Shown here: positions 1-64,000 of the stretch, piece after piece | Position numbering within the stretch: position 1 is the first letter of the stretch | How the letters are laid out: each line of letters starts with the position of its first letter | Notes under the pieces: generated by a model | Databases searched by the model: none | What the model was told of the DNA's origin: nothing | Seen by the model: only the letters and a program-made list of their open reading frames with translations | Translations under genes and position numbers: made by a program | DNA from: Sulfuritalea sp. | GTDB taxonomy: Bacteria > Pseudomonadota > Gammaproteobacteria > Burkholderiales > Rhodocyclaceae | DNA length: 64,000 bases | Direction: 5' to 3' | Assembly: GCA_023700805.1 (NCBI GenBank) | Contig: JAMPYF010000011.1 | Span: forward strand, 1-64,000

Positions 1-203
1 GCGGCATCGGGCTGCGGCGGTGGCGCATATTCGGCGCCCAGCGGCGGCCAGCCGTGTTGCAGATCCTGGCGGCCGTCGGCGGGCTGGGTGGAGAAGTATG
101 AACTGCCGCGCCGGACAGGGTCCGCTGCCTGCGCGACGGCGTGCAGGGCAAGGCCGGTGAGGAGGAGGGCGGGCCAGCGGGAATGGCGGGGGCGTAGGGG
201 CAT
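1..203 (-). CDS. N-terminal part of a secreted protein (runs off window start)
   Basis: Minus-strand reading from ATG at 203: MPLRPRHSRWPALLLTGLALHAVAQAADPVRRGSSYFSTQPADG..., signal-peptide-like. Confidence 0.5.
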   Translation of the reverse strand, partial: MPLRPRHSRWPALLLTGLALHAVAQAADPVRRGSSYFSTQPADGRQDLQHGWPPLGAEYAPPPQPDA

Positions 204-311
204 TGAAGGTGTCTTTAGGAACCTTCAATCAACAGCGTCCGAATGCCGCAATCGTAGTGGCCTGCGCCAATTCGGGATCTTTCGATCCAAGTGCAAACTT
301 CGGGCAGCAGA

Positions 312-791
312 CTACTGCCCGCCCACTGACCGCTGCGTATCGCGTACGGTCCGCAATTCCTTCCAGGCCTTGTAGAGGTAGATTGGACCGACCACGATAC
401 CAATCACCGCTGCTGCTCCCGCCTGCAGCGCCAAGTTCAGCCAGCGCATGGACATAAAGATATAGCCGCCGCTGGGCGCGAAATAGCGCCGCAGGAAACT
501 CCATCCCGGCGGGAAGAATACTGCCATCAAGGAATACAGGACGAGATCTGCCGGCGGCACGTGACCCCACAAAATGACAGGGGTCACGATCCCAAGGGCA
601 GCCATCAACGCCAGTTGCTTCCACAGCGACGTGGAAACGTTCTGGTTAATGACCAAGGCGCAGTTCCCGCATAGCGGCGGAGTAAATACCGATACGCAGT
701 CGGCACAAAGTCCCCTCCCACAACTGTTGCAGGTGCCTACCGCGCCCAACTCGATGTGTTCTGCACAATTCATGTCTGCTCCTCCCCGCAA
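312..791 (-). CDS. Membrane protein with N-terminal Cys-rich zinc-binding motif (B-box-like)
   Basis: CxxH...CNSCGRGLCADCV...CGNC pattern followed by hydrophobic segments. Confidence 0.6.
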   Translation of the reverse strand: MRGGADMNCAEHIELGAVGTCNSCGRGLCADCVSVFTPPLCGNCALVINQNVSTSLWKQLALMAALGIVTPVILWGHVPPADLVLYSLMAVFFPPGWSFLRRYFAPSGGYIFMSMRWLNLALQAGAAAVIGIVVGPIYLYKAWKELRTVRDTQRSVGGQ

Positions 792-819
792 CCGTACTGT
801 TTGAATGGTTATCAGGTGG

Positions 820-893
820 GCATACTAAGTAATCCTTAGTATGCCGTCAATCGGTTTCCTAAGACTCTCTTAGTCCTCATCAAAGGGGACTAA
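820..893. promoter_or_regulatory. Divergent control region with clustered inverted repeats
   Basis: GCATACTAAG-N5-CTTAGTATGC (820-844), CTAAGA-N3-TCTTAG (859-873), TTAGTCC-N10-GGACTAA (870-893) directly upstream of the XRE gene. Confidence 0.6.
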
Positions 894-895
894 AC

Positions 896-1210
896 ATGGA
901 GGGGAAGGCGACGTTCGCCAGGCGGCTACGGGAGGCTCGCGAAGCGGTCAGTATTTCTCAGAAACAACTGGGCGTTCTTGCCGGGATCGATCAGTTCGTT
1001 GCCAGCGCCCGGATCAATCAGTATGAGCGTGGCAAACACGTCCCGGATCTGCTCACTGCGCAGCGGCTGGCAGCTGAACTGAAGGTTCCCGTGTCCTACC
1101 TCTATGAACCTGATGACAATATCGCGGCCTTGCTTCGCATTGCAGGGCGATTGCCAAGCCACAAATTAAGCAAGTTGCTCAAGGCGTTCAGTGGCGCCAC
1201 CGCGTCCTGA
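896..1210 (+). CDS. XRE-family helix-turn-helix regulator
   Basis: RLREAREAVSISQKQLGVLAGIDQFVASARINQYERGKHVPDLLTAQRLAAEL is a HTH_3 pattern. Confidence 0.85.
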   Translation: MEGKATFARRLREAREAVSISQKQLGVLAGIDQFVASARINQYERGKHVPDLLTAQRLAAELKVPVSYLYEPDDNIAALLRIAGRLPSHKLSKLLKAFSGATAS

Positions 1211-1451
1211 CCCGGAGGGGAAGCAAGCATCGGTCAAGCATGCAGCGTGGCTGGTGCACGGAATGGACGATGCCGATGCTTACAGCGGCAAAAGCCAGGC
1301 TTTTGACACTGGCCACTGGCCGAGCACCGCCTTTTATGTGGATCTACATAAGGTGGATGCATGCCGTTGACCGTAGAAGCCCGAAAGGCCAAAACTGCCA
1401 TCAATGATCGATTGCTCTGTGTTAGTGGTTGAGGTCTAGTGCGCGGTTGAT

Positions 1452-2459
1452 CTAGTCCTCCTCTAGCAGATCCAGCCGGTCTCTAGTCCTCGCTATGATT
1501 TCAGAGCGGTTGTGGATTGCTAACGGCTTTAGCCAGCGCCGCTTGCTCCTGATCTTCTCGGCCAAACAGACATCTATGTCAACCGTATGACTCGAAGTCA
1601 ATGCGTATCCAAGCAATTCCATTTCGCGTGTGTCTTTGTCATCAACCACTTCAATTTCGCCCAGTTGTAGGTGTGACAAACGAATCCACTCCGGGTCCTG
1701 GGAGTTGCCTTCCAAGATGTAGCCTCCATTTCGTCCGCCTTGAATGAGATGGCAACCGGCAAGCGAGTACGTATCGGTCGACAGAGCGTCCGCTGCAACA
1801 ATATGATTCCCCCCGAGCGTCCTTTCCCCCAAGGCCGAATACCGAATGGTTTGCGCCTGACCGCCGGAACGCCCGTAGCTATTTCGCGAGACCTTCTCAT
1901 CTGGACTCTCTGCGAGCTTTGCAACAGCGTCTTCCAGCGTGAGACTGCTCGCTTCCGCCTGATCAACGAGCTGATTACCGACATCCACCGCTGCCATGGA
2001 TATCTTTGACGCACATTCAGCAATTTTTTGGGCTTCAGCAAGCGACGATTCTGCAATCGGCAGTGAAGGTTCCCGATGATTCGATAGCTCAACTTGATCA
2101 GAGTCCTTGGACGTCTGATCTTCATGGGTAACAGCATCAACTGGATGCTCGGGATTGCGCGCTACATCAAGCGAGCCTTGATCGGTTGCCGGGACAACGA
2201 GCTTCAGCTTACAGCGGGCAGGAAGTTCAATAATCACCTCGCCATATGCAGTTTGAGGGCACACCCGTTTGAGATCGGCACCTGCTTGGTTGAGCTGCTG
2301 AATTGCACTTGCAAGCGTTATCGCATGCCCGGGGAACGTCGCATCCGTCGAAGAAACGACACCGAAACGGTTGGTCTGTAGGCACTTGAGATCGAGCTTT
2401 CTCATCCTGCTATTCCTTAAATATTTTTTCCGGGGCTTACTTTCCGAATTTTTCTTCAT
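1452..2459 (-). CDS. Hypothetical protein, translationally coupled to the giant recombinase
   Basis: ORF restarts at MKKNSESKPRKKYLRN with ATGA overlap to the upstream 1620-aa ORF; no family recognised. Confidence 0.7.
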   Translation of the reverse strand: MKKNSESKPRKKYLRNSRMRKLDLKCLQTNRFGVVSSTDATFPGHAITLASAIQQLNQAGADLKRVCPQTAYGEVIIELPARCKLKLVVPATDQGSLDVARNPEHPVDAVTHEDQTSKDSDQVELSNHREPSLPIAESSLAEAQKIAECASKISMAAVDVGNQLVDQAEASSLTLEDAVAKLAESPDEKVSRNSYGRSGGQAQTIRYSALGERTLGGNHIVAADALSTDTYSLAGCHLIQGGRNGGYILEGNSQDPEWIRLSHLQLGEIEVVDDKDTREMELLGYALTSSHTVDIDVCLAEKIRSKRRWLKPLAIHNRSEIIARTRDRLDLLEED

Positions 2460-5400
2460 GGCGCGTCTCCTTGGGTCATCAACAAAATGGACAGAGCACA
2501 AACACTGACTAGAAATGAAAGTTGGGGTGATGCCCGCGACTTGCCGGGGGCTTTGGGTCCCTTTTCGGGCAGAAACTTGAGTGATGCTTGAATACCTCGC
2601 TTGAAATATCGAGATGGCAATCCTTTCGATCGCTTAATGCCAATGTCGTCCCAGCGATCCAGGATATAGTTGTCCATGGAGGAATTGCTGCCGGGATTGA
2701 GATCGGCTTCCAGCTCGATACCATTTGCCCGCCAGGCACCGACCCAGGGCCTCAATTCAAGAATGTCTTCAGGATTCGTGAAGCCCCACGGATCCCCGAT
2801 TTCGGACATGACGGTCACCAGGCGGTTGATGGCGGCGGGGTGCGGAGACACGGCTTTCATCGCGATGGCCAAACCACCCCCAAGCACCTCGTCAACAAAC
2901 ACATCCCGGTTGATATCTTCTCGGGCCTTAAGAAGTGAGACGCGGCGGCGATTCAGCGCAGTGATGCCTTTTTCTAACGTCCGGGCGGAATCCGATGTCA
3001 TTTTTGAGGCAAGCTGCGAGGCATTTTCCGATTCGCCGAGGAGCCTCAATCCGACATACAGCGCTGAGCCCGTTGAGACATCTTCACCGACGAAGTCAGG
3101 ATTCCACGGAAGCTGATCCTGGCCCTCCACGACTAAGCTTGAGAGTTGGATTAGCTTTACGCCAGTGTTGGGTACAGAGGCGGGATCGAAACCTTCAAAT
3201 ACGTCGAATTGTGAAGTACCAAGCCGAGAGATCCGCTTCCTGTACGTAGCCTCGGGAATCCCGGTTACCTTTGACAAAAACTTCGTGGAGGGTTTGCAGT
3301 TCAGATCGTCATTGATCTTGGTGACCCAGTTGCGGCGATGGACATCGAAGTTGTGGGCGTAGTTTTCCATTGGCACGTCAGGGGCGCTTTGTCCCGCCGC
3401 AACCGTGATGCGAAACATTCCCTGCCGAGCATCAAGTGTCCGTTGGGGGCGCATCGCTTTGTGTGGGTTCAAGAGGGAATCAATCCGCTGTGAGATGACG
3501 CAGCCTCTGGTGTCGTGCGGCCGGATCACGGCGGAGCCGGTTGCGCGGGTCAGCGCTTCGCAGATCAAGATATGAATTCGCCGCGCTGTCCGCGTCGTTC
3601 TCGGATCATCGTTATCCCCGAAGATCCGGACGAGGCGATCATTCGGAAATCGTGCTTCACGTTGCTCACAGATCTCCTCGAGACTGGCAACAAGTTCCTC
3701 CTCGAAGATCTCCAGTACGCGCGGCGCATTGCCGGTCTTCAGATCCGCCCCCGCCTCCCAGGTGATGACGAGATGAGGATGGTCAACCTCAAGCAACACA
3801 TCACACAACCGCAGATTTGCTATCCCATCCCACCGATGCGGCTGCTGAAGCAGCAATTGCAAGGCGACGGCAGCCAGATGCCAATCGTCACCAACACTGA
3901 TCTGCAGATCACTGAGCAAACGGACGGCGATTTCTCCCTCACTGAGGGATGGCATCTCAGCGTACGTAAGTGAAGCGGGGGGTGGCCCCGAGCGCCGAAA
4001 CGCTCGCAAATCGATTCCCATCCACTCCAGTGCGTGGTTGATGGCAGTACGATCAGGGCTTTCATTGGCGGATCCGTCTTCGTTTTCCAGGCAGGAAATG
4101 ACCAGAGATTTCCAATCAACCTGGGACGATCCGAACTCTGCCAAAGCAACGGCAGCCATTTCGAGGAACCGCCTCGCCCCGGTCTCATAGCGGATGATAG
4201 TAAAGATGTTCTTCTGGCTCTGGCACAGATAAAGCAGATAACTCGTCGTGATGTATTCCTGACTGGATGTCTCAAAATCCGGGAGAATGGCCTCCAGATA
4301 ACTAGATAGCCATTCAATCTGGCTTTTGTGAGATTTGTGTCCCTTAGCATTTCGCGCCGCCTTCTTCAGGGCTTGAAGGATTTTTTCCGGGCTGCGCGGC
4401 TGACGGCGATGCTGCCCCCGGCGGGTATCAAACCTCGGATGTTCGATCAATCCAAGCTTATGACGTGCGACAGTTTCCGGACGCGAAGTACGTGTGAATC
4501 GAAAACCCCGCACCCATCCATACAAAACACCGGGCATTCGTATCGCGTAACAAGCGGACGCACACGTCATCACAAACTCGAAACCTCGACCAGCGGCTTC
4601 AGGAAGTCCCCGATTCAGGAATTCATCGAGCGTCTTGTCGAGGTCGGCAAAGGTGACGGGAGCCTGGCTTGGCTCGAGGATGTTCTGGACGAGTCGTACC
4701 GTGGTCTCGGATAACCAGGTTCTCCGGATCCCAAGGCGCGTCGGCACGCAATCGATAAAGTTTTCCCGCTCATGCCGATAGAGTGTCCCTGTTTGCAATT
4801 CGTGTAACAGCCCATCAAGCTCGTCCCGGTGGATGACACCATCCTCAATGACCAGGCTCAGTGCTACCCCGAGCCATCCACTGGGCGGGGCATGCCGGCG
4901 CCAGGAACGGAACAATTTCTCATAGCTGCTCGCGAGGACGACGGTCCCGTCCTCAAAGGGACATGGCTCCGCTCGCCGAGAAGGATGATCCTCAGGCCAG
5001 TCAGGGGAGGACTGAAGTAGACTGGGGATGTATTGAGACAGCTTGGTCCTGGTCGCCACAAAAGGGAGCGGGCGTGGCGAAAGATCCGGTGCGGTAGGCA
5101 AGGAAAGGGTGCTGAGCCAATTCTCAATGACATCAGCGCATGCCTGCTGCGATTCTTGGGGAACGGCCGCGCTCCAACTAGAAAAGGCTTCTTGACCAGG
5201 ATAGCCCCGCCCCATCCAACCCATGATGGCGGCACTATCCAATTCGGCTTCCCGGAAAAGCCAATCGAGGAGATGCCGACCCCCATTGTTTTTGATGTCG
5301 TACTCACTATAGAGCGTGGCCAAATCGCCAGCGCCCAGCGGAATCACTTCACCTTTTTCCCCGAACAGGAAGAACAACGGGTGAACATCGCCGTCGAGGC

Positions 5401-7318
5401 TGATGTCGATGGCGGATGCGATTTTGTTGGCGAGCGCGCGGTCCTCCGAATACAGACGGTAGGCAAGGAGCTGAAGCCACGAGAGGTAGGTGTTGAGCCA
5501 ATTGCGCAGGGTCGGACACAAGAAGGCCAGTCTGCGCTCGTGATAAGGCGCGGTGCGCTTGTCCGTGCTTACCGCCACACCACTGGCCGGATCAATCCTG
5601 GAACGAGTAATGGTCTCTTCGGTTAATTCCCTTCCGGCCAGCAGCAATTTCAGGACGGCATAGATTCTGGTGGCTACCTTGTTGTGCGCAGCGAACAGCT
5701 TTTTCTTCGTCGCCCGCTTGGGTAATAGTTTGATTTGCCTACTCGTTTCCGCGAAGGCCGAGGTCAGAAATGCACCGACGTTCTGAATATCGGGGAGCCA
5801 AATTGAGCCAGTGTCTTCAGGGATTTCTACGGACAACTTTCCGGAAAATCCGATGCTCCGGTAGGCCTTACCGAGAATTTCAGCGAGCCGGGTCCCGCGC
5901 ATCGTGAAGTAATTAAAATTCGCACTCGTGCCCACGGTGAAGTCGAGTCCGATTCCTGACGCATACGCTTCGTCGTGGCAAAGGGACAAAATGTGGCGCG
6001 CCCATGTTTTGGAGAGACGAGTCAGGGTTGGCCGGTGAGACGTCAGAGAGAGGCTCCGGAGCATGGACTTAGTCGTTTTGGCAAGATCTGCCATGTCCGC
6101 TTGAAACAACTGATCAACGCTTGGCGGATTGCCCATCTTGCTTGCACGCCGTCGCAGGTCTTTGGCAACTTCCAGCGGCAGTGGAATTCTCATGATGCGG
6201 TCATTGGGGGAGCGCTGAAAGGGCTTTCCCTGGGGATGACTTGAAATTATCTCGTCCAAGTTCACACAGATGCAGCCTGCCTCCACATCGACCCATATGC
6301 CGGCACCTTTGGCAGGAGAGGTTGGAATTTTGGAGAACCGGGTTGGAAGCACGCGGGTGAAGAGGGTCAGAAGTGCGGCTAGACCTTCCTCAACGCAAAT
6401 GTTCTCCCACTGGCCGATGACCAGCGGAATGGTGAGTTCAAGTTCATAGGGCTGCATCCCGTGATAGGTGGGAATTCCAGAAAACACCCTGACGCCGGCC
6501 TTCCCAGGTTCGGCGAGAAAGTCACGGAGGGGATCGGAAGGAGTCCTTTCCTCGGACGAAGCAGGCTCGCCGTCATCATCTTCGTCGTCCTCGACCTCTT
6601 CGACCTTTTTTGTCGGTGCCACAAAAGTTGCAGCTGGTCCCTGGTCCTCAAACGGATTGTTCAGGTTGGCTTCGAGTGCCTGGATCAGATGCACAATCAG
6701 TCGGGCAGTCTGGGAGTCAATTTCATAGCACTGCCGAAGTTCTCTCAGTTGGTGGGCCTGAATGCCTTCCGGCACCAGGGACTCGGGACCATCACCGCCG
6801 AGCCAGCGATTGAGCTCCCCGGTCAGGTCCGCAGAAATCTGATCTCTACCCGCAAGCAACTTGAGGGCAAGAAGCCCGCGTACCGCCCGAACAGCGCGGT
6901 GACGCTTGGCTGTCAGGCTTTTACCGAGGGGTGACAAAAAATCGCGGAGCGGACTTTTCCGTTGGCTGCGGAGGGATCCCATGTCACGTACGTGATCATC
7001 CCTCCACCCAGCGATCAGTTTGGTCCGAAGATCTTCCAGGGAATTCGCCCAAGGCGGGACATCAATAATATTGCGCAACTCGGCCAGATCGGCTCTGAGT
7101 TCGCCAAGCAGACCCTGCAGCCCGACCCCGGATTCAGGAAGCAAGAATGTTTTTACTAGCTGGTCAAGAACAATGACACCCGAGCTGTCGAGGCAATGCC
7201 GTACAGCGTCTAGCGAGAATTTCGTCGGGGTTTTGGCTATGTCTGGGCGAGTCCAAGCCTCGCCGGTGGGCGATTCGATAGGGGCACCACAAGTTACGGT
7301 ATCCATAACAAGCTCCAA
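2456..7318 (-). CDS. Giant protein with C-terminal tyrosine recombinase/integrase catalytic motifs (1620 aa)
   Basis: HRWDGIANLRLCDV (Arg I), DLKTGNAPRVLEI (Lys), RPHDTRGCVIS (HxxR), GQSAPDVPMENYAHNFD (Tyr). Confidence 0.75.
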   Translation of the reverse strand: MELVMDTVTCGAPIESPTGEAWTRPDIAKTPTKFSLDAVRHCLDSSGVIVLDQLVKTFLLPESGVGLQGLLGELRADLAELRNIIDVPPWANSLEDLRTKLIAGWRDDHVRDMGSLRSQRKSPLRDFLSPLGKSLTAKRHRAVRAVRGLLALKLLAGRDQISADLTGELNRWLGGDGPESLVPEGIQAHQLRELRQCYEIDSQTARLIVHLIQALEANLNNPFEDQGPAATFVAPTKKVEEVEDDEDDDGEPASSEERTPSDPLRDFLAEPGKAGVRVFSGIPTYHGMQPYELELTIPLVIGQWENICVEEGLAALLTLFTRVLPTRFSKIPTSPAKGAGIWVDVEAGCICVNLDEIISSHPQGKPFQRSPNDRIMRIPLPLEVAKDLRRRASKMGNPPSVDQLFQADMADLAKTTKSMLRSLSLTSHRPTLTRLSKTWARHILSLCHDEAYASGIGLDFTVGTSANFNYFTMRGTRLAEILGKAYRSIGFSGKLSVEIPEDTGSIWLPDIQNVGAFLTSAFAETSRQIKLLPKRATKKKLFAAHNKVATRIYAVLKLLLAGRELTEETITRSRIDPASGVAVSTDKRTAPYHERRLAFLCPTLRNWLNTYLSWLQLLAYRLYSEDRALANKIASAIDISLDGDVHPLFFLFGEKGEVIPLGAGDLATLYSEYDIKNNGGRHLLDWLFREAELDSAAIMGWMGRGYPGQEAFSSWSAAVPQESQQACADVIENWLSTLSLPTAPDLSPRPLPFVATRTKLSQYIPSLLQSSPDWPEDHPSRRAEPCPFEDGTVVLASSYEKLFRSWRRHAPPSGWLGVALSLVIEDGVIHRDELDGLLHELQTGTLYRHERENFIDCVPTRLGIRRTWLSETTVRLVQNILEPSQAPVTFADLDKTLDEFLNRGLPEAAGRGFEFVMTCASACYAIRMPGVLYGWVRGFRFTRTSRPETVARHKLGLIEHPRFDTRRGQHRRQPRSPEKILQALKKAARNAKGHKSHKSQIEWLSSYLEAILPDFETSSQEYITTSYLLYLCQSQKNIFTIIRYETGARRFLEMAAVALAEFGSSQVDWKSLVISCLENEDGSANESPDRTAINHALEWMGIDLRAFRRSGPPPASLTYAEMPSLSEGEIAVRLLSDLQISVGDDWHLAAVALQLLLQQPHRWDGIANLRLCDVLLEVDHPHLVITWEAGADLKTGNAPRVLEIFEEELVASLEEICEQREARFPNDRLVRIFGDNDDPRTTRTARRIHILICEALTRATGSAVIRPHDTRGCVISQRIDSLLNPHKAMRPQRTLDARQGMFRITVAAGQSAPDVPMENYAHNFDVHRRNWVTKINDDLNCKPSTKFLSKVTGIPEATYRKRISRLGTSQFDVFEGFDPASVPNTGVKLIQLSSLVVEGQDQLPWNPDFVGEDVSTGSALYVGLRLLGESENASQLASKMTSDSARTLEKGITALNRRRVSLLKAREDINRDVFVDEVLGGGLAIAMKAVSPHPAAINRLVTVMSEIGDPWGFTNPEDILELRPWVGAWRANGIELEADLNPGSNSSMDNYILDRWDDIGIKRSKGLPSRYFKRGIQASLKFLPEKGPKAPGKSRASPQLSFLVSVCALSILLMTQGDAP

Positions 7319-7751
7319 AACGAAGACGACAAAAAGCCGGTGACGTCAAAGTGACGTACGAGCGGAAGAAACTGCTTGCGTGGGAAAGCCTTGTCGCTAC
7401 GGGAAGAAGCGAGTGGCGAGTGGCCTAAACAGACGGGGCCAACCGAGGCAAAGCCAAGGTGACTAATCCTTTAGAACTCAATTTGAGTGGGAAATTTTGG
7501 GCGCACTACGCCTGTCCGTGCGGGAACTAGGCGCCCACAAGCCAGAACAGACGCTTTTCACGGCGCTGTGAACGCCAAAACCGGCGTTCGTTTTACTTGC
7601 AGCTCAGTGCTGCCTCGCGGTGGAACTTTGATCCGCGAATTTAGCGGGTCGTAACGGAGACCCGTGACCGGTCGGCTACTGGTGCCAACGCCCGCATCAT
7701 AATTCAACTCTTGAAAAGTATGCAATACTTATAGCAGAGCAGTAGTCATTT

Positions 7752-7848
7752 CTCGGGTTCTCAGAACCCGAGTTGGATAGTGGATTTGTTAGATCGTTTG
7801 TGACATGTCTGCCCGAAATCGTGATTCGGCGTTGTTGAATGTCACAAA
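7752..7848. repeat. Inverted repeats next to putative att site
   Basis: CTCGGGTTCT-C-AGAACCCGAG (7752-7772); TTTGTGACAT (7797-7806) / ATGTCACAAA (7839-7848). Confidence 0.65.
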
Positions 7849-7955
7849 GTGGGTGACGGATTTTTTCAGTGCATTCAGTCAGATCAAGCATAGGGTTTGT
7901 ATTCGGATCTCTGGCGCCCTCTTAATAACTGTCAAAAACTACTATCTGCTTTTCC

Positions 7956-8001
7956 CTCCGAAGCCAGGGGGTTGTGGGTTCGATCCCCGCCGAGCGCGCC
8001 A
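7956..8001 (+). other. 3' fragment of tRNA-Arg (probably CCG anticodon): candidate att site
   Basis: CTCCGAA loop, 3' anticodon half, T arm GTGGGTTCGATCCCCGC and acceptor CGAGCGC-G-CCA present; the 5' half is absent. Confidence 0.75.
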
Positions 8002-8318
8002 ATCCTTGTGTCGCAAGGACATTCAGCGATTCGCTGATTCAAGGCAGTGAATAAATTCTTATTTGGCATTTTCGGCCAGGATTCAACTCGTCGTCATAGA
8101 GCATTCGACGCAGGCACGAAGAGCAAAGGTCAGCGATTTTGACCAAGTTAGTCCCGTGACCAAGCGGATTCGGCTCGGGAGTTACCGTGGGGATTTTTGA
8201 CTACTGCCGTCCGTGACTGATTCCTCAGGAACGTATTCGGCCAGATCTCCTGGCGCGCAGTTGAAGTAGCGACATGCCCGTGCGTCGAACAGTTGGCGCT
8301 GGCGCCACGGCGTGCGGT

Positions 8319-9590
8319 TTAGCGGCAGGCCTCGATTTCGGCCAGCATCCGCAATGCCAGTTCCTTGCGATCGTAACGACAGGCTGCGGCAAGTCCGTTC
8401 TGGCGATAGCGCTGGCGCAGGGTGTCGTCCGCCTTGAGCGCCAGCAGTCCGGCGCACAATGCGTCAACGTCTTCCGGCACGAACACCTGGCCGCAGCCTT
8501 CCTGCTCGACTATTTCCGCCGATTCGCCGGCCACCCCGTGCAGCACCGGAATGCCCATGCCCATGCACTCGAACAGCTTCGACGGGATCACGGTGGTGAA
8601 CAGTTCGGTCTTCTTCAAATGGATGATCGACACATCCAGCAGCGACCAGTAGCGCACCACCTGCTCCTTCGGCACCGAATCGACGAATATCACATTGCTC
8701 AATCCCATGGCCTTGGCCTGCGCCACCAGCTTTTGCTTGTTGGCGCCATCGCCGAGAAACAGCAGGCGGATATCGCGCCCGACCGGATCGTCCTGCAGCC
8801 GCCGCGCCGCCTCCAGAAGCGTTTCAAGGGCATGCGCCATGCCGTGGGTGCCGATGTAGCCGGCAACGAATTTGCCCGGCAAACCCAGCTCGAATTCAAG
8901 CGCCATGTCACGCGCCTGAGGCCTGAAGCGGCCGACATCCACGCCGTTGGTCACCACCGCAATCTTGTTCCCGTCGATGTCGCGACCGACCAGATTACGC
9001 TTGAAGGACTGCGTCACCGAAACAATGCGCGCGGCCTTGCGATAAAGAAACAGCTCAAGGCCTTCCAGCAGATCCAGTACGCGCGAATTGTCGATGGCGC
9101 CGACCGCGCGGATCGATTCCGGCCACAAATCGCGCAGTTCGAATACATACGGAACGCGCTTCAGGCGGCTCACCGCATACGCGGCGCAGGTCGTGAACAA
9201 CTGCGGCGACGTGCCCAGCACCACATCCACGCCGCGGATGAACGGCGAAGCAAGGATCGCCGCCGCCATGAAACTCTGGTAATCGAGGATGCGCTTGATG
9301 AAGCCCTCGTTGGCCGTGATGTAGCTCCACACCCGGATCACGCGGATGCCGGCCATCTCTTCGGTCTGCCAAAGCGCATTGCGATAGCCGTCGAACACCC
9401 TGCCCTTGGGAAAATTCGGCGCACAGGTCACCACAGTAACGCGATGCCCGGCCTGGACCCATTCCCGGCAATGTTCGAAAGTGCGCGAAGCGGGCGCGTT
9501 GACCTCAGGCGGGAAATTGTCGGTCAGAAACAGAATGTGCATATCAAGCCCAGGAAAATTCCATCGCCGCCTGCGGCCCTTTGAACACAA
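8319..9590 (-). CDS. Glycosyltransferase family 4 (WbuB-like)
   Basis: MHILFLTDNFPPEVNAPASRTFEHCREWVQAGHRVTVVTCAPNFPKG...; true start probably the internal MHILFL. Confidence 0.85.
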   Translation of the reverse strand: MCSKGRRRRWNFPGLDMHILFLTDNFPPEVNAPASRTFEHCREWVQAGHRVTVVTCAPNFPKGRVFDGYRNALWQTEEMAGIRVIRVWSYITANEGFIKRILDYQSFMAAAILASPFIRGVDVVLGTSPQLFTTCAAYAVSRLKRVPYVFELRDLWPESIRAVGAIDNSRVLDLLEGLELFLYRKAARIVSVTQSFKRNLVGRDIDGNKIAVVTNGVDVGRFRPQARDMALEFELGLPGKFVAGYIGTHGMAHALETLLEAARRLQDDPVGRDIRLLFLGDGANKQKLVAQAKAMGLSNVIFVDSVPKEQVVRYWSLLDVSIIHLKKTELFTTVIPSKLFECMGMGIPVLHGVAGESAEIVEQEGCGQVFVPEDVDALCAGLLALKADDTLRQRYRQNGLAAACRYDRKELALRMLAEIEACR

Positions 9591-11199
9591 GCTCGATACA
9601 CATACTGGCTATCGACTGGCCGAACTCCGGATGCCAGGTGGCGACTATGACACGAGCGGCACCACCGGTCGCGCACCAGCGGATTATATGTCCATCGGGT
9701 AGAGTCAGCAGCCCGCCGTCGCCTGCGCTGGAAGCCGTGACGGCCGGATGCAGGTAGAAGCGCGCCACCGCTTCGCCAAAACCGCCTTCGACCGTATCGG
9801 TAACGCGCAAACCCTGCTCCGTCATGCGCCAGTTGCGGCGGTGCAGGGGCCGCCCCGGCAGACGACAATAGCCATCATGCGCACAAGTCAGCTCCACGGC
9901 ATCGGCGTCCTCGCTCGCGGCGAAGCCCACGGGCCGCGCCCGGCGCGCCACGCGAAAGCCGCTCCAGACCTCGCTCGAATCGGCGCCATCGATCTGCACC
10001 GTACTGTGCGCTGCGGTGCCGCGCTGGCGCAGACGCTCGGCACCGAGCCCGTACTCCGACGTCCCCGAATTCACTACTACCCGCTGCCCGAAAACAGACA
10101 GCTCGAAGGACAGCGTATCGGCATGGGCGTGGCCGGGCAGATAGTCGGGACCGATTTCGCCGACATCCGCTATCAGGACGGCATCATTTCTCCGCACCCG
10201 TACGTAGCCACTCTGCAGGGCCGACTTCAGTCCGCCAGCAACCATCCCCAACTCATCAGCGTAAGCGCCCAGGTCCGCCAGCTTCGGCGCAATCCCAAAC
10301 GCTGCATCGTTGAAAAATGCAATCCCGCCGTCCGGATGGGTCATCGCCGCCAGCCAGTCCAGCATGCGCAGCGCGAGCCGGCGCCAGTCGGTCACCGCTG
10401 CGGGGTCCATCGTGCCCGGCCAGCGCCGTGCAAGCTGGATCAAGTCCAGCAGATCCTCAAGAATGATCGCGTGATACATCGGGCTGCGCTCGAAATGCCC
10501 GCCGTCCTCCAGTATCTGTTCGGCATGCTCGCGGCGCAGAATGGCGAGCCCCTTCTCCCGCCAGACATCAGCCTCCGGCCCGGAAAAGAACGTCCCGGCA
10601 AAGACCAGCGCCTTGGCGTTCGCCAGCAAATGGTTTCCCAGCAGATGCCACTCCAGCCGTCCCATCAGCCAGCGCGCCTGCACCGCCAGACTTTGGACCA
10701 CACCCGCCTCTGGCGCATTGCCCGCGGCAAGCCACTTGATCCAGTTCACCAGCCGCAGCGACAGCGGATAAGGCTCCCAGCCGTTGCCGACCGCAGGTGG
10801 GTTCTCGGCGATCCAGCGTGCCATCAGGGCGCGGTGCCACTCCAGCCGTGCCGCCGCATCGTCGGCGTTCAGGTCATCGAAATAATGCAGGTTGTAGAGC
10901 CAGAGCTTGGGCCAATCCGACCGATTCCAGTCGGCAGCCGAAGTCAATGTCCGCGTCACCGACAAAAAGTGAAAGCGCGCCGGCCCGGTCATCGATACCA
11001 CCCGACCGCAACGTGCCCACTGTCCGGTCGCTGGCCGCACTTCCGGCGGCGGCCGCAGATCTGGCGCCGGGCGACGCAGGCGAAACCACAGCCGACCGTA
11101 AATCTGGACTGGCCGCAGATAGCGGATAGTGTGCCAGTAGCGGAAGACCGTTCCGAGAAAATTGCGACCCGCAGGAAATGGCCGGCAAGTCATGGCCAA
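9544..11199 (-). CDS. Heparinase II/III-family protein
   Basis: WLYNLHYFDDLNA..., NDAAFGIAP, YLPGHAHADTLSFELSVFGQRVVVNSGTSEYG typical of EPS-locus heparinase-like proteins. Confidence 0.85.
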   Translation of the reverse strand: MAMTCRPFPAGRNFLGTVFRYWHTIRYLRPVQIYGRLWFRLRRPAPDLRPPPEVRPATGQWARCGRVVSMTGPARFHFLSVTRTLTSAADWNRSDWPKLWLYNLHYFDDLNADDAAARLEWHRALMARWIAENPPAVGNGWEPYPLSLRLVNWIKWLAAGNAPEAGVVQSLAVQARWLMGRLEWHLLGNHLLANAKALVFAGTFFSGPEADVWREKGLAILRREHAEQILEDGGHFERSPMYHAIILEDLLDLIQLARRWPGTMDPAAVTDWRRLALRMLDWLAAMTHPDGGIAFFNDAAFGIAPKLADLGAYADELGMVAGGLKSALQSGYVRVRRNDAVLIADVGEIGPDYLPGHAHADTLSFELSVFGQRVVVNSGTSEYGLGAERLRQRGTAAHSTVQIDGADSSEVWSGFRVARRARPVGFAASEDADAVELTCAHDGYCRLPGRPLHRRNWRMTEQGLRVTDTVEGGFGEAVARFYLHPAVTASSAGDGGLLTLPDGHIIRWCATGGAARVIVATWHPEFGQSIASMCIELVFKGPQAAMEFSWA

Positions 11200-11242
11200 A
11201 GCGCGATCGGCGACATCGCGTTCGCGGAAGCGGCATTACCAA

Positions 11243-11581
11243 TCAAGCGATTTTTGCCGTGGAACGTCGCTGGCCTGGATCATCCTCAAAAGCTATTTTC
11301 AAGCGCTTCCCGATTGCGGCGGCCGCCTTCGTAAGCGTCACCAGCGTAACGGAAGCGTTGTCGGGATCAAGCAGGCGATCCAGTTGCGAGCGGCTGGTGC
11401 CAATGCGCTTCACCATCGCAACTTTCGATATTTTTTGAGATTTCATCGCCTCCGCCAGCATTACAGCGATCACTTTCTTTATGGCAGTTGCTTCGACATC
11501 CTCATAGATACCTTCGTCCTTGAGAAAGTCATCGAAGCTCGATCCCTCATGCTTGTTGCGTTTCACTTTGCGTCCTTCCAT
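11243..11581 (-). CDS. HigA-like / XRE antitoxin-type protein (alternative GTG start at 11563)
   Basis: MLAEAMKSQKISKVAMVKRIGTSRSQLDRLLDPDNASVTLVTLTKAAAAIGKRLKI. Confidence 0.8.
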   Translation of the reverse strand: MEGRKVKRNKHEGSSFDDFLKDEGIYEDVEATAIKKVIAVMLAEAMKSQKISKVAMVKRIGTSRSQLDRLLDPDNASVTLVTLTKAAAAIGKRLKIAFEDDPGQRRSTAKIA

Positions 11582-11664
11582 TTCTTCCAGCGTTTTCCGG
11601 CAAGGTCGATATCGTCGCGATCGGCGTTTTCCTGCTTCTTGACGATGCCTTGCAACAAAACTAT
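11564..11664 (-). pseudogene. C-terminal remnant of a gp49/HigB-like toxin
   Basis: Reading frame ...IVLLQGIVKKQENADRDDIDLAGKRWKKWKDAK* directly upstream of and overlapping the antitoxin; no 5' portion. Confidence 0.6.
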
Positions 11665-11668
11665 ACCC

Positions 11669-13810
11669 TCACCCACCCGCCGCCTCGATCGTCACCCGCG
11701 CCACTTCGATCAATTCCTCCAGCGGAATCGGCGCCGGGCCGCCCGCCTCGACTGCGCGGACAAAGGCGGCGGCACAGGCTTTCTGGCCCTTGTCCTGGCG
11801 CCACAGGTTCATCTTGGCGAAACCCGGCCAGCCGAAACCGGCAAGCCTGCGGAAGTTGTCGAGTTGCAGCGCCCGACCGCTGGCAAACACCTCCAGCCGT
11901 TCCTTGGGAAAGCTCTTCGGGCCGTTGGCGAAGTAATGCACGGTGCCGATCGAGCCGTCTGCGAACGAAAGCTGCAGGCTCACCGTATCCTGGGTTGCCG
12001 ATGCCATGTCCGTCCGCCGCCACTCGACGATAGGCGCGCCGGCCAGAAAGCGCAGCAGATCGATGAAATGGCAGGCCTCGCCGACGATGCGGCCGCCGCC
12101 GACCTCGCTGTCCTGCGTCCAGTGCTCGGCCGGAATCGCGCCGGCATTCACCGTCATGACAAACGCCTTGGGGCCGCCGACACCCGCGAGCAAGGCCTTG
12201 ACGCGCTGCACCTGCGGCGCAAAGCGGCGGTTGAAGCCGACCATCACGCGCCCGGCCGATGAGGCCGCCGCGGCTTCGATCGCGGCCAGTTCGTCCAGCG
12301 TCAGGCAGAGTGGCTTTTCGACGAACACATGCTTGTCGGCCTTGAGGGCCTCGATCACCAGACCGGCATGGCTGTCGTGCCGCGTGGTGATCACCACCGC
12401 ATTCACCGCCGGATCGCTCAGCACGCCCGCGGTATCGGTGGTGGTCTGCTCGAAGCCGAACTTGCGCCCCGCATGCAGCCCGCTCACGCCGGCGCTCGAT
12501 GCCACCACCTTCAAGCGCGCCCCGGCCAGCTTGAAGGCCGGGATCAGCACCGCGGTCGCGTAATTGCCCGAGCCGATAAAACCGCAACTGCACGCGGCAG
12601 CCGGCGCCGCAGCCGCATGCGTAAATTCAACAGTCTGCCGCCGTACCGGACTCTGTCTGCCGGGGACTCCGCTTCGCGGGCCGGCAAGCGCCAACTCTTC
12701 ATCCTGCGGATATTCCAGCAGTATCCCCAGCGAAGGCCCGGCCCCGCCCACCAGGGCATAAGCCTGCTCGGCGTCGTCGATCGCGAAGCGGTGCGAAATC
12801 AGCGGCTTCACGTCCAGCCGGCCGTCGGCCATCATGTCCAGCACGGCCTCGAAGTTGCGCTGCTCGGTCCAGCGCACGAAGCCCACCGGGTAGTCGTTCC
12901 CCTTGTCCTCGTAGCTGGGGTCATAGCGCCCCGGCCCGTAGGAGCACGACACCTGGAAAGTCAGCTCCTTCTCGAAGAAGTCGGCGCGCGAAAGCTCCAG
13001 GCCCGTCACGCCGACCAGCACGATGCGGCCGCGTTTGCGGCACATCTGCGCGGCCTGGTGCACCGGCTCGTTGCTCTTGGTCGAAGCCGTGATCAGCACC
13101 GCATCGACGCCGCGCCCGCGCGAAAAACGCTGCGCCGTCGCCACCGGATCCTCGCCGGCCGCCAGATCCACCACCTCGGCGCCCATGGCCCGCGCCAGGG
13201 CGAGCTTGTCCGCGTCAAAATCCAGCCCCAGCACGCGGCAGCCCTGCGCGCGCAGCAACTGCACCGTCACCAGCCCGATCAGGCCGAGCCCGGTCACCAC
13301 CACCGCCTCGCCCAGCGTCGGCTGCACCAGGCGGATGCCCTGCAACGCGATGGCGCACACCACGGTGAACGCCGCCTCCTCGTCGGACACGGAATCCGGC
13401 ACCCTTGCGCACAGATTCACCGGCACGCTCACCGCCTCGGCGTGCTTGCCGTTCGAGATCACGCGATCGCCAACGGCAAACGCCGTCACGCCAGCGCCAA
13501 CTTCCAGCACCCGCCCCGCATTGCAGTAGCCCAGCGGCAGCGGCTGGTCGAGCTTGTTGAACACCGCGTCAACCGTCGGCAGGAGGCCGTCGGTCCTGAT
13601 CTTGTCGAGCACCATGCGCACCTTGTCCGGCTGCTGGCGCGCCTTGTCGATCCAGCCGGCCTTGCCGAACTCGATCATCATGCGCTCGGTACCCGCCGAC
13701 ACCAGCGTGCGCGTGGTGCCGATCAGCAACTTGCCGCGGCCGACCGCCGGGCAGGGAACGTCGGCAACTTCAGTCGCGCCTGTTTTGAGGCTTTGAAGTA
13801 TTTGTTTCAT
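11669..13810 (-). CDS. Bi-domain oxidoreductase (Zn-dehydrogenase-like plus Gfo/Idh/MocA domain)
   Basis: Zn-dehydrogenase half (GYCNAGRVLEVGAGVTAFAVGDRV) fused to Gfo/Idh/MocA half (VEKPLCLTLDELAAIEAA). Confidence 0.88.
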   Translation of the reverse strand: MKQILQSLKTGATEVADVPCPAVGRGKLLIGTTRTLVSAGTERMMIEFGKAGWIDKARQQPDKVRMVLDKIRTDGLLPTVDAVFNKLDQPLPLGYCNAGRVLEVGAGVTAFAVGDRVISNGKHAEAVSVPVNLCARVPDSVSDEEAAFTVVCAIALQGIRLVQPTLGEAVVVTGLGLIGLVTVQLLRAQGCRVLGLDFDADKLALARAMGAEVVDLAAGEDPVATAQRFSRGRGVDAVLITASTKSNEPVHQAAQMCRKRGRIVLVGVTGLELSRADFFEKELTFQVSCSYGPGRYDPSYEDKGNDYPVGFVRWTEQRNFEAVLDMMADGRLDVKPLISHRFAIDDAEQAYALVGGAGPSLGILLEYPQDEELALAGPRSGVPGRQSPVRRQTVEFTHAAAAPAAACSCGFIGSGNYATAVLIPAFKLAGARLKVVASSAGVSGLHAGRKFGFEQTTTDTAGVLSDPAVNAVVITTRHDSHAGLVIEALKADKHVFVEKPLCLTLDELAAIEAAAASSAGRVMVGFNRRFAPQVQRVKALLAGVGGPKAFVMTVNAGAIPAEHWTQDSEVGGGRIVGEACHFIDLLRFLAGAPIVEWRRTDMASATQDTVSLQLSFADGSIGTVHYFANGPKSFPKERLEVFASGRALQLDNFRRLAGFGWPGFAKMNLWRQDKGQKACAAAFVRAVEAGGPAPIPLEELIEVARVTIEAAGG

Positions 13811-13871
13811 TGACTTTCAACATTCACAGCGAGCTTCGAACAGCGATGACAGTCCGCCATCTACCCCCTTT

Positions 13872-13937
13872 GGCCGACTGAAGTCGGCCCTACAACGGCA
13901 CCCTGTCCCCGACCTGCAAGGCGGACCTGAGTCCGCC
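13872..13937. repeat. REP-like hairpin pair
   Basis: GGCCGACTGAAGTCGGCC (13872-13889) and GGCGGACCTGAGTCCGCC (13920-13937). Confidence 0.6.
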
Positions 13938-14064
13938 ACCCCTTCCACAATTTCTATCGATAAGCCTCGCGCCGATCACCTACGCGGAGGGGCGACCGAT
14001 AACACAACGATCCTGAATATCGCAAATGATGCGCCAATAATCTTGCGCCTTGCGCCCCCTCACT

Positions 14065-15294
14065 TCACCGCAAACTCCTCCCGCTTTCGCCCGGACCCCT
14101 CCAACGCAACCAGCCACTTCGGGACCCGGCCGCGGCCCGACCAGGAATCGCCATTGGCGGGATTGCGATACTTCGCCGCGACGGCCTTGCGGGTTTTGGC
14201 GGCCTTGACACCGCCGCCCAAGTCGGCCAGCGTGATGCCGTATTCCGCCAGCCTTCCTTGAAGGTCAGGCCGAGGATGAGGATTCTTGAGTCCACAACTT
14301 GCATCTTGCGCCGCGTCATGAGCTTGACGACTTCGTCGGCCACATAGCCGGCCATGCTGTCGTTGATTCGGCGGCCGGCGAGGATGACTTCGGGGTGGTA
14401 GCCGATCTCCTGCGCCTTGTGGGTCAGGTAGTAGGGATCGACGCCGATGCAGTGGCCGCCGACGAGGCCCGGTCGGAAGGGCAGGAAGTTCCATTTGCTG
14501 CCGGCGGCTTCAAGCACTTCGAGGGTGTCGATGCCGAGGCGGTGGAAGATCAATGAGAGTTCGTTCATCAGGGCGATGTTGAGATCGCGCTGGGTGTTTT
14601 CGATGACCTTGGCGGCTTCGGCGACCCTGATGGAGCTGGCCTTGTGGGTGCCGGCGGTGATGATGCTGCGATAGAGGGTATCGACGAAATCGGCGATTTC
14701 CGGGGTGGAGCCGGAGGTGACCTTCTTGATGGTGGGCAGGCGGTGTTGTTTGTCGCCGGGGTTGATGCGTTCGGGGCTGTAGCCGCAGTGGAAGATATTT
14801 TGTTCCGTCTCCTGCCCCTGCCCCATCCCCTCCCCGGCCCTCCCCTTGAAGGGGAGGGAGGTGGAGTAGCTTAGGCCGGAGTGTTTTTCGAGGATGGGGA
14901 CGCAGACTTCTTCGGTGGCGCCGGGGTAGACGGTGGATTCGTAGATGACGATGGCGCCTTTGGGCATGACCTTGCCGACGGTTTCGGAGGCCTTGATCAG
15001 CGGGGTGAGGTCGGGGCGCTGGGCGTTGTCGACGGGGGTGGGTACGGTGACGATGAAGACATTGCAGCTGCGCAGTTGTTCCGGGTCGGCGGTGAAGCTG
15101 AGCTGGCTGGCTGCGGCGAGTTCGGCGGGTTCGACTTCACGGGTGCTGTCGCGGCCGGCCTTGAGTTCGTCGATGCGGCCTTGCTTGATGTCGAAGCCGG
15201 TGACCGGGTATTTCTTGCCGAATTCAACGGCCAGCGGCAGGCCGACGTAGCCCAGGCCGACGATGGCGATACGGGTGTCTGTTGAAATGTTCAT
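14065..15294 (-). pseudogene. UDP-sugar dehydrogenase (TviB/WbpO-like), C-terminal domain lost, fused out of frame to an H-NS gene tail
   Basis: Good homology pattern to [10 protein letters not shown], then the DNA encodes, in another frame (14060-14494), [13 protein letters not shown]...[21 protein letters not shown], an H-NS C-terminal domain. Confidence 0.7.
14838..14858. repeat. Palindromic dispersed-type repeat inside coding sequence
   Basis: CCCTCCCCTTGAAGGGGAGGG; encodes in-frame insert [14 protein letters not shown]. Confidence 0.65.
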
Positions 15295-15358
15295 GCAGGA
15301 TCAGGGCTTTCTCGACGACAGAAGGTGGGCGACGGAACGGAGATCGAGGACAAGGTAC

Positions 15359-15772
15359 TCATGCATTCTGCTTCGTGGGCAGCGCGGCACTGCCCGGCAT
15401 TTCCGCTTGCGCTTGCCGCAGCGCCGATATTTCGGCCTTCAGGGCTTCGTACTCGGCTTCTTTCCGGGCCAGGTAATCGCGGGTCAGCAGGGCACGGTTC
15501 CTGACGCCCTCGGGCGTCAGGAGGTACGCGACCTTGGAAAGCTTGCCGCCGCTGCGGCCGAAGTGCGCCATTTTGAGCAGGCCTTTTTCGACCAGGGCGG
15601 CGATCAGATAGTGAACCTTCCCATTGCTTATCCCCAGCTGATGGGCAAGGTCCCGCTGCGAGATTTCCGGGTTCTGTTCGATTGCGCGAAGAATCTGAAA
15701 ATGGACTTGATCTTTGGGGGTCATCGGGGTTGATTGGATAGCCGCTGGCGCGTGCTCAATTTTGAGCGCCAA
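15359..15772 (-). CDS. MarR-family EPS-associated transcriptional regulator
   Basis: ILRAIEQNPEISQRDLAHQLGISNGKVHYLIAALVEKGLLK... and C-terminal coiled segment. Confidence 0.85.
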   Translation of the reverse strand: MALKIEHAPAAIQSTPMTPKDQVHFQILRAIEQNPEISQRDLAHQLGISNGKVHYLIAALVEKGLLKMAHFGRSGGKLSKVAYLLTPEGVRNRALLTRDYLARKEAEYEALKAEISALRQAQAEMPGSAALPTKQNA

Positions 15773-15812
15773 TCACTATAACGGCGGTGGGGGAATATGG
15801 CAATCGATTTTT

Positions 15813-15838
15813 AAAGAGTTGGCGCTGGCGGCACGGCG
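15813..15838 (+). repeat. Representative copy of dispersed ~24-bp repeat
   Basis: AAAGAGTTGGCGCTGGCGGCACGGCG; matched at 8291, 12682(rc), 13485(rc), 17019, 27636(rc), 30693, 45160, 51811(rc), 55352(rc), 62645(rc). Confidence 0.85.
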
Positions 15839-16034
15839 ACGGGTTCTTGGGACCGGAACGGCAGGCTGGGATGGCCTCTGTGCAGCCGGCTTGCGGGCTA
15901 GCCGCAATAAGTACGATCGAAGCGGATCGGCGCTTCAGGCGCTGCGCTGTCGCCAACTCCCGTGCAGCTTGCTGCCCCTCCCATGATGTGTCCGCATGCC
16001 GCCGTTCATCCGCGAACTGCCGGCTCGGAGTGAG

Positions 16035-16982
16035 TCAATGATGATTTTCGAGCAGCCGCACCAGGGCGTGCAGGACGCGATTGACCGGCGTCGCGATGCC
16101 CAGCGCCTCGCCGCGGCGCAGCACGTAGCCGTTGAGGTGGTCGATCTCGCTGCGCTTGCCGCGCGCCAGGTCCTGGGCGGTCGAAGACAGCTGGCCGGGC
16201 ATGGTCCGCACGATGTCGGCCACGGCCTGGTGGATGTCGCCGGGCAGGGTCACGCCTTCGGCCTGCGCCACGGCCAGGCATTCGGCGACGATGTCGCGCA
16301 TCACCTGATCCACGCCGGCGCCCTCAACAATGCGGCCGTAGGGCAGTTGCGTGATGGCCGAAAGCGCGTTGTAGGCGCAATTGATGATCAGCTTGGCCCA
16401 CAGCGCGCCGGCGACGTTGTCGGAGACCTGCACCGGCACGCCGGCGGCGGCGAACATCCGCGCCAGTTCGGCGCCCTGGGGCGATGGCCCTATCACCAGC
16501 TCGCCGCGCCCGCGGTGCCGCACATGCCCGGGCCCGGCCATTTCGGCCGCGACATAGACCACGGCCGGCAGCACCTCGCGCCCGAGCAGCGCCTGCAGGC
16601 GGTCGGCGTTATCGACGCCGTTCTGCAGGCTCAGGATGATTGCATTGGCGGCCAGGTGCGGCGCCATCGCCGCGGCGGCCGCGGCGGTATCGGTCGACTT
16701 GACGCAGCACAGCACCAGTTGCGCCCCGGCCACGCCGCCGGCATCGGTGCCGGCCTCCAGCGCGACGTGCTCGCGGAAGGTCTGAGTATCCAGCAGCAGG
16801 CCGTCGCGCTCGATCGCCGCGACATGCTGCGGCCGTCCGACCAGGACCACCGCATGGCCGGCGCGGGCCAGCATTCCGCCGTAATAGCAACCCACCGCAC
16901 CGGCGCCCATCACCGCAATTCTCATTTCACCCTCCTGTTCGTCATGCACATCGGCCGCCGGCCAGCTTGCCGGGGAGACCAT
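16035..16982 (-). CDS. panE: 2-dehydropantoate 2-reductase
   Basis: MRIAVMGAGAVGCYYGGMLARAGHAVVLVGRP; likely start is the internal MRIAVMG. Confidence 0.88.
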   Translation of the reverse strand: MVSPASWPAADVHDEQEGEMRIAVMGAGAVGCYYGGMLARAGHAVVLVGRPQHVAAIERDGLLLDTQTFREHVALEAGTDAGGVAGAQLVLCCVKSTDTAAAAAAMAPHLAANAIILSLQNGVDNADRLQALLGREVLPAVVYVAAEMAGPGHVRHRGRGELVIGPSPQGAELARMFAAAGVPVQVSDNVAGALWAKLIINCAYNALSAITQLPYGRIVEGAGVDQVMRDIVAECLAVAQAEGVTLPGDIHQAVADIVRTMPGQLSSTAQDLARGKRSEIDHLNGYVLRRGEALGIATPVNRVLHALVRLLENHH

Positions 16983-17057
16983 GAGGCCGAGATTAGCAGC
17001 CCGCGGGCGCGGCCGCAGAAAGTTGCCGCTGGCGCCACGGCGCCGGTACGCGCCCGA

Positions 17058-18479
17058 TCAGCCGCCGCCCGCCTTGAAGCGCCGCAGCGTGCGCAGCCGC
17101 GCCTGCGCGTGGTCGACCACCGGCGCCGGGTAGTCGCGACCGATGACGACAGCGCAGGCGGCCTGCTGATCCGCGCTCATTTTCCACGGCGCGTGGATGA
17201 ACTTCTGCGGCACGCGCGCCAGTTCCGGCACCTGGCTGCGGATGAAGCGGCCCTCGGCGTCGAATTTTTCCGACTGCGTGACGGGATTGAAAATGCGGAA
17301 CCAGGGTTGCGCATCGCAGCCGGTCGAAGCGGCCCACTGCCAGCCGCCGTTGTTGGCGGCAAGGTCGAAATCGAGCAGCTTTTCGGCGAACCAGGCCTCG
17401 CCCTGGCGCCAGTCGAGGCCCAGGTCCTTGCACAGGAAGGATGCGGCGACCATGCGCAGGCGGTTGTGCATCCAGCCGCAGGACGACAGCTGGCGCATCG
17501 CGGCATCGACCAGCGGATAACCGGTGCGGCCCGCGCACCAGGCGGCGAACAGTTCCGGCGCGACATCCCAGCGCAGGGCGTCGCAGGCCGGCTTGAAGCA
17601 TTGGGTGGCGACGCGCGGATGGTGCCAGAGGATGGCGTGGTAGAAGTCGCGCCAGATCAGTTCCGCAAGCCAGGTTTCCGCGCCGCGGCCGCCGTGCGCA
17701 TGGGCGTAGGCGGCAAGCTGGCGGATCGAGAGGGTGCCGAAGCGCAGATGCGCCGACAGGAAGGAAGTGCCCCTGACGGCAGGGAAATCCCGCGTGGCGG
17801 CATAGTCGTCGATGCGGCCGATGAAGTCGCGGAACAAGGCTTGCGCGCCTCCCATGCCGGTGGGCACACGCAGTGCGCCCAGATCGGTATCTTCGAAGCC
17901 CAGGTCCTGCAGCGTCGGCAGCGGAGCGTCGGCCACCGGCGGCGCGAGATGCGCGGCGTATTCCGCGACGGGCCAGGCGCGCAGGTCGGCCGCCGCCAGC
18001 CTCTTGAGCCAGGCATTCTTGTAGGGCGTAAACACCGAAAAGGCCTTGCCGCCCTGGGTCATCAGCTCGTCGCGCTCGAAGATCACCTGGTCCTTGAAAT
18101 CGAGATAGTCGGCGTCGGGTTTGCCCGCATGGAGACGGCGCCTGACTTCCGCATCGCGGGCGATCGCCGCCGGCTCGTAGTCGCGGTTGGCGAATACCGC
18201 GGCGACGCCGAGCTGTGCGGCGAGATGCGGAATTTCGATCCGCGGATCGCCATGGCGCACGATCAGCGCGCCGCCCATCGCGCGCAGCGCGGCGGCGACA
18301 TCCTCCACCGCGCGCAGGATGAACTCGACGCGCCGGTCGCGACGCGGCAGGCGATCGAGCAGCGTCGTGTCGAAGACGAAGGCGCAATGCACCCGCGTGT
18401 GCATGCGCAGCGCGTGATGCAGGGCGGCGTGGTCGTGCAAGCGCAGATCGCGACGGAACCAGACGAGGGCGGCGGACAT
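17058..18479 (-). CDS. phrB: Deoxyribodipyrimidine photolyase
   Basis: [16 protein letters not shown]..., [55 protein letters not shown]. Confidence 0.93.
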
Positions 18480-18538
18480 CGGATGATCGAACGGGGATAC
18501 TCGGGAAGGTACTGACAGATTACAATGGCGGCAGATCC

Positions 18539-19111
18539 ATGGAAACCGTCAGTCTCGCCAACCACTTTCTGATCGCCATGCCCGCCATGGCCGACCCGAA
18601 TTTTTCCCGCACCCTGACCTACATCTGCGAGCACAACGCCGACGGGGCGATCGGCATCATCGTCAATCGCCCGATGGACATGAACCTCGCCGGACTGTTC
18701 GACCGGGTCAGCATTCCTCTCGAAGACCAGCAGGCCGAGGCCCGCTTCGCCGAGCTGCCGGTGTATTTCGGCGGCCCGGTGCAGACCGATCGCGGCTTCG
18801 TGCTGCACCGGCCGGCCGGGCAATGGCAGTCTTCGCTCAACATCAGCGAAGAAATCGCGCTGACCAGTTCGCGCGACATCCTGCAGTCGATGGGCAGCAC
18901 CGGCCTGCCGGCCGAAGTGCTGGTCAGCCTCGGCTACGCCGGCTGGACCGCCGGGCAGCTCGAATGGGAGCTGTCGCAGAACGCCTGGCTGACGGTGGAG
19001 GCCGACATCGGCATCATCTTCTATGTGCCGCCCGAAGAACGCCTGCCGGCGGCGATGCAACTGCTCGGCGTGGATTTCGCCAACCTGTCCGAAGTGGCCG
19101 GGCATGCCTGA
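18539..19111 (+). CDS. yqgE: YqgE/AlgH family protein
   Basis: [38 protein letters not shown]. Confidence 0.92.
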
Positions 19112-19673
19112 GCGCTTGCCGCCGGGCCGCCCCAAGGCAAGCGCAGCGTTCGACCCGGAGCCGCCCGTGGGCGGCGAACCAGTGTCACCCCCGCCGGGGC
19201 GGGGGGCGGGGGGTGGGGGCCTTGCTGCCAGCGGTTCCGTACTGGCTTTCGACTTCGGCATCAAGCGCATCGGCGTCGCCATCGGTACCCTGCTCGGTGC
19301 GGGTCGCTCGGCTTCCGCCCGGCCACTGACCACTATCGATGCCGAAGGCAACGATGCGCGCTTCGACGCCATCGCCCGGCTCATCGCCGAATGGCAGCCG
19401 GTGCAGCTGCTGGTGGGCCGGCCCCTCAACGAGGACGGCACGGCGCACGAAATGACGGCGCGCTGCACGCGCTTCGCCAACCAGCTGCGCGGTCGTTTCC
19501 GCCTGCCGGTCGATGAAGTCGACGAGCGCTTCAGCTCCACCGCGGCCGAGGCGAACCTGCGCGAGCGCGGGCTGTCCTGGCAGCAACGCAAACTGCAGGT
19601 CGATGCCGAAGCCGCCTGCATCATTCTCCAGACCTGGTTCGACAACCATGCCGCAACGCCTGCCACTGCCTGA
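19104..19673 (+). CDS. ruvX: Putative Holliday junction resolvase RuvX/YqgF with low-complexity N-terminal extension
   Basis: [16 protein letters not shown]...[27 protein letters not shown]...[14 protein letters not shown]. Confidence 0.88.
19196..19219 (+). other. G-quadruplex-type motif
   Basis: GGGG-C-GGGGGG-C-GGGGGG-T-GGGGG. Confidence 0.8.
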
Positions 19674-20157
19674 CGCCGAAGCGCTCTGCGCCACCCTCGC
19701 CGAGGCCATGCGGCCCCACGTCGATCCCGCCGCGACGGCCCTGGTCGGCATCCACACCGGCGGCGTCTGGGTCGCCGAGCGCCTGCATGCGGCGCTCGGC
19801 CTGAAGCTGCCGCCCGGCTCGATGGATGTCTCCTTCTATCGCGACGACTTCCATCAGCGCGGCCTGCATGCCAACGCCAAGACCTCGCAGATACCCTTCG
19901 AGGTCGACGGCGCGCACATCGTGATCGTCGATGACGTATTGCACACCGGCCGCACCATACGCGCGGCCATGAACGAACTGTTCGACTACGGCCGGCCGGC
20001 AAGGATAGACCTCGCCGTGCTGATCGACCGCGGCGGCCGCGAGCTGCCCATCGCCCCCGGTTTCTGCGCGCATGCCCTGAGCCTGCCTGCCGCGCAGATG
20101 CTGGCGCTGGAGCGGGATGCGGACGGCGGGCTCTCCTTCCGGGTGATAGAGAAATGA
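19648..20157 (+). CDS. pyrR: Bifunctional pyr operon regulator/uracil phosphoribosyltransferase PyrR
   Basis: [45 protein letters not shown]. Confidence 0.92.
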
Positions 20158-21131
20158 GCTTCATGAACGGCGGCGGCAACCCGCAACTCAACCGGCATGG
20201 CGAACTCAACCACCTGCTGACCATCGAAGGCCTGCCGCGCGAGGTGCTCGAGCGCATCCTCGACACCGCCGCGCCCTTCACCGAAGTCGCCGAGCGCGAA
20301 GTGAAGAAAGTGCCGCTGTTGCGCGGCAAGAGCGTGTTCAACCTGTTCTTCGAGAACTCGACGCGCACCCGCACCACCTTCGAGATCGCCGCCAAGCGGC
20401 TATCCGCCGACGTCATCAACCTCAACATCAACACCTCCTCGGCGAGCAAGGGCGAGACCCTGCTCGACACCGCCGACAACCTCGCGGCGATGCAGGCCGA
20501 CATGTTCGTGGTGCGCCACGCCTCCAGCGGCGCGCCCTACCTGATCGCGCAGCACCTGCGCGCCACCGGGCGCGACCACATCCACGTGGTGAACGCCGGC
20601 GACGGCCGCCACGCGCATCCGACGCAGGGCCTGCTGGACATGTACACGGTCCGCCACTACAAGAAGGACTTCACCCAGCTGACCGTGGCCATCGTCGGCG
20701 ACGTGCTGCATTCGCGCGTGGCGCGCAGCCAGATCCATGCCCTGACCACGCTGGGCGTGCCCGAAGTGCGCGTGATCGGGCCCAAGACCCTGCTGCCGAC
20801 CGGCGTCGAGCGACTCGGCGTCAGGGTGTTCAACGACATGCGCGAAGGCCTGCGCGGCGTCGATGTGGTGATGATGCTGCGCCTGCAGAACGAACGCATG
20901 CAGGGCGCGCTGCTGCCCTCGACCCAGGAATATTTCAAGTCCTACGGCCTGACCCCGGAAAAACTCGCGCTGGCCAAGCCCGACGCCATCGTCATGCACC
21001 CGGGGCCGATGAACCGCGGCGTCGAGATCGATTCGGCGGTGGCCGACGGCGGCCAGGCGGTGATCCTGCCCCAGGTCACCTTCGGCATCGCCGTACGCAT
21101 GGCGGTAATGGCCATGCTGGCTGGAAACTGA
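20154..21131 (+). CDS. pyrB: Aspartate carbamoyltransferase
   Basis: [21 protein letters not shown]...[14 protein letters not shown]. Confidence 0.95.
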
Positions 21132-21144
21132 GAGCTTTGACTCC

Positions 21145-22437
21145 ATGAAGATCCACATCAAGAACGGCCGGCTGATCGACCCGGCGAGCAAGACCGACAA
21201 GGCGCTCGACCTGTTCGTCGGCGCCGGGCGCATAGTTGGCGTTGGCAACCCGCCGCCGGGCTGGGGGGTCGATGGGGCCAACAGCGTGCTCGACGCGACG
21301 GGCTGCATCGTCTGCCCCGGCCTGGTCGACCTGGCGGCGCGGCTGCGCGAACCGGGCTTCGAATACCGCGCCACGCTGGAATCCGAAATGGCCGCGGCAG
21401 CGGCCGGCGGCGTGACGCGGCTGGCCTGTCCGCCCGACACCGATCCGGTGCTGGACGAACCGGGCCTGGTGGAAATGCTGACCCATCGCGCGCGCCTGCC
21501 CGATTTCGCCCACGTGCATCCGGTCGGCGCCCTGACCACGCAGCTCGAAGGCAAGGCGCTGACCGAAATGGCGGAGCTCAGCGAGGCCGGTTGCGTCGCC
21601 TTCGGCCAGGCCAATCGCGCCATCGTCGACACCCAGGTGCTGCTGCGCGCCATGATGTATGCGGCGACCTTCGATTTCCCGGTCTGGCTGCAGGCGCAGG
21701 ATCCCTTCCTGGCCCGCAAGGGCGTCGCCCATGACGGCGAAGTCGCGGCCCGCCTGGGTCTGGCCGGAATCCCCGTGGCAGCCGAAACCATCGCCCTGGC
21801 GACCATCCTGCACCTGGCGCGCGAGACCGGCGCGCGGGTTCATGTCACGCGGATTTCATCGGCAGCCGGGGTGGACATGATCGTCGCCGCGCGCGCCGCC
21901 GGCATCGCGGTGACCTGCGACGTCGGCGTCCATCATCTGCACCTGTGCGAAATGGACGTCGGTTTCTTCAATGCCCATGCCCGGCTCGACCCGCCGCTGC
22001 GCTCGCAGCGCGATCGCGACGCCCTGCGCGCCGGGCTGGCCTCGGGCGCGATCAACGCGCTGTGTTCGGACCACACCCCGGTCGATGACGACGGCAAGCA
22101 GATGCCGTTCGAGGAAGCCGAGATCGGCGCCACCGGACTGGAACTGCTGCTGCCGCTGACGCTCAAATGGGCCAGGGAAATCAAGCTGCCGCTGGTGACC
22201 GCCCTGGCGCGCGTGACCTCCGACCCGGCGCGCATACTCGGCGTCAAGGCCGGCAGCCTGGGCCTCGGCAGCGCCGCCGACATCTGCGTCTTCGATCCGC
22301 TGGCCGAATTCCGCGTGACGCGCGAAAACCTCAGAAGCCAGGGCAAGAACACTCCCTTCCTCGGCGTGGAGTTTCCCGGCCGCGTGCGCTATACGCTGAT
22401 CGACGGCCACCTGGCCTTCGACGGCACGCTCGGCTAG
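21145..22437 (+). CDS. pyrC: Dihydroorotase
   Basis: MKIHIKNGRLIDPASKTDK..., CSDHTPVDDDGKQMPFEEAEIGATGLELLLPL. Confidence 0.88.
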   Translation: MKIHIKNGRLIDPASKTDKALDLFVGAGRIVGVGNPPPGWGVDGANSVLDATGCIVCPGLVDLAARLREPGFEYRATLESEMAAAAAGGVTRLACPPDTDPVLDEPGLVEMLTHRARLPDFAHVHPVGALTTQLEGKALTEMAELSEAGCVAFGQANRAIVDTQVLLRAMMYAATFDFPVWLQAQDPFLARKGVAHDGEVAARLGLAGIPVAAETIALATILHLARETGARVHVTRISSAAGVDMIVAARAAGIAVTCDVGVHHLHLCEMDVGFFNAHARLDPPLRSQRDRDALRAGLASGAINALCSDHTPVDDDGKQMPFEEAEIGATGLELLLPLTLKWAREIKLPLVTALARVTSDPARILGVKAGSLGLGSAADICVFDPLAEFRVTRENLRSQGKNTPFLGVEFPGRVRYTLIDGHLAFDGTLG

Positions 22438-22482
22438 GGCAAATCCGGGCCGGCAGCAGTCCCGGAACAAGCTGCCCCGCAT

Positions 22483-22515
22483 AAAAAAAGCCAGCCCCGC
22501 GGGGCTGGCTTTTTG
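22483..22515. terminator. Bidirectional rho-independent terminator
   Basis: AAAAAAGCCAGCCCCGCGGGGCTGGCTTTTT. Confidence 0.9.
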
Positions 22516-22605
22516 CTTTGCGGCCTTGCTTCGCCTCGCGCGTCGGGGCTTTGCATGCCTGGGATTCCCCTCCGGGGGCAGGCAATTCCGCCGCGCGGGC
22601 CGACG

Positions 22606-24288
22606 TCAGTGGCCGGAGGCGCTGGAACTGCCGACGCCGGTTTCCGAGCGCACCAGCTGCGCCGGGAACAGTGCGCGTTCCTTGGCCGCCTGGGCGCTGC
22701 GGTCGAGCAGGGAGACGATCCAGATCACCGCGAAGGCCGCGGTCATCGAGAAAATCGCCGGCGACGCGTAGGGGAACATGGCCGAACCCTTGGCGTGGCC
22801 GAGCGAGACTTCCCACACCGCGGGCGACATGATGGTCAGCGCGACGGAGGAGATCAGGCCCACCGTACCGCCGGCAACCGCGCCCTTGGTGGTGCAATCC
22901 TTCCACAGCACGGACATGAACAGCACCGGGAAGTTGGCCGAGCAGGCCACGGCGAAGGCCAGCATCACCATGAAGGCGACGTTTTCCTTCTCGAACACGA
23001 TGCCGAGCAGCACGGCGAAGATGCCGAGGCACACGGTGGTGATCTTCGAGACGCGCAGTTCGGTCGCCGAATCCACGTTGCCATGACGCCATACCGAAGC
23101 GTAGAGGTCGTGCGACACCGCCGATGCGCCGGACAGCGTGAGGCCGGCCACCACCGCCAGGATCGTGGCGAAGGCCACGGCGGAGATGAAGCCCATGAAC
23201 ATGTCGCCGCCCACCGCCTTGGCCAGATGCACCGCCGCCATGTTGCCGCCGCCCTTGAGACCCTGGGCGATTTCACCATTGACGAAGTAATCCGCCGGGT
23301 TGGGAATCAGGTTGGTGATGGCGCCGAAGCCGATGATGAAGGTCAGGATGTAGAAGTAGCCGATCCAGGTCGTCGCCCAGCCCACCGACTTGCGGGCTTC
23401 CTTGGCGCTCGGAACGGTGAAGAAGCGCATCAGGATGTGCGGCAGGCCGGCGGTGCCGAACATCAGCGCCATGCCGACCGATATGGCCGAGATCGGGTCG
23501 TTGATCAGTCCGCCCGGGCCCATGATGGCGTCCTTCTTGGCATGCACTTCAACGGCCTTGCTGAACATCGCCTCGGGGCTGAAGCCGAACTGGAACAGCA
23601 CCGCCAGGGCCATGAAGGTGGCACCGGTCAGCAACATGCAGGCCTTGATGATCTGCACCCAGGTCGTCGCGGTCATGCCGCCGAACAACACGTAGATCAT
23701 CATGATCGCACCGACCATGCTCACCGCCACGATGTAGTCGAGGCCGAACAGCAGCTTGATCAGCTGGCCGGCACCGACCATCTGGGCGATCAGGTAGAAG
23801 GCCACCACCACCAGCGAACCGCAGGCGGCGAAGGTGCGGATCGGGCCCGCATCGAAGCGGTAACCGGCGACGTCGGCAAAGGTGAACTTGCCCAGGTTGC
23901 GCAGGCGCTCGGCCATCAGGAAGGTGATCACCGGCCAGCCGACCAGCCAGCCGATCGAGAAGATCAGGCCGTCGAAGCCGGAGCCGAACACCAGGCCGGA
24001 AATACCCAGGAAGGAGGCTGCCGACATGTAGTCACCGGCAATCGCCAGGCCGTTCTGGAAGCCGGTGATGCCGCCGCCGGCGGTGTAGAAGTCGGCCGCC
24101 GTCTTGGTCTTGGCTGCCGCCCACTTGGTGATCCACAGCGTGATGCCGACGAAGATCGCGAACATCGTGATGGCGGTCCAGTTGGTCGCCTGCTTCTGCG
24201 CCTGGCCAAGGTCGGCGCCGGCGGCCAGGACGAAACCTGCCGCGAGGATTGCGGTCGCGCCGAAGAGAATGTGCCTGAGCTTGATCAC
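22606..24288 (-). CDS. Sodium:solute (cation/acetate-type) symporter
   Basis: [45 protein letters not shown]... Confidence 0.88.
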
Positions 24289-24599
24289 TTGGAAGCCTCC
24301 TTGACGATTTCGTCCTTGGTCGCGTCGAATTCGCTGTTCGCGCGGCGGACATAGATGGCGGTTATGACGATGGTGAATACGAGCACGCCTACGCCCAACG
24401 GAATCCCGATGGAAGTCACGGCACCCGCAGTGATCTTGGTCGCCAGGAACTGCTTGTTGAAGGCGACCAGCAGGATGTAGCCGAAATACACGATCATCAT
24501 CAGAATCGACAATACGATCGAGTAGTTGTTGCGCATGCTGACGAACTTGAGAAACTTCGGATTCTGTTGAATCCGCGCGACGATATCCTCGTCTTTCAT
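24285..24599 (-). CDS. DUF485-like small membrane protein
   Basis: Two hydrophobic helices, ATGA overlap with downstream symporter. Confidence 0.75.
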
Positions 24600-24816
24600 A
24601 CTTCCTCCTTGGAGTGGAAGGGAATTGTTGTAATGGTGGAATGCCCAGCTCTGCTGGATGTCCGCATCCTAGGCGAACGCTCTTACGCGGCCCTTACCAT
24701 GCGCTTACGGGGTACTTACGCCGCCCGTCAGAAACCCGTCAGCAACGGGGACAAAGGCATGAGCGCGGCGGCCTTTGACGCGGCAACGCCCAGGCCCTAT
24801 AATCCGCAGCCTTTGC

Positions 24817-24892
24817 GGCTAGGTAGCTCAGTTGGTAGAGCAACGGATTGAAAATCCGTGTGTCGGCAGTTCGATTCTGCCCCTGGCCACCA
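24817..24892 (+). tRNA. tRNA-Phe (GAA)
   Basis: GGCTAGG acceptor, ACGGATTGAAAATCCGT anticodon arm, CCTGGCCACCA 3' end. Confidence 0.97.
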
Positions 24893-24906
24893 ATTCAACG
24901 TCAACG

Positions 24907-24934
24907 CCCAACCCCTCTCGGTTGGGCGTTTTCG
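24907..24934 (+). terminator. Terminator after tRNA-Phe
   Basis: CGCCCAACCCCTCTCGGTTGGGCGTTTT. Confidence 0.8.
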
Positions 24935-25303
24935 TATCCGGGTTCCGCAGAAGATGCTGGGTTCCGGGCCGTTCTGCGAGTGCCGCCGATCGCTTGCCCG
25001 AACGTCATAAATACCCGGTTCGCCCCTGTTCCGCCCTTGTCTCGAAATCCGCGCCAACCTCGAAGCCGTGGCACACGCAGTCAGTGTTGTTCACCAAACG
25101 CTTGTGCGCGTGCTGTCAGCGGAAACCGAAATCTGACACAGCTTTCGTGTCGATCGGAAATTGAAATCTGATACGGCAGGAAGCCAAGCTCTTGGCTGCG
25201 CGCCAGCCCGGCCGAGCCGGGTGCGGCGATTAACCGCCACTTTCGCCGCACGTTACGCGGAGAATGACTTGCCCCTGCGGCGAAATAGGTGTTTAATCTC
25301 CGC

Positions 25304-26431
25304 ATGGATAGCGGAGAAAATATCTACATCTGGCAGGCCGACGATTGGCCCAACTGGCGCTATGAGCTGTCCGCGCTGACCGGGCCGCTGACCGAGGTCA
25401 GCCGCGCCCAGGGCGTGCTGCTGGGCCGCCTGGCCGACGTCGGGCTGGCGCTGCGCGATCAGGCCAGCCTCGCTGCCTTGACCGAGGACGTGGTCAAGAC
25501 CAGCGAAATCGAAGGCGAAGTGCTGAACGTCGAATCCGTGCGCTCGTCCATCGCCCGCCGTCTGGGCGTGGACATCGGCGCCGTCGCTGCGGTGGATCGG
25601 CACGTCGAAGGCGTGGTCGACATGGTGCTCGACGCCACGTCCCACGGCGCCGAACCGCTGACCTCCGAGCGCCTGTTTGGCTGGCACGCGGCATTGTTCC
25701 CGACTGGGTACTCGGGCACGAACAAGATTATCGTGGGCCAGTGGCGCGACGATGCTGGTGGGCCGATGCAGGTTATCTCAGGCCCGGTGGGGCGACGCAA
25801 GATTCACTTTCAAGCGCCACCCGCCGACCTGTTGGCCGTCGAGACGGCGCGGTTCTTGGCGTGGGCCAACGAGGAAACCGGTGAACCCGCGCTCGTCAAG
25901 GCGGGGCTGGCGCATCTGTGGTTCGTGACGCTGCATCCGTTCGACGACGGCAACGGGCGCATCGCCCGCGCCGTGGGCGACCTCTTCCTCGCTCGCGCCG
26001 ACGGTAGTCCGCAACGCTTCTACAGCCTGTCGGCGCAAATCCAGCGCGAGCGCAAGGACTACTACGACGTGCTGGAGCACGCGCAGAAAGGCACGCTCGA
26101 CGTGACCGGCTGGTTGTCTTGGTTCCTCGACACGCTCGGGCGCGCCATCGCCAGCGCGCAGTCCACGCTGGATACCGTGCTGGTCAAGGCGCGCATCTGG
26201 CAGCGCTGGGCTCTCATTGGACAAAGACGGCCCTTTAACGAGCGGCAGGTGAGACTGCTCAACCGCCTGCTCGACGGCTTCGAGGGCAAGCTCACCAGCA
26301 GCAAGTGGGCCGCCATCGCCAAATGCTCGCCCGATACCGCGCTGCGCGACATCACCCAACTGCTGGAATTGGGCGTGCTAAAGAAGTCGCCCGGCGGCGG
26401 ACGCAGCACCGGCTACGAACTGGCGGACTGA
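25304..26431 (+). CDS. Fic-domain protein with N-terminal inhibitory motif
   Basis: TSEIEGEVL motif and HPFDDGNGRIAR; C-terminal winged-helix-like region. Confidence 0.92.
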   Translation: MDSGENIYIWQADDWPNWRYELSALTGPLTEVSRAQGVLLGRLADVGLALRDQASLAALTEDVVKTSEIEGEVLNVESVRSSIARRLGVDIGAVAAVDRHVEGVVDMVLDATSHGAEPLTSERLFGWHAALFPTGYSGTNKIIVGQWRDDAGGPMQVISGPVGRRKIHFQAPPADLLAVETARFLAWANEETGEPALVKAGLAHLWFVTLHPFDDGNGRIARAVGDLFLARADGSPQRFYSLSAQIQRERKDYYDVLEHAQKGTLDVTGWLSWFLDTLGRAIASAQSTLDTVLVKARIWQRWALIGQRRPFNERQVRLLNRLLDGFEGKLTSSKWAAIAKCSPDTALRDITQLLELGVLKKSPGGGRSTGYELAD

Positions 26432-26808
26432 AGTGCATCGACGGGCGTGCCCGGACCACTGCGGCACGGGTGCAGGTGATGCGCCTCCCAGCGGAAGACT
26501 TCTTCGATACTGAAGCGGATGACGTCACCGTTGACCGGTTGGTGGACAGGAATGCCGAGCCGCTGGCCTTCCTGATTCTGTTTGTTGAGAACCGGATGCC
26601 TGATTGGCGGTTCCTCCGGGGCGGAGTCGGCGCGCCCGTCATCGGCGACGGCTGCGAGTGCCAATCGACATCTCTGAACTTCCGGTCGCGGACATCTGCG
26701 GCGGCGCGGAATCCCTCCCCGGAATCACGCACATATGGCGAGCCTTCCCACGGGGTCTGAGGCTCGGCGGAGACGCGGGTTTCGTTTCTTGTTAAACTGC
26801 TCAAAATA

Positions 26809-26838
26809 TCAGCACGGGGGTTCTCTGGAACCCCCGTG
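26809..26838. terminator. Strong hairpin, likely terminator
   Basis: AGCACGGGGGTTC-TCTG-GAACCCCCGTGCT. Confidence 0.75.
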
Positions 26839-26930
26839 CTTGTTTGCAGATCCGCCTGCCGGCCTTCGCGGCCCGGTTCTGCCTGCGGGCCCTGCTCCGC
26901 CCGACGCGACAGCCCGGATACAATCGCCGC

Positions 26931-27788
26931 ATGACTTCCGTTGCCGATCACCAGCGCCGCTTCGGCGGCATCGAGCGCCTGTACGGGGCCGGCGCGCTGG
27001 CGCGCGCCGCGGCCGCGCATGTCGTGGTGGTGGGCATCGGCGGGGTCGGGTCATGGGCGGCGGAAGCCCTGGCGCGGTCGGCGATCGGGCAACTGACCCT
27101 GATCGACCTCGACCATGTCGCCGAATCCAACATCAATCGCCAGATCCACGCCCTCGATTCGACGTTGGGCGCGGCCAAGACTGCGGCCATGGCGGCGCGC
27201 ATTGCGCAGATCAATCCGGCCTGCGTGGTCAATACGGTGGAGGAGTTCATCGACGAGCGCAATCCGGCGAGCCTGATCCCGCCCTGCAGCGCGGTGCTCG
27301 ACGCGATCGACCATGTGCGCGCCAAGGCGGCCCTGATCGCCTGGTGCCGCCGCGCCGGGATCCGCGTGGTGACCACCGGCGCCGCCGGCGGCCGCAGCGA
27401 CCCGACGCGGATCGAGGTCATCGACCTGGCGCGCACCACGCAGGATGCGCTGGCCTCCAAGGTTCGCGCGCAGTTGCGCAAGGACTACGGCTTCCCCCGC
27501 GACCCGAAGAAGAAATTCGGCGTCGATTGCGTGTTCTCGCCCGAGCCAATTCGGCGACCGGCGCATATCCTCGGCGACTTTGCACAGCCGCCGACCGGCG
27601 TGGGCGCGGAGCAGTGCTCCGCGAATTCCCCACACCGTCCCACCAGCGCCAACTCTTGCGCGGTCGATGAGGGCTTCGATGCCGGCGCCGGGCTCAACTG
27701 CGCCGGTTACGGTTCCGCGGTGGCGGTCACGGCAAGTTTCGGCTTCGCCGCGGCGGCCCGGGTTCTCGCCGGTATACTTCCGGCATGA
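26931..27788 (+). CDS. tcdA: tRNA threonylcarbamoyladenosine dehydratase TcdA
   Basis: RRFGGIERLYGAGAL...VVVVGIGGVGSWAAEALARSAIGQLTLIDLDHV. Confidence 0.9.
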   Translation: MTSVADHQRRFGGIERLYGAGALARAAAAHVVVVGIGGVGSWAAEALARSAIGQLTLIDLDHVAESNINRQIHALDSTLGAAKTAAMAARIAQINPACVVNTVEEFIDERNPASLIPPCSAVLDAIDHVRAKAALIAWCRRAGIRVVTTGAAGGRSDPTRIEVIDLARTTQDALASKVRAQLRKDYGFPRDPKKKFGVDCVFSPEPIRRPAHILGDFAQPPTGVGAEQCSANSPHRPTSANSCAVDEGFDAGAGLNCAGYGSAVAVTASFGFAAAARVLAGILPA

Positions 27789-28549
27789 CGAATCCGCCCG
27801 TGCTGCCAGTGGTCCTGGTTACCGGCGCCGCGCGTCGCGTCGGTGCCGGGATCGCGCGCAGCCTGCACGCTGCGGGCGCCTGCGTGGCGATCCACTATCG
27901 CGCATCTTCCGCCGCGGCGGATGCTCTGGCCGCCGAGCTGAACGCGGCGCGCCCGGACGCGGCGGGCGAATCCGCCGCCTGCTTCGCCGCCGACCTGCTC
28001 GACATGGCGGCGCTGCCGCGCCTGGTGGCGGCCGTGGTGGCGCGCTTCGGCCGGCTCGATGCGCTGGTGAACAACGCCTCCTCGTTCTACGCCACGCGGC
28101 TCGACGGCGTCGACGCGGCCGCCTGGGACGACCTGATCGGCACCAACCTCAAGGCCCCGCTGTTCCTCGCCCAGGCCGCGGCGCCGCATCTCGAAAGCAG
28201 CGGCGGCTGCATCGTCAATATCACCGACATCCACGCCGAGCGCCCGCTCAAGGGCTATCCGCTGTACTGCGCGGCCAAGGCCGGCCTGCTCGGCCTGACC
28301 CGCGCCCTGGCGCTGGAACTCGGGCCGCGGGTAAGGGTGAATGCGGTGGCGCCCGGCGCCATCGAATGGCCCCAGGGCACGGATGACTTTCCGCCGCAGG
28401 TGCGCGCGGCTATCATTGAGAACACGCTGCTGAAGCGGGTCGGCTCGCCCGCCGACATCGCGCGCGCCGTCAAATTTCTTGTCTTCGATGCACCCTATGT
28501 CACCGGGCAGGTGATCAATGTCGACGGCGGCCGGACCGCCCATCTATGA
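27785..28549 (+). CDS. SDR-family pteridine reductase
   Basis: [31 protein letters not shown]...[33 protein letters not shown]. Confidence 0.85.
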
Positions 28550-29469
28550 ACGCTCCGCTGACCGCAAGCACCGCTCCGACCGCCCGCCAGGCGCAGAAAT
28601 CAGCCTTCGAGGCGAACAAGCTGGCCAAGCGCCTGCGCCGCGAGGTGGGCCAGGCGATCGCCGACTTCAACATGATCGAGGCCGGCGACAAGGTCATGGT
28701 CTGCCTCTCCGGCGGCAAGGATTCCTTCGCCCTGCTCGACGTGCTGCTGTTCCTGCGCGAGCACGCGCCGATCGCCTTCGACATCGTCGCCGTCAATCTC
28801 GACCAGAAGCAGCCCGGCTTCCCCGCCGAGGTGCTGCTCGACTACCTGCGCAGCATCGACGTGCCCTTCCACATCGAGAACGAGGACACTTATTCCATTG
28901 TCAAGCGTGTGATCCCGGAAGGCAAGACCACCTGCTCGCTGTGTTCGCGCCTGCGCCGCGGCGTGCTGTACCGCGTCGCCGGCGAACTGGGGGCGACCAA
29001 GATCGCGCTCGGCCATCATCGCGACGACATCCTGCAGACCCTGCTGCTCAACATGTTCTTCGCCGGCAAGCTGAAATCCATGCCGCCCAAGCTGGTATCC
29101 GACGACGGCCGCAACATCGTGATCCGGCCGCTGGCGTATTGCCGCGAGAGCGACCTGGCAGCCTGGGCCGCGGTGCGCGACTTCCCGATCATTCCCTGCA
29201 ACCTCTGCGGCTCGCAGCCCAACCTGCAGCGCCAGCAGGTCAAGCAGATGCTGAACGACTGGGACAAGCGCTTTCCGGGGCGCATCGAGACCATGTTCCG
29301 CAGCCTCTCCAATGTCGTGCCCTCGCATCTGCTCGACGCCCGCCTGTTCGATTTTGCCGGCCTCGCGGCGACCGGCACGCCCGATCCGGAAGGCGACATC
29401 GCCTTCGATCCGCCGGCCATGCCGCCTGAATCGGCGCAACCCGTCGGCTTTGCGGCAAAGGACGACTGA
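28546..29469 (+). CDS. ttcA: tRNA 2-thiocytidine(32) synthetase
   Basis: [18 protein letters not shown]...[10 protein letters not shown]...[12 protein letters not shown]. Confidence 0.95.
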
Positions 29470-30251
29470 TGGACGCGCGCCGCCTCCCCGCGCGCCACGG
29501 CATACTCTGGCTGCTGGCCGGCTTCGCCCTGTTTCGCCGCCATCCGCCGCTGATGACGGCGCTGACCTTCGCCTACCTGCTGACCGTGATCGTGGTCAAC
29601 CTGATTCCGAAAATCGGCCCCTTCCTGTTGCCGCTGCTGCTGCCGACCCTGACCGTCCTGCTGGCCAACGGCAGCCGCGCCATCGAACGCGGCCAGCCCT
29701 TCGACGCCAACACCCTGGGCTTCGGCATCGGCGCCCAGCGCACCGGCCTGCTGCGCCTGGGCGGCCTGCACCTGGTGGGCTCCAGCCTGCTGGTGCTGGG
29801 CGGCGCGGCGCTGGGCGAACCGATCAACATCAGCGACGGCATGGACCAGGAAGAAACCCTGGCGCTCGCCACCGATCTCGGCATCCTGCTGGTGCTGGCC
29901 TCGCCGCTGCTGATGGCCTTCTGGTTCGCGCCCTTGCTGACCGCCTGGAACGGCGTCGGCGCGGGCAAATCGCTGTTCTTCAGCTTCGTCGCCAGCTGGC
30001 GCAACTGGCGCGCCTTCGCCATGTACGGACTGGCGCTGGCCTTGGTCGGCGCCCTGGTGCCGGGCCTGATCCTGATCGTCGCCGGCCTGCTGTCGCAGAC
30101 CCTGCTCGACATCCTCTCGGTGGCGCTGCGCATGCTGCTGATTTTCGTGCTGGCGCCGACCATGGTGGCCAGCGTGTATCTGTCCTATCGCGACGTGTTC
30201 GCGGCACCCGTGACCGTGCCTGGCTCAGTGCCGGCCCAGGCCGATGAGTGA
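29469..30251 (+). CDS. BPSS1780-type membrane protein
   Basis: Multiple TM segments; LLMAFWFAPLLTAWNGVGAGKSLFFSFVASWRNWRAF. Confidence 0.75.
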   Translation: MDARRLPARHGILWLLAGFALFRRHPPLMTALTFAYLLTVIVVNLIPKIGPFLLPLLLPTLTVLLANGSRAIERGQPFDANTLGFGIGAQRTGLLRLGGLHLVGSSLLVLGGAALGEPINISDGMDQEETLALATDLGILLVLASPLLMAFWFAPLLTAWNGVGAGKSLFFSFVASWRNWRAFAMYGLALALVGALVPGLILIVAGLLSQTLLDILSVALRMLLIFVLAPTMVASVYLSYRDVFAAPVTVPGSVPAQADE

Positions 30252-30936
30252 ACCCGGCGCGGGAGTGCTCGGCCTGTTCGGCGGCACCTTCGATCCGCTG
30301 CACGTTGCGCACCTGCGCCTGGCCCTGGAAGCGCGCGAGGCCCTGGGCCTGGCCGAGGTCTGCCTGATTCCGGCCGGCAGGCCGGCCTTGCGCGAGGCGC
30401 CGCTTTGCGCGGCCGCCGACCGCCTGGCGATGGTGGAGCGGGCGCTGGCCGAGCTGCCGGGATTCAGCGTCGACGCGGCCGAAGTGCTGCAGGCAAGCGG
30501 CGCGGCAGCCAGCGCGGCGCCGAGCTACACGATCGACACCCTGGAACGCCAGCGCCGCCTGCATGGCGCGCAGCGGCCGCTGGTGCTGCTGCTCGGCGCC
30601 GATGCCTTCGCCCGGTTCGAAGCCTGGCACCGCTGGCGCGAGCTGTTCGGCCTGGCGCATGTCGCCGTGGCGACGCGACCGGGGCATGAATTGAAAGTTG
30701 GCGCTGGCGAGACGGCGCTGGATGCCGAATTTGCCGCGCGCCGGGGCGTCGCCGCCGACCTCGCCGGCGCCCCGGCGGGGCGCATCGTGCCCTTCGCCAT
30801 CACCGCGCTGGAGATTTCCGCCAGCGCCATCCGCCGACGGCTGGCCGCGGGCCTCAGCGTCCGCTATCTGGTTCCCGAGGCCGTTCTCGACTATATTGAT
30901 TGCCATCAGCTCTACCGGACTTCGCATGGACATTAG
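30244..30936 (+). CDS. nadD: Nicotinate-nucleotide adenylyltransferase
   Basis: LGLFGGTFDPLHVAHLRLALEA...EISASAIRRRLAAG. Confidence 0.94.
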   Translation: MSEPGAGVLGLFGGTFDPLHVAHLRLALEAREALGLAEVCLIPAGRPALREAPLCAAADRLAMVERALAELPGFSVDAAEVLQASGAAASAAPSYTIDTLERQRRLHGAQRPLVLLLGADAFARFEAWHRWRELFGLAHVAVATRPGHELKVGAGETALDAEFAARRGVAADLAGAPAGRIVPFAITALEISASAIRRRLAAGLSVRYLVPEAVLDYIDCHQLYRTSHGH

Positions 30937-31294
30937 AAAACTTCAGAAAATCGCCGTCGCCGCCCTTGAGGACATCAAGGCCAAGGACGTCGAGGTGCTC
31001 AACACGAGCAAGATCTCGGCCCTGTTCGACCGCGTGATCATCGCCACCGGCGATTCCAACCGCCACGTCAGGTCCCTGGCGCGCAACGTCTATGACAAGG
31101 TCAAGGAGGCCGGCGGCGAGGTGATCGGCATCGAGGGCGAGGAGACCGGCGAATGGGTGCTGGTCGACCTCGGCGACATCGTGGTGCACGTCATGCAACC
31201 CGCGGTGCGCGTCTATTACAACCTCGAAGAATTGTGGAAGGTGGTGCCCAAGCGCCCGCGCAAGAAGGCCGACAGCGACGCCGGCGGCGAATGA
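30926..31294 (+). CDS. rsfS: Ribosome silencing factor
   Basis: [39 protein letters not shown]...[16 protein letters not shown]. Confidence 0.95.
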
Positions 31295-31761
31295 AATTGA
31301 TCGTTGCGGCCGTGTCTGCGCGGCCGCCGGAATGGGTTGCGGCCGGCTGGGCCGAGTACGCCAAGCGCATGCCGCGCGAACTGCCGCTGGAACTGCTGGA
31401 GATCCGGCCCGAACCGCGCAGCTCGGGCAAGAGCGCGGAAGCCATGATGGCGCTGGAGGCGGCGCGCATCGACGCGCAACTGCCGGCCGGCTGCCGCCGC
31501 ATCGCGCTCGACGAGCGCGGCGAGGCGCCGACCACGCGGCAGCTGGCCGAGCGTCTGGCAAAATGGATGGCCGGCGGCGACCACGTGGCCTTCATCATCG
31601 GCGGCCCCGACGGACTCGATCCGCGGATCAAGGACAGCGCCGACGAAACCCTGCGCCTTTCCAGCCTGACCCTGCCCCACGCCCTGGTGCGGGTAATCCT
31701 CGCCGAGGCCCTGTACCGCGCCGCGAGCGTGATAAAGGGCCACCCTTATCATCGCGACTGA
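31291..31761 (+). CDS. rlmH: 23S rRNA (pseudouridine1915-N3)-methyltransferase
   Basis: [16 protein letters not shown]...[11 protein letters not shown]...[19 protein letters not shown]. Confidence 0.95.
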
Positions 31762-31802
31762 TTTATGCTCGAACGATTTGCCACCGACACTGCCTAAGAA
31801 CA

Positions 31803-32411
31803 ATGGATCCGCGCATCTACCTTGCCTCCAGAAGTCCGCGCCGCCGCGAGTTGCTGACCCAGATCGGCGTGCGCTTCGATCTGCTGCTGTTCCGCGGCGG
31901 ACCGCGCGAGGACGAGGAAGTCAATGAAGACTGGCTGCCCGGCGAGGCGCCCGACCAATACGTGCAGCGCGTGGCGCGGGCCAAGGCGGTGTTCGGCGCC
32001 GCCCTCCTGGCGCGCCGGCCGCTGGTGGTGCATCCGGTGCTGGCGGCCGACACCACGCTCGACCTGGATGGCGAGATCATCGGCAAGCCGCGTGACGAAG
32101 ACGACGCGGCAGAAATCCTGGCGCGCCTCTCCGGCCGCAGCCATCGCGTGCTGACCGCCGTCGCGATGGCCAAGTACGAGCGCGTCGAACACTGCCTGTC
32201 GGTCAGCGAAGTGCGCTTCCGCGCGCTCAGCGCCAAGGAAATCGGGCGTTACGTGCGCAGCGGCGAGCCGATGGACAAGGCCGGCGCCTACGGCATCCAG
32301 GGTCGCGCCGCGGTGTTCATCGAAGAGATACGCGGCTCGCATTCCGGCATCGTCGGCCTGCCGCTGTGCGAAACCGCGCTGCTGCTGCGCGAATTCGGTT
32401 ATCCGCTGTGA
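31803..32411 (+). CDS. maf: Maf-family nucleotide pyrophosphatase
   Basis: IYLASRSPRRRELLTQIG...DKAGAYGIQGRAAVFIEEIRGSHSGIVGLPL. Confidence 0.94.
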   Translation: MDPRIYLASRSPRRRELLTQIGVRFDLLLFRGGPREDEEVNEDWLPGEAPDQYVQRVARAKAVFGAALLARRPLVVHPVLAADTTLDLDGEIIGKPRDEDDAAEILARLSGRSHRVLTAVAMAKYERVEHCLSVSEVRFRALSAKEIGRYVRSGEPMDKAGAYGIQGRAAVFIEEIRGSHSGIVGLPLCETALLLREFGYPL

Positions 32412-32451
32412 CGGCGCTGCCCCGCCCGCGCCGCCAGGAGGACAGAAGCCC

Positions 32452-33924
32452 GTGATGACCGAACAGTTCCTGATCAATTTCACGCCGCAGGAAACCCGCG
32501 TCGCCCTGCTGCAGCAGGGCGTGGTGCAGGAACTGCACATCGAGCGCACCGACGGCCGCGGCATCGTCGGCAACGTCTATCTCGGCCGCGTCGTGCGCGT
32601 GCTCCCCGGCATGCAGTCGGCATTCATCGAAATCGGCCTGGAGCGCACCGCCTTCCTGCACGTGGCCGACATCTGGAGCGAACGCCCGGCCGGCAACGGC
32701 CATGGCAACCACGAAACACGCCCCATCGAACGCATCCTGAGCGAGGGGCAATCGCTGATGGTGCAGGTGCAGAAGGATCCGATCGGCACCAAGGGGGCGC
32801 GGCTGACCACGCAGATCTCCATCGCCGGGCGCCTGCTGGTGCACCTGCCGCAGGACACCCACATCGGCATCTCGCAGCGCATCGGCGAGGAAGCCGAGCG
32901 CGAGCGGCTGCGCGCGCGCATCCAGGCCCTGCTGCCGGGCGACCAGCCGGGCGGCTACATCCTGCGCACCGTCGCCGCCGACGCCGGCGACGACGACCTG
33001 GCGGCCGACATCGCCTACCTGCGCCGCATCTGGCGCGAGATCAAGAGCCGCAGCATCGGCGCCCTGCCGCCGATGCTGCTGCACCACGACCTGACCCTGG
33101 CGCAGCGCGTGCTGCGCGATCTGGTCAGCAGCGAAACCAGCAGCGTCATCATCGACTCGCGGGAGAACTTCCAGAAACTGCAGAACTTCGCCCAAGAATA
33201 CGTGCCGCAGGTCTCCGACCGCCTGACGCACTACACCGGCGAGCGGCCGCTGTTCGACCTGCACGGCGTCGAGGATGAAATCCAGAAGGCGCTGGCGCGC
33301 CGCGTCGACCTCAAGTCGGGCGGCTACCTGATCTTCGACCAGACCGAGGCCATGACCACGGTCGACGTGAATACCGGCGGCTATGTCGGCTCGCGCAATT
33401 TCGACGACACGATTTTCAAGACCAATCTCGAAGCGGCGCAGACCATCGCGCGCCAGCTCAGGCTGCGCAACCTGGGCGGCATCATCATCGCCGACTTCAT
33501 CGACATGGAAGACGAGGAACACAAGGCGGCGGTGCTCGCCGAATTCAACAAGGCGCTGGCGCGCGACCACACGCGCATCACGGTTTCCGGCTTCACCCAG
33601 CTCGGCCTGGTCGAAATGACCAGGAAGCGCACGCGCGAGAGCCTCGCCCACATCCTCTGCGAACCCTGCCCCACCTGCGGCGGGCGCGGCGAGGTGAAGA
33701 CCGCGCAGACCGTCTGCTATGAGGTGCTGCGCGAACTGCTGCGCGAGGCGCGCCAGTTCACCGCGCGCGAAATGCGCGTGCTCGCCGCGCCGGCCGTGAT
33801 CGACCTGTTTCTCGACGAGGAATCGCAGGCGCTGGCCATGCTGTCCGAGTTCATCGGCCTGCCGATTTCGCTCCACGCGGAGAGCGGCTACACCCAGGAG
33901 CAGTTCGACATCGTTCTGATGTAG
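32452..33924 (+). CDS. rng: Ribonuclease G
   Basis: GNVYLGRVVRVLPGMQSAFIEIGLERTAFLHVADI...CPTCGGRGEVKTAQTVCYE. Confidence 0.95.
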   Translation: MMTEQFLINFTPQETRVALLQQGVVQELHIERTDGRGIVGNVYLGRVVRVLPGMQSAFIEIGLERTAFLHVADIWSERPAGNGHGNHETRPIERILSEGQSLMVQVQKDPIGTKGARLTTQISIAGRLLVHLPQDTHIGISQRIGEEAERERLRARIQALLPGDQPGGYILRTVAADAGDDDLAADIAYLRRIWREIKSRSIGALPPMLLHHDLTLAQRVLRDLVSSETSSVIIDSRENFQKLQNFAQEYVPQVSDRLTHYTGERPLFDLHGVEDEIQKALARRVDLKSGGYLIFDQTEAMTTVDVNTGGYVGSRNFDDTIFKTNLEAAQTIARQLRLRNLGGIIIADFIDMEDEEHKAAVLAEFNKALARDHTRITVSGFTQLGLVEMTRKRTRESLAHILCEPCPTCGGRGEVKTAQTVCYEVLRELLREARQFTAREMRVLAAPAVIDLFLDEESQALAMLSEFIGLPISLHAESGYTQEQFDIVLM

Positions 33925-33943
33925 CGTTAAAATCCGCCGCGAC

Positions 33944-34017
33944 GCGGGTGTCGTATAACGGCATTACCTCAGCTTCCCAAGCTGATGAAGAGGGTTCGAC
34001 TCCCTTCACCCGCTCCA
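33944..34017 (+). tRNA. tRNA-Gly (CCC)
   Basis: GCGGGTG...TCAGCTTCCCAAGCTGA...CACCCGCTCCA. Confidence 0.96.
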
Positions 34018-34071
34018 GAACAATCATCCCGGCCGGCCGCCGCGCCGGCGCGACTTTCCCGCGGAATTCCC

Positions 34072-34506
34072 ATGGCGATCTGGCACACCTGCTTTCCCCT
34101 GGACGAGGCCAACCGGCGTGGCCAGGGCTGCGCCAACGGCCATCTCGGCATCGAGCTGATCGAGGCCGGCGAGGACTACCTGAAGGGGCGCATGCCGGTC
34201 GACCAGCGCACCCGGCAGCCCGCGGGCGTCCTCCATGGCGGCGTCTCGCTGGTGCTGGCCGAGACCCTGACTTCCTGGGCGGCCGCGTTTGTCGTCGATC
34301 CCGAAAAATTCCACTGCGTCGGCCAGGAAATCAACGCCAATCACGTGCGCGCAGCGGAAAGCGGCTGGGTCTACGGGGTGGCGCGGCCCCTGCACCTTGG
34401 ACGCAGCAGCCACGTCTGGGATGTGCGCATCCATGACGAAGCGCTCCGGCTGATCTGCGTCTCGCGCGTCACCATGGCCGTCCTGGCGACGCCGAACCGC
34501 TACTGA
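34072..34506 (+). CDS. Hotdog-fold (PaaI-like) thioesterase
   Basis: QPAGVLHGGVSLVLAETLTSWAAAF...INANHVRAAESGWV. Confidence 0.88.
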   Translation: MAIWHTCFPLDEANRRGQGCANGHLGIELIEAGEDYLKGRMPVDQRTRQPAGVLHGGVSLVLAETLTSWAAAFVVDPEKFHCVGQEINANHVRAAESGWVYGVARPLHLGRSSHVWDVRIHDEALRLICVSRVTMAVLATPNRY

Positions 34507-34540
34507 AAAAAACGGGACGGGCTTGCCGGCCCGTCCCGCT
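34506..34540. terminator. Rho-independent terminator
   Basis: AAAAAACGGGACGGGCTTGCCGGCCCGTCCCG. Confidence 0.75.
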
Positions 34541-34561
34541 TCTCCGGGTCAAGCGCCGCTG

Positions 34562-35800
34562 TTACTGCTGCGTGGTTTCGGCCTTGACCGCGACCCACTT
34601 GCCGGCACGCAGTTCGATCGAGTACTGCTCCAGCGATTCGAAGCGATAGGGCTTGCCCGACTGCTTGCCCTGCTCGACCACCACCGACCTCAGGCTGATG
34701 CGGTCGCAGGTCATGCCCCCGGAGAGGTCGGTCAGGCGCGCATCGGTCCACACGCGGCGCTGCTTGTAGTCCTTGAGCCCCTTCATGGCGGCGATGGTGC
34801 TCTGGGCCAGTTCGTCGCGCAGGAGGTCGACGCTGGTCATCTTGCCGTCCTTTTCCTTCACCGTGGCGCGCACCGCGGCGTCGGGCGCGAACATGGCGAT
34901 GATCGCCTGCGCATCGCCCTTGGCGATCGCGCCGTCGAGCTGCGCCAGCCAGGTCTTGGCGATGTCGGTCGGCGCGCAGGCGGCAGCCGCGGTGGCGGCG
35001 TCGGGCGACTTGCGCCTTTGCTCGAGCTGCTTCTTGCTTTCCTGGTCGGCCGTCTGCGAATAACGGTCGAGTTCGGTGTCGAATTCGCCGGGCACGTAGA
35101 AACTCGGCACCTTGTCGAGCAGCACCGGCAACAGGATGGTCAACAGCGCCCGCTCCTTGGTCTTGGCCGGCGCGCGCACGAAGCCGACCTTGCCCGGATC
35201 GATATCGAGCGTGTTGTCGCCGACCTTCATGGTGGTTCCGCCGCGATTCACCTTGTCGTAGGTACCCTCCGGGTTGGAAGTCTCCCTGGCCAGTTCCGGC
35301 GACAGCACATAGGGCTCGTGGTCGGTGCCGCGTATGCCGATGGTGGCCGAGGCGGTGACGATGTTGTGCCCGGAACGGTTGGTCTGGGCAATCCAGCCGC
35401 TGATCACGCGCAGCGAGCCGGTGACGAGCCGCATCGTGAAGCCGTCGGAGGGCTTGTCCTCGGCGGCGAATTTTTCGGCGATGAATTCGGTGCTGGGACG
35501 AACCGCGACCACGCCCGCATCCTCGGTCCGGAGCACCGCCTCCGCCTGCGGCGCGGCACGCACGCGCTCACCGACGTAAACCGGATCGCCCTCGCGCAGC
35601 TTTCTGCTGGCGCTGCCGCGTACCGCGGTGATTTCGCCGCGCATGCGCCAGACCGTGCCGAACCGCGTAGCGCCGGCCGGGGCCGGCGTGGCGGCAGTGG
35701 AATTCGATGTTGGCGTCGCCTGGCTCGGCAATGCCGCGCCCATGAGCAAAAAGCACAAGCCCAAGGCGCCCAACCCGGCGCGATTGAAAGTCCATTCCAT
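34562..35800 (-). CDS. FecR-domain secreted protein
   Basis: Signal peptide, GSASRKLREGDPVYVGERVRAAPQAEAVLRTEDAGVVAVRPSTEF. Confidence 0.8.
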   Translation of the reverse strand: MEWTFNRAGLGALGLCFLLMGAALPSQATPTSNSTAATPAPAGATRFGTVWRMRGEITAVRGSASRKLREGDPVYVGERVRAAPQAEAVLRTEDAGVVAVRPSTEFIAEKFAAEDKPSDGFTMRLVTGSLRVISGWIAQTNRSGHNIVTASATIGIRGTDHEPYVLSPELARETSNPEGTYDKVNRGGTTMKVGDNTLDIDPGKVGFVRAPAKTKERALLTILLPVLLDKVPSFYVPGEFDTELDRYSQTADQESKKQLEQRRKSPDAATAAAACAPTDIAKTWLAQLDGAIAKGDAQAIIAMFAPDAAVRATVKEKDGKMTSVDLLRDELAQSTIAAMKGLKDYKQRRVWTDARLTDLSGGMTCDRISLRSVVVEQGKQSGKPYRFESLEQYSIELRAGKWVAVKAETTQQ

Positions 35801-35984
35801 TTTGCGCTCCCTCAGTATCCGAAAAATACAAAACTCATCGTTTCATTGAAGCATACTTGCGGAATTCCCACTATGCAATTGTTGGCATTCGCCGGCAAGA
35901 ACTTCAGGCTGCCGACAGCGTCCGCGACGACCTGCCTGCCGTATTCCTTCGACAATCAACGCCCGGAACACGCGTTGCGCCGCT

Positions 35985-36710
35985 TCAGCGCCGCACCCGG
36001 TTCCACACCATCGCCACGCCGTCCAGCAGCAGGTCGCCGATGTCGGCATTCAGGGCGCTGCCGCGTTCGCGCCGCTGCCGGCTGCGCTCGCGTTCGCTGA
36101 ACAGGATCGCCTCGGCCAGCAGCGCCGGGGCGGGCGGTGCGGCCTGTTTCAGCGCAAGCTGCTGATAGCCGGCCAGCGCCTGTTCGACCGCCTGCGGGTC
36201 GAGGATCGCGATCGGCGCGCGGCAGTGGCCGCAGGCGTTTTCCTTGCGGATATCCACCGCCGCGCCGCAACCGGTGCAGCGCACCACGCCGATGCGGGCG
36301 CCGATTTCCTTGATCTCGGCGCCGCTCAACTGGCGCACGAAACCTTTCTCGATCATGAACTGGCCAAAGCTGATGAAGCGGCCGTGCTGGCCGCAGCGCA
36401 GGTAATTGAACAGGCCGCTCTTGACCCGGTCCTGGGAATGGATCAGGCGCTCGTTGCAGCGCGGGCAGCGCAAGGGATTCGCCAGCGGCAGGCGCTGGTC
36501 GTCGCGGTGCTGGTGGATCAGCCGGAACAGTTCGACGACGCCGGCGGGCGCGAGCTGCAGGCTCTCGTAGTCGTCGAACCAGATGCCCTGGCAGGCAAAG
36601 CAGAGGTCGAGCTCGACGTCGCCGCCAAGCTTGCGCGGGAAGCGCTGCGCGCTCATCGGCGCCCGGCAGGAAGGGCAGGCGCCGGGGACGGTCGACGGCA
36701 TTGCGTTCAT
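35985..36710 (-). CDS. TFIIB-type zinc-ribbon protein
   Basis: CPSCRAPMSAQRFPRKLGGDVELDLCFACQGIWFDDYE plus further CxxC pairs. Confidence 0.8.
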   Translation of the reverse strand: MNAMPSTVPGACPSCRAPMSAQRFPRKLGGDVELDLCFACQGIWFDDYESLQLAPAGVVELFRLIHQHRDDQRLPLANPLRCPRCNERLIHSQDRVKSGLFNYLRCGQHGRFISFGQFMIEKGFVRQLSGAEIKEIGARIGVVRCTGCGAAVDIRKENACGHCRAPIAILDPQAVEQALAGYQQLALKQAAPPAPALLAEAILFSERERSRQRRERGSALNADIGDLLLDGVAMVWNRVRR

Positions 36711-36774
36711 CGAGGCATGGTCCGCGACAGCTGCGTCGCGCGCGCCGGGTCGAGCCTGCGCTGCATGGGCGCAG

Positions 36775-37386
36775 TCAGTACCCGCTTCTGCCGCTGTCCT
36801 TGCCGCCGCCGGCAGGGAAGGCGAGGGGACGGATGACGCCGCAGGCCACGCGCTTGCCCGAATTGCCGGCCGGCTGCGACTGGTAGTCGTCGGGATCGGC
36901 ATGGACCACCACGCTGCGCTGGAAAATGCCGCCCGGTCCCTGGGTCAGCGACAGCATATCCACCTCGACGGAAAGCGCCGCCTTGCCCGCGCTGTCGGCC
37001 ACCAGATTGGGCATGTCACCGGCATGGCGGTCACTGCCGCCGTGATGGCCGTGCGGCCTGCCGGCGGGGTTGAAATGGCCCTTGGCGCTGCTGGCATCGG
37101 GCGCGCTGCAATCGCCGGCCTCGTGCACATGGAAGCCGTGCTGGCCCGGCGTCAGGCCGGCCACGCGGGCCTCGACGCGCAGTTTCTGGCCGACCGTCTG
37201 GAAGTCGACCGTGCCGCTGACGCTGCTGCCGGAGCGCGCTTCGAGCGTCGCGCTGGCCCTGGGCCCGGCCGCTTCCATGCCGGCGCAGGCGGCGAGCAGG
37301 CTGCCCGCCGCAGCGAGGACGGCGATGCGCGCGGTCGGGTAGATGGTGGTGTGAATGCGCTGCTGAAGACTGCGTTGCGTTGTCAT
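36775..37386 (-). CDS. sodC: Cu-Zn superoxide dismutase (lipoprotein-type signal)
   Basis: GQHGFHVHEAGDCSAPDASSAKGHFNP...VVVHADPDDYQSQPAGNSGKRVACGVI. Confidence 0.93.
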   Translation of the reverse strand: MTTQRSLQQRIHTTIYPTARIAVLAAAGSLLAACAGMEAAGPRASATLEARSGSSVSGTVDFQTVGQKLRVEARVAGLTPGQHGFHVHEAGDCSAPDASSAKGHFNPAGRPHGHHGGSDRHAGDMPNLVADSAGKAALSVEVDMLSLTQGPGGIFQRSVVVHADPDDYQSQPAGNSGKRVACGVIRPLAFPAGGGKDSGRSGY

Positions 37387-37407
37387 GACTTTGCTCCTCG
37401 CGTTGGG

Positions 37408-37502
37408 TGGCGGAAGGAAGCGGGAGTCGAACCCACGCGGGACCGCATGGCGACCCTTCCGCTTTTGAAGACCAGCCGCCCCATCGGGGAAGCTTCCCTT
37501 CC
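37408..37502 (-). tRNA. selC: Second tRNA-Sec (TCA anticodon), diverged copy
   Basis: GGAAGGGAAGCTTCCCCGATGGGGCGGCTGGTCTTCAAAAGCGGAAGGGTCGCCATGCGGTCCCGCGTGGGTTCGACTCCCGCTTCCTTCCGCCA; 8-bp acceptor, long variable arm. Confidence 0.85.
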
Positions 37503-37725
37503 GATGATGTTATGGGTTTGATCATGCGTGGCTCGCACCGCTGCTGCGCAATATGTGCCCGTCACGCACGCGACGAGTTTAGCCGATAAGCATGCCGGCC
37601 GTGCGTCGCGCTGCGGTCCGCCCCGGCGGACGGCGCTTGACCGGAATCATTCCGCTTTTGCCGAATACGTGCGAAGCTTCCGTTCGCGCTTTGCGTGACG
37701 CCAAGGCGGATCAGGGAGATGAAAA

Positions 37726-38466
37726 ATGAACACACGCGACCCGGCGCCGCAGTCGCCGTGGCAGAGAATGCTGGGCATCGAATTCAGCCCGGTCAGCCAT
37801 CGTGAACGGTTGGTATCGGCGCTCGGCGGCTTCGTCGCGCTGGTCGCGGTCTATGCCCTGAGCCGCACCATGCTCGAAGGCATCGCCGCGCCGATCCTGG
37901 TGCTGTCGATCGCCTCCTCGGCCGTGCTGCTGTTTGCGGTGCCGCACGGCGCCCTGTCGCAACCCTGGCCGGTGCTGGGCGGCCACCTGGTGTCGGCCGC
38001 GATCGGCGTCGCCTGCGCGCGCCATGTGCCCGACCCGCTGCTGGCGGCAAGCCTCGCCACCGGCCTGGCGATCGGCGCGATGCACTACCTGCGCTGCATC
38101 CATCCGCCGGCCGCGGCCACGGCGCTGGCCGCGGTACTGGGCAGCGAGCAGGTGCGCGCCCTCGGCTACGGCTTCCTGGTGACGCCGGTGCTGATCAATG
38201 TGCTGATCATCCTGGCCGTTGCCGTGGCCTTCAATGCCGTGTTTCCCTGGCGTCGCTACCCGGCCTTCCTGGCCCGCCGGAGCGTCCTGGCGGCTCCCGC
38301 GACAGCCGGCTACGAGGCGATTTCGCACGAAGACTTCGTCTTCGCCCTGACGCAGATGGATTCCTTCATCGACGTGTCCGAGGAGGACCTGCTGCGCATC
38401 TACAGCCTTGCCACCGGTCGCCACCGCGAGATGGCGGCGCAAGCCGCCTGCGGGCAGCCGTCCTGA
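37726..38466 (+). CDS. HPP-family membrane protein
   Basis: SVLLFAVPHGALSQPWPVLGGHLVSAAIGVA...RCIHPPAAATALAAVLG. Confidence 0.85.
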   Translation: MNTRDPAPQSPWQRMLGIEFSPVSHRERLVSALGGFVALVAVYALSRTMLEGIAAPILVLSIASSAVLLFAVPHGALSQPWPVLGGHLVSAAIGVACARHVPDPLLAASLATGLAIGAMHYLRCIHPPAAATALAAVLGSEQVRALGYGFLVTPVLINVLIILAVAVAFNAVFPWRRYPAFLARRSVLAAPATAGYEAISHEDFVFALTQMDSFIDVSEEDLLRIYSLATGRHREMAAQAACGQPS

Positions 38467-38498
38467 ATCCGCGGCCCCCGTCGATCGGCGCGCCGCGT

Positions 38499-39854
38499 TC
38501 AGGCCATGCGGCTCATGCGCTTCCATAGCGTGGTGCGCGACATGCCGAGGCGGCGCGCGGCCTCGGCCTTGTTGCCGCCCGTGTCCTGCAGCACGCGCAG
38601 GATCAGCGCCTGTTCTTCCTCGTCGGTCGCCGGCGCCGTGTAGTAGCGCGTCAGCTGCGGGCCGGCAACGGGCGCCGCTGCCGCCGGGGTCACGGACCCG
38701 GCGGCCAGTTCCGGCAACAGGTGGCGCGGCAGGATGGTCGGTCCGTCGGACTGCACCACCGCGTATTCGAGCGCGTTGAACAGCTGCCTGACGTTGCCCG
38801 GCCAGTCGTAGGATTCCATGGCCAGCATCGCCTCGGGTGAGAGCCTCAGGTCCGGCCGCCGATAGCGCTCGGCCAGGTCGCCGAGCAGCTTGCTGGTCAG
38901 CAGCGGGATGTCGTCGCGATGTTCGCGCAGGGCCGGCACGTGCAGCGGCAGCACGCGCAGGCGGTAATACAGATCCTCGCGGAACTCGCCGCGCCTGACC
39001 ATGGCCGAGAGGTCGCGGTGCGTGGCGGCGACGACCCGCACGTCCACCCGGCGCGGCAGGTTCTCGCCGACGCGGACGACCTCGCGTTCCTGCAGTACGC
39101 GCAATAGCCTGATCTGGGTGGCGGGCGAGATTTCACCGATCTCGTCGAGCAGCAGGGTGCCGCCGTGGGCCGCCTCGAAGCGTCCGAGGCGAGCCGCCGT
39201 GGCGCCGGAAAAAGCCCCCTTGGCATGGCCGAAGAGTTCCGATTCCTGCAGGTTTTCCGGCAGCGCGGCGCAATGCACGGCGATGTAGGGGCCCTTGGCG
39301 CGCACCGAGTTGTCGTGCAGCGCCCGCGCCACGAGTTCCTTGCCGACGCCGCTCTCGCCGGTGACCAGCACCGTGGCCTCGCTCGCCGCGGCGCGCAGCA
39401 CCTTCTGGTAAAGGTCCTGCATCGCCGAACTGCGGCCGATCAGGCCGCCGAGCTGCCAGCGCTCGCGCACCCTCGCCTCAAGTTCCATTTCGCGCGAACA
39501 GTCGCGCAGGATGATCGCGCAATACAGCCCGCCAACGTTGGGCGGCAGCAGCATGGCCCACATGCGCAGCGAAATGTCGGTGCCCTGGGGGCCCTTGAGC
39601 ACGATGTCCTGGATCTTGCCGTCCTCGCCCGGCTTAGGCGTCAGCGAACAATGGCCGCGGGTTTCGCATTCGCGCGCGCACTGCGTGCCGGCGAACAGCG
39701 TCGGACACAGGCTGTCGATGATCACGGCATGGTGCTGGCCGACCATGCGCCGCGCGGCCTTGTTTATTTCCAGAATCCTGCGCGCCGGATCGAGGAACAA
39801 CACGCCTTCCTCCAGGCTGTCGAGAAAGCCTTGCAGCATCTTCATGGTCGGCAT
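38499..39854 (-). CDS. Sigma54-dependent regulator with N-terminal PAS domain and Cys cluster
   Basis: GESGVGKELVARALHDNS, ELFGHAKGAFSGA, C-terminal Fis-type HTH; PAS-linked CPTLFAGTQCARECETRGHC. Confidence 0.92.
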   Translation of the reverse strand: MPTMKMLQGFLDSLEEGVLFLDPARRILEINKAARRMVGQHHAVIIDSLCPTLFAGTQCARECETRGHCSLTPKPGEDGKIQDIVLKGPQGTDISLRMWAMLLPPNVGGLYCAIILRDCSREMELEARVRERWQLGGLIGRSSAMQDLYQKVLRAAASEATVLVTGESGVGKELVARALHDNSVRAKGPYIAVHCAALPENLQESELFGHAKGAFSGATAARLGRFEAAHGGTLLLDEIGEISPATQIRLLRVLQEREVVRVGENLPRRVDVRVVAATHRDLSAMVRRGEFREDLYYRLRVLPLHVPALREHRDDIPLLTSKLLGDLAERYRRPDLRLSPEAMLAMESYDWPGNVRQLFNALEYAVVQSDGPTILPRHLLPELAAGSVTPAAAAPVAGPQLTRYYTAPATDEEEQALILRVLQDTGGNKAEAARRLGMSRTTLWKRMSRMA

Positions 39855-39900
39855 CGGGGAGGTCCTCCTTGCTTGGCGTCGAGATTCGACAGCTGTTCAG

Positions 39901-39978
39901 AATGAACGTTCAGGAGAACGTTCATTGACGACATGAAACATATATCACATTCCGAGCAAAACACGAAATATGTTTCAT
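39901..39978. promoter_or_regulatory. Candidate upstream activator sites (two inverted-repeat pairs)
   Basis: AATGAACGTTC-N3-GAACGTTCATT (39901-39925); ATGAAACATAT (39933-39943) / ATATGTTTCAT (39968-39978). Confidence 0.6.
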
Positions 39979-39997
39979 ATCAAGTAACTGACAGGCC

Positions 39998-40014
39998 TGG
40001 CATGGCGCTCGCTA
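39998..40014 (+). promoter_or_regulatory. Candidate sigma54 -24/-12 promoter
   Basis: CTGGCATGGCGCTCGCT; GG-N10-GC spacing. Confidence 0.45.
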
Positions 40015-40065
40015 ACTGTCGGATGCATATCGGGAAATTGCCCGCAAACCAAAGGAGGATAGGAA

Positions 40066-40392
40066 ATGAACGTCAAACAATGCCTGGTGCCGCTGCTGCT
40101 CGGCGGCCTGCTCGCTGCTGCTGCCCACGCCGAGCCTGCGGCGCAGCCGGATCCGCTGCTTGCCAGCTTCCAGCGCCTGCTCGATCACCAGCCGGCGCAA
40201 AGCGCCCCGGCAGTCCCGCCCGGCCTCGGCGCGGACCCGCTGCGCAACAGCGTGAGCCTGGTGCTCTGGGAAAAGCAGGAGCGGTCCTTCCACCTCCTGG
40301 CGAATCTCAGCCCGAATCTCGGCCCGAAGCCCGGTCCGAATCTCGGCCGCCTCGTCGCGCCGCGCCAAGCAGCGCCATCGACAGCCCATTGA
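40066..40392 (+). CDS. Small exported hypothetical protein
   Basis: Signal peptide; NLSPNLGPKPGPNLG internal repeat. Confidence 0.6.
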   Translation: MNVKQCLVPLLLGGLLAAAAHAEPAAQPDPLLASFQRLLDHQPAQSAPAVPPGLGADPLRNSVSLVLWEKQERSFHLLANLSPNLGPKPGPNLGRLVAPRQAAPSTAH

Positions 40393-40399
40393 GGAAGAC

Positions 40400-40933
40400 A
40401 TGATGCAAGAAATCGCCTGGCAGCTTTCCCTGGTACTCATGACGCTGGTCGCCCTCGGCTTCGGCTTCGTCGCCATCAACTCGGGCGTCCGCGTGGAAGA
40501 CTACACGCCGCTGCAAAAGCGCGCCTACCGGATCCGCAGCAAGCTGTTCTGGACGCTGGTGGCGGTGCTGGGGCCGGCGATGATCTACACCCTGCTCGAC
40601 CTGCCCTACGGCACCAGCCGCGCCGGCCACAAGGCCGGCCCGGCGCAGGTGGTCGAAGCCACCGGCCACCAGTGGCGCTGGGAACTGAGCCGCGACCGCG
40701 TCGTCAGGGACCAGCCGGTGGAATTCCGCGTCACCAGCGCCGACATCAACCACGGCTTCGGCATCTACGACGCCGACATGCACCTGGTGGCGCAGACCCA
40801 GGCCATGCCCGGCTACACCAACACGCTGCGCCACACCTTCACCGCGGACGGCACCTACCGCATCCTGTGCATGGAGTACTGCGGCATCGCGCACCACAAC
40901 ATGATGTCCGAAATCAAAGTCGGCAGCCTGTAA
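40400..40933 (+). CDS. norS: CuA-containing heme-copper oxidase/NO reductase subunit II
   Basis: HQWRWEL and CMEYCGIAHHNM CuA motif; synteny with norSY-senC-orf1. Confidence 0.75.
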   Translation: MMQEIAWQLSLVLMTLVALGFGFVAINSGVRVEDYTPLQKRAYRIRSKLFWTLVAVLGPAMIYTLLDLPYGTSRAGHKAGPAQVVEATGHQWRWELSRDRVVRDQPVEFRVTSADINHGFGIYDADMHLVAQTQAMPGYTNTLRHTFTADGTYRILCMEYCGIAHHNMMSEIKVGSL

Positions 40934-40946
40934 AGAGGAAACCAAA

Positions 40947-42434
40947 ATGGCGAACTACACCTACGAGCACACTCCCGATCGCGGGGCCACGGCCGGCGTG
41001 CTGGCCTACCTGGGCACCGCCTGCGCCGTGCTGCTGCTGATGATGCTGGTCGGCCTGCTGATGCGGCTGGAACAGGCGCAGATCATCGACCTCGGCGCGA
41101 ACTGGTTCTACGAACTGATGACCCTGCACGGCGCCGGCATGGTCGGCATCGCCGGCATCGCCGGGGCCGCCGTGATGTGGCACTTCCTGCGCCAGTACGT
41201 GGAGTTGTCGCCCGCCATCTTCATGGCCAATCTGGCGCTGTTCCTGGTCGGCGTGGCGATGATCATCGGCAGCATCGTGTTCGGGCATTTCCACGCCGCG
41301 TGGACCTTCCTCTACCCGATGCCGTCCAAGGCGATGGGCATGTGGAGCCAGGAAGCGGCGGCCCTGTTCATGGGCGGGCTGCTGGTGATCGGCGTCGGCT
41401 TCCTCCTGATGCACCTCGACATCGCGCGCGCCATCATCGCCCGCTACGGCAATTTCGCCCGCGCCCTGGGCTGGCCGCAGCTCTTCGTCCATGACGACGG
41501 CAAGGCGCCGCCGCCGACCGTGGTGGCGAGCACCATGGTCACCATCGTGAACATCGTCGGCCTGGTGGTCGGCGCCAGCATCCTGACCATGATGCTGGTG
41601 AACCTCTACCTGCCCGAGTTCACCATCGACCCGATGCTGGCCAAGGGCATGATCTATTTCTTCGGCCACGTCTTCATCAACGCCACGATCTACATGGCGG
41701 TGATCGCGGTGTACGAAATCCTGCCGCGCTACACCCAGCGCCCGTGGAAAGCCAACAGGGTCTTCCTCGCCTCGTGGAGCGCATCGACGCTGATGGTGAT
41801 GTTCATCTTCCCGCACCACCTGCTGATGGATTTCGCCTTCCCGCAATGGATGCTGATCATGGGCCACATCATCGGCTACCTGAACACCGTGCCAATCCTG
41901 GTGGTCACCGGCTACGGCGCGCTGATGATCGTGTTCCGCTCCGGCATCCGCTGGGACATGGCCTCGCGCCTGCTGTTCCTCTCGCTGTTCGGCTGGGCCG
42001 CGGGCGCCATGCCGGCCTTCATCGACGGCACGATCACGGTCAATTACGTGATGCACAACACGCTGTGGGTGCCCGGGCATTTCCATACCTACCTGCTGTT
42101 GGGCATGGTGGCGATGGTCTTCGGCTTCATCTACTACCTCGGCAAGCCGGCGCAGCACGTTCGCGAGAGCTGGCTCGACCGCGCCGCCTTCTGGGGCTTC
42201 ACGAGCGGCGCGCTGGGTTTCACCCTGAGCTTCCTCTACGCCGGCAAGGAAAGCGTGGCGCGCCGCTATGCGGTGCACCTGCCCGAGTGGCTGCCCTACG
42301 ACCGCGCCGGCTCGCTGTTCGCGGCGCTGGTGGTCGCCTCGTCGCTGATCTTCGTGCTGCGTTTCTTCAGCCGCCTCGGCGCGGCCGGCCGCGACTACGC
42401 GCGGGCCCCGCTGGCACAGGGCGCGGCGGCATGA
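40947..42434 (+). CDS. norY: Heme-copper oxidase superfamily subunit I, probable sNOR type
   Basis: LHGAGMVG, FFGHVFINATIYM, FPHHLLMDF, WVPGHFHTYL; lacks HPEVY. Confidence 0.72.
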   Translation: MANYTYEHTPDRGATAGVLAYLGTACAVLLLMMLVGLLMRLEQAQIIDLGANWFYELMTLHGAGMVGIAGIAGAAVMWHFLRQYVELSPAIFMANLALFLVGVAMIIGSIVFGHFHAAWTFLYPMPSKAMGMWSQEAAALFMGGLLVIGVGFLLMHLDIARAIIARYGNFARALGWPQLFVHDDGKAPPPTVVASTMVTIVNIVGLVVGASILTMMLVNLYLPEFTIDPMLAKGMIYFFGHVFINATIYMAVIAVYEILPRYTQRPWKANRVFLASWSASTLMVMFIFPHHLLMDFAFPQWMLIMGHIIGYLNTVPILVVTGYGALMIVFRSGIRWDMASRLLFLSLFGWAAGAMPAFIDGTITVNYVMHNTLWVPGHFHTYLLLGMVAMVFGFIYYLGKPAQHVRESWLDRAAFWGFTSGALGFTLSFLYAGKESVARRYAVHLPEWLPYDRAGSLFAALVVASSLIFVLRFFSRLGAAGRDYARAPLAQGAAA

Positions 42435-43045
42435 AAGCGGGCAGGGCCGGCCTGGTCGCCACCGCCCTGGTGACCCTGCTCGGCGTCGGCGTGTTCTGGT
42501 CGGGCACCGACGGCTTCACCGCCTTCACCGCCGAAACCGCGCGCCGCGCCGACATCCTGCGCAGCCCGCGCAGCCTGCCCGCTGCCGCGCTGGAAGACCA
42601 GGACGGCCGCCGCTTCGGCCTGCAGGATTACCAGGGCCGGCTGCTCGCGGTGGAGTTCATCTACACGCGCTGCACCACCCTCTGCCGCAGCCTCGGCATG
42701 GCCTTCCGCCAGGTCCGCGAGCGCCTGCCGGCGCAGGCGCTGGGACGCGACGTGGCCCTGCTCAGCATCAGCTTCGACGCCGCGCGCGACGACCCGGCCA
42801 GCCTCAAGGCCTATGGCCAGGCCTTCGGCGCCGACGGCGCGCACTGGCGCATTGCGCGCATCCGCAACCCGGACGAAGTCGCGCCGCTGCTGGCGGCCTT
42901 CGGCGTGGTGGTGATTGCCGACGGGCTCGGCGGCTTCGAGCACAACGCCGCCATCCACCTGCTCGGCCGCGACGGCAGGCTGGCGCAGATCAGCGACATC
43001 GACCAGCCCCTCGAATTCGCCGACCGCATCGCGAGATCGCTATGA
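42431..43045 (+). CDS. senC: SCO1/SenC family protein
   Basis: VEFIYTRCTTLCRSLGMAFRQVRERL. Confidence 0.9.
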   Translation: MKAGRAGLVATALVTLLGVGVFWSGTDGFTAFTAETARRADILRSPRSLPAAALEDQDGRRFGLQDYQGRLLAVEFIYTRCTTLCRSLGMAFRQVRERLPAQALGRDVALLSISFDAARDDPASLKAYGQAFGADGAHWRIARIRNPDEVAPLLAAFGVVVIADGLGGFEHNAAIHLLGRDGRLAQISDIDQPLEFADRIARSL

Positions 43046-43653
43046 ACCGGCACACCCGCATCGGCCTCGGCGCCTGCTATCTGTTCCTCGCCACACCCGT
43101 GGCGCGCAGCGCGCTGGAAGCCGCGATGAGCACCCACATGCTGCTGCAGATTCCGCTCCTGGCCGCCGCCGGCGTGCTGCTCGCGCGCCTGCTGCCGGCG
43201 CAGCGCCAGGATGCGCTGCTGACCGCCTGCGGCGGCGCGCTGCCCCTGGTCGTGCTGGCGCTGTTCGCTTCCAGCTACTGGATGCTGCCGCGCGCGCTGG
43301 ATGCCGCGCTCGGCGACCCGCTGACCGAGGCCGCCAAATTCGTCAGCCTGCCGCTGCTGGTCGGCCTGCCGCTGGCGCTGGCCTGGCGCCAGCTCACGGC
43401 CATCGGCCGCGGCTTCGTCTGGACCAATTTCATCAGCATGCTGGCGGTGCTCGGCTGGCTCTACATCGCCGCGCCGGTGCGCGTCTGCAACAACTACCTG
43501 GTCGATGAGCAGGGCAGCACCGGCTGGCTGATGGTGAAGTTCGCGCTGCTGCTCTTCGCCGGCTGGCTGGCCACCCTGTTCGTCGGCGGCACGCCCGCGC
43601 CGGCGAGTGCGCCGGCCGCGACCGGCGACGACCGGCAAGCCAATCCGGCCTGA
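43042..43653 (+). CDS. Membrane protein in norSY-senC-orf1-like position
   Basis: Several TM helices; ATGA overlap with senC. Confidence 0.65.
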   Translation: MNRHTRIGLGACYLFLATPVARSALEAAMSTHMLLQIPLLAAAGVLLARLLPAQRQDALLTACGGALPLVVLALFASSYWMLPRALDAALGDPLTEAAKFVSLPLLVGLPLALAWRQLTAIGRGFVWTNFISMLAVLGWLYIAAPVRVCNNYLVDEQGSTGWLMVKFALLLFAGWLATLFVGGTPAPASAPAATGDDRQANPA

Positions 43654-43664
43654 AGGAGAAACCG

Positions 43665-44534
43665 ATGGACTACGTCGCACCCACTCAACTCATGGAAGAA
43701 ATCGGCGCCGCCGCCGCGAAGAAAGCCGGGCTCGGTACGCAGGCCATGCTGCTCAAGGGCTTTCTTTCCGGCGCGCTGCTGGCCTATGCCACCGCCTTCG
43801 CCTTCAAGGCCGCCGACGGTTTCTCGGGCGGCGCCGCGGCGCTGATCGCCGGCGCGGTGTTCCCGGTCGGCTTCGCAATGATCGTGCTGCTCGGGCTGGA
43901 ACTGGCCACCGGCAACTTCGCCGTGCTGCCGGTCGGCATCGCGCGCGGCAAGGTCAGCTGGGAGCAGACGCTGCGCAACTGGGGCTGGGTCTATCTGGGC
44001 AATTTCCTCGGCTGCGTGTTCACCGGCTTCCTCATCGCACTGGCGCTGACCGAGGCCTTCATCCAGGGGCCGGGGCCGCTCGGCGCCAAGATCATCGCCG
44101 TCGCCGAGGCGAAAACGCTGAGCTATCAACACGCCGGCATCAACGGCTGGCTGACCGCCTTGGTCAAGGGCGTGCTGTGCAACTGGATGGTCGCGATGGG
44201 CACCGTGCTGGCGCTGAGCTCCACCGCCAGCACCGGCAAGATCGCCTCGATCTGGCTCCCGGTGTCCACCTTCTTCGCCCTCGCGCTCGAGCATTCCATC
44301 GTCAATATGTTCGTGATCCCCACCGCCATGATGCTCGGCGCCGACATCACGGTAACGCAATGGCTGGTGTGGAACCAACTGCCGGTGACGCTGGGCAACA
44401 TCGTCGGCGGCGCCGTGCTGACCGGCCTGCTGCTGCACTGCTGCAACCCGGCCGGCGCGCAAGGCCGGAGCAAGCCGCAACGCCAGGGACTGGCCCCGGC
44501 CGAGGCCGCCGTCAACCCCGCTGCGCTGCCTTGA
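43665..44534 (+). CDS. Formate/nitrite transporter (FNT) family channel
   Basis: LELATGNFAVLPVGIARGKVSWEQTLRNWGWVYLGNFLG...GVLCNWMVAMG...EHSIVNMFVIPTAM. Confidence 0.93.
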   Translation: MDYVAPTQLMEEIGAAAAKKAGLGTQAMLLKGFLSGALLAYATAFAFKAADGFSGGAAALIAGAVFPVGFAMIVLLGLELATGNFAVLPVGIARGKVSWEQTLRNWGWVYLGNFLGCVFTGFLIALALTEAFIQGPGPLGAKIIAVAEAKTLSYQHAGINGWLTALVKGVLCNWMVAMGTVLALSSTASTGKIASIWLPVSTFFALALEHSIVNMFVIPTAMMLGADITVTQWLVWNQLPVTLGNIVGGAVLTGLLLHCCNPAGAQGRSKPQRQGLAPAEAAVNPAALP

Positions 44535-45015
44535 AGGCCGAAAAATCCGACTTGCGGTAATGCTTCTCCGAAACGAAGCGATCGAGCAGCAGCGCGTCCT
44601 CGGTGGTCTTCAGCCCGCCGGAGAGCCGCGCCACCTCCTTGCCCTGGCCGTCGAGGAAGACCAGCACCGGCCGCAGCTTGCGCGGATTGAAACGCTTGAC
44701 CGTGGCATGGCGCGGATCGTCGTCATCCATGTCGAGTTCGACGAAATCGGCATGGACGCCGACGTAGTTCTTGATGAATCTGGCACTGACTTCGGGCCTG
44801 CGCAGCACACTCACGGTGTAGCGGCACGTCCCTCAGTTCAGGTGATCGCCGAAGTACAGCAGCGCATGTCGCTCGGGCATGGCCTTCAGCTTCGCCACGG
44901 CCGCGATGTCGTCGCCGACCAGCGGCACCACGCCATCGAGGCGGTCCGCCGCTGCCGCCGGCAGACCGACTGCGGCGGCAAACAGAAAGCTGAACAGGTA
45001 AAACAGGCGTCTCAT
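44512..45015 (-). CDS. Candidate selenocysteine-containing thioredoxin-like periplasmic protein (UGA at 44833-44835)
   Basis: MRRLFYLFSFLFAAAVGLPAAAADRL...HALLYFGDHLN-U-GTCRYTVSVLRRPEVSARFIKNYVGVHADFVELDM...; one frame on both sides of UGA, SD GAGGAGAA. Confidence 0.75.
44801..44835 (-). promoter_or_regulatory. SECIS-like hairpin downstream of UGA
   Basis: UGAGGGACGUGCCGCUACACCGUGAGUGUGCUGCG: stem CGC/UACAC...GUGUG/GCG with GU in a 5-nt loop at nt 22-23 from the UGA. Confidence 0.6.
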
Positions 45016-45193
45016 CAGGTTCTCCTCGGCTGGTCTGCGGCGATCGCGCATAGCAGCAGACAGTGTGGTTCGGGAATTGGTTCCGCGAAACGCGACGCCG
45101 CGGCGCAGATTCCGGAACCTGCGATAGCGCAGCACCGCAGGCGGCATGCCTCGTCAGTCAAGAGTTGGCGCTGGCGGGACGGCGAGTCACCGT

Positions 45194-46301
45194 CTATGTG
45201 GCGAGGCGAACCACAAATCGCCGGACTTTCCTATCAGATGAAATGGGGCCGCCTCCGTCCAACCATGCCTGGGGAAGTTGCAACAGGCGGGGCATTTCAC
45301 TCTCCGCCCCCTCGTCCCTTGCCCGCTTCGCAATGTTCTCCAGCGCATGCAAATCCTCCGCATCCGCCGCCAGCGCCTCGCTCTCGCGGCGGTGGGCATC
45401 GAATGCCTCGAAACGCTCCTGGGCGATGGCCTTCGCCTGATCGGCACCGATGCTGCCAGCGTTCCGCAGAACCGGGCGCTCGTTGAAATCGAGCAGGCGG
45501 TCAACGTTCTGCCGCCAGTAGTCCAGCGTCAGATGCTGACGGTCCTTGGCGCGTGGTTCGGCCTGCTCGAGGAGGATGACCACCAGCCGATTGAGGGTGT
45601 CCACCTCGCCGGCGGAGAGGTAGTTCTTGGCGACGACGACGTCATGCTTGCGCACACCAGACCCGCTCCAGGTGGTGAGCGCCATGTTGGGCCGGGTCGG
45701 CGCGGGAGACGACGATTTCGGCGGCGGTCATCTGCGTCACGGCGTAAAGCAGCTTGTTCTGCACTTCGGCAAAGAAAAGCTGGGCTCCGCTGTCGTCGGC
45801 CCGGTAGTCGCTGGAAAGGGCGAAGAGATCGCGCACCTTCTGGTAGAAGCGCTTCTCGGACGCGCGTATCTCGCGAATGCGGGCCAGTAGTTCGTCGAAG
45901 TAGCCCCACCCGCCCGGGTCTTTCAGGCGCTCGTCATCCATGACGAAGCCCTTGATCAGGTATTCGCCGAGGTGCGCGGTCGCCCACTGGCGAAACTCGG
46001 TGCCGCGCGGTGAGCGCACGCGATAGCCGATGGCCAAGATCATGGACAGGTTGTAGGTCAGGGTGCGGCGTTTGACCGGGCGCCCGCCCTCGGTCTGAAC
46101 TGTCAGGGATTCCTTGACAGTTGCCCCGGAGGTCAGCTCGCCTTTCTGGAGGATATTCTTTGCGTGAAGGCTGACGTTCTGCTTGGTGGTTGCAAACAGC
46201 TCGGCGATCTCGACCTGCGAGAGCCAAACGCTGCCATCCTCGGCGCGAAGTTTGACTTCCGTCTGGCCGTCATCGGTCTGGTAAAGGATCAATTCACTCA
46301 T
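45194..46301 (-). pseudogene. RhuM-family protein, frameshifted near 45685
   Basis: MSELILYQTDDGQTEVKLRAEDGSVWLSQVEIAELFATTKQNVSLH... (45642-46301) continues in another frame as MALTTWSGSGVRKHDVVVAKNYLSAGEVDTLNRLV... (45194-45685). Confidence 0.85.
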
Positions 46302-46381
46302 GCCGTGAGCACTCGGTTACGCAACGTACTGGATTTAATTCGAGCCTGGCCCGTTTGGTTCGCACACAAGTCATTTAGCAT

Positions 46382-46540
46382 GAATGCCTCGCACATACTC
46401 TACGCCCACGACGATATTCCTGACGCGCTGAAGGCCAAGCCGCAAAGTTTTGACGCCTGGTTCGCCGTCGCCTTTGCGTCCGAGGAACCCGCCGAGCATG
46501 GAAATCTGTCGGATGACCTCGCGAATCGTCGGCGCGGTGA
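46382..46540 (-). mobile_element. Remnant of an IS4-type transposase C-terminus
   Basis: REVIRQISMLGGFLGRKGDGEPGVKTLRLGLQRVRNIVVGVEYVRG. Confidence 0.7.
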
Positions 46541-46668
46541 GCGGAATCGGCTTCTTCGCCAGGATATACGCGCCCGGCGGAACTCCCGGGGACAAATCAC
46601 GTTTCGGACCAGGGTACAAGATACCGGCCCAAGACTGACGGAGACCGTGGCCTGTCCCCTGTTTGCCC

Positions 46669-47262
46669 TCATTGCCGCCGGTCTTCGGCCTGGAGGGCCA
46701 GCAGCTCTTCCGCGCTGTTGATATTGCCAAAGGCCTCGGCTTCGTCATCGAAGACTACCTCGGCGACTTTCAGGGAGGCGTGCCAGAGGCCGACCTTGCG
46801 CCCGCCGGCTGCCAGAAAGGCGTCGAGTTGCGGCAGCAGGTCGCGCCGCACCAGGCAGAACGCGCGATGCACCCGCTCGCCGGTGCGGGCGACGGCAAGT
46901 TGCGCCTGGTCGGCGCTCAGCGCGGCATGCAAGCGCGCGACCAGGTCCGCCGGCAGAAACGGCGAGTCGCAGGGCGCCGTCACCAGCAGCGGCGTCGTGG
47001 CTTGCGCCAGTGCCGCCTGCAGCCCGGCGAGCGGACCGGCGAAGCCGGCAATCCGGTCGGGCAGCACCGGACAGCCGAATTCCGCATAGCGGCCGAGGTT
47101 CTGGTTGGCGCTGATCAGCACGCTGCGCACTTGCGGTGCCAGGCGCTCCAGCACCCACAGCGCCATGGGCCGCCCCCGCAGCTCCTGCAGGCCCTTGTCG
47201 ATGCCGCCCATGCGCCGCCCCTGGCCGCCTGCAAGGATCACGCCGGTGACATGTTCGATCAT
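46669..47262 (-). CDS. mobA: Molybdenum cofactor guanylyltransferase
   Basis: VTGVILAGGQGRRMGGIDKGLQELRGRPMALWVLERL. Confidence 0.92.
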   Translation of the reverse strand: MIEHVTGVILAGGQGRRMGGIDKGLQELRGRPMALWVLERLAPQVRSVLISANQNLGRYAEFGCPVLPDRIAGFAGPLAGLQAALAQATTPLLVTAPCDSPFLPADLVARLHAALSADQAQLAVARTGERVHRAFCLVRRDLLPQLDAFLAAGGRKVGLWHASLKVAEVVFDDEAEAFGNINSAEELLALQAEDRRQ

Positions 47263-47525
47263 CGCCGCACCAGGTTCCCAGCCATGGACACGCCGTCCAG
47301 CAGCAGGTCGCCGATGTCGGCATTCAGGGCGTTGCCGCGTTCGCGCCGCTGCCGGCTGCGCTCGCGTTCGCTGAACAGGATCGCCCCGGCCAGCAGCGCC
47401 GGGGCGGGCGGTGCGGCCTGTTTCAGCGCAAGCTGCTGATAGCCGGCCAGCGCCTGTTCGACCGCCTGCGGGTCGAGGATCGCGATCGGCGCGCGGCAGG
47501 AGGGGCAGGAGGGTCGGGGGGCCAT
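47259..47525 (-). pseudogene. Truncated duplicate of the zinc-ribbon gene at 35985-36710
   Basis: 211 bp (47289-47499) match 36015-36225 with two mismatches by eye; ORF still open, ATGA overlap with mobA. Confidence 0.75.
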
Positions 47526-47605
47526 GACGCGCAGAATACCAGTGCCGGCACGGCGCTGTCAGCGCCGCCGGACAGGCATCGATCGCTGCGGTATCCGCGG
47601 GTATT

Positions 47606-48460
47606 CTAGGCGGCTGCGGGCTGCGCCGACTCCCATGCCAGCATGGCCGCCTTGCGCTCGGGACCCCAGCGGTAATTGCCGATGTCGCCCGATTCCCGGA
47701 TGACGCGGTGACAGGGAATCAGATAGGCGATGCGGTTTGCGGCCAGGGCGCTGCCGACGGCGCGCTGCGCCTGCGGCGAGCCGGCCAGGGCGGCCAGCCG
47801 ACTGTAGGAAACGCGCTGCGCCGGTTCGATGCCGATCAGCGCTTCCCAGACCTTGATCTGGAAATTGGTCCCGCGCAGGACCAGGTGCAGGCGATCCGAC
47901 CGCTGTCGGCCGCCGAAGATCTTCCCGGCCAGACGGATCGCCGCGCCATCGTCGGTGACCAGCTTCGCCCCGGGCCATTGGCTCGCAAGCGAGGCGATGC
48001 CTGAGTTGCGGTTGCCGTCGCAAAACGCCAGGTGGCAGATGCCGCGCGGCGTCCAGCCGATCAGAGCCTCGCCGAAGGGTGTCGGCGCATGACCATGGCC
48101 GATCAAGACTCCCTGTCCGCCTGCCTTGATTTCGCCCGGGGTCATGGCTTCGCAACTGACCATCAGGTCGTGGAGCCGCCCGCCGCCCGACAGGCCCGCC
48201 GCCGCGGCAACGGAAAGCATGTCGTCGCAGTCGCGCAGGGCCTGCTTGGCGTACTCCTTGGTCAGGTACTGAAGGAAGCGTTTGGGAGAAATGCCGGCCC
48301 AGGCAGCGAACACCCGCTGCAGGTGGTATTGGCTCAAATGCACCGCGGCGGCGACCTCGGCCAGTGAGGGCTGGCGCCGTGAATTGGCGCGGATGAACCT
48401 GATCGCGCGGGCGACGACGGCATAGTGCCGCCGGCCATCGTCCGCCGCCGCGTCAGCCAT
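47606..48460 (-). CDS. AraC-type HTH / methylated-DNA-protein-cysteine methyltransferase (Ada-like)
   Basis: AraC HTH plus RVSYSRLAALAGSPQAQRAVGSALAANRIAYLIPCHRVIRESGDIGNYRWG. Confidence 0.93.
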   Translation of the reverse strand: MADAAADDGRRHYAVVARAIRFIRANSRRQPSLAEVAAAVHLSQYHLQRVFAAWAGISPKRFLQYLTKEYAKQALRDCDDMLSVAAAAGLSGGGRLHDLMVSCEAMTPGEIKAGGQGVLIGHGHAPTPFGEALIGWTPRGICHLAFCDGNRNSGIASLASQWPGAKLVTDDGAAIRLAGKIFGGRQRSDRLHLVLRGTNFQIKVWEALIGIEPAQRVSYSRLAALAGSPQAQRAVGSALAANRIAYLIPCHRVIRESGDIGNYRWGPERKAAMLAWESAQPAAA

Positions 48461-49346
48461 TTGTCGTCGCCCTGGCCGGGGACAGATTGGCGAAGGAAAA
48501 CCCGGTGCAGAGCGCGGTACCGGCAATCACGATGGCGCCGCCGGCCAGGGTGTGCCAGCCGATGACTTCGCCGAGAAACACATGGCCCCAGAGCACGCCG
48601 AAGGCCGGAATCAGGAAAGTCACGGTCAGGGCCGGCGCGGGTCCGATGTCCGCCACGAGCCGGAAGTAGAGCAGATAGGCGACGCCGCTGCACAGCACGC
48701 CGAGGGCGAGCACCGCCGCAATGATTCCCGGGGCAGGCGCAGCAAGCACCGGAAAGAACGGCAGCGCGAAGGAGGCCAGCAGGGCCGCCGCCCACATGCT
48801 GCCATGTGCGTTGGCGAAGGGCTCGACGCTCGCCGCCGCCTTGACATAGACGCTGGCAATGCCGTAGGCAACGGCGGCGCCCAGTGCAGCGGCGATGGCC
48901 GGCCCGGAGCCGGGCAGCAAGGTAGCGCCGTCGAAGCCGACCAGCAGCCCGACGCCGGCGACGCCGAGCGCCAACCCGGAAGCTTCGCGCAGTTTCAGGC
49001 CGGTGCCTGTCCAGCTTGCGGCGACTGCCGCGCTCCAGATCGGCGACGTGGCATTCAGGATCGACAGCAGGGAGGCCGGCAGCGTCTGGGCGGCAAACGC
49101 GAACAACAGAAAGGGCAACGCGGTGTTGAGCAGGCCGAGGATCAGATAGTGGCGCCAATGCTGTCCGAGATTCAGGCGCTTGCCGAGAGCCAGGGCGACG
49201 GCCAGCAGGAACAGCGCGGCGGACAGCAGCCGGCCCTCGATCAGCACCGCCGGGCCGAGCACGGGCGCCGCGACCCGCATCAGGAGGAAGGACGCACCCC
49301 AGATTGCCGCAAGTGCGACAAGGCGGATCAGGCTGGCAGTGTTCAT
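48453..49346 (-). CDS. EamA/DMT-family transporter
   Basis: LAAIWGASFLLMRVAAPVLGPAVLIEGRLLSAALFLL, repeated 10-TM pattern. Confidence 0.88.
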   Translation of the reverse strand: MNTASLIRLVALAAIWGASFLLMRVAAPVLGPAVLIEGRLLSAALFLLAVALALGKRLNLGQHWRHYLILGLLNTALPFLLFAFAAQTLPASLLSILNATSPIWSAAVAASWTGTGLKLREASGLALGVAGVGLLVGFDGATLLPGSGPAIAAALGAAVAYGIASVYVKAAASVEPFANAHGSMWAAALLASFALPFFPVLAAPAPGIIAAVLALGVLCSGVAYLLYFRLVADIGPAPALTVTFLIPAFGVLWGHVFLGEVIGWHTLAGGAIVIAGTALCTGFSFANLSPARATTNG

Positions 49347-49463
49347 GTCAACGGGTGGCGGGAAGCATGGGCGCCAGTTTCAATCAGTCGGGTGGCAGCG
49401 GGCAACCCGATTCTTGCGCTCTTGCCGTCGGTCGCCTGTTGCATTTCACTGCCTCGTGCGGCC

Positions 49464-49850
49464 TCAGTAGACCAGGGTCGCCCATTCCGGATCGAGCGCG
49501 CGATCGACGAAGGCGCTGGCGGCTATCGTGCCGGCATACTCGGGAATCAGGGTCTCGTCCTTGGCGACCAGCGCGCCCATGGCCATGGCGCAGGCGCGAA
49601 AACTGACATCGAGGTTCGCCGCCTGACGCATCATGTGGTAGATCGAGGTTTCGCTCCCCGGCCAGGGTTTCAGGCCATCGGCGACGCCGGCCACCAGCAG
49701 GCGCACGGCGGGGCCGGCGAAGTGAATTTCCACTTCGCAATCGAAGGCTGCCGCCGCGGCGGCGTGTACGAAGGGCGTGGCGCAGAGTTGCGGACGCTCC
49801 GGCGTGGCCGACCAGAGCAGGATGGCGAGCTTGCTGCGCCGGGGGTTCAC
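49464..49850 (-). CDS. DsrE-like small protein (GTG start)
   Basis: KLAILLWSATPERPQLCATPFVHAAAAAAFDCEVEIHFAGPAVRLL...; SD GGAGG before GTG. Confidence 0.72.
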   Translation of the reverse strand: MNPRRSKLAILLWSATPERPQLCATPFVHAAAAAAFDCEVEIHFAGPAVRLLVAGVADGLKPWPGSETSIYHMMRQAANLDVSFRACAMAMGALVAKDETLIPEYAGTIAASAFVDRALDPEWATLVY

Positions 49851-49959
49851 AGGACTACCCTCCCCCCAGCCCCCTGCCCAAGGCAGGGGGTGACGGCAGT
49901 TCGCCGCTGCGCGGCTCCGGGTATTGGATGGCGCCCCTTCGGGCGGCCGTGCGGGGCGC

Positions 49960-50388
49960 TCACAGGAACTCCGCGTCGGGTTCGCTGCGCCGCAGGTGCT
50001 CGCGATAGCTGGCCGCATCGATCAGGCCGGCGCGCTCCGCCTCCCAGGCGGTGGGCCGCCCGCGCACCATCCAGCCGGCCTGATAGGGATCGCGGTTGAT
50101 CATGGCCGGGCGCTCCTCGGCCGCTTCGTTGGCTTCCAGCAGCACCAAGGACAATGGCGCATGCACGGCGAGCACGGTCTTGGCGCATTCCACCGTGCCC
50201 AGGCCGCGGCCCAGCGCCACTTCGGCGCCCTTCGGCTTGGCCGTGAAGCCGATGATCTCGCCCGCGAGAAAGATGCCGAAGGCGCTGGCGCCGATCACCA
50301 CCTCGGCGCCCTCGCGCCTCACCCACATGTCGTACTGCGGATGGTAGAGCAGGCCGTCGGGCACGGCGCCGCGAAAGGTCGGGCTCAT
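49960..50388 (-). CDS. GcvH-like lipoyl-domain protein
   Basis: DMWVRREGAEVVIGASAFGIFLAGEIIGFTAKPKGAEVALGRGLGTVECAKTVLAVHAPLSL. Confidence 0.8.
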   Translation of the reverse strand: MSPTFRGAVPDGLLYHPQYDMWVRREGAEVVIGASAFGIFLAGEIIGFTAKPKGAEVALGRGLGTVECAKTVLAVHAPLSLVLLEANEAAEERPAMINRDPYQAGWMVRGRPTAWEAERAGLIDAASYREHLRRSEPDAEFL

Positions 50389-50393
50389 GACAC

Positions 50394-50489
50394 TGGCGGA
50401 AGAGAGCGGGAGTCGAACCCACCAGGGACCGCATGGCGACCCCTGCCGGTTTTGAAGACCGGCCGCCCCACCGGGGAACGTTCTCTTCC
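50394..50489 (-). tRNA. selC: tRNA-Sec (TCA anticodon)
   Basis: GGAAGAGAACGTTCCCCGGTGGGGCGGCCGGTCTTCAAAACCGGCAGGGGTCGCCATGCGGTCCCTGGTGGGTTCGACTCCCGCTCTCTTCCGCCA. Confidence 0.96.
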
Positions 50490-50500
50490 GTTGTTGAACA

Positions 50501-52435
50501 TCATCGTGACAGCCACTCCGGAGGGGTGTCGCGGCTTCGCAACAGGTGCTCGTCGCGGACGCGGCGAGTGTAGCCGATGCGGTCGAAGAATTCGAGGATG
50601 TGGATCGCCACCTTGCGTCCGCCGCCGATGCGGTCGCGCAGGTCGGCGGCGCGCGCGGCGGCATTTTCGGCGTTGAGCTCGGCGACGATGGCGGCGAGTT
50701 GCGCCACCGCGTCCGCGGTGAAGTAATGGTCATGCGCCACCGGATACAGTTCGCCGGCGCGCGCCACGCGGCGGAACAGCTGGCGCACCACGTCCTCGGC
50801 GGTGCCGGATGCCCTGGCCACATCGCGCACGCGCGGCGGACCGAAGGCTTGCGCGTCGAGCAGCGGCTGCAGCACGGCGAACAGGTCGCGGTCGCCCACG
50901 GCGAGACTGGCCTGGTGTGCCGGCAGGTGCAGCCAGGCGCGGGAGGCACTCAGCCGTCCGGCGGCCAGCAGCTCGGCCACCAGTGCGTCAAAGGCGGCGC
51001 GTTCCAGGGTCGGTAGGGTCAGCCGGCGCAGGCGTTCGCGCTCGACGCCGACCATGTCGGGCGCACGCAGGTGCTCGCTGGCGAGCGCCGCCAGCAGGCG
51101 CTCGCCGAGGGCCTGCCAGCCGGCCGCGGCGAAACCGATCTGTTGCCCGCCGCTCTCCACCACGCGCAATCCGGCAGCCTGCCACAGCGCCGCGGCCGCA
51201 TCCTCGGCCAGGTTCCAGTTGGCGGCGAAGCGGTCGAGATCGACGCCGGCCGCGGCCTGCCCGGCCTGCAGATGCAGGCTCGTCGCCGGATCGTCGTCGC
51301 CCAGCGCGGCGAGCAGCGCCAGCCGGGCCGGGCTGCGCTTGTGGCGCGTGGGCGGAAAGCAGTCGAGCACGCGGCCGCCGGCGATGCTGTGGCGGGCCGA
51401 GGCGTCGCGCAGCACGAAGCGGTCGCCGCGCACCGTGAGGGTCTCGCGGTCGAGCAGGATTTCGGCCAGCGCCGTGGCGCCGGGGGCGATCTGCTCGCCC
51501 TCGAGCAGCGCGACGCGGCCGGTGATGTCGGCGGCGCCGAGATGGACATGCACCGGCGTCCAGTGCTTCAACTCTGCCTGCGACAGCGGAACGCGGATCT
51601 CGGCCTGGAATCGAGTGAGCGGGCGCGCCACCGCGGCATCGACGACCCACATGCCGCGTTCGATGTCCTGCTTGTCGAAATCGCCGGCCAGCGCCAGCGC
51701 GCAGCGCTCGCCGGCCTGGCCGTGGGCGGCCGGGCGGTCCTGCACATGCAGGCTCTTGACGCGCGCCCTGATTCCGCCATGACTGCCGCGTTGCGTGGGG
51801 GCGACGATCACCGTGTCGCCAGCGCCAACTCTTCCCGAGAAGGCGGTGCCGGTAACCACCGTACCGATGCCCGATAGCGTGAAGCAGCGGTCGATCGCCA
51901 GGCGGAAGCGGCCCGTGGCGCGGCGCGCCTGGTGCGCGGCGGCCGCCGCGTCGAGATGGGCGCGCAGCTCGGCCACGCCGGCGCCCGTCGTCGCCGACAG
52001 CGCGAACACCGGGCTGCCCTGCAGGCGCGTGCCGGCCAGCAGGGCGTCGATCTCTGCGCGCGCCGCGGCTATGCGCGCGGCATCGACCGCATCGCACTTG
52101 GTCAGCGCCACCGCGCCGCGATGGAGGCCGAGCAGGTCGAGCAGTTCCAGGTGCTCGCGCGTCTGCGGCATCGGGCCGTCGTCGGCCGCGATCGCCAGCA
52201 GCACGAAGTCGATGCCGGTGGCGCCGGCCAGCATGTTGTGCACCAGCTTCTCGTGGCCGGGCACGTCGATGAAGCCGAGCACCGAACCGTCGGCCTGGGG
52301 GACGTAGGCATAGCCGAGGTCGAGCGTGATGCCGCGCGCCTTCTCCTGCGGCAGGCGATCGGCATCGACGCCGGTGAGCGCCTTCACCAGCGTGGTCTTG
52401 CCGTGGTCGATGTGACCGGCAGTGCCGATGATCAT
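50501..52435 (-). CDS. selB: Selenocysteine-specific elongation factor
   Basis: [44 protein letters not shown]. Confidence 0.96.
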
Positions 52436-53586
52436 GCGGCGCCGATTTCCTTCGAACTCAGCTTGTACACGAAGCTCGCGGGGTCGAGGCTGTCGAGCCG
52501 GCCGGCGTCGTTCTCGGCCTGCGGATACATCAGGAAGGGAATCTTCGCGCCGCGCGAACCCGGCAGCTTGAGATCGTGGGCGAAGTTGTAGGCCAGCCAG
52601 TTCATCTCCCAGGCGCCGAACAGTTTGTGCCGCGCGGCGACCACGACATCGTCCTTCAGCGCAAGGCCGGGCTTTTCCTCCAGCACCACCTTGCGCACGT
52701 CGGCCGGATCGACCGGCACCCAGCCGAAGTTCGCCAGCCAGACCTCCGCCCGGCAGTGTTGCGCGCGGCTGATGTCGCCGCTCTTGCCCAGGCTCTTGTA
52801 GCCGAATTTCGAATCGGCGACGCGCACGCCATACACGTCGCGCGCCGGCAGGCCGATGGCGCGGGCCAGGCCCACGTACAGCGCATTGAGGTCGGCGCAC
52901 TTGCCGGAAAGATTGCCGGTTTCGAGCATGGCGCGGATGTCGCCGGTGCCGCAGCCCCGGGTCTTCGGATTGCGCTCGGTGTTGTCCACCACCCATTCGT
53001 AGATCGCCCGCGCCTGGTCGAGGTCGCTCCGGGCGCCCTTGGTGATTTCCACCGCGGTCTTCCTGACGATGCCGCCGGTCGGCAGCAGTTCGGTGGCGCG
53101 CGTGTAGAGCGCGCGGCTGGCGCGGTCGAGGTCGGCGACCTTGCCCGGCCGGGCCAGATCGATGGCGCGGTCGCGCGTGGCGAAGCGGCTCACCACTTCC
53201 AGCACCGGCGCCGGCTCGCCGGCATCCCACTGCGCGGCCAGCATCTGCGCGCCATAGGCCGGGTCGCGCACTTGCTGCACGGCGGCGGCGTTGCCCTGCC
53301 AGAGGTTGCCCATCGGTTTGATCCAGGCGGCATCGTCGACCGCGGGCAGCGGCAGCCAGGCGCGCGGCGCGCCGCTGGCGGCCGAGAGTTCGAGGCGGCT
53401 GGTGACTTCGAACACACGCCAGCCGTTGGCCGGGTCGGGGTTGAAGCCGCCTGCGGCGGCCGTCGGGCTGAAGCCGCCTGCGGCGTCCGTGGTCTTGACA
53501 CCGCCTTCGGCGGCGAGAGAGAAACGCGGCGCGGACAACGCTGCCGCGGAAAGCGTGGCGGTCTTGATGAAAGTACGACGGTCCAT
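52432..53586 (-). CDS. Transglutaminase-like protein with Tat-type leader
   Basis: MDRRTFIKTATLSAAALSAPRFSLA; RNPKTRGCGTGDIRAMLETGNLSGKCADLNALYVGLARAIGLPARDVYGVRV. Confidence 0.9.
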   Translation of the reverse strand: MDRRTFIKTATLSAAALSAPRFSLAAEGGVKTTDAAGGFSPTAAAGGFNPDPANGWRVFEVTSRLELSAASGAPRAWLPLPAVDDAAWIKPMGNLWQGNAAAVQQVRDPAYGAQMLAAQWDAGEPAPVLEVVSRFATRDRAIDLARPGKVADLDRASRALYTRATELLPTGGIVRKTAVEITKGARSDLDQARAIYEWVVDNTERNPKTRGCGTGDIRAMLETGNLSGKCADLNALYVGLARAIGLPARDVYGVRVADSKFGYKSLGKSGDISRAQHCRAEVWLANFGWVPVDPADVRKVVLEEKPGLALKDDVVVAARHKLFGAWEMNWLAYNFAHDLKLPGSRGAKIPFLMYPQAENDAGRLDSLDPASFVYKLSSKEIGAA

Positions 53587-53603
53587 GGTTTTCTCCGGGG
53601 GGA

Positions 53604-54130
53604 TTAGTTGATGATTTTTTTTAGCTGTTGCTCTATGGCGGGTGCATCCCAGTCGATGGCGCCCTGGCCGCGCAGGACAACGCGATGGCGGCGATCGAGG
53701 ACGACGGTGGTAGGCAGCACGCGTGCGCCCCAGGCGCGGCTGATAGTCTGTTCGCGGTCGTGCAGCACGGGCAGGGTCTGCTTCTCGGGCAGGGTTTCCC
53801 AGAGGAAATCCGCAACCCGTTTGTCATTGTCGGCGACGGCGACGGTCAGCACGGTCAGTCCCCGCGCCTGCCAGCGCGTGGCGAGGCGGGCCAGCGCCGG
53901 CATTTCCTCGCGGCAGGGTTCGCACCAAGTGGCCCAGAAGTTGATCAGCACGGGCCTGCCCTTGTGCGGCGCCAGCAACTGCGCGAGGCGGCGGTCCGCG
54001 CCGGCCGGCACGCTGCGCGGCGCGACCGGCTTGAGCACGGCGCTGCCGGCGGCTGCGGCAAATGCCGGCGACAGCGGCAGCAGCCAGACCAACGGCAGCG
54101 CTGCCGCACGCCTTAAGAAGCCGCGGCGCG

Positions 54131-54134
<4 letters not shown>
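53604..54134 (-). CDS. TlpA-type thioredoxin-like protein
   Basis: [24 protein letters not shown]. Confidence 0.92.
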
Positions 54135-55561
<1,427 letters not shown>

Positions 55562-55612
55562 CCGGACCGGGCAGAAACGAGATGTTTTGATTCTAGAACA
55601 TTCTGCCGCGCT

Positions 55613-56536
55613 TCAGCCGCCCGGCACCAGCAGCAGGTTCGGCCCGCTGCGGGCATAGCCGGCTTCGTCGACCAGGATGTCGAGGGCCAGCGTGGCGAGG
55701 TCGTCGGCGACGGGATCGACCGGGCCCTTTTCGGTATAGACGATCTTGAGGTAGCTCTTGCAGGATTCGCAGGTTTCGGCGCGCACGGCCTCGGCGCCTT
55801 GTTTGCCTGCCGCTTCGAGGTGGCGATAGCTGATGCCTTCGGTGGCGTCGCAGGCGGAGCACTTGACGCGCACCAGGTTCCATTCGGTATTGCACAGGGC
55901 GCAGTGCAGGTAACGCAGACCGCCCACCTCGCCGATGCCGCGCACCACGCTGGCGACCGGCAGGAAGCCGCAGCAGGGGCAGACGCCGGGTACGTCGAGC
56001 GCGGCGATCTCGGCGGCGCCGAGGCGCACCGCGCCGGCGGTCCACAGCACTTGCAGGGCGGCGGCGACATAGGGCAGCAGGGCGGCATCGTCGCCGTAGA
56101 GTTCGGTGTGCAGCACGCGCTCGGCCAGCGCCTCGATGCGCTCGGCATCGTAGCCGGCGAGCCGGGCCAGGTCCCGGCGCGCCGGCTCGGGAGCGGCCGG
56201 GGAGACGGCGGCAATGATCTGCGCCAGGCTCCGGCGCCAGGCCGGGTCGCGCGGCCAGGACTGCGCCGGCAGCAGCGGCATGCGGTGCTCGCGGGCCAGC
56301 GCCAGCGCTGCCGCGGCGGGCAGCGACAACGGCGGCAGCACTTGCAGCGCCTGGTGCTGCGCACGCGTGATGGCCGCCAGAAAGTGCAGCCAGTCGCCTA
56401 AGCTGTGGCCTGCGGCGAGCTGGTCAAAGCGCTGCGCGCGGGTGGCGAAGAGGGTCGCCGCATCGGGGGCGATGACGTGCGGCGGTTCGCTGCTCGACTT
56501 GATCGGGATCACGGGAGTTTGGGTAGGTGCGTTCAT
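55613..56536 (-). CDS. fdhE: Formate dehydrogenase accessory protein FdhE
   Basis: CPCCGFLPVASVVRGIGEVGGLRYLHCALCNTEWNLVRVKCSACD. Confidence 0.94.
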   Translation of the reverse strand: MNAPTQTPVIPIKSSSEPPHVIAPDAATLFATRAQRFDQLAAGHSLGDWLHFLAAITRAQHQALQVLPPLSLPAAAALALAREHRMPLLPAQSWPRDPAWRRSLAQIIAAVSPAAPEPARRDLARLAGYDAERIEALAERVLHTELYGDDAALLPYVAAALQVLWTAGAVRLGAAEIAALDVPGVCPCCGFLPVASVVRGIGEVGGLRYLHCALCNTEWNLVRVKCSACDATEGISYRHLEAAGKQGAEAVRAETCESCKSYLKIVYTEKGPVDPVADDLATLALDILVDEAGYARSGPNLLLVPGG

Positions 56537-56552
56537 GGTGGGAGAGTCTTAC

Positions 56553-56585
56553 ATAAAAAACCCGCGGGCCGAAGCCCGCGGGTTT
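56553..56585 (-). terminator. Terminator-like hairpin between fdnI and fdhE
   Basis: AAACCCGCGGGCCGAAGCCCGCGGGTTT. Confidence 0.8.
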
Positions 56586-56607
56586 GCCGCTGCGGCTGAC
56601 CGCCGGT

Positions 56608-57231
56608 TCAGGACTTGCCGGTGACTTGGCGATACCAGGCCCGGTGATGCTGCTTGGCCCAGGCGCGGGTCACCGTGCCGTACACCATGGCGCGGACCGT
56701 GCCCCTGACCCACAGCGCGGCATAGACGTGCACGAAGATCATCGCGATCATGATCGCGGCGATCGCGGCATGGACCACGGCGCCGAGGCGCACCAGATCC
56801 ACCGGCAGGTTGAAGTAGGCGCGCCAGAGGAAGAGGCCGGAGACGAACAGCAGCAGCATGCACAGGGCCATGGCCCAGAACATCGCCTTCTGGCCGCCGT
56901 TGTACTTGCCCTGTTCCGGCATGTTGTGGTCGTCGCCATTCATCATCTCCCCGACCCGCGAGAGCCATTCCTTGTCCGCCGGCGTCATGACGTTGAGCGC
57001 CCTGAAGCGGAAGAACATGACAATGAACGACACCGCCATGATCACGCCGATGTAGGGATGCAGGATGCGCGCCCAGACACCGCCGCCGAACAGCTGCGTC
57101 AGCGGATAGAAGGCCGGATGGAAGAAGGCCAGACCGGACAGCGCGAGCAGGATGAAGCAGATGCCCACCAGCCAGTGATTGGCCCGCTCGTGCGCGTCGT
57201 AGCGTGCAAGGTCTTTCGGATTGCGGATCAT
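56608..57231 (-). CDS. fdnI: Formate dehydrogenase cytochrome b (gamma) subunit
   Basis: [29 protein letters not shown]. Confidence 0.9.
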
Positions 57232-58115
57232 TTTGCGTCCTCCTTCTCCAGTTCATCCTCAAGCTCTTTGCTGACCTCGTTCGGACCCTTCATCACGTAG
57301 TGGAACAGGCTGCCCAGCGCCACGGCAGCCATGGCCACGGATGCCAGCGGCTTGGCGAAGCCCTTCCACAGCGACACCAGCGGACTGATGCTGGGGTCTG
57401 CGGGCAGGCCCTTGTAGAGCTCCGGCCGGTCGGCGTGGTGCAGCACGTACATGACGTGCGTGCCGCCCACCCCTGCCGGATCGTAGAGCCCCGCCTTGCC
57501 GTAGCCGCGCGACTTGAGGTCGACCACGCGCTTCGCCGCGTAATCCTTCATCTGCTCCTTCGAGCCGAACTGGATCGCGCCGGTCGGACAGACCTTGGCG
57601 CAGGCCGGAGCCTGGCCGACGGCCACCCGGTCGGAACACAGCGAGCACTTGTAGGCCTTGTTGTCCTCCTGCGAGATGCGCGGGATGTTGAAGGGACAGC
57701 CGGTGATGCAGTAGCCGCAGCCGATGCAGTTTTCCTGGTGGAAATCGACGATGCCGTTGGCGTACTGGATGATGGCGCCGGGCGCCGGGCAGGCCTTGAG
57801 GCAGCCCGGGTCGGCGCAGTGCATGCAGCCGTCCTTGCGGATCAGCCATTCCAGCTTGCCCTTCTCTTCGACTTCGGCGTAGCGCATCACGGTCCACGAC
57901 TTGGCCGTCAGGTCCATCGGATTGTCGTAGACGCCGTGGTTCACGCCGACCTCGTCGCGGATGTCGTTCCATTCCATGCAGGCCGCCTGGCAGGCCTTGC
58001 AGCCGATGCAGGTGGACACGTCGATCAGCTTGGCCACTGCCGTGGTCTGCCGGACGCCGGGTGCCGCAGTGGTCGTCGCCGAGCGGCGGGCGATATCTAA
58101 GCTTTGTAGTGCCAT
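57228..58115 (-). CDS. fdnH: Formate dehydrogenase iron-sulfur (beta) subunit
   Basis: [51 protein letters not shown]. Confidence 0.94.
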
Positions 58116-58127
58116 TTAGCTATCTCC

Positions 58128-61100
58128 TCACACTTTCTCGATGTTGACCAGGAACGCCTTGTACTCCGGCGTCTGGCAATTGGCGTCGCCGACGAAAGGC
58201 GTCAGCGTGTTGGTGATGAAGCCCGGCTTGGTGACCCCCTTGAAGCCCCAGTGGATCGGAATGCCCACGGTATGCACTTTCTTGCCGTCGACGTCGAGCG
58301 TCTTGATGCGCTTGGTGACCACGGCGACCGCCTTGATGAAGCCGCGGTTGCTGCGCACCTTGACCTTGTCGCCGGTGGCGATGCCCTTCTCCTGCGCCAG
58401 CTGCTCGCTGATCTCGACGAACTGGTCGGGTTGCAGCACGGCGTTGATCCGGGAGTGCTTGGTCCAGAAGTGGAAGTGCTCGACCAGGCGATAGGTGGTG
58501 GCCACGTAGGGGAAGTCCTTGGCCTTGCCGAAGGTTTCCATGTCGCCCTTGAACACCCGCGCCGCCGGATTGCTGGCGGCTTTCGGATTGCCGGGATGGA
58601 AGGGGTTCTTGTCCAGCGGCGTTTCGAAGGGCTCGTAATGCTCGGGGAAGGGACCGTCGGCCATGGCCGGCGCGAACAGCCGCGCCACGCCTTCCGGCGT
58701 CATGATGAAGGGCATCACGTTCTCGTCGGGCGCCGCGTCGGGCCGCATGTCGGGCACGTCGTTGCCGCCCCAGGCCGTGCCGGTCCACTTGATCACGGTG
58801 CGCTTCGGATCCCAGGGCTTGCCGGCCAGATCACACGAGGCGCGGTTGTAGATGATGCGCCGGTTGGCCGGCCAGGAGAAGCCCCAGTTCAGCGTCTGCC
58901 CCAGTCCCGAGGGATCGGAGTTGTCGCGCCGCGCCGTGAGATTGCCCGCCTGCGACCAGCAGCCGCTGTAGATCCAGTTGCCGCAGGAAGTGGAACCGTC
59001 GTCGCGCAGTTGCGCGAAGCCGGCCACCTGGTCGCCCGCCTTGACGATGACCTTGGTCTTGTCCTTCGGATCGAAGACATCGCCCAGCGCCTTGCCGGAG
59101 ATCTCCATGAGGAGTTCCGCCGGCGACGGCTTGGCCGGGATGCGGTAGGGCCAGGTCAGGTTCATGATCGGCTCGGGCAGCTTGCCGCCGTCCTTGGCAT
59201 ACATCGCCTTGAGCTTGAGGAACAGCGCGGCCAGGATCTCGATGTCGCCCTTCGATTCGCCCGGACCGTCGGCGGCCTTCCAGTGCCACTGGATGACGCG
59301 TCCGGAATTGGTGAAGCTGGCGGTCTCCTCGGCGAAGAGGTTGGCCGGCAGGCGGAACACCTCGGTCTGGACCTTGCTCGGATCGACCTCGTTGAACTCG
59401 CCGTGCGGCTTCCAGAACTCCGAGGTGTCGGTGGCCAGCGGATCGATGACGACCAGGAACTTGAGCTTGGCCAGCGCATCGCCCACCTTCTTCTTGTTCG
59501 CCACCGAAGCCAGCGGGTTGAAGCCCTGGCAGAAGAAGCCGTTCATCTTGCCCTGGTGCATGCGCTCGAAGATCGCCAGCACGTCGTAGGCGGCATCCTT
59601 CTTCGGCAGCCAGTCGTAGCCGTAGTCGTTCTTGTCGGTCGCCGCGTTCCCGTACCAGGCCTTCTGCAGGCTGGTAAACCACTTCGGGAAGTTCTGCGGG
59701 AAGTTCATCTGGTTCGGCCGCAGCGCCTTCGGCGTGCGCTTCTCCAGATAGGTCTTGCGATCGACGTCGGCGTCGGTCGGCGCCGACAGGTAGCCGGGCA
59801 GCACTTCCGAGTAGAGGCACATGTCGGTGATGCCCTGCACGTTGGCGTGCCCGCGCAGCGCATTGATGCCGCCGCCGGCCATGCCCATGTTGCCGAGCAG
59901 GAGCTGGATCAGGGCCATGGTGCGGATGTTCTGCGAGCCGACCGAATGCTCGGTCCAGCCCAGCGCATAACAGATCGTCATGGTCTTGTCGGGCGCCGAG
60001 GTCTCGGCCATCATTTCGCAGATCTTGAGGAAGGCGTCCTGCGGCGTGCCGGTGGTCTTGCTCACCAGTTCCGGCGTGTAGCGGCTGTAATGCTTCTTCA
60101 TCAGCTGGAACACGCAGTTCGGGTCCTGCAGCGTCGGATCGACCATGGCAAAGCCGTCCTTGCCCATCTGGTACTTCCAGGTGTCCTTGCCGTAACTGCG
60201 CTTCTCGGCGTTGTAGCCGGAGAAGAGGCCGTCGTCGAACTTGAAGCCTTCGTCGATCAGGAAAGCGGCGTTGGTGTAGTTCTTGACGTACTCGTGATGG
60301 ATCTTGTCCTTCGCCAGCAGGTAGTTGATGACGCCGCCGAGGAAGGCGATGTCGGTACCGGCGCGAATCGGCGCATAGAAATCCGCAACCGCGGCCGAGC
60401 GCGTGAAGCGCGGATCGACCACGATCAACCTGGCCTTGCGGTCCTTCTTCGCTTCGATGACCCATTTGAAACCACAGGGATGCGCTTCGGCGGCATTGCC
60501 GCCCATGACGATCACCAGGTCCGAATTCTTCAGATCGACCCAGTGATTGGTCATTGCACCACGCCCAAATGTCGGACCCAGACTGGATACCGTGGGGGCG
60601 TGTCAAATACGTGCTTGCGTGTCGAGTGCGACGACTCCGAGGTTGCGCAGGATCTTCGAGGTCAGGTAACCGGCTTCGTTGCCGGCGGCCGACGAGGCGA
60701 GGAAACCCGTGGTGTTCCAGCGGTTGACCGTGACGCCGTCGGCGTTCTTCTCGATCAGGTTGGCATCGCGGTCCTTCTTGACGTGGGCCGCGATGCGGTC
60801 GATGGCCTCATCCCAGGAGATGCGCTTCCACTCGCTGCTGCCGGCTTCGCGCACTTCGGGGTACTTGAGCCGGTTCGGGCTCTTGACCATGTCCATCAGA
60901 CCCGCGCCCTTCGGGCACAGCGTGCCGCGATTGACGGGATTGTCCGGATCGCCCTCGATATGGATGATGTCCGCTTTCGCGTTCTTGGACTTGTCGCCCG
61001 TGGTGTAGATCAGGACCCCGCAACTGACCGAGCAGTAGGGGCACATGTTGCGGGTTTCCGTGGCGTGGGCCAGCTTGTAGCTGCGCACCTCCGCCAGGGC

Positions 61101-61190
61101 CGATGTCGGCGAGAATCCCATCAGTGCGATGGAAGACCCGGAGAGACCGGCGCCGCAGACCTTGAAGAACTGCCGCCGTGAGACTTGCAT
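58128..61190 (-). CDS. fdnG: Formate dehydrogenase alpha subunit, selenoprotein (UGA-Sec at 60603-60605)
   Basis: Tat leader MQVSRRQFFKVCGAG; LGVVALDTQARI-U-HAPTVSSLGPTFGRGAMTNHWVDLKNSDLVIVMGGNAAEAHP in one frame. Confidence 0.96.
60574..60605 (-). promoter_or_regulatory. fdnG SECIS element
   Basis: UGACACGCCCCCACGGUAUCCAGUCUGGGUCC: bulged U at nt 17, AGUCU loop with GU at nt 23-24. Confidence 0.85.
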
Positions 61191-61230
61191 TTTTTGACTC
61201 CTCCTTGTGTTATGCCAGCGTGCAAGTAAC

Positions 61231-61248
61231 GCAATTTGCGCGCCAATT
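61231..61248 (-). promoter_or_regulatory. Sigma54 -24/-12 promoter for fdnGHI
   Basis: Minus strand TTGGCGCGCAAATTGCG vs TGGCACG-N4-TTGC. Confidence 0.75.
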
Positions 61249-61297
61249 CACTGCGAGCAATGGGGTCAAGCACTTACCGCGTTGCAGCAGAGCGGCC

Positions 61298-61345
61298 GGG
61301 ACAAAATGTCCATGCCGTTCGGGGGCAGGTGGGACAATTTGTCCC
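61298..61345. promoter_or_regulatory. Paired palindromic activator sites
   Basis: GGGACAAAATGTCC (61298-61311) and GGGACAATTTGTCCC (61331-61345). Confidence 0.7.
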
Positions 61346-61426
61346 CGGCTGCTGACTTGATTGCCAAGCCGCGTCGAATTGACGATCATTGCAGCCACAA
61401 GAGCAGTTCAATAACGGGGGAGACAC

Positions 61427-62821
61427 TTGAGTTCGATTCCTGCGGTCGCGCCGGCCGAGCTTTCGCCATGGCAGCACCAGTCGGTGCTGATCGTCGATGA
61501 CGAGCCGGGCATGATCAGTTTCCTGCACCGTTCGCTGGCGCAGCGTTGCGGCTGGGTGGCCACCGCCGGCAGCGTCGAGGAGGCGGCGGAACTGCTGAGC
61601 CGGCGCCACTTCGACCTGATCGTGCTCGACATCGCGCTGCCCGGCCGCTCGGGCGTCGAATGGCTGCACCAGTTGCGCGACCAGGGCTTTGCCGGCGACG
61701 TGGTGCTGATGACGGCCTATGCCGACCTCGAAACCGCGATCGACGCGCTGCGCGCCGGCGCCGCCGACTTCCTGCTCAAGCCTTTCTCCGTGGCGCAGAT
61801 GCTGAACGCCGTGAAGCGCTGCTTCGAGCGCTCCTCGCTGCGGCGCGAGAACTTCGTGCTGCGCCGCGAACTCGACCAGCGCGACGACAGCGTCGAGGGC
61901 ATGGTCGGCAACTCCGCCGCGATCCGCGAGGTCTGCGCCCGCATCAAACGCATCGCGCCGACGCCGTCGACGGTGTTGATCCATGGCGAATCGGGCACCG
62001 GCAAGGAGCTCGCCGCGCGCGCCCTGCATCGCATGAGCCTGCGCGGCAGCGGGAAAAATGCCGGTCCCTTCGTGCCGATCAACTGCGCGGCGATTGCCGA
62101 GGAGTTGATCGAGTCGGAGCTGTTCGGCCACGTCAAGGGCGCCTTCACCGGCGCCGCGGCCGGCCGCGAAGGCCTGTTCTATTACGCCCGCGGCGGCACG
62201 CTGTTTCTCGACGAAGTTTCCGAGCTGCCGCTGTCGCTGCAGGCCAAGCTGCTGCGCGTGCTGGACGAGCACAAGGTGCGCCCGGTCGGATCGGAACAGG
62301 AAGTGCCGGTGGATGTGCGCGTGGTCGCCGCGACCAACCGCGACCTGGTGGCGGAAGTTGCCGCCGGGCGTTTCCGCCGCGACTTGTATTACCGGCTGCA
62401 GGTGGTCGAGGTGCGCATGCCGCCCCTGCGCGACCGCCTTGAGGATCTGCCCGATCTGGTCGATTATTTCATCGGCCAGCTGGCGGCCCGCCTCGGCGTC
62501 GCCGAGCTCGCCTGCGACGAGGAGTCGCTGGCGCGGCTGGCGCGCTACAGTTGGCCGGGCAATGTGCGCGAACTGAAGAATTTGATCGAGCGTTCGCTGA
62601 TACTGGGCTATTTCGCCGACGATTTCGCGGTGGACGAGGAAAGCGCCGCGTCGCCAGCGCCAACTCTCGAAGCCGACGTCGAGGAATCGCTGGCAAGCAT
62701 AGAGCGCCGCCACATCCTCGGCGTGTTGGAAACCTGCAAGGGCAACAAGTCGGAGGCAGCACGCCGCCTCGGCGTCTCGCGCAAGACCCTGGAGCGCAAG
62801 TGCACGGCGTGGGGGAGCTAG
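61427..62821 (+). CDS. Sigma54-dependent response regulator (NtrC family)
   Basis: [51 protein letters not shown]-terminal Fis HTH; TTG start. Confidence 0.94.
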
Positions 62822-62855
62822 CATTGCCACGGCATGAGCCGCGGCCAACATAGGC

Positions 62856-64000
62856 ATGCTGTCCCGTCTCGCCGCGCGCTTTCGCGGTTCGCTGCGCTTC
62901 AAGCTGCTGGCGCTGGGACTGGGGCCGCTCCTGGTCGCCGTGCCGATCCTGATCGGCATCCTCGCCGGCTGGGGCGCGGTGTATTACGACCGGCTGCTGA
63001 TCACCAAGGTGCAGAGCGACCTGGCCGTCGCCCACGGTTATTTCCGGCAGGTCAAGGACGTGCTCGACCGCCGCGTCGAGGCCCTCGCGGGCTCGGAGCG
63101 GCTTGCCCGCGCCTTGCGCGAGCGGGCGAATCCTGCGGCGCTGGACGAACTGTTGCGCGAGATGCGTCGCCAGCTCGGGATCGACTTCCTGATCCTGCTC
63201 GACGGCGAGGGGCGCGTGCGCGCCGCCAGCAGCGGCCCGGCGCCGGGCAGCCGCTACGGCGACTGGGCGGTCGTGCGCCGTGCGCTGTCAGGCCACGCCG
63301 AAGCTGAGGTGGATATCTTCAATGCCGCCCAGCTTGCCGAAATTGACCCTGGGCTGACCGCCAAGGCGCACACGCCGCTGATCGCCACCCGCAATGCACG
63401 GGCGACGCAGCGCAAGGAGGAGACCAGCGGCATGGTGATGCACGCCGCCGCGCCGATTGCCGCCGCTACCCGCGAGGGCAGCGCCGGTGTGCTGGTCGGC
63501 GGCCTGCTGCTCAACAAGAATCTCGAATTCGTCGATCGCATCAACGATATCGTCTATCCGGAAGGCGCCCTGCCGCTGGGCAGCATCGGCACCGCAACCC
63601 TGTTTCTCGACGACGTGCGGATTGCCACGAATGTGCGCCTGTTCGAGAACGTGCGCGCCATCGGCACCCGCGTTTCGGCAGCCGTGCGCTACACGGTGCT
63701 GGAGCAGGGGCGCACCTGGCTGGACCGCGCCTTCGTGGTCAACGACTGGTATGTCTCTGCCTACGAACCGATCGTCGACAGTGGCGGCAAGCGGGTCGGC
63801 ATGCTCTATGTCGGTTTTCTCGAAGAACCGTTCCAGCATGCGCGCTGGCTGGCGCTGGCGGCGGTGGCGCTGCTGTTCGTACTCACCGTGGCGGTGGCCG
63901 CATTCGTCTCGCTGCGCCTGGCGCGGCACGTCTCGCAACCGGTGGAGCGCATGCACGGCACCATGAGCGCCATCGAGGCGGGCCGGACCGAGGCGCGGGT
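62856..64000 (+). CDS. Sensor histidine kinase N-terminal region (double-Cache and HAMP-like; runs off window end)
   Basis: TM-flanked periplasmic sensor and SLRLARHVSQPVERMHGTMSAIEAGRTEARV; no stop before window end. Confidence 0.82.
   Translation, partial: MLSRLAARFRGSLRFKLLALGLGPLLVAVPILIGILAGWGAVYYDRLLITKVQSDLAVAHGYFRQVKDVLDRRVEALAGSERLARALRERANPAALDELLREMRRQLGIDFLILLDGEGRVRAASSGPAPGSRYGDWAVVRRALSGHAEAEVDIFNAAQLAEIDPGLTAKAHTPLIATRNARATQRKEETSGMVMHAAAPIAAATREGSAGVLVGGLLLNKNLEFVDRINDIVYPEGALPLGSIGTATLFLDDVRIATNVRLFENVRAIGTRVSAAVRYTVLEQGRTWLDRAFVVNDWYVSAYEPIVDSGGKRVGMLYVGFLEEPFQHARWLALAAVALLFVLTVAVAAFVSLRLARHVSQPVERMHGTMSAIEAGRTEAR

Follow-up and report, generated by a model that had tools for sequence, protein, structure and literature searches.

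A predicted fusion of an inactive and an apparently active tyrosine recombinase domain at the truncated-tRNA end of tRNA-Arg(CCG) islands

Introduction

The first 64,000 nucleotides of contig JAMPYF010000011.1 from a Sulfuritalea sp. assembly (GCA_023700805.1; hereafter the window) carry, close to a truncated tRNA gene, an open reading frame of 1620 codons with tyrosine recombinase motifs that overlaps a smaller gene. The questions raised by this locus are what kind of recombination machinery so large a protein represents and to what element it belongs. The first-pass annotation had proposed a single recombinase of 1620 residues, translationally coupled to a partner of 349 residues. The reading frame (7318–2456, minus strand) is indeed open, but its 1620 codons are counted from a TTG; the preferred start is the ATG at 7306, behind a GGAG ribosome site, which defines a gene at 2456–7306 (minus strand) and a protein of 1616 amino acids. 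The ATGA overlap with the partner gene (1452–2459, minus strand) likewise stands, whereas the length of 349 residues, again counted from an upstream TTG, does not: the ATG at 2459, located inside the overlap behind an AAGGAG ribosome site, gives 335 amino acids.

Results and Discussion

Two recombinase-like domains in one chain

Used as a single query, the whole 1616-residue protein retrieved nothing significant from Pfam, NCBIfam, PADLOC, PHROGs or PDB, and its individual domains, searched alone, remain below the Pfam cut-off. The first informative matches were weak and involved residues 459–757, with a 1798-residue protein in genome G040, and residues 529–738, with genes on Aeromonas and Vibrio plasmids. 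The Vibrio match is a 743-residue 'integrase' directly followed by a 995-residue PF00589 recombinase, a layout suggesting that two recombinases are fused in the window protein. Family profiles agree with this picture. The profile of the N-terminal domain (residues 420–745; 5072–6049, minus strand) matches the PDB entries of XerD (E=5e-7) and a XerC-like protein (6e-5), and that of the C-terminal domain (residues 1030–1335; 3302–4219, minus strand) matches XerA (E=1e-12) as well as XerC-like proteins, Int, XerH and Cre. PF00589 is matched by 21 of the 24 C-domain family members; the window's copy is not among these, and its assignment to the tyrosine recombinases is therefore based on the family profiles and the conserved residues. 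Direct alignment of the N-domain and C-domain profiles with hhalign was weak and inconsistent (E=7e-5 once, 0.09 again), so that the case for kinship between the halves is that each separately matches known recombinases.

Inspection of the catalytic positions (R-K-H-R-H/W-Y) reveals that the two domains differ. The C domain contains R1158, K1190, H1264-D-T-R1267 and Y1316, as had been noted before, and departs from the set at the fifth position, which is Q1306 and not His or Trp; 1157 residues precede the catalytic region and 300 follow it, in agreement with the earlier estimates of about 1,100 and 300. In the N domain R559, K583 and H678 are retained, but the second arginine and the tyrosine nucleophile of a catalytic tyrosine recombinase are absent, being replaced by D681 and W711 (with F708 nearby), and the His/Trp position is occupied by R700. 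By sequence, the 1616-residue protein is a head-to-tail fusion of two tyrosine recombinase domains, with a dead domain in front and an apparently live one behind it. The original description as one recombinase was correct in kind and incomplete in number, since the 1100 leading residues hold a second, degenerate recombinase domain. AlphaFold models, made for residues 420–1440 and for the partner, are of low confidence (pLDDT 38 and 43) and yielded no fold match; the one that bears on the catalytic fold was built from three sequences (pLDDT 37.7) and gave no usable fold match.

Split and fused forms of the family

Profile searches over about 1,200 genomes identified more than 50 loci, distributed across Pseudomonadota. 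In every locus holding both domains they are consecutive, N followed by C. In about two-thirds of the loci the domains are encoded by separate overlapping genes, and in the remainder they are fused. Homologues might have lacked the catalytic residues; in the C domain, counting only sequences in which the position is present, R1 and K are found in 51 of 51, and the second arginine and the tyrosine in 50 of 50. The fifth residue is Gln in the window and in genome G001, and His in 46 others. All N domains in which the position is present retain R1 and K, but the second arginine and the tyrosine vary with gene architecture: the second arginine occurs in 22/35 split versus 0/19 fused proteins (Fisher P=2e-6) and the tyrosine in 11/35 versus 0/19 (P=0.005), both values being uncorrected for, and inflated by, relatedness among the loci. 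The idea that all split N proteins are catalytically intact was ruled out by the same count, the tyrosine being present in only 11 of 35.

A quick tree of the C domain, which has long branches, involves seven changes among split, fused and mid-broken forms, and its starred branches alone require at least two changes for the fused label. The nearest non-fused relative, L053, is interrupted within the N domain and retains both the second arginine (ARHVLRQ, before the break) and a tyrosine behind it (FASYSAAS), which is probably the nucleophile. A gene boundary within the N domain is also found in L055, L121, L113 and L147, with a 4-bp overlap in L053 and L055, which could mean that a fused gene was secondarily split or is read by translational coupling or frameshifting.

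Split systems usually include a third small coupled gene upstream (about 160–226 residues, 22 loci), whose product is HTH-like in Vibrio (E=0.001); in place of it, the clade of the window has the 335-residue partner downstream. The latter belongs to a family of three, to which a weak homologue in L053 (E=8e-4) can be added. No similarity was found between the partner and the small upstream gene product, the SE protein Srap (see below) or recombinase domains. On the opposite strand, downstream of the pair, a small HTH_3 regulator is encoded at 896–1210, which could regulate the island. Phage records gave no match, and viral contigs did not contain the window pair; the latter yielded one distant C-domain relative (36%), in L151 (IMGVR_UViG_3300008221_001529), a contig filed as viral that may in fact represent an island.

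Islands inserted at tRNA-Arg(CCG)

The truncated att-like tRNA site that had been placed within 700 bp of the large gene proved to be the 3' end of tRNA-Arg(CCG), from the anticodon loop to CCA (7955–8001, plus strand), located 649 bp from the start codon; it represents the att copy at the recombinase end. The pair, its ATG overlap and the tRNA remnant recur in two other genomes, with identities of 52/46% and 50/42% for the large protein and the partner, respectively, so that the arrangement is not due to chance.

In G001, a Rhodocyclales MAG, the remnant sequence is found twice on one contig as perfect 48-bp repeats 54.0 kb apart. The left copy belongs to a complete tRNA-Arg gene, and 0.6 kb separates the right one from the recombinase. 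To the left of the tRNA, the flanking sequence is syntenic in 11 relatives with an empty site; on the right, synteny resumes beyond strain-specific DNA. G1151 displays the same arrangement, with 55.5 kb between perfect 47-bp repeats. Among 29 other genomes of the genus, the tRNA 3' sequence is present once in 27, twice in G017 (on separate contigs) and not at all in G009. Both G001 and G1151 thus combine an intact tRNA, a distant 3' repeat and empty sites in relatives, as expected of a tRNA-targeted genomic island, and the initial suggestion of a recombination module from an under-described integrative element is well supported. The G001 island also encodes, at L097–L099 (C5:43480–65914), PglW, PglX and PglZ of a BREX-like system, an Orf5/HEC-06-like protein and the Mokosh-like MkoA/MkoB.

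Of the island in the window only the remnant end is visible, since the contig begins within it, so that we infer its size and its far-end integrase. The intact tRNA and its left flank were sought in the same assembly and are absent, at a contig break. Compared with the intact tRNA, the remnant has an additional G, for which reason no copy of the site within three mismatches is found in this genome. The GC content is 0.555 on the island side and 0.667 in the rest of the window.

That the large gene is a decayed recombination gene persisting as island debris would be in line with this extra G and with the dead N domain. We consider it highly improbable, as more than 1600 codons have stayed open in orthologues that are only 50–52% identical, and the tyrosine, both arginines and the coupled partner are conserved.

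An all-against-all comparison of the G001 and G1151 islands reveals only three shared genes among otherwise unrelated cargo: a PF12167/PF00589 integrase (78% identical), the fused recombinase (52%) and the partner (48%). In both islands the fused recombinase and the partner lie at the truncated-tRNA end and the integrase lies near the intact tRNA. The three genes could in principle belong to two independent elements in tandem, an integrase island and a separate recombinase element sharing one target. In the window the tRNA remnant is separated from the flank that relatives share by a further strain-specific block (8002–17085), so that the tRNA-Arg locus seems to be a wider hotspot, which speaks for such a tandem arrangement. 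Nevertheless it appears improbable: a third att copy is missing from the 54-kb island, where the best internal match is 28/47, and two islands with unrelated cargo have these three genes in corresponding positions. The block at 8002–17085 encodes a glycosyltransferase, a heparinase-like protein and an oxidoreductase. Elsewhere in the window, ARAGORN reports two tRNA-SeC genes on the minus strand (37412–37499 and 50394–50489), which is unusual and may include a false call.

The PF12167 integrase and the fused protein

Beyond these two islands, PF12167 integrases were found within the fetched flanks, a few kilobases from the module, in about 17 loci; the density-based expectation for such neighbours ignores the clustering of mobility genes and does not provide an exact P. 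By genome, only 9 of the 114 genomes of the class encode a PF12167 integrase and six of these nine also hold the module (P=2.5e-6 for co-occurrence). The genome of the window has a single PF12167 integrase (L161; G000 C30, about 29022–30450), 0.8 kb downstream of tRNA-Met(CAT) and apparently in a different island.

Based on these observations, we propose, with a probability of roughly 0.55, that the fused protein and its partner, probably together with the PF12167-type integrase, constitute the mobility machinery of a large genomic island, with the 3' end of tRNA-Arg(CCG) as its insertion site. The sub-threshold Pfam scores, the poor AlphaFold models and the Gln at the fifth catalytic position in the window and in G001 speak against this proposal.

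The conventional integrase of the islands could suffice for catalysis. It is a complete canonical enzyme in the position usual for ordinary tRNA islands, and its conservation exceeds that of the fused protein (78% versus 52%), which has a Gln for His/Trp and a dead first domain. The fused protein and the partner might then be att-binding accessory factors, concerned with directionality, synapsis or immunity and taking no part in strand exchange. We regard such a division of labour as a serious though unlikely alternative: the nucleophile and both arginines of the C domain are invariant in about 50 very divergent homologues, which would be needless for a non-catalytic factor, and the fetched flanks of many modules contain no PF12167 integrase, although one may be located at a far end.

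The att-side region and a possible mechanism

Comparison with G001 delineates a conserved non-coding region on the att side (7482–7954). Including the tRNA remnant (7482–8002), DNA identity is about 79%, versus about 64% for the coding sequence. Two elements in this region are common to all three loci and are absent at the integrase side: the inverted repeat TTTGTGACA-N34-TGTCACAAA (7797–7848; spacer N34/35 among the loci) and the identical 12-mer GAGCAGTAGTCA (7737–7748). By sequence, TTTGTGACA/TGTCACAAA is a candidate binding site of the recombinase or the partner.

In the mechanism that we infer for the proposed mobility machinery, the fused protein would bind the conserved region of about 520 bp beside the core, at TTTGTGACA-N34-TGTCACAAA, and Y1316 of the C domain would exchange the strands at the tRNA core. 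Within the synapse, the place of the second recombinase would be taken by the dead N domain, a built-in partner that does not catalyse, and every polypeptide would thus contribute one active and one inactive subunit. Such a pairing could restrict exchange to one strand or make it depend on a second integrase, and the 335-residue partner, perhaps also the integrase, may assist the dead/live pair at the core.

A more far-reaching reading is that these islands form a distinct class in which the machinery is divided between the ends, the intact-tRNA end providing a conventional integrase and the opposite end a single chain of live and dead halves plus the coupled partner, and in which the built-in dead half would enforce a one-strand (strand-biased, copy-out-like) exchange. 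We regard it as doubtful.

Comparison with known systems

The joint action of two related recombinases at one site is an established principle, exemplified by XerC and XerD. These are two live enzymes of about 300 residues each, whereas here one member is dead and both are in one chain. With ordinary PF12167/PF00589 tRNA islands the present ones have in common the intact tRNA, the integrase just downstream and the truncated repeat at the far end; they differ by the second, large recombinase system conserved at the truncated end.

It is already established from SE and GInt elements that a dead recombinase-fold protein can belong to a recombination module (PMC10214605, PMC5385486). GInt are ginABCD islands of Gamma- and Betaproteobacteria, in which one recombinase, GinC, lacks catalytic residues; they resemble the present islands in having an operon with more than one tyrosine recombinase, including a catalytically incomplete one, in their site-specific insertion with direct imperfect repeats and in carrying variable cargo (PMC5385486). 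On the other hand, the target here is tRNA-Arg, and the GInt operon comprises four genes, for three integrases and a small HLH protein, in place of a fused double recombinase and a 335-residue partner with a conventional integrase at the opposite end. A four-gene operon of the ginABCD type was not found at one end, the operon here having two genes. Judged from the published description of the Gin proteins, the two systems are similar in logic, not in gene layout.

SE, the strand-biased circularizing integrative elements, contain a dead recombinase-fold protein, Tfp, adjoining the large live IntB, encoded by overlapping genes (PMC10214605, PMC9345347), and offer a model for the possible role of a dead partner. 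They have inverted termini of 13–19 bp and a 6-bp footprint or spacer, as opposed to the 47–48-bp direct tRNA repeats of the present islands. Membership was rejected, the profiles of the N, C and partner families having no match to Tfp, IntB or Srap of SE-6945 (HMM and hhalign searches; pSEA1); the sole similarity to SE-6945 is a generic one between the C domain and IntA (56%).

A link to the gamma-mobile-trio (GMT), hinted at in the first-pass annotation, was not borne out. As described in work citing Mahata et al. 2024, GMT is a multi-gene module that includes a recombinase and resides on defence-rich islands, and to that extent resembles the present one. Neither a scan of the whole of NCBIfam nor a search with NF040693 (recomb_GmtY) retrieved a match to GmtX, GmtY or GmtZ, and recomb_GmtY is a family of 441 positions, compared with 1616 residues for the window protein. 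Taken against the open papers, and with sequence comparisons that covered the SE and GMT proteins, we read the present islands as a new variant of multi-recombinase islands.

Significance

Dead recombinase-fold partners are already known from SE and GInt; in the present case dead partner and live enzyme form one chain, the loss of N-domain catalytic residues accompanies the fusion, and the fusion locks the dead and live halves at a fixed 1:1 ratio. What a dead partner is for thereby becomes a question that a single protein and a short att DNA can address. Moreover, a widespread family that is nameless in the standard domain libraries gains names and boundaries. It occurs on islands able to carry anti-phage systems, such as the BREX-like Pgl and Mokosh-like systems of G001, and the fused protein is a marker for one end of such large mobile islands.

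What the first reader, a model, noticed from the sequence alone, without database searches (positions are those of the whole stretch)
37408..37502. Second tRNA-Sec gene directly upstream of sodC
Seen: besides the expected selC next to selB (50394-50489), another 95-nt tRNA-Sec-like gene keeps the TCA anticodon, identical variable-arm core (GGGTCGCCATGCGGTCCC) and T arm (GTGGGTTCGACTCCCGC), and an 8-bp acceptor with a compensatory change (G6-C versus A6-T). It also has one anticodon-stem mismatch (G30-G40) and a D-loop GG-to-GA change. It lies about 22 nt before the sodC start. Inference: either a divergent second tRNA-Sec isoacceptor or a decaying copy; the compensatory acceptor change argues against simple decay.
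Basis: seen in the sequence. Interest (0 to 1): 0.85.

Follow-up and report, generated by a model that had tools for sequence, protein, structure and literature searches.

The report
Orphaned, decaying original selenocysteine tRNA
The extra selenocysteine-tRNA gene beside sodC is real, but it is most likely the worn-out remnant of this bacterium's original selenocysteine locus, left behind after a second complete copy of the machinery took over nearby; it is a well-resolved example of a known kind of event, not a new kind of tRNA.

Summary
Window 37408-37502 (minus strand) is a tRNA-Sec-like gene (Rfam 53.8 bits; UCA anticodon, G73-CCA), 21 nt before sodC. The reading changes on comparison. 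In most selC-bearing Sulfuritalea relatives selC sits between selB and sodC, so this "second copy" occupies the ancestral locus. Its two closest relatives, G001 and G016, still carry selA-tlpA-transglutaminase-selB-selC-sodC there. Here about 5.1 kb (selA to selB) is missing, leaving a selB stub of about 85 nt plus the tRNA. The intact selA/selB/selC (selC at 50394-50489), beside the selenoprotein formate dehydrogenase, is the incoming version. Its sel genes differ from G001's more than neighbouring genes do (4-fold sites 0.20 versus 0.12, p = 8e-7; control equal), and pairing the two selC copies is rejected (p = 0.017). The orphan has 5 of 33 cloverleaf pairs broken, no fewer than random mutation gives. 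It has lost the conserved D-loop G19, and its cloverleaf lies 21.5 kcal/mol above its best fold (at most 2.5 in 16 intact relatives). A compensatory pair like its one in the acceptor arises by chance in 12% of simulations. Verdict: a decaying relic after replacement of the Sec locus. Duplicated and disrupted bacterial tRNA-Sec genes are already known.

The parts
37408..37502 (-). orphan tRNA-Sec gene (selC2), with encoded CCA
   Evidence: RF01852 53.8 bits; genus model 68.7 bits versus 103-115 in intact genus copies
37503..37587 (-). remnant of the 3' end of the native selB (contains in-frame TAA and TGA)
   Evidence: aligns with G001/G016 selB 3' end, 57-58 of 69 nt identical versus 45 of 69 to the window's own selB
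37588..37700 (.). deletion-junction / HPP upstream region; about 5.1 kb (selA-tlpA-transglutaminase-selB) present here in G001/G016 is absent
   Evidence: BLAST: window 37587 joins G001 position 10936, window 37700 joins 16042; alignment
36775..37386 (-). sodC, Cu/Zn superoxide dismutase, intact
   Evidence: PF00080 E 2e-43; 91% nt identity to G001/G016
35985..36902 (-). zinc-ribbon protein gene of the native locus; its 3' 241 bp are repeated at 47259-47499
37726..38466 (+). HPP-family membrane protein gene flanking the native locus
   Evidence: PF04982; flanks selA in G001/G016
50394..50489 (-). intact selC (selC1), linked to selB
   Evidence: RF01852 71.4 bits; identical to selC of five other genus members
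50501..52432 (-). selB, the only one in the genome
   Evidence: TIGR00475 461 bits; one match in G000
52432..53586 (-). transglutaminase-like protein gene between tlpA and selB
   Evidence: PF01841
53604..54134 (-). TlpA-like thioredoxin gene
   Evidence: PF08534/PF00578
54131..55561 (-). selA
   Evidence: TIGR00474 578 bits
55613..61190 (-). formate dehydrogenase-N operon fdhG(UGA)-fdhB-fdhI-fdhE, the selenoprotein substrate (B and I subunits named from position and sequence, not searched)
   Evidence: TIGR01553 on both halves of FdhG; TIGR01562 for FdhE; UGA in frame
60550..60608 (-). SECIS_3 element in fdhG
   Evidence: RF01989 77.5 bits
49966..50388 (-). GcvH-like gene downstream of selC1 in place of sodC
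   Evidence: PF01597; gene order as in G007
46669..47499 (-). mobA-like gene plus truncated zinc-ribbon gene 3' end; far end of the second sel locus
   Evidence: 96.3% identity of 47259-47499 to 35985-36225; mobA 88% nt to G023

Best explanation
The sodC-linked element is the genome's original selC gene, now a relic. Ancestrally the genus carried selA-tlpA-transglutaminase-selB-selC-sodC at this place. A second, diverged version of the sel locus (mobA...gcvH-selC1-selB-transglutaminase-tlpA-selA beside the formate dehydrogenase selenoprotein operon) came to lie about 13 kb away. The likely route is recombination with a related Rhodocyclaceae lineage; the alternative is a duplication older than the split from G001/G016. 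Once redundant, the native selA-selB stretch was removed by a deletion of about 5.1 kb, leaving about 85 nt of selB, selC2 and the intact sodC. selC2 may still be transcribed as part of the sodC leader, but it has since accumulated substitutions without visible structural constraint and is predicted not to fold into a usable tRNA-Sec. Sec insertion into FdhG is therefore served by selC1. Shown here: synteny, stub, decay pattern, fold prediction, rejection of selC1-selC2 sisterhood. Inferred: order of events, foreign origin of the second locus, loss of function.
For: Genus synteny selB-selC-sodC with a matching spacer. G001/G016 hold the intact locus; colinear BLAST breaks at selB. The stub matches native-type selB, not the window's selB, whose C-terminus ([12 protein letters not shown] versus ...HAWLN) is unlike the other Sulfuritalea selB tails compared and closer to Sulfurisoma; c1 with Sulfurisoma has support 99/96, and c1+c2 as sisters is rejected, p 0.017. 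Sel genes in the window are more diverged from G001/G016 at 4-fold sites than native neighbours: 0.200 versus 0.120 (p 8e-7) and 0.182 versus 0.105 (p 2e-6), with no difference for G001-G016 (p 0.50). SelA is 83-85% identical to G001/G016 but 88-89% to several other species. Decay: 5 of 33 pairs broken, P(<=5 | random) 0.74; cloverleaf 21.5 kcal/mol above MFE versus -1.2 to 2.5 in 16 intact sequences; genus covariance score 68.7, below tRNA-Sec of other families of the order (78-86); c2 end branch 0.62 versus median 0.037.
Against: No expression data. The element still passes Rfam and ARAGORN, keeps UCA, G73-CCA, the 8-bp acceptor and the T arm, and has one truly compensatory pair. The rate excess over its G001/G016 ortholog (10 versus 3 changes) is not significant alone (p 0.09). 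selB and transglutaminase trees place the window's genes beside G001/G016, selB only at 86/83, so a foreign donor is not proven. One MAG, 89% complete; G001 is 83% and G016 90% complete. Fold energies ignore tRNA modifications.
Confidence: 0.8

Rival explanations
1. selC2 is a functional second tRNA-Sec, transcribed with sodC (for example under oxidative conditions), adding Sec-tRNA capacity.
For: Identity elements kept: UCA, G73-CCA, 8+5 acceptor/T arm, variable-arm core; one compensatory acceptor pair. The anticodon arm is reported not to be contacted by the Sec enzymes (PMC7609411). G001/G016 apparently manage with one of the same D-stem mismatches in their only detected selC.
Against: Broken pairs equal to random expectation; no anticodon stem in the predicted ensemble; G19A absent from the other Sec tRNAs compared here; covariance score below other families. 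Only one SECIS was detected in the genome with the one family searched, so no obvious demand.
Confidence: 0.1
2. The window's second locus arose by tandem duplication of the native locus within the lineage, with reciprocal losses, rather than by recombination with another lineage. (This is a variant of the best explanation: selC2 would still be a relic.)
For: Order FecR-zf36-sodC-selC2-HPP...trx | mobA-zf36'-...-selC1-selB-...-selA-fdh fits a direct duplication; repeats are in direct orientation. selB and transglutaminase trees put G000 with G001/G016.
Against: Sel-block 4-fold divergence exceeds that of neighbours, which speaks against a duplication after the split; it would have to pre-date the split, with G001/G016 losing the whole second copy. 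gcvH and mobA orthologs and the SECIS_3 element are not found in G001/G016.
Confidence: 0.25
3. selC2 is retained not as a tRNA but as a tRNA-like 5' leader of sodC (RNase P/CCA-end processing site or structured leader).
For: It lies 21 nt upstream of intact sodC, and close selC-sodC spacing is common in the genus; acceptor and T arm are the best-kept parts.
Against: Proximity is ancestral; several relatives lack sodC next to selC; no test of leader function was possible.
Confidence: 0.06

Closest known systems
Additional tRNA-Sec gene copies in bacterial genomes (Santesmasses et al. 2017, PMC5330540, Table 3)
   Same: A second G73 tRNA-Sec beside the functional one, with a compensatory difference in a stem.
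   Different: The copies counted there as likely functional lack structure-breaking mutations; this one has several, and has an identifiable ancestral locus with a deleted selB.
[quoted passage not shown] human tRNA-Sec2)
   Same: Extra copy with mutations that disrupt pairing, outside the working sel locus.
   Different: Not a dispersed copy: it is the native locus, orphaned by deletion of selA-selB, with G73 retained.
selC*-tRNA-Cys and allo-tRNAs (reviewed in PMC7609411)
   Same: tRNA-Sec-like bodies that can have UCA anticodons.
   Different: Those carry U73 or an A51a bulge, or 8/4 and 9/3 acceptor branches; here G73 and an 8/5 branch are kept and no second selB accompanies it.

Membership tests
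bacterial tRNA-Sec (RF01852) | covariance-model score above gathering cut-off | tested here: met
   53.8 versus 47 bits
bacterial tRNA-Sec (RF01852) | 8-bp acceptor, 5-bp T stem, G73, CCA, UCA anticodon | tested here: met
   all present, one G.U in the acceptor
bacterial tRNA-Sec (RF01852) | intact 6-bp D and anticodon stems, variable arm, D-loop GG | tested here: not met
   5 of 33 pairs broken (one shared with G001/G016), G19A
bacterial tRNA-Sec (RF01852) | cloverleaf at or near the minimum-energy fold | tested here: not met
   21.5 kcal/mol above MFE; intact relatives at most 2.5
bacterial tRNA-Sec (RF01852) | serylated, converted by SelA, bound by SelB | not testable with these tools
   needs aminoacylation or complementation assays
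functional second tRNA-Sec (PMC5330540 criteria) | differences from the top copy do not disrupt pairing | tested here: not met
   several disruptive differences
orphaned/decaying tRNA-Sec gene | orthologous intact locus in close relatives and loss of flanking sel genes | tested here: met
   G001/G016 intact; selA-selB missing here
orphaned/decaying tRNA-Sec gene | no structural constraint on substitutions | tested here: met
   broken pairs match random expectation, P(<=5) 0.74; small numbers, so weak constraint is not excluded
selC* tRNA-Cys / allo-tRNA | U73 or A51a bulge, or 8/4 or 9/3 acceptor branch, or companion selB*/cysS* | tested here: not met
   G73, 8/5 branch; single selB in genome; cysS* was not searched for

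The most novel reading that the evidence does not exclude
selC2, freed from its own selB, is still transcribed in the sodC leader and retained for another role: a tRNA-like processing or regulatory element for sodC, or a weak seryl-tRNA UGA reader outside the SelB/SECIS system.
Probability: 0.06. Interest if true: 0.7.

Novelty: new member of a known kind. Interest (0 to 1): 0.35.

Why it matters
It corrects the reading of a 'second tRNA-Sec': a high-scoring extra copy can be the original locus left over after a replacement of the selenocysteine machinery. It gives a traceable case of a complete Sec-decoding locus being displaced within a genus, with the abandoned tRNA caught part-way through decay, and a caution that one compensatory pair is weak evidence of function.

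Tried and rejected
Rejected: that selC2 was copied from selC1, or the reverse (sisterhood rejected; flanks belong to different selB lineages). Rejected: a phage or integrative-element attachment duplicate as the cause; both copies are full length with selB tails, the region is colinear with relatives, and no integrase was noticed in the ORFs read (no dedicated integrase search was run). Rejected: that other RF01852 hits in the genome are Sec tRNAs (47 bits or less, not called Sec by ARAGORN). No sigma-70 promoter match upstream of either selC, uninformative. The rate test against the G001/G016 ortholog was not significant. No paper was found that treats selenocysteine in Sulfuritalea.

Full report
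What was checked. The element at 37408-37502 is on the minus strand and reads GGAAGGGAAGCTTCCCCGATGGGGCGGCTGGTCTTCAAAAGCGGAAGGGTCGCCATGCGGTCCCGCGTGGGTTCGACTCCCGCTTCCTTCCGCCA. ARAGORN and Rfam both call it tRNA-Sec (53.8 bits); the selB-linked copy scores 71.4. The whole assembly contains these two Sec tRNAs and one selB.

Which copy is the original. The genome belongs to Sulfuritalea (Rhodocyclaceae), judging from the titles of matching records. In most selC-bearing members of the genus selC follows selB and precedes sodC, with a short spacer such as CCCAACGCGAGGAG(N)ATG; a few lack sodC there. The window's sodC-linked element has that same spacer, and upstream of it about 85 nt of selB 3' end with stop codons in frame. 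The stub is 57-58/69 identical to G001, G016 and G023 selB ends but 45/69 to the window's own selB. The two nearest relatives (G001, contig JACPUD010000007; G016, contig JAUYSD010000353; 91-96% nt in most neighbouring genes, 89% for HPP) are colinear with the window over FecR-zf36-sodC-selC and over HPP-ntrC-cox-fnt-trx. Between them they carry selB-transglutaminase-tlpA-selA, which in the window is missing at this point (window 37587 joins G001 position 10936; 37700 joins 16042). So the sodC-linked gene is the orthologous, native selC, with its partner genes deleted.

Where the working copy came from. The working selC lies in a second locus, mobA - truncated zinc-ribbon gene - ogt - EamA - dsrE - gcvH - selC1 - selB - transglutaminase - tlpA - selA - fdhE - fdhI - fdhB - fdhG(UGA/SECIS), whose sel-side order matches relatives such as G007. 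Its selA/tlpA/transglutaminase/selB genes differ from G001 and G016 at 20.0% and 18.2% of 4-fold sites, against 12.0% and 10.5% for native neighbours (p = 8e-7, 2e-6). Between G001 and G016 the same gene sets are equal, 7.3% versus 8.1%. SelA is closer in amino-acid identity to several other species (88-89%) than to G001/G016 (83-85%). The extreme C-terminus of selB and the selB-selC1 junction group with Sulfurisoma (99/96), and selC1 and selC2 with their flanks are not sisters (AU p 0.017). These facts speak against a duplication after the split from G001/G016. They favour recombination with another lineage, though an older duplication remains possible because selB and transglutaminase trees still place the window near G001/G016.

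State of the orphan. Relative to the inferred ancestor with G001/G016, selC2 has nine substitutions and one deletion; the G001/G016 gene has three substitutions. Five of 33 cloverleaf pairs are broken, one of them shared with G001/G016. Twenty thousand random mutants of the ancestor give a mean of 4.6 broken pairs, P(<=5) = 0.74, and a compensated pair in 12%. Among 16 distinct intact sequences the cloverleaf is within -1.2 to 2.5 kcal/mol of the minimum-energy fold; in selC2 it is 21.5 above, with no probability on the anticodon stem. The other Sec tRNAs compared keep G19 in the D loop; selC2 has A. A covariance model built from 14 relatives without selC2 gives 103-115 bits to intact selC of the genus (and of Sulfurisoma), 78-86 to tRNA-Sec from other families of the order, and 68.7 to selC2. 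The one lower score is the foreign second selC of G017 (63.7). On the tree of selC plus flank selC2 has the longest end branch (0.62, median 0.037). The excess of changes over the G001/G016 ortholog alone is not significant (p 0.09).

Interpretation. The most likely history is: native selA-selB-selC-sodC; gain of a second complete sel locus beside the formate dehydrogenase operon; deletion of the redundant native selA-selB; unconstrained drift of the stranded tRNA. The order of these steps is inferred. Whether the element is still transcribed ahead of sodC cannot be decided from sequence.

Comparison with what is known. Extra bacterial tRNA-Sec genes with compensatory changes (eight bacterial genomes) and many extra predictions with disruptive changes were described by Santesmasses et al. 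(PMC5330540). A survey here of 400 genomes of the order found 107 with a tRNA-Sec at E<=2e-10, of which three had two (that strict setting did not pick up selC2 itself). In the genus, of 25 genomes with selC, three have two: this one, G017 (foreign second selB-selC) and G026 (10% contamination, so probably mixed). This case is a well-resolved member of a known kind.

Noticed in passing
G017:C7:120872-122895 (L038 4861-6899): A relative carries a second, foreign selB (37% identity) plus a divergent tRNA-Sec, in addition to its native selB-selC.
   Followed up: partly
window 49847-49963: A roughly 115-bp dispersed repeat inside the second sel locus, with many copies at 75-94% identity across this genome and relatives.
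   Followed up: no
window 47259-47499 and 35985-36225: A 241-bp direct repeat (3' end of a zinc-ribbon gene), 96% identical, much more alike than the two selC regions; suggests recent gene conversion or exchange between the two loci.
   Followed up: partly
G001 and G016 (L226, L227): Both keep selA-selB-selC, but no SECIS_3 element was found and a different gene set lies beside the regulator that flanks fdhG in the window; their selenoproteins, if any, are unidentified.
   Followed up: partly
window 45642-46301: RhuM-like fragment (judged by eye; no NCBIfam match) between the native region and the second sel locus, near the probable insertion point.
   Followed up: no
L038 near 6900 and L037 upstream of selC (1501): The same short sequence (GCTCCGAACGAGTTGTTTCACG) lies beside selC in two relatives, on opposite sides and in opposite orientations; possibly a mobile-element end.
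   Followed up: no
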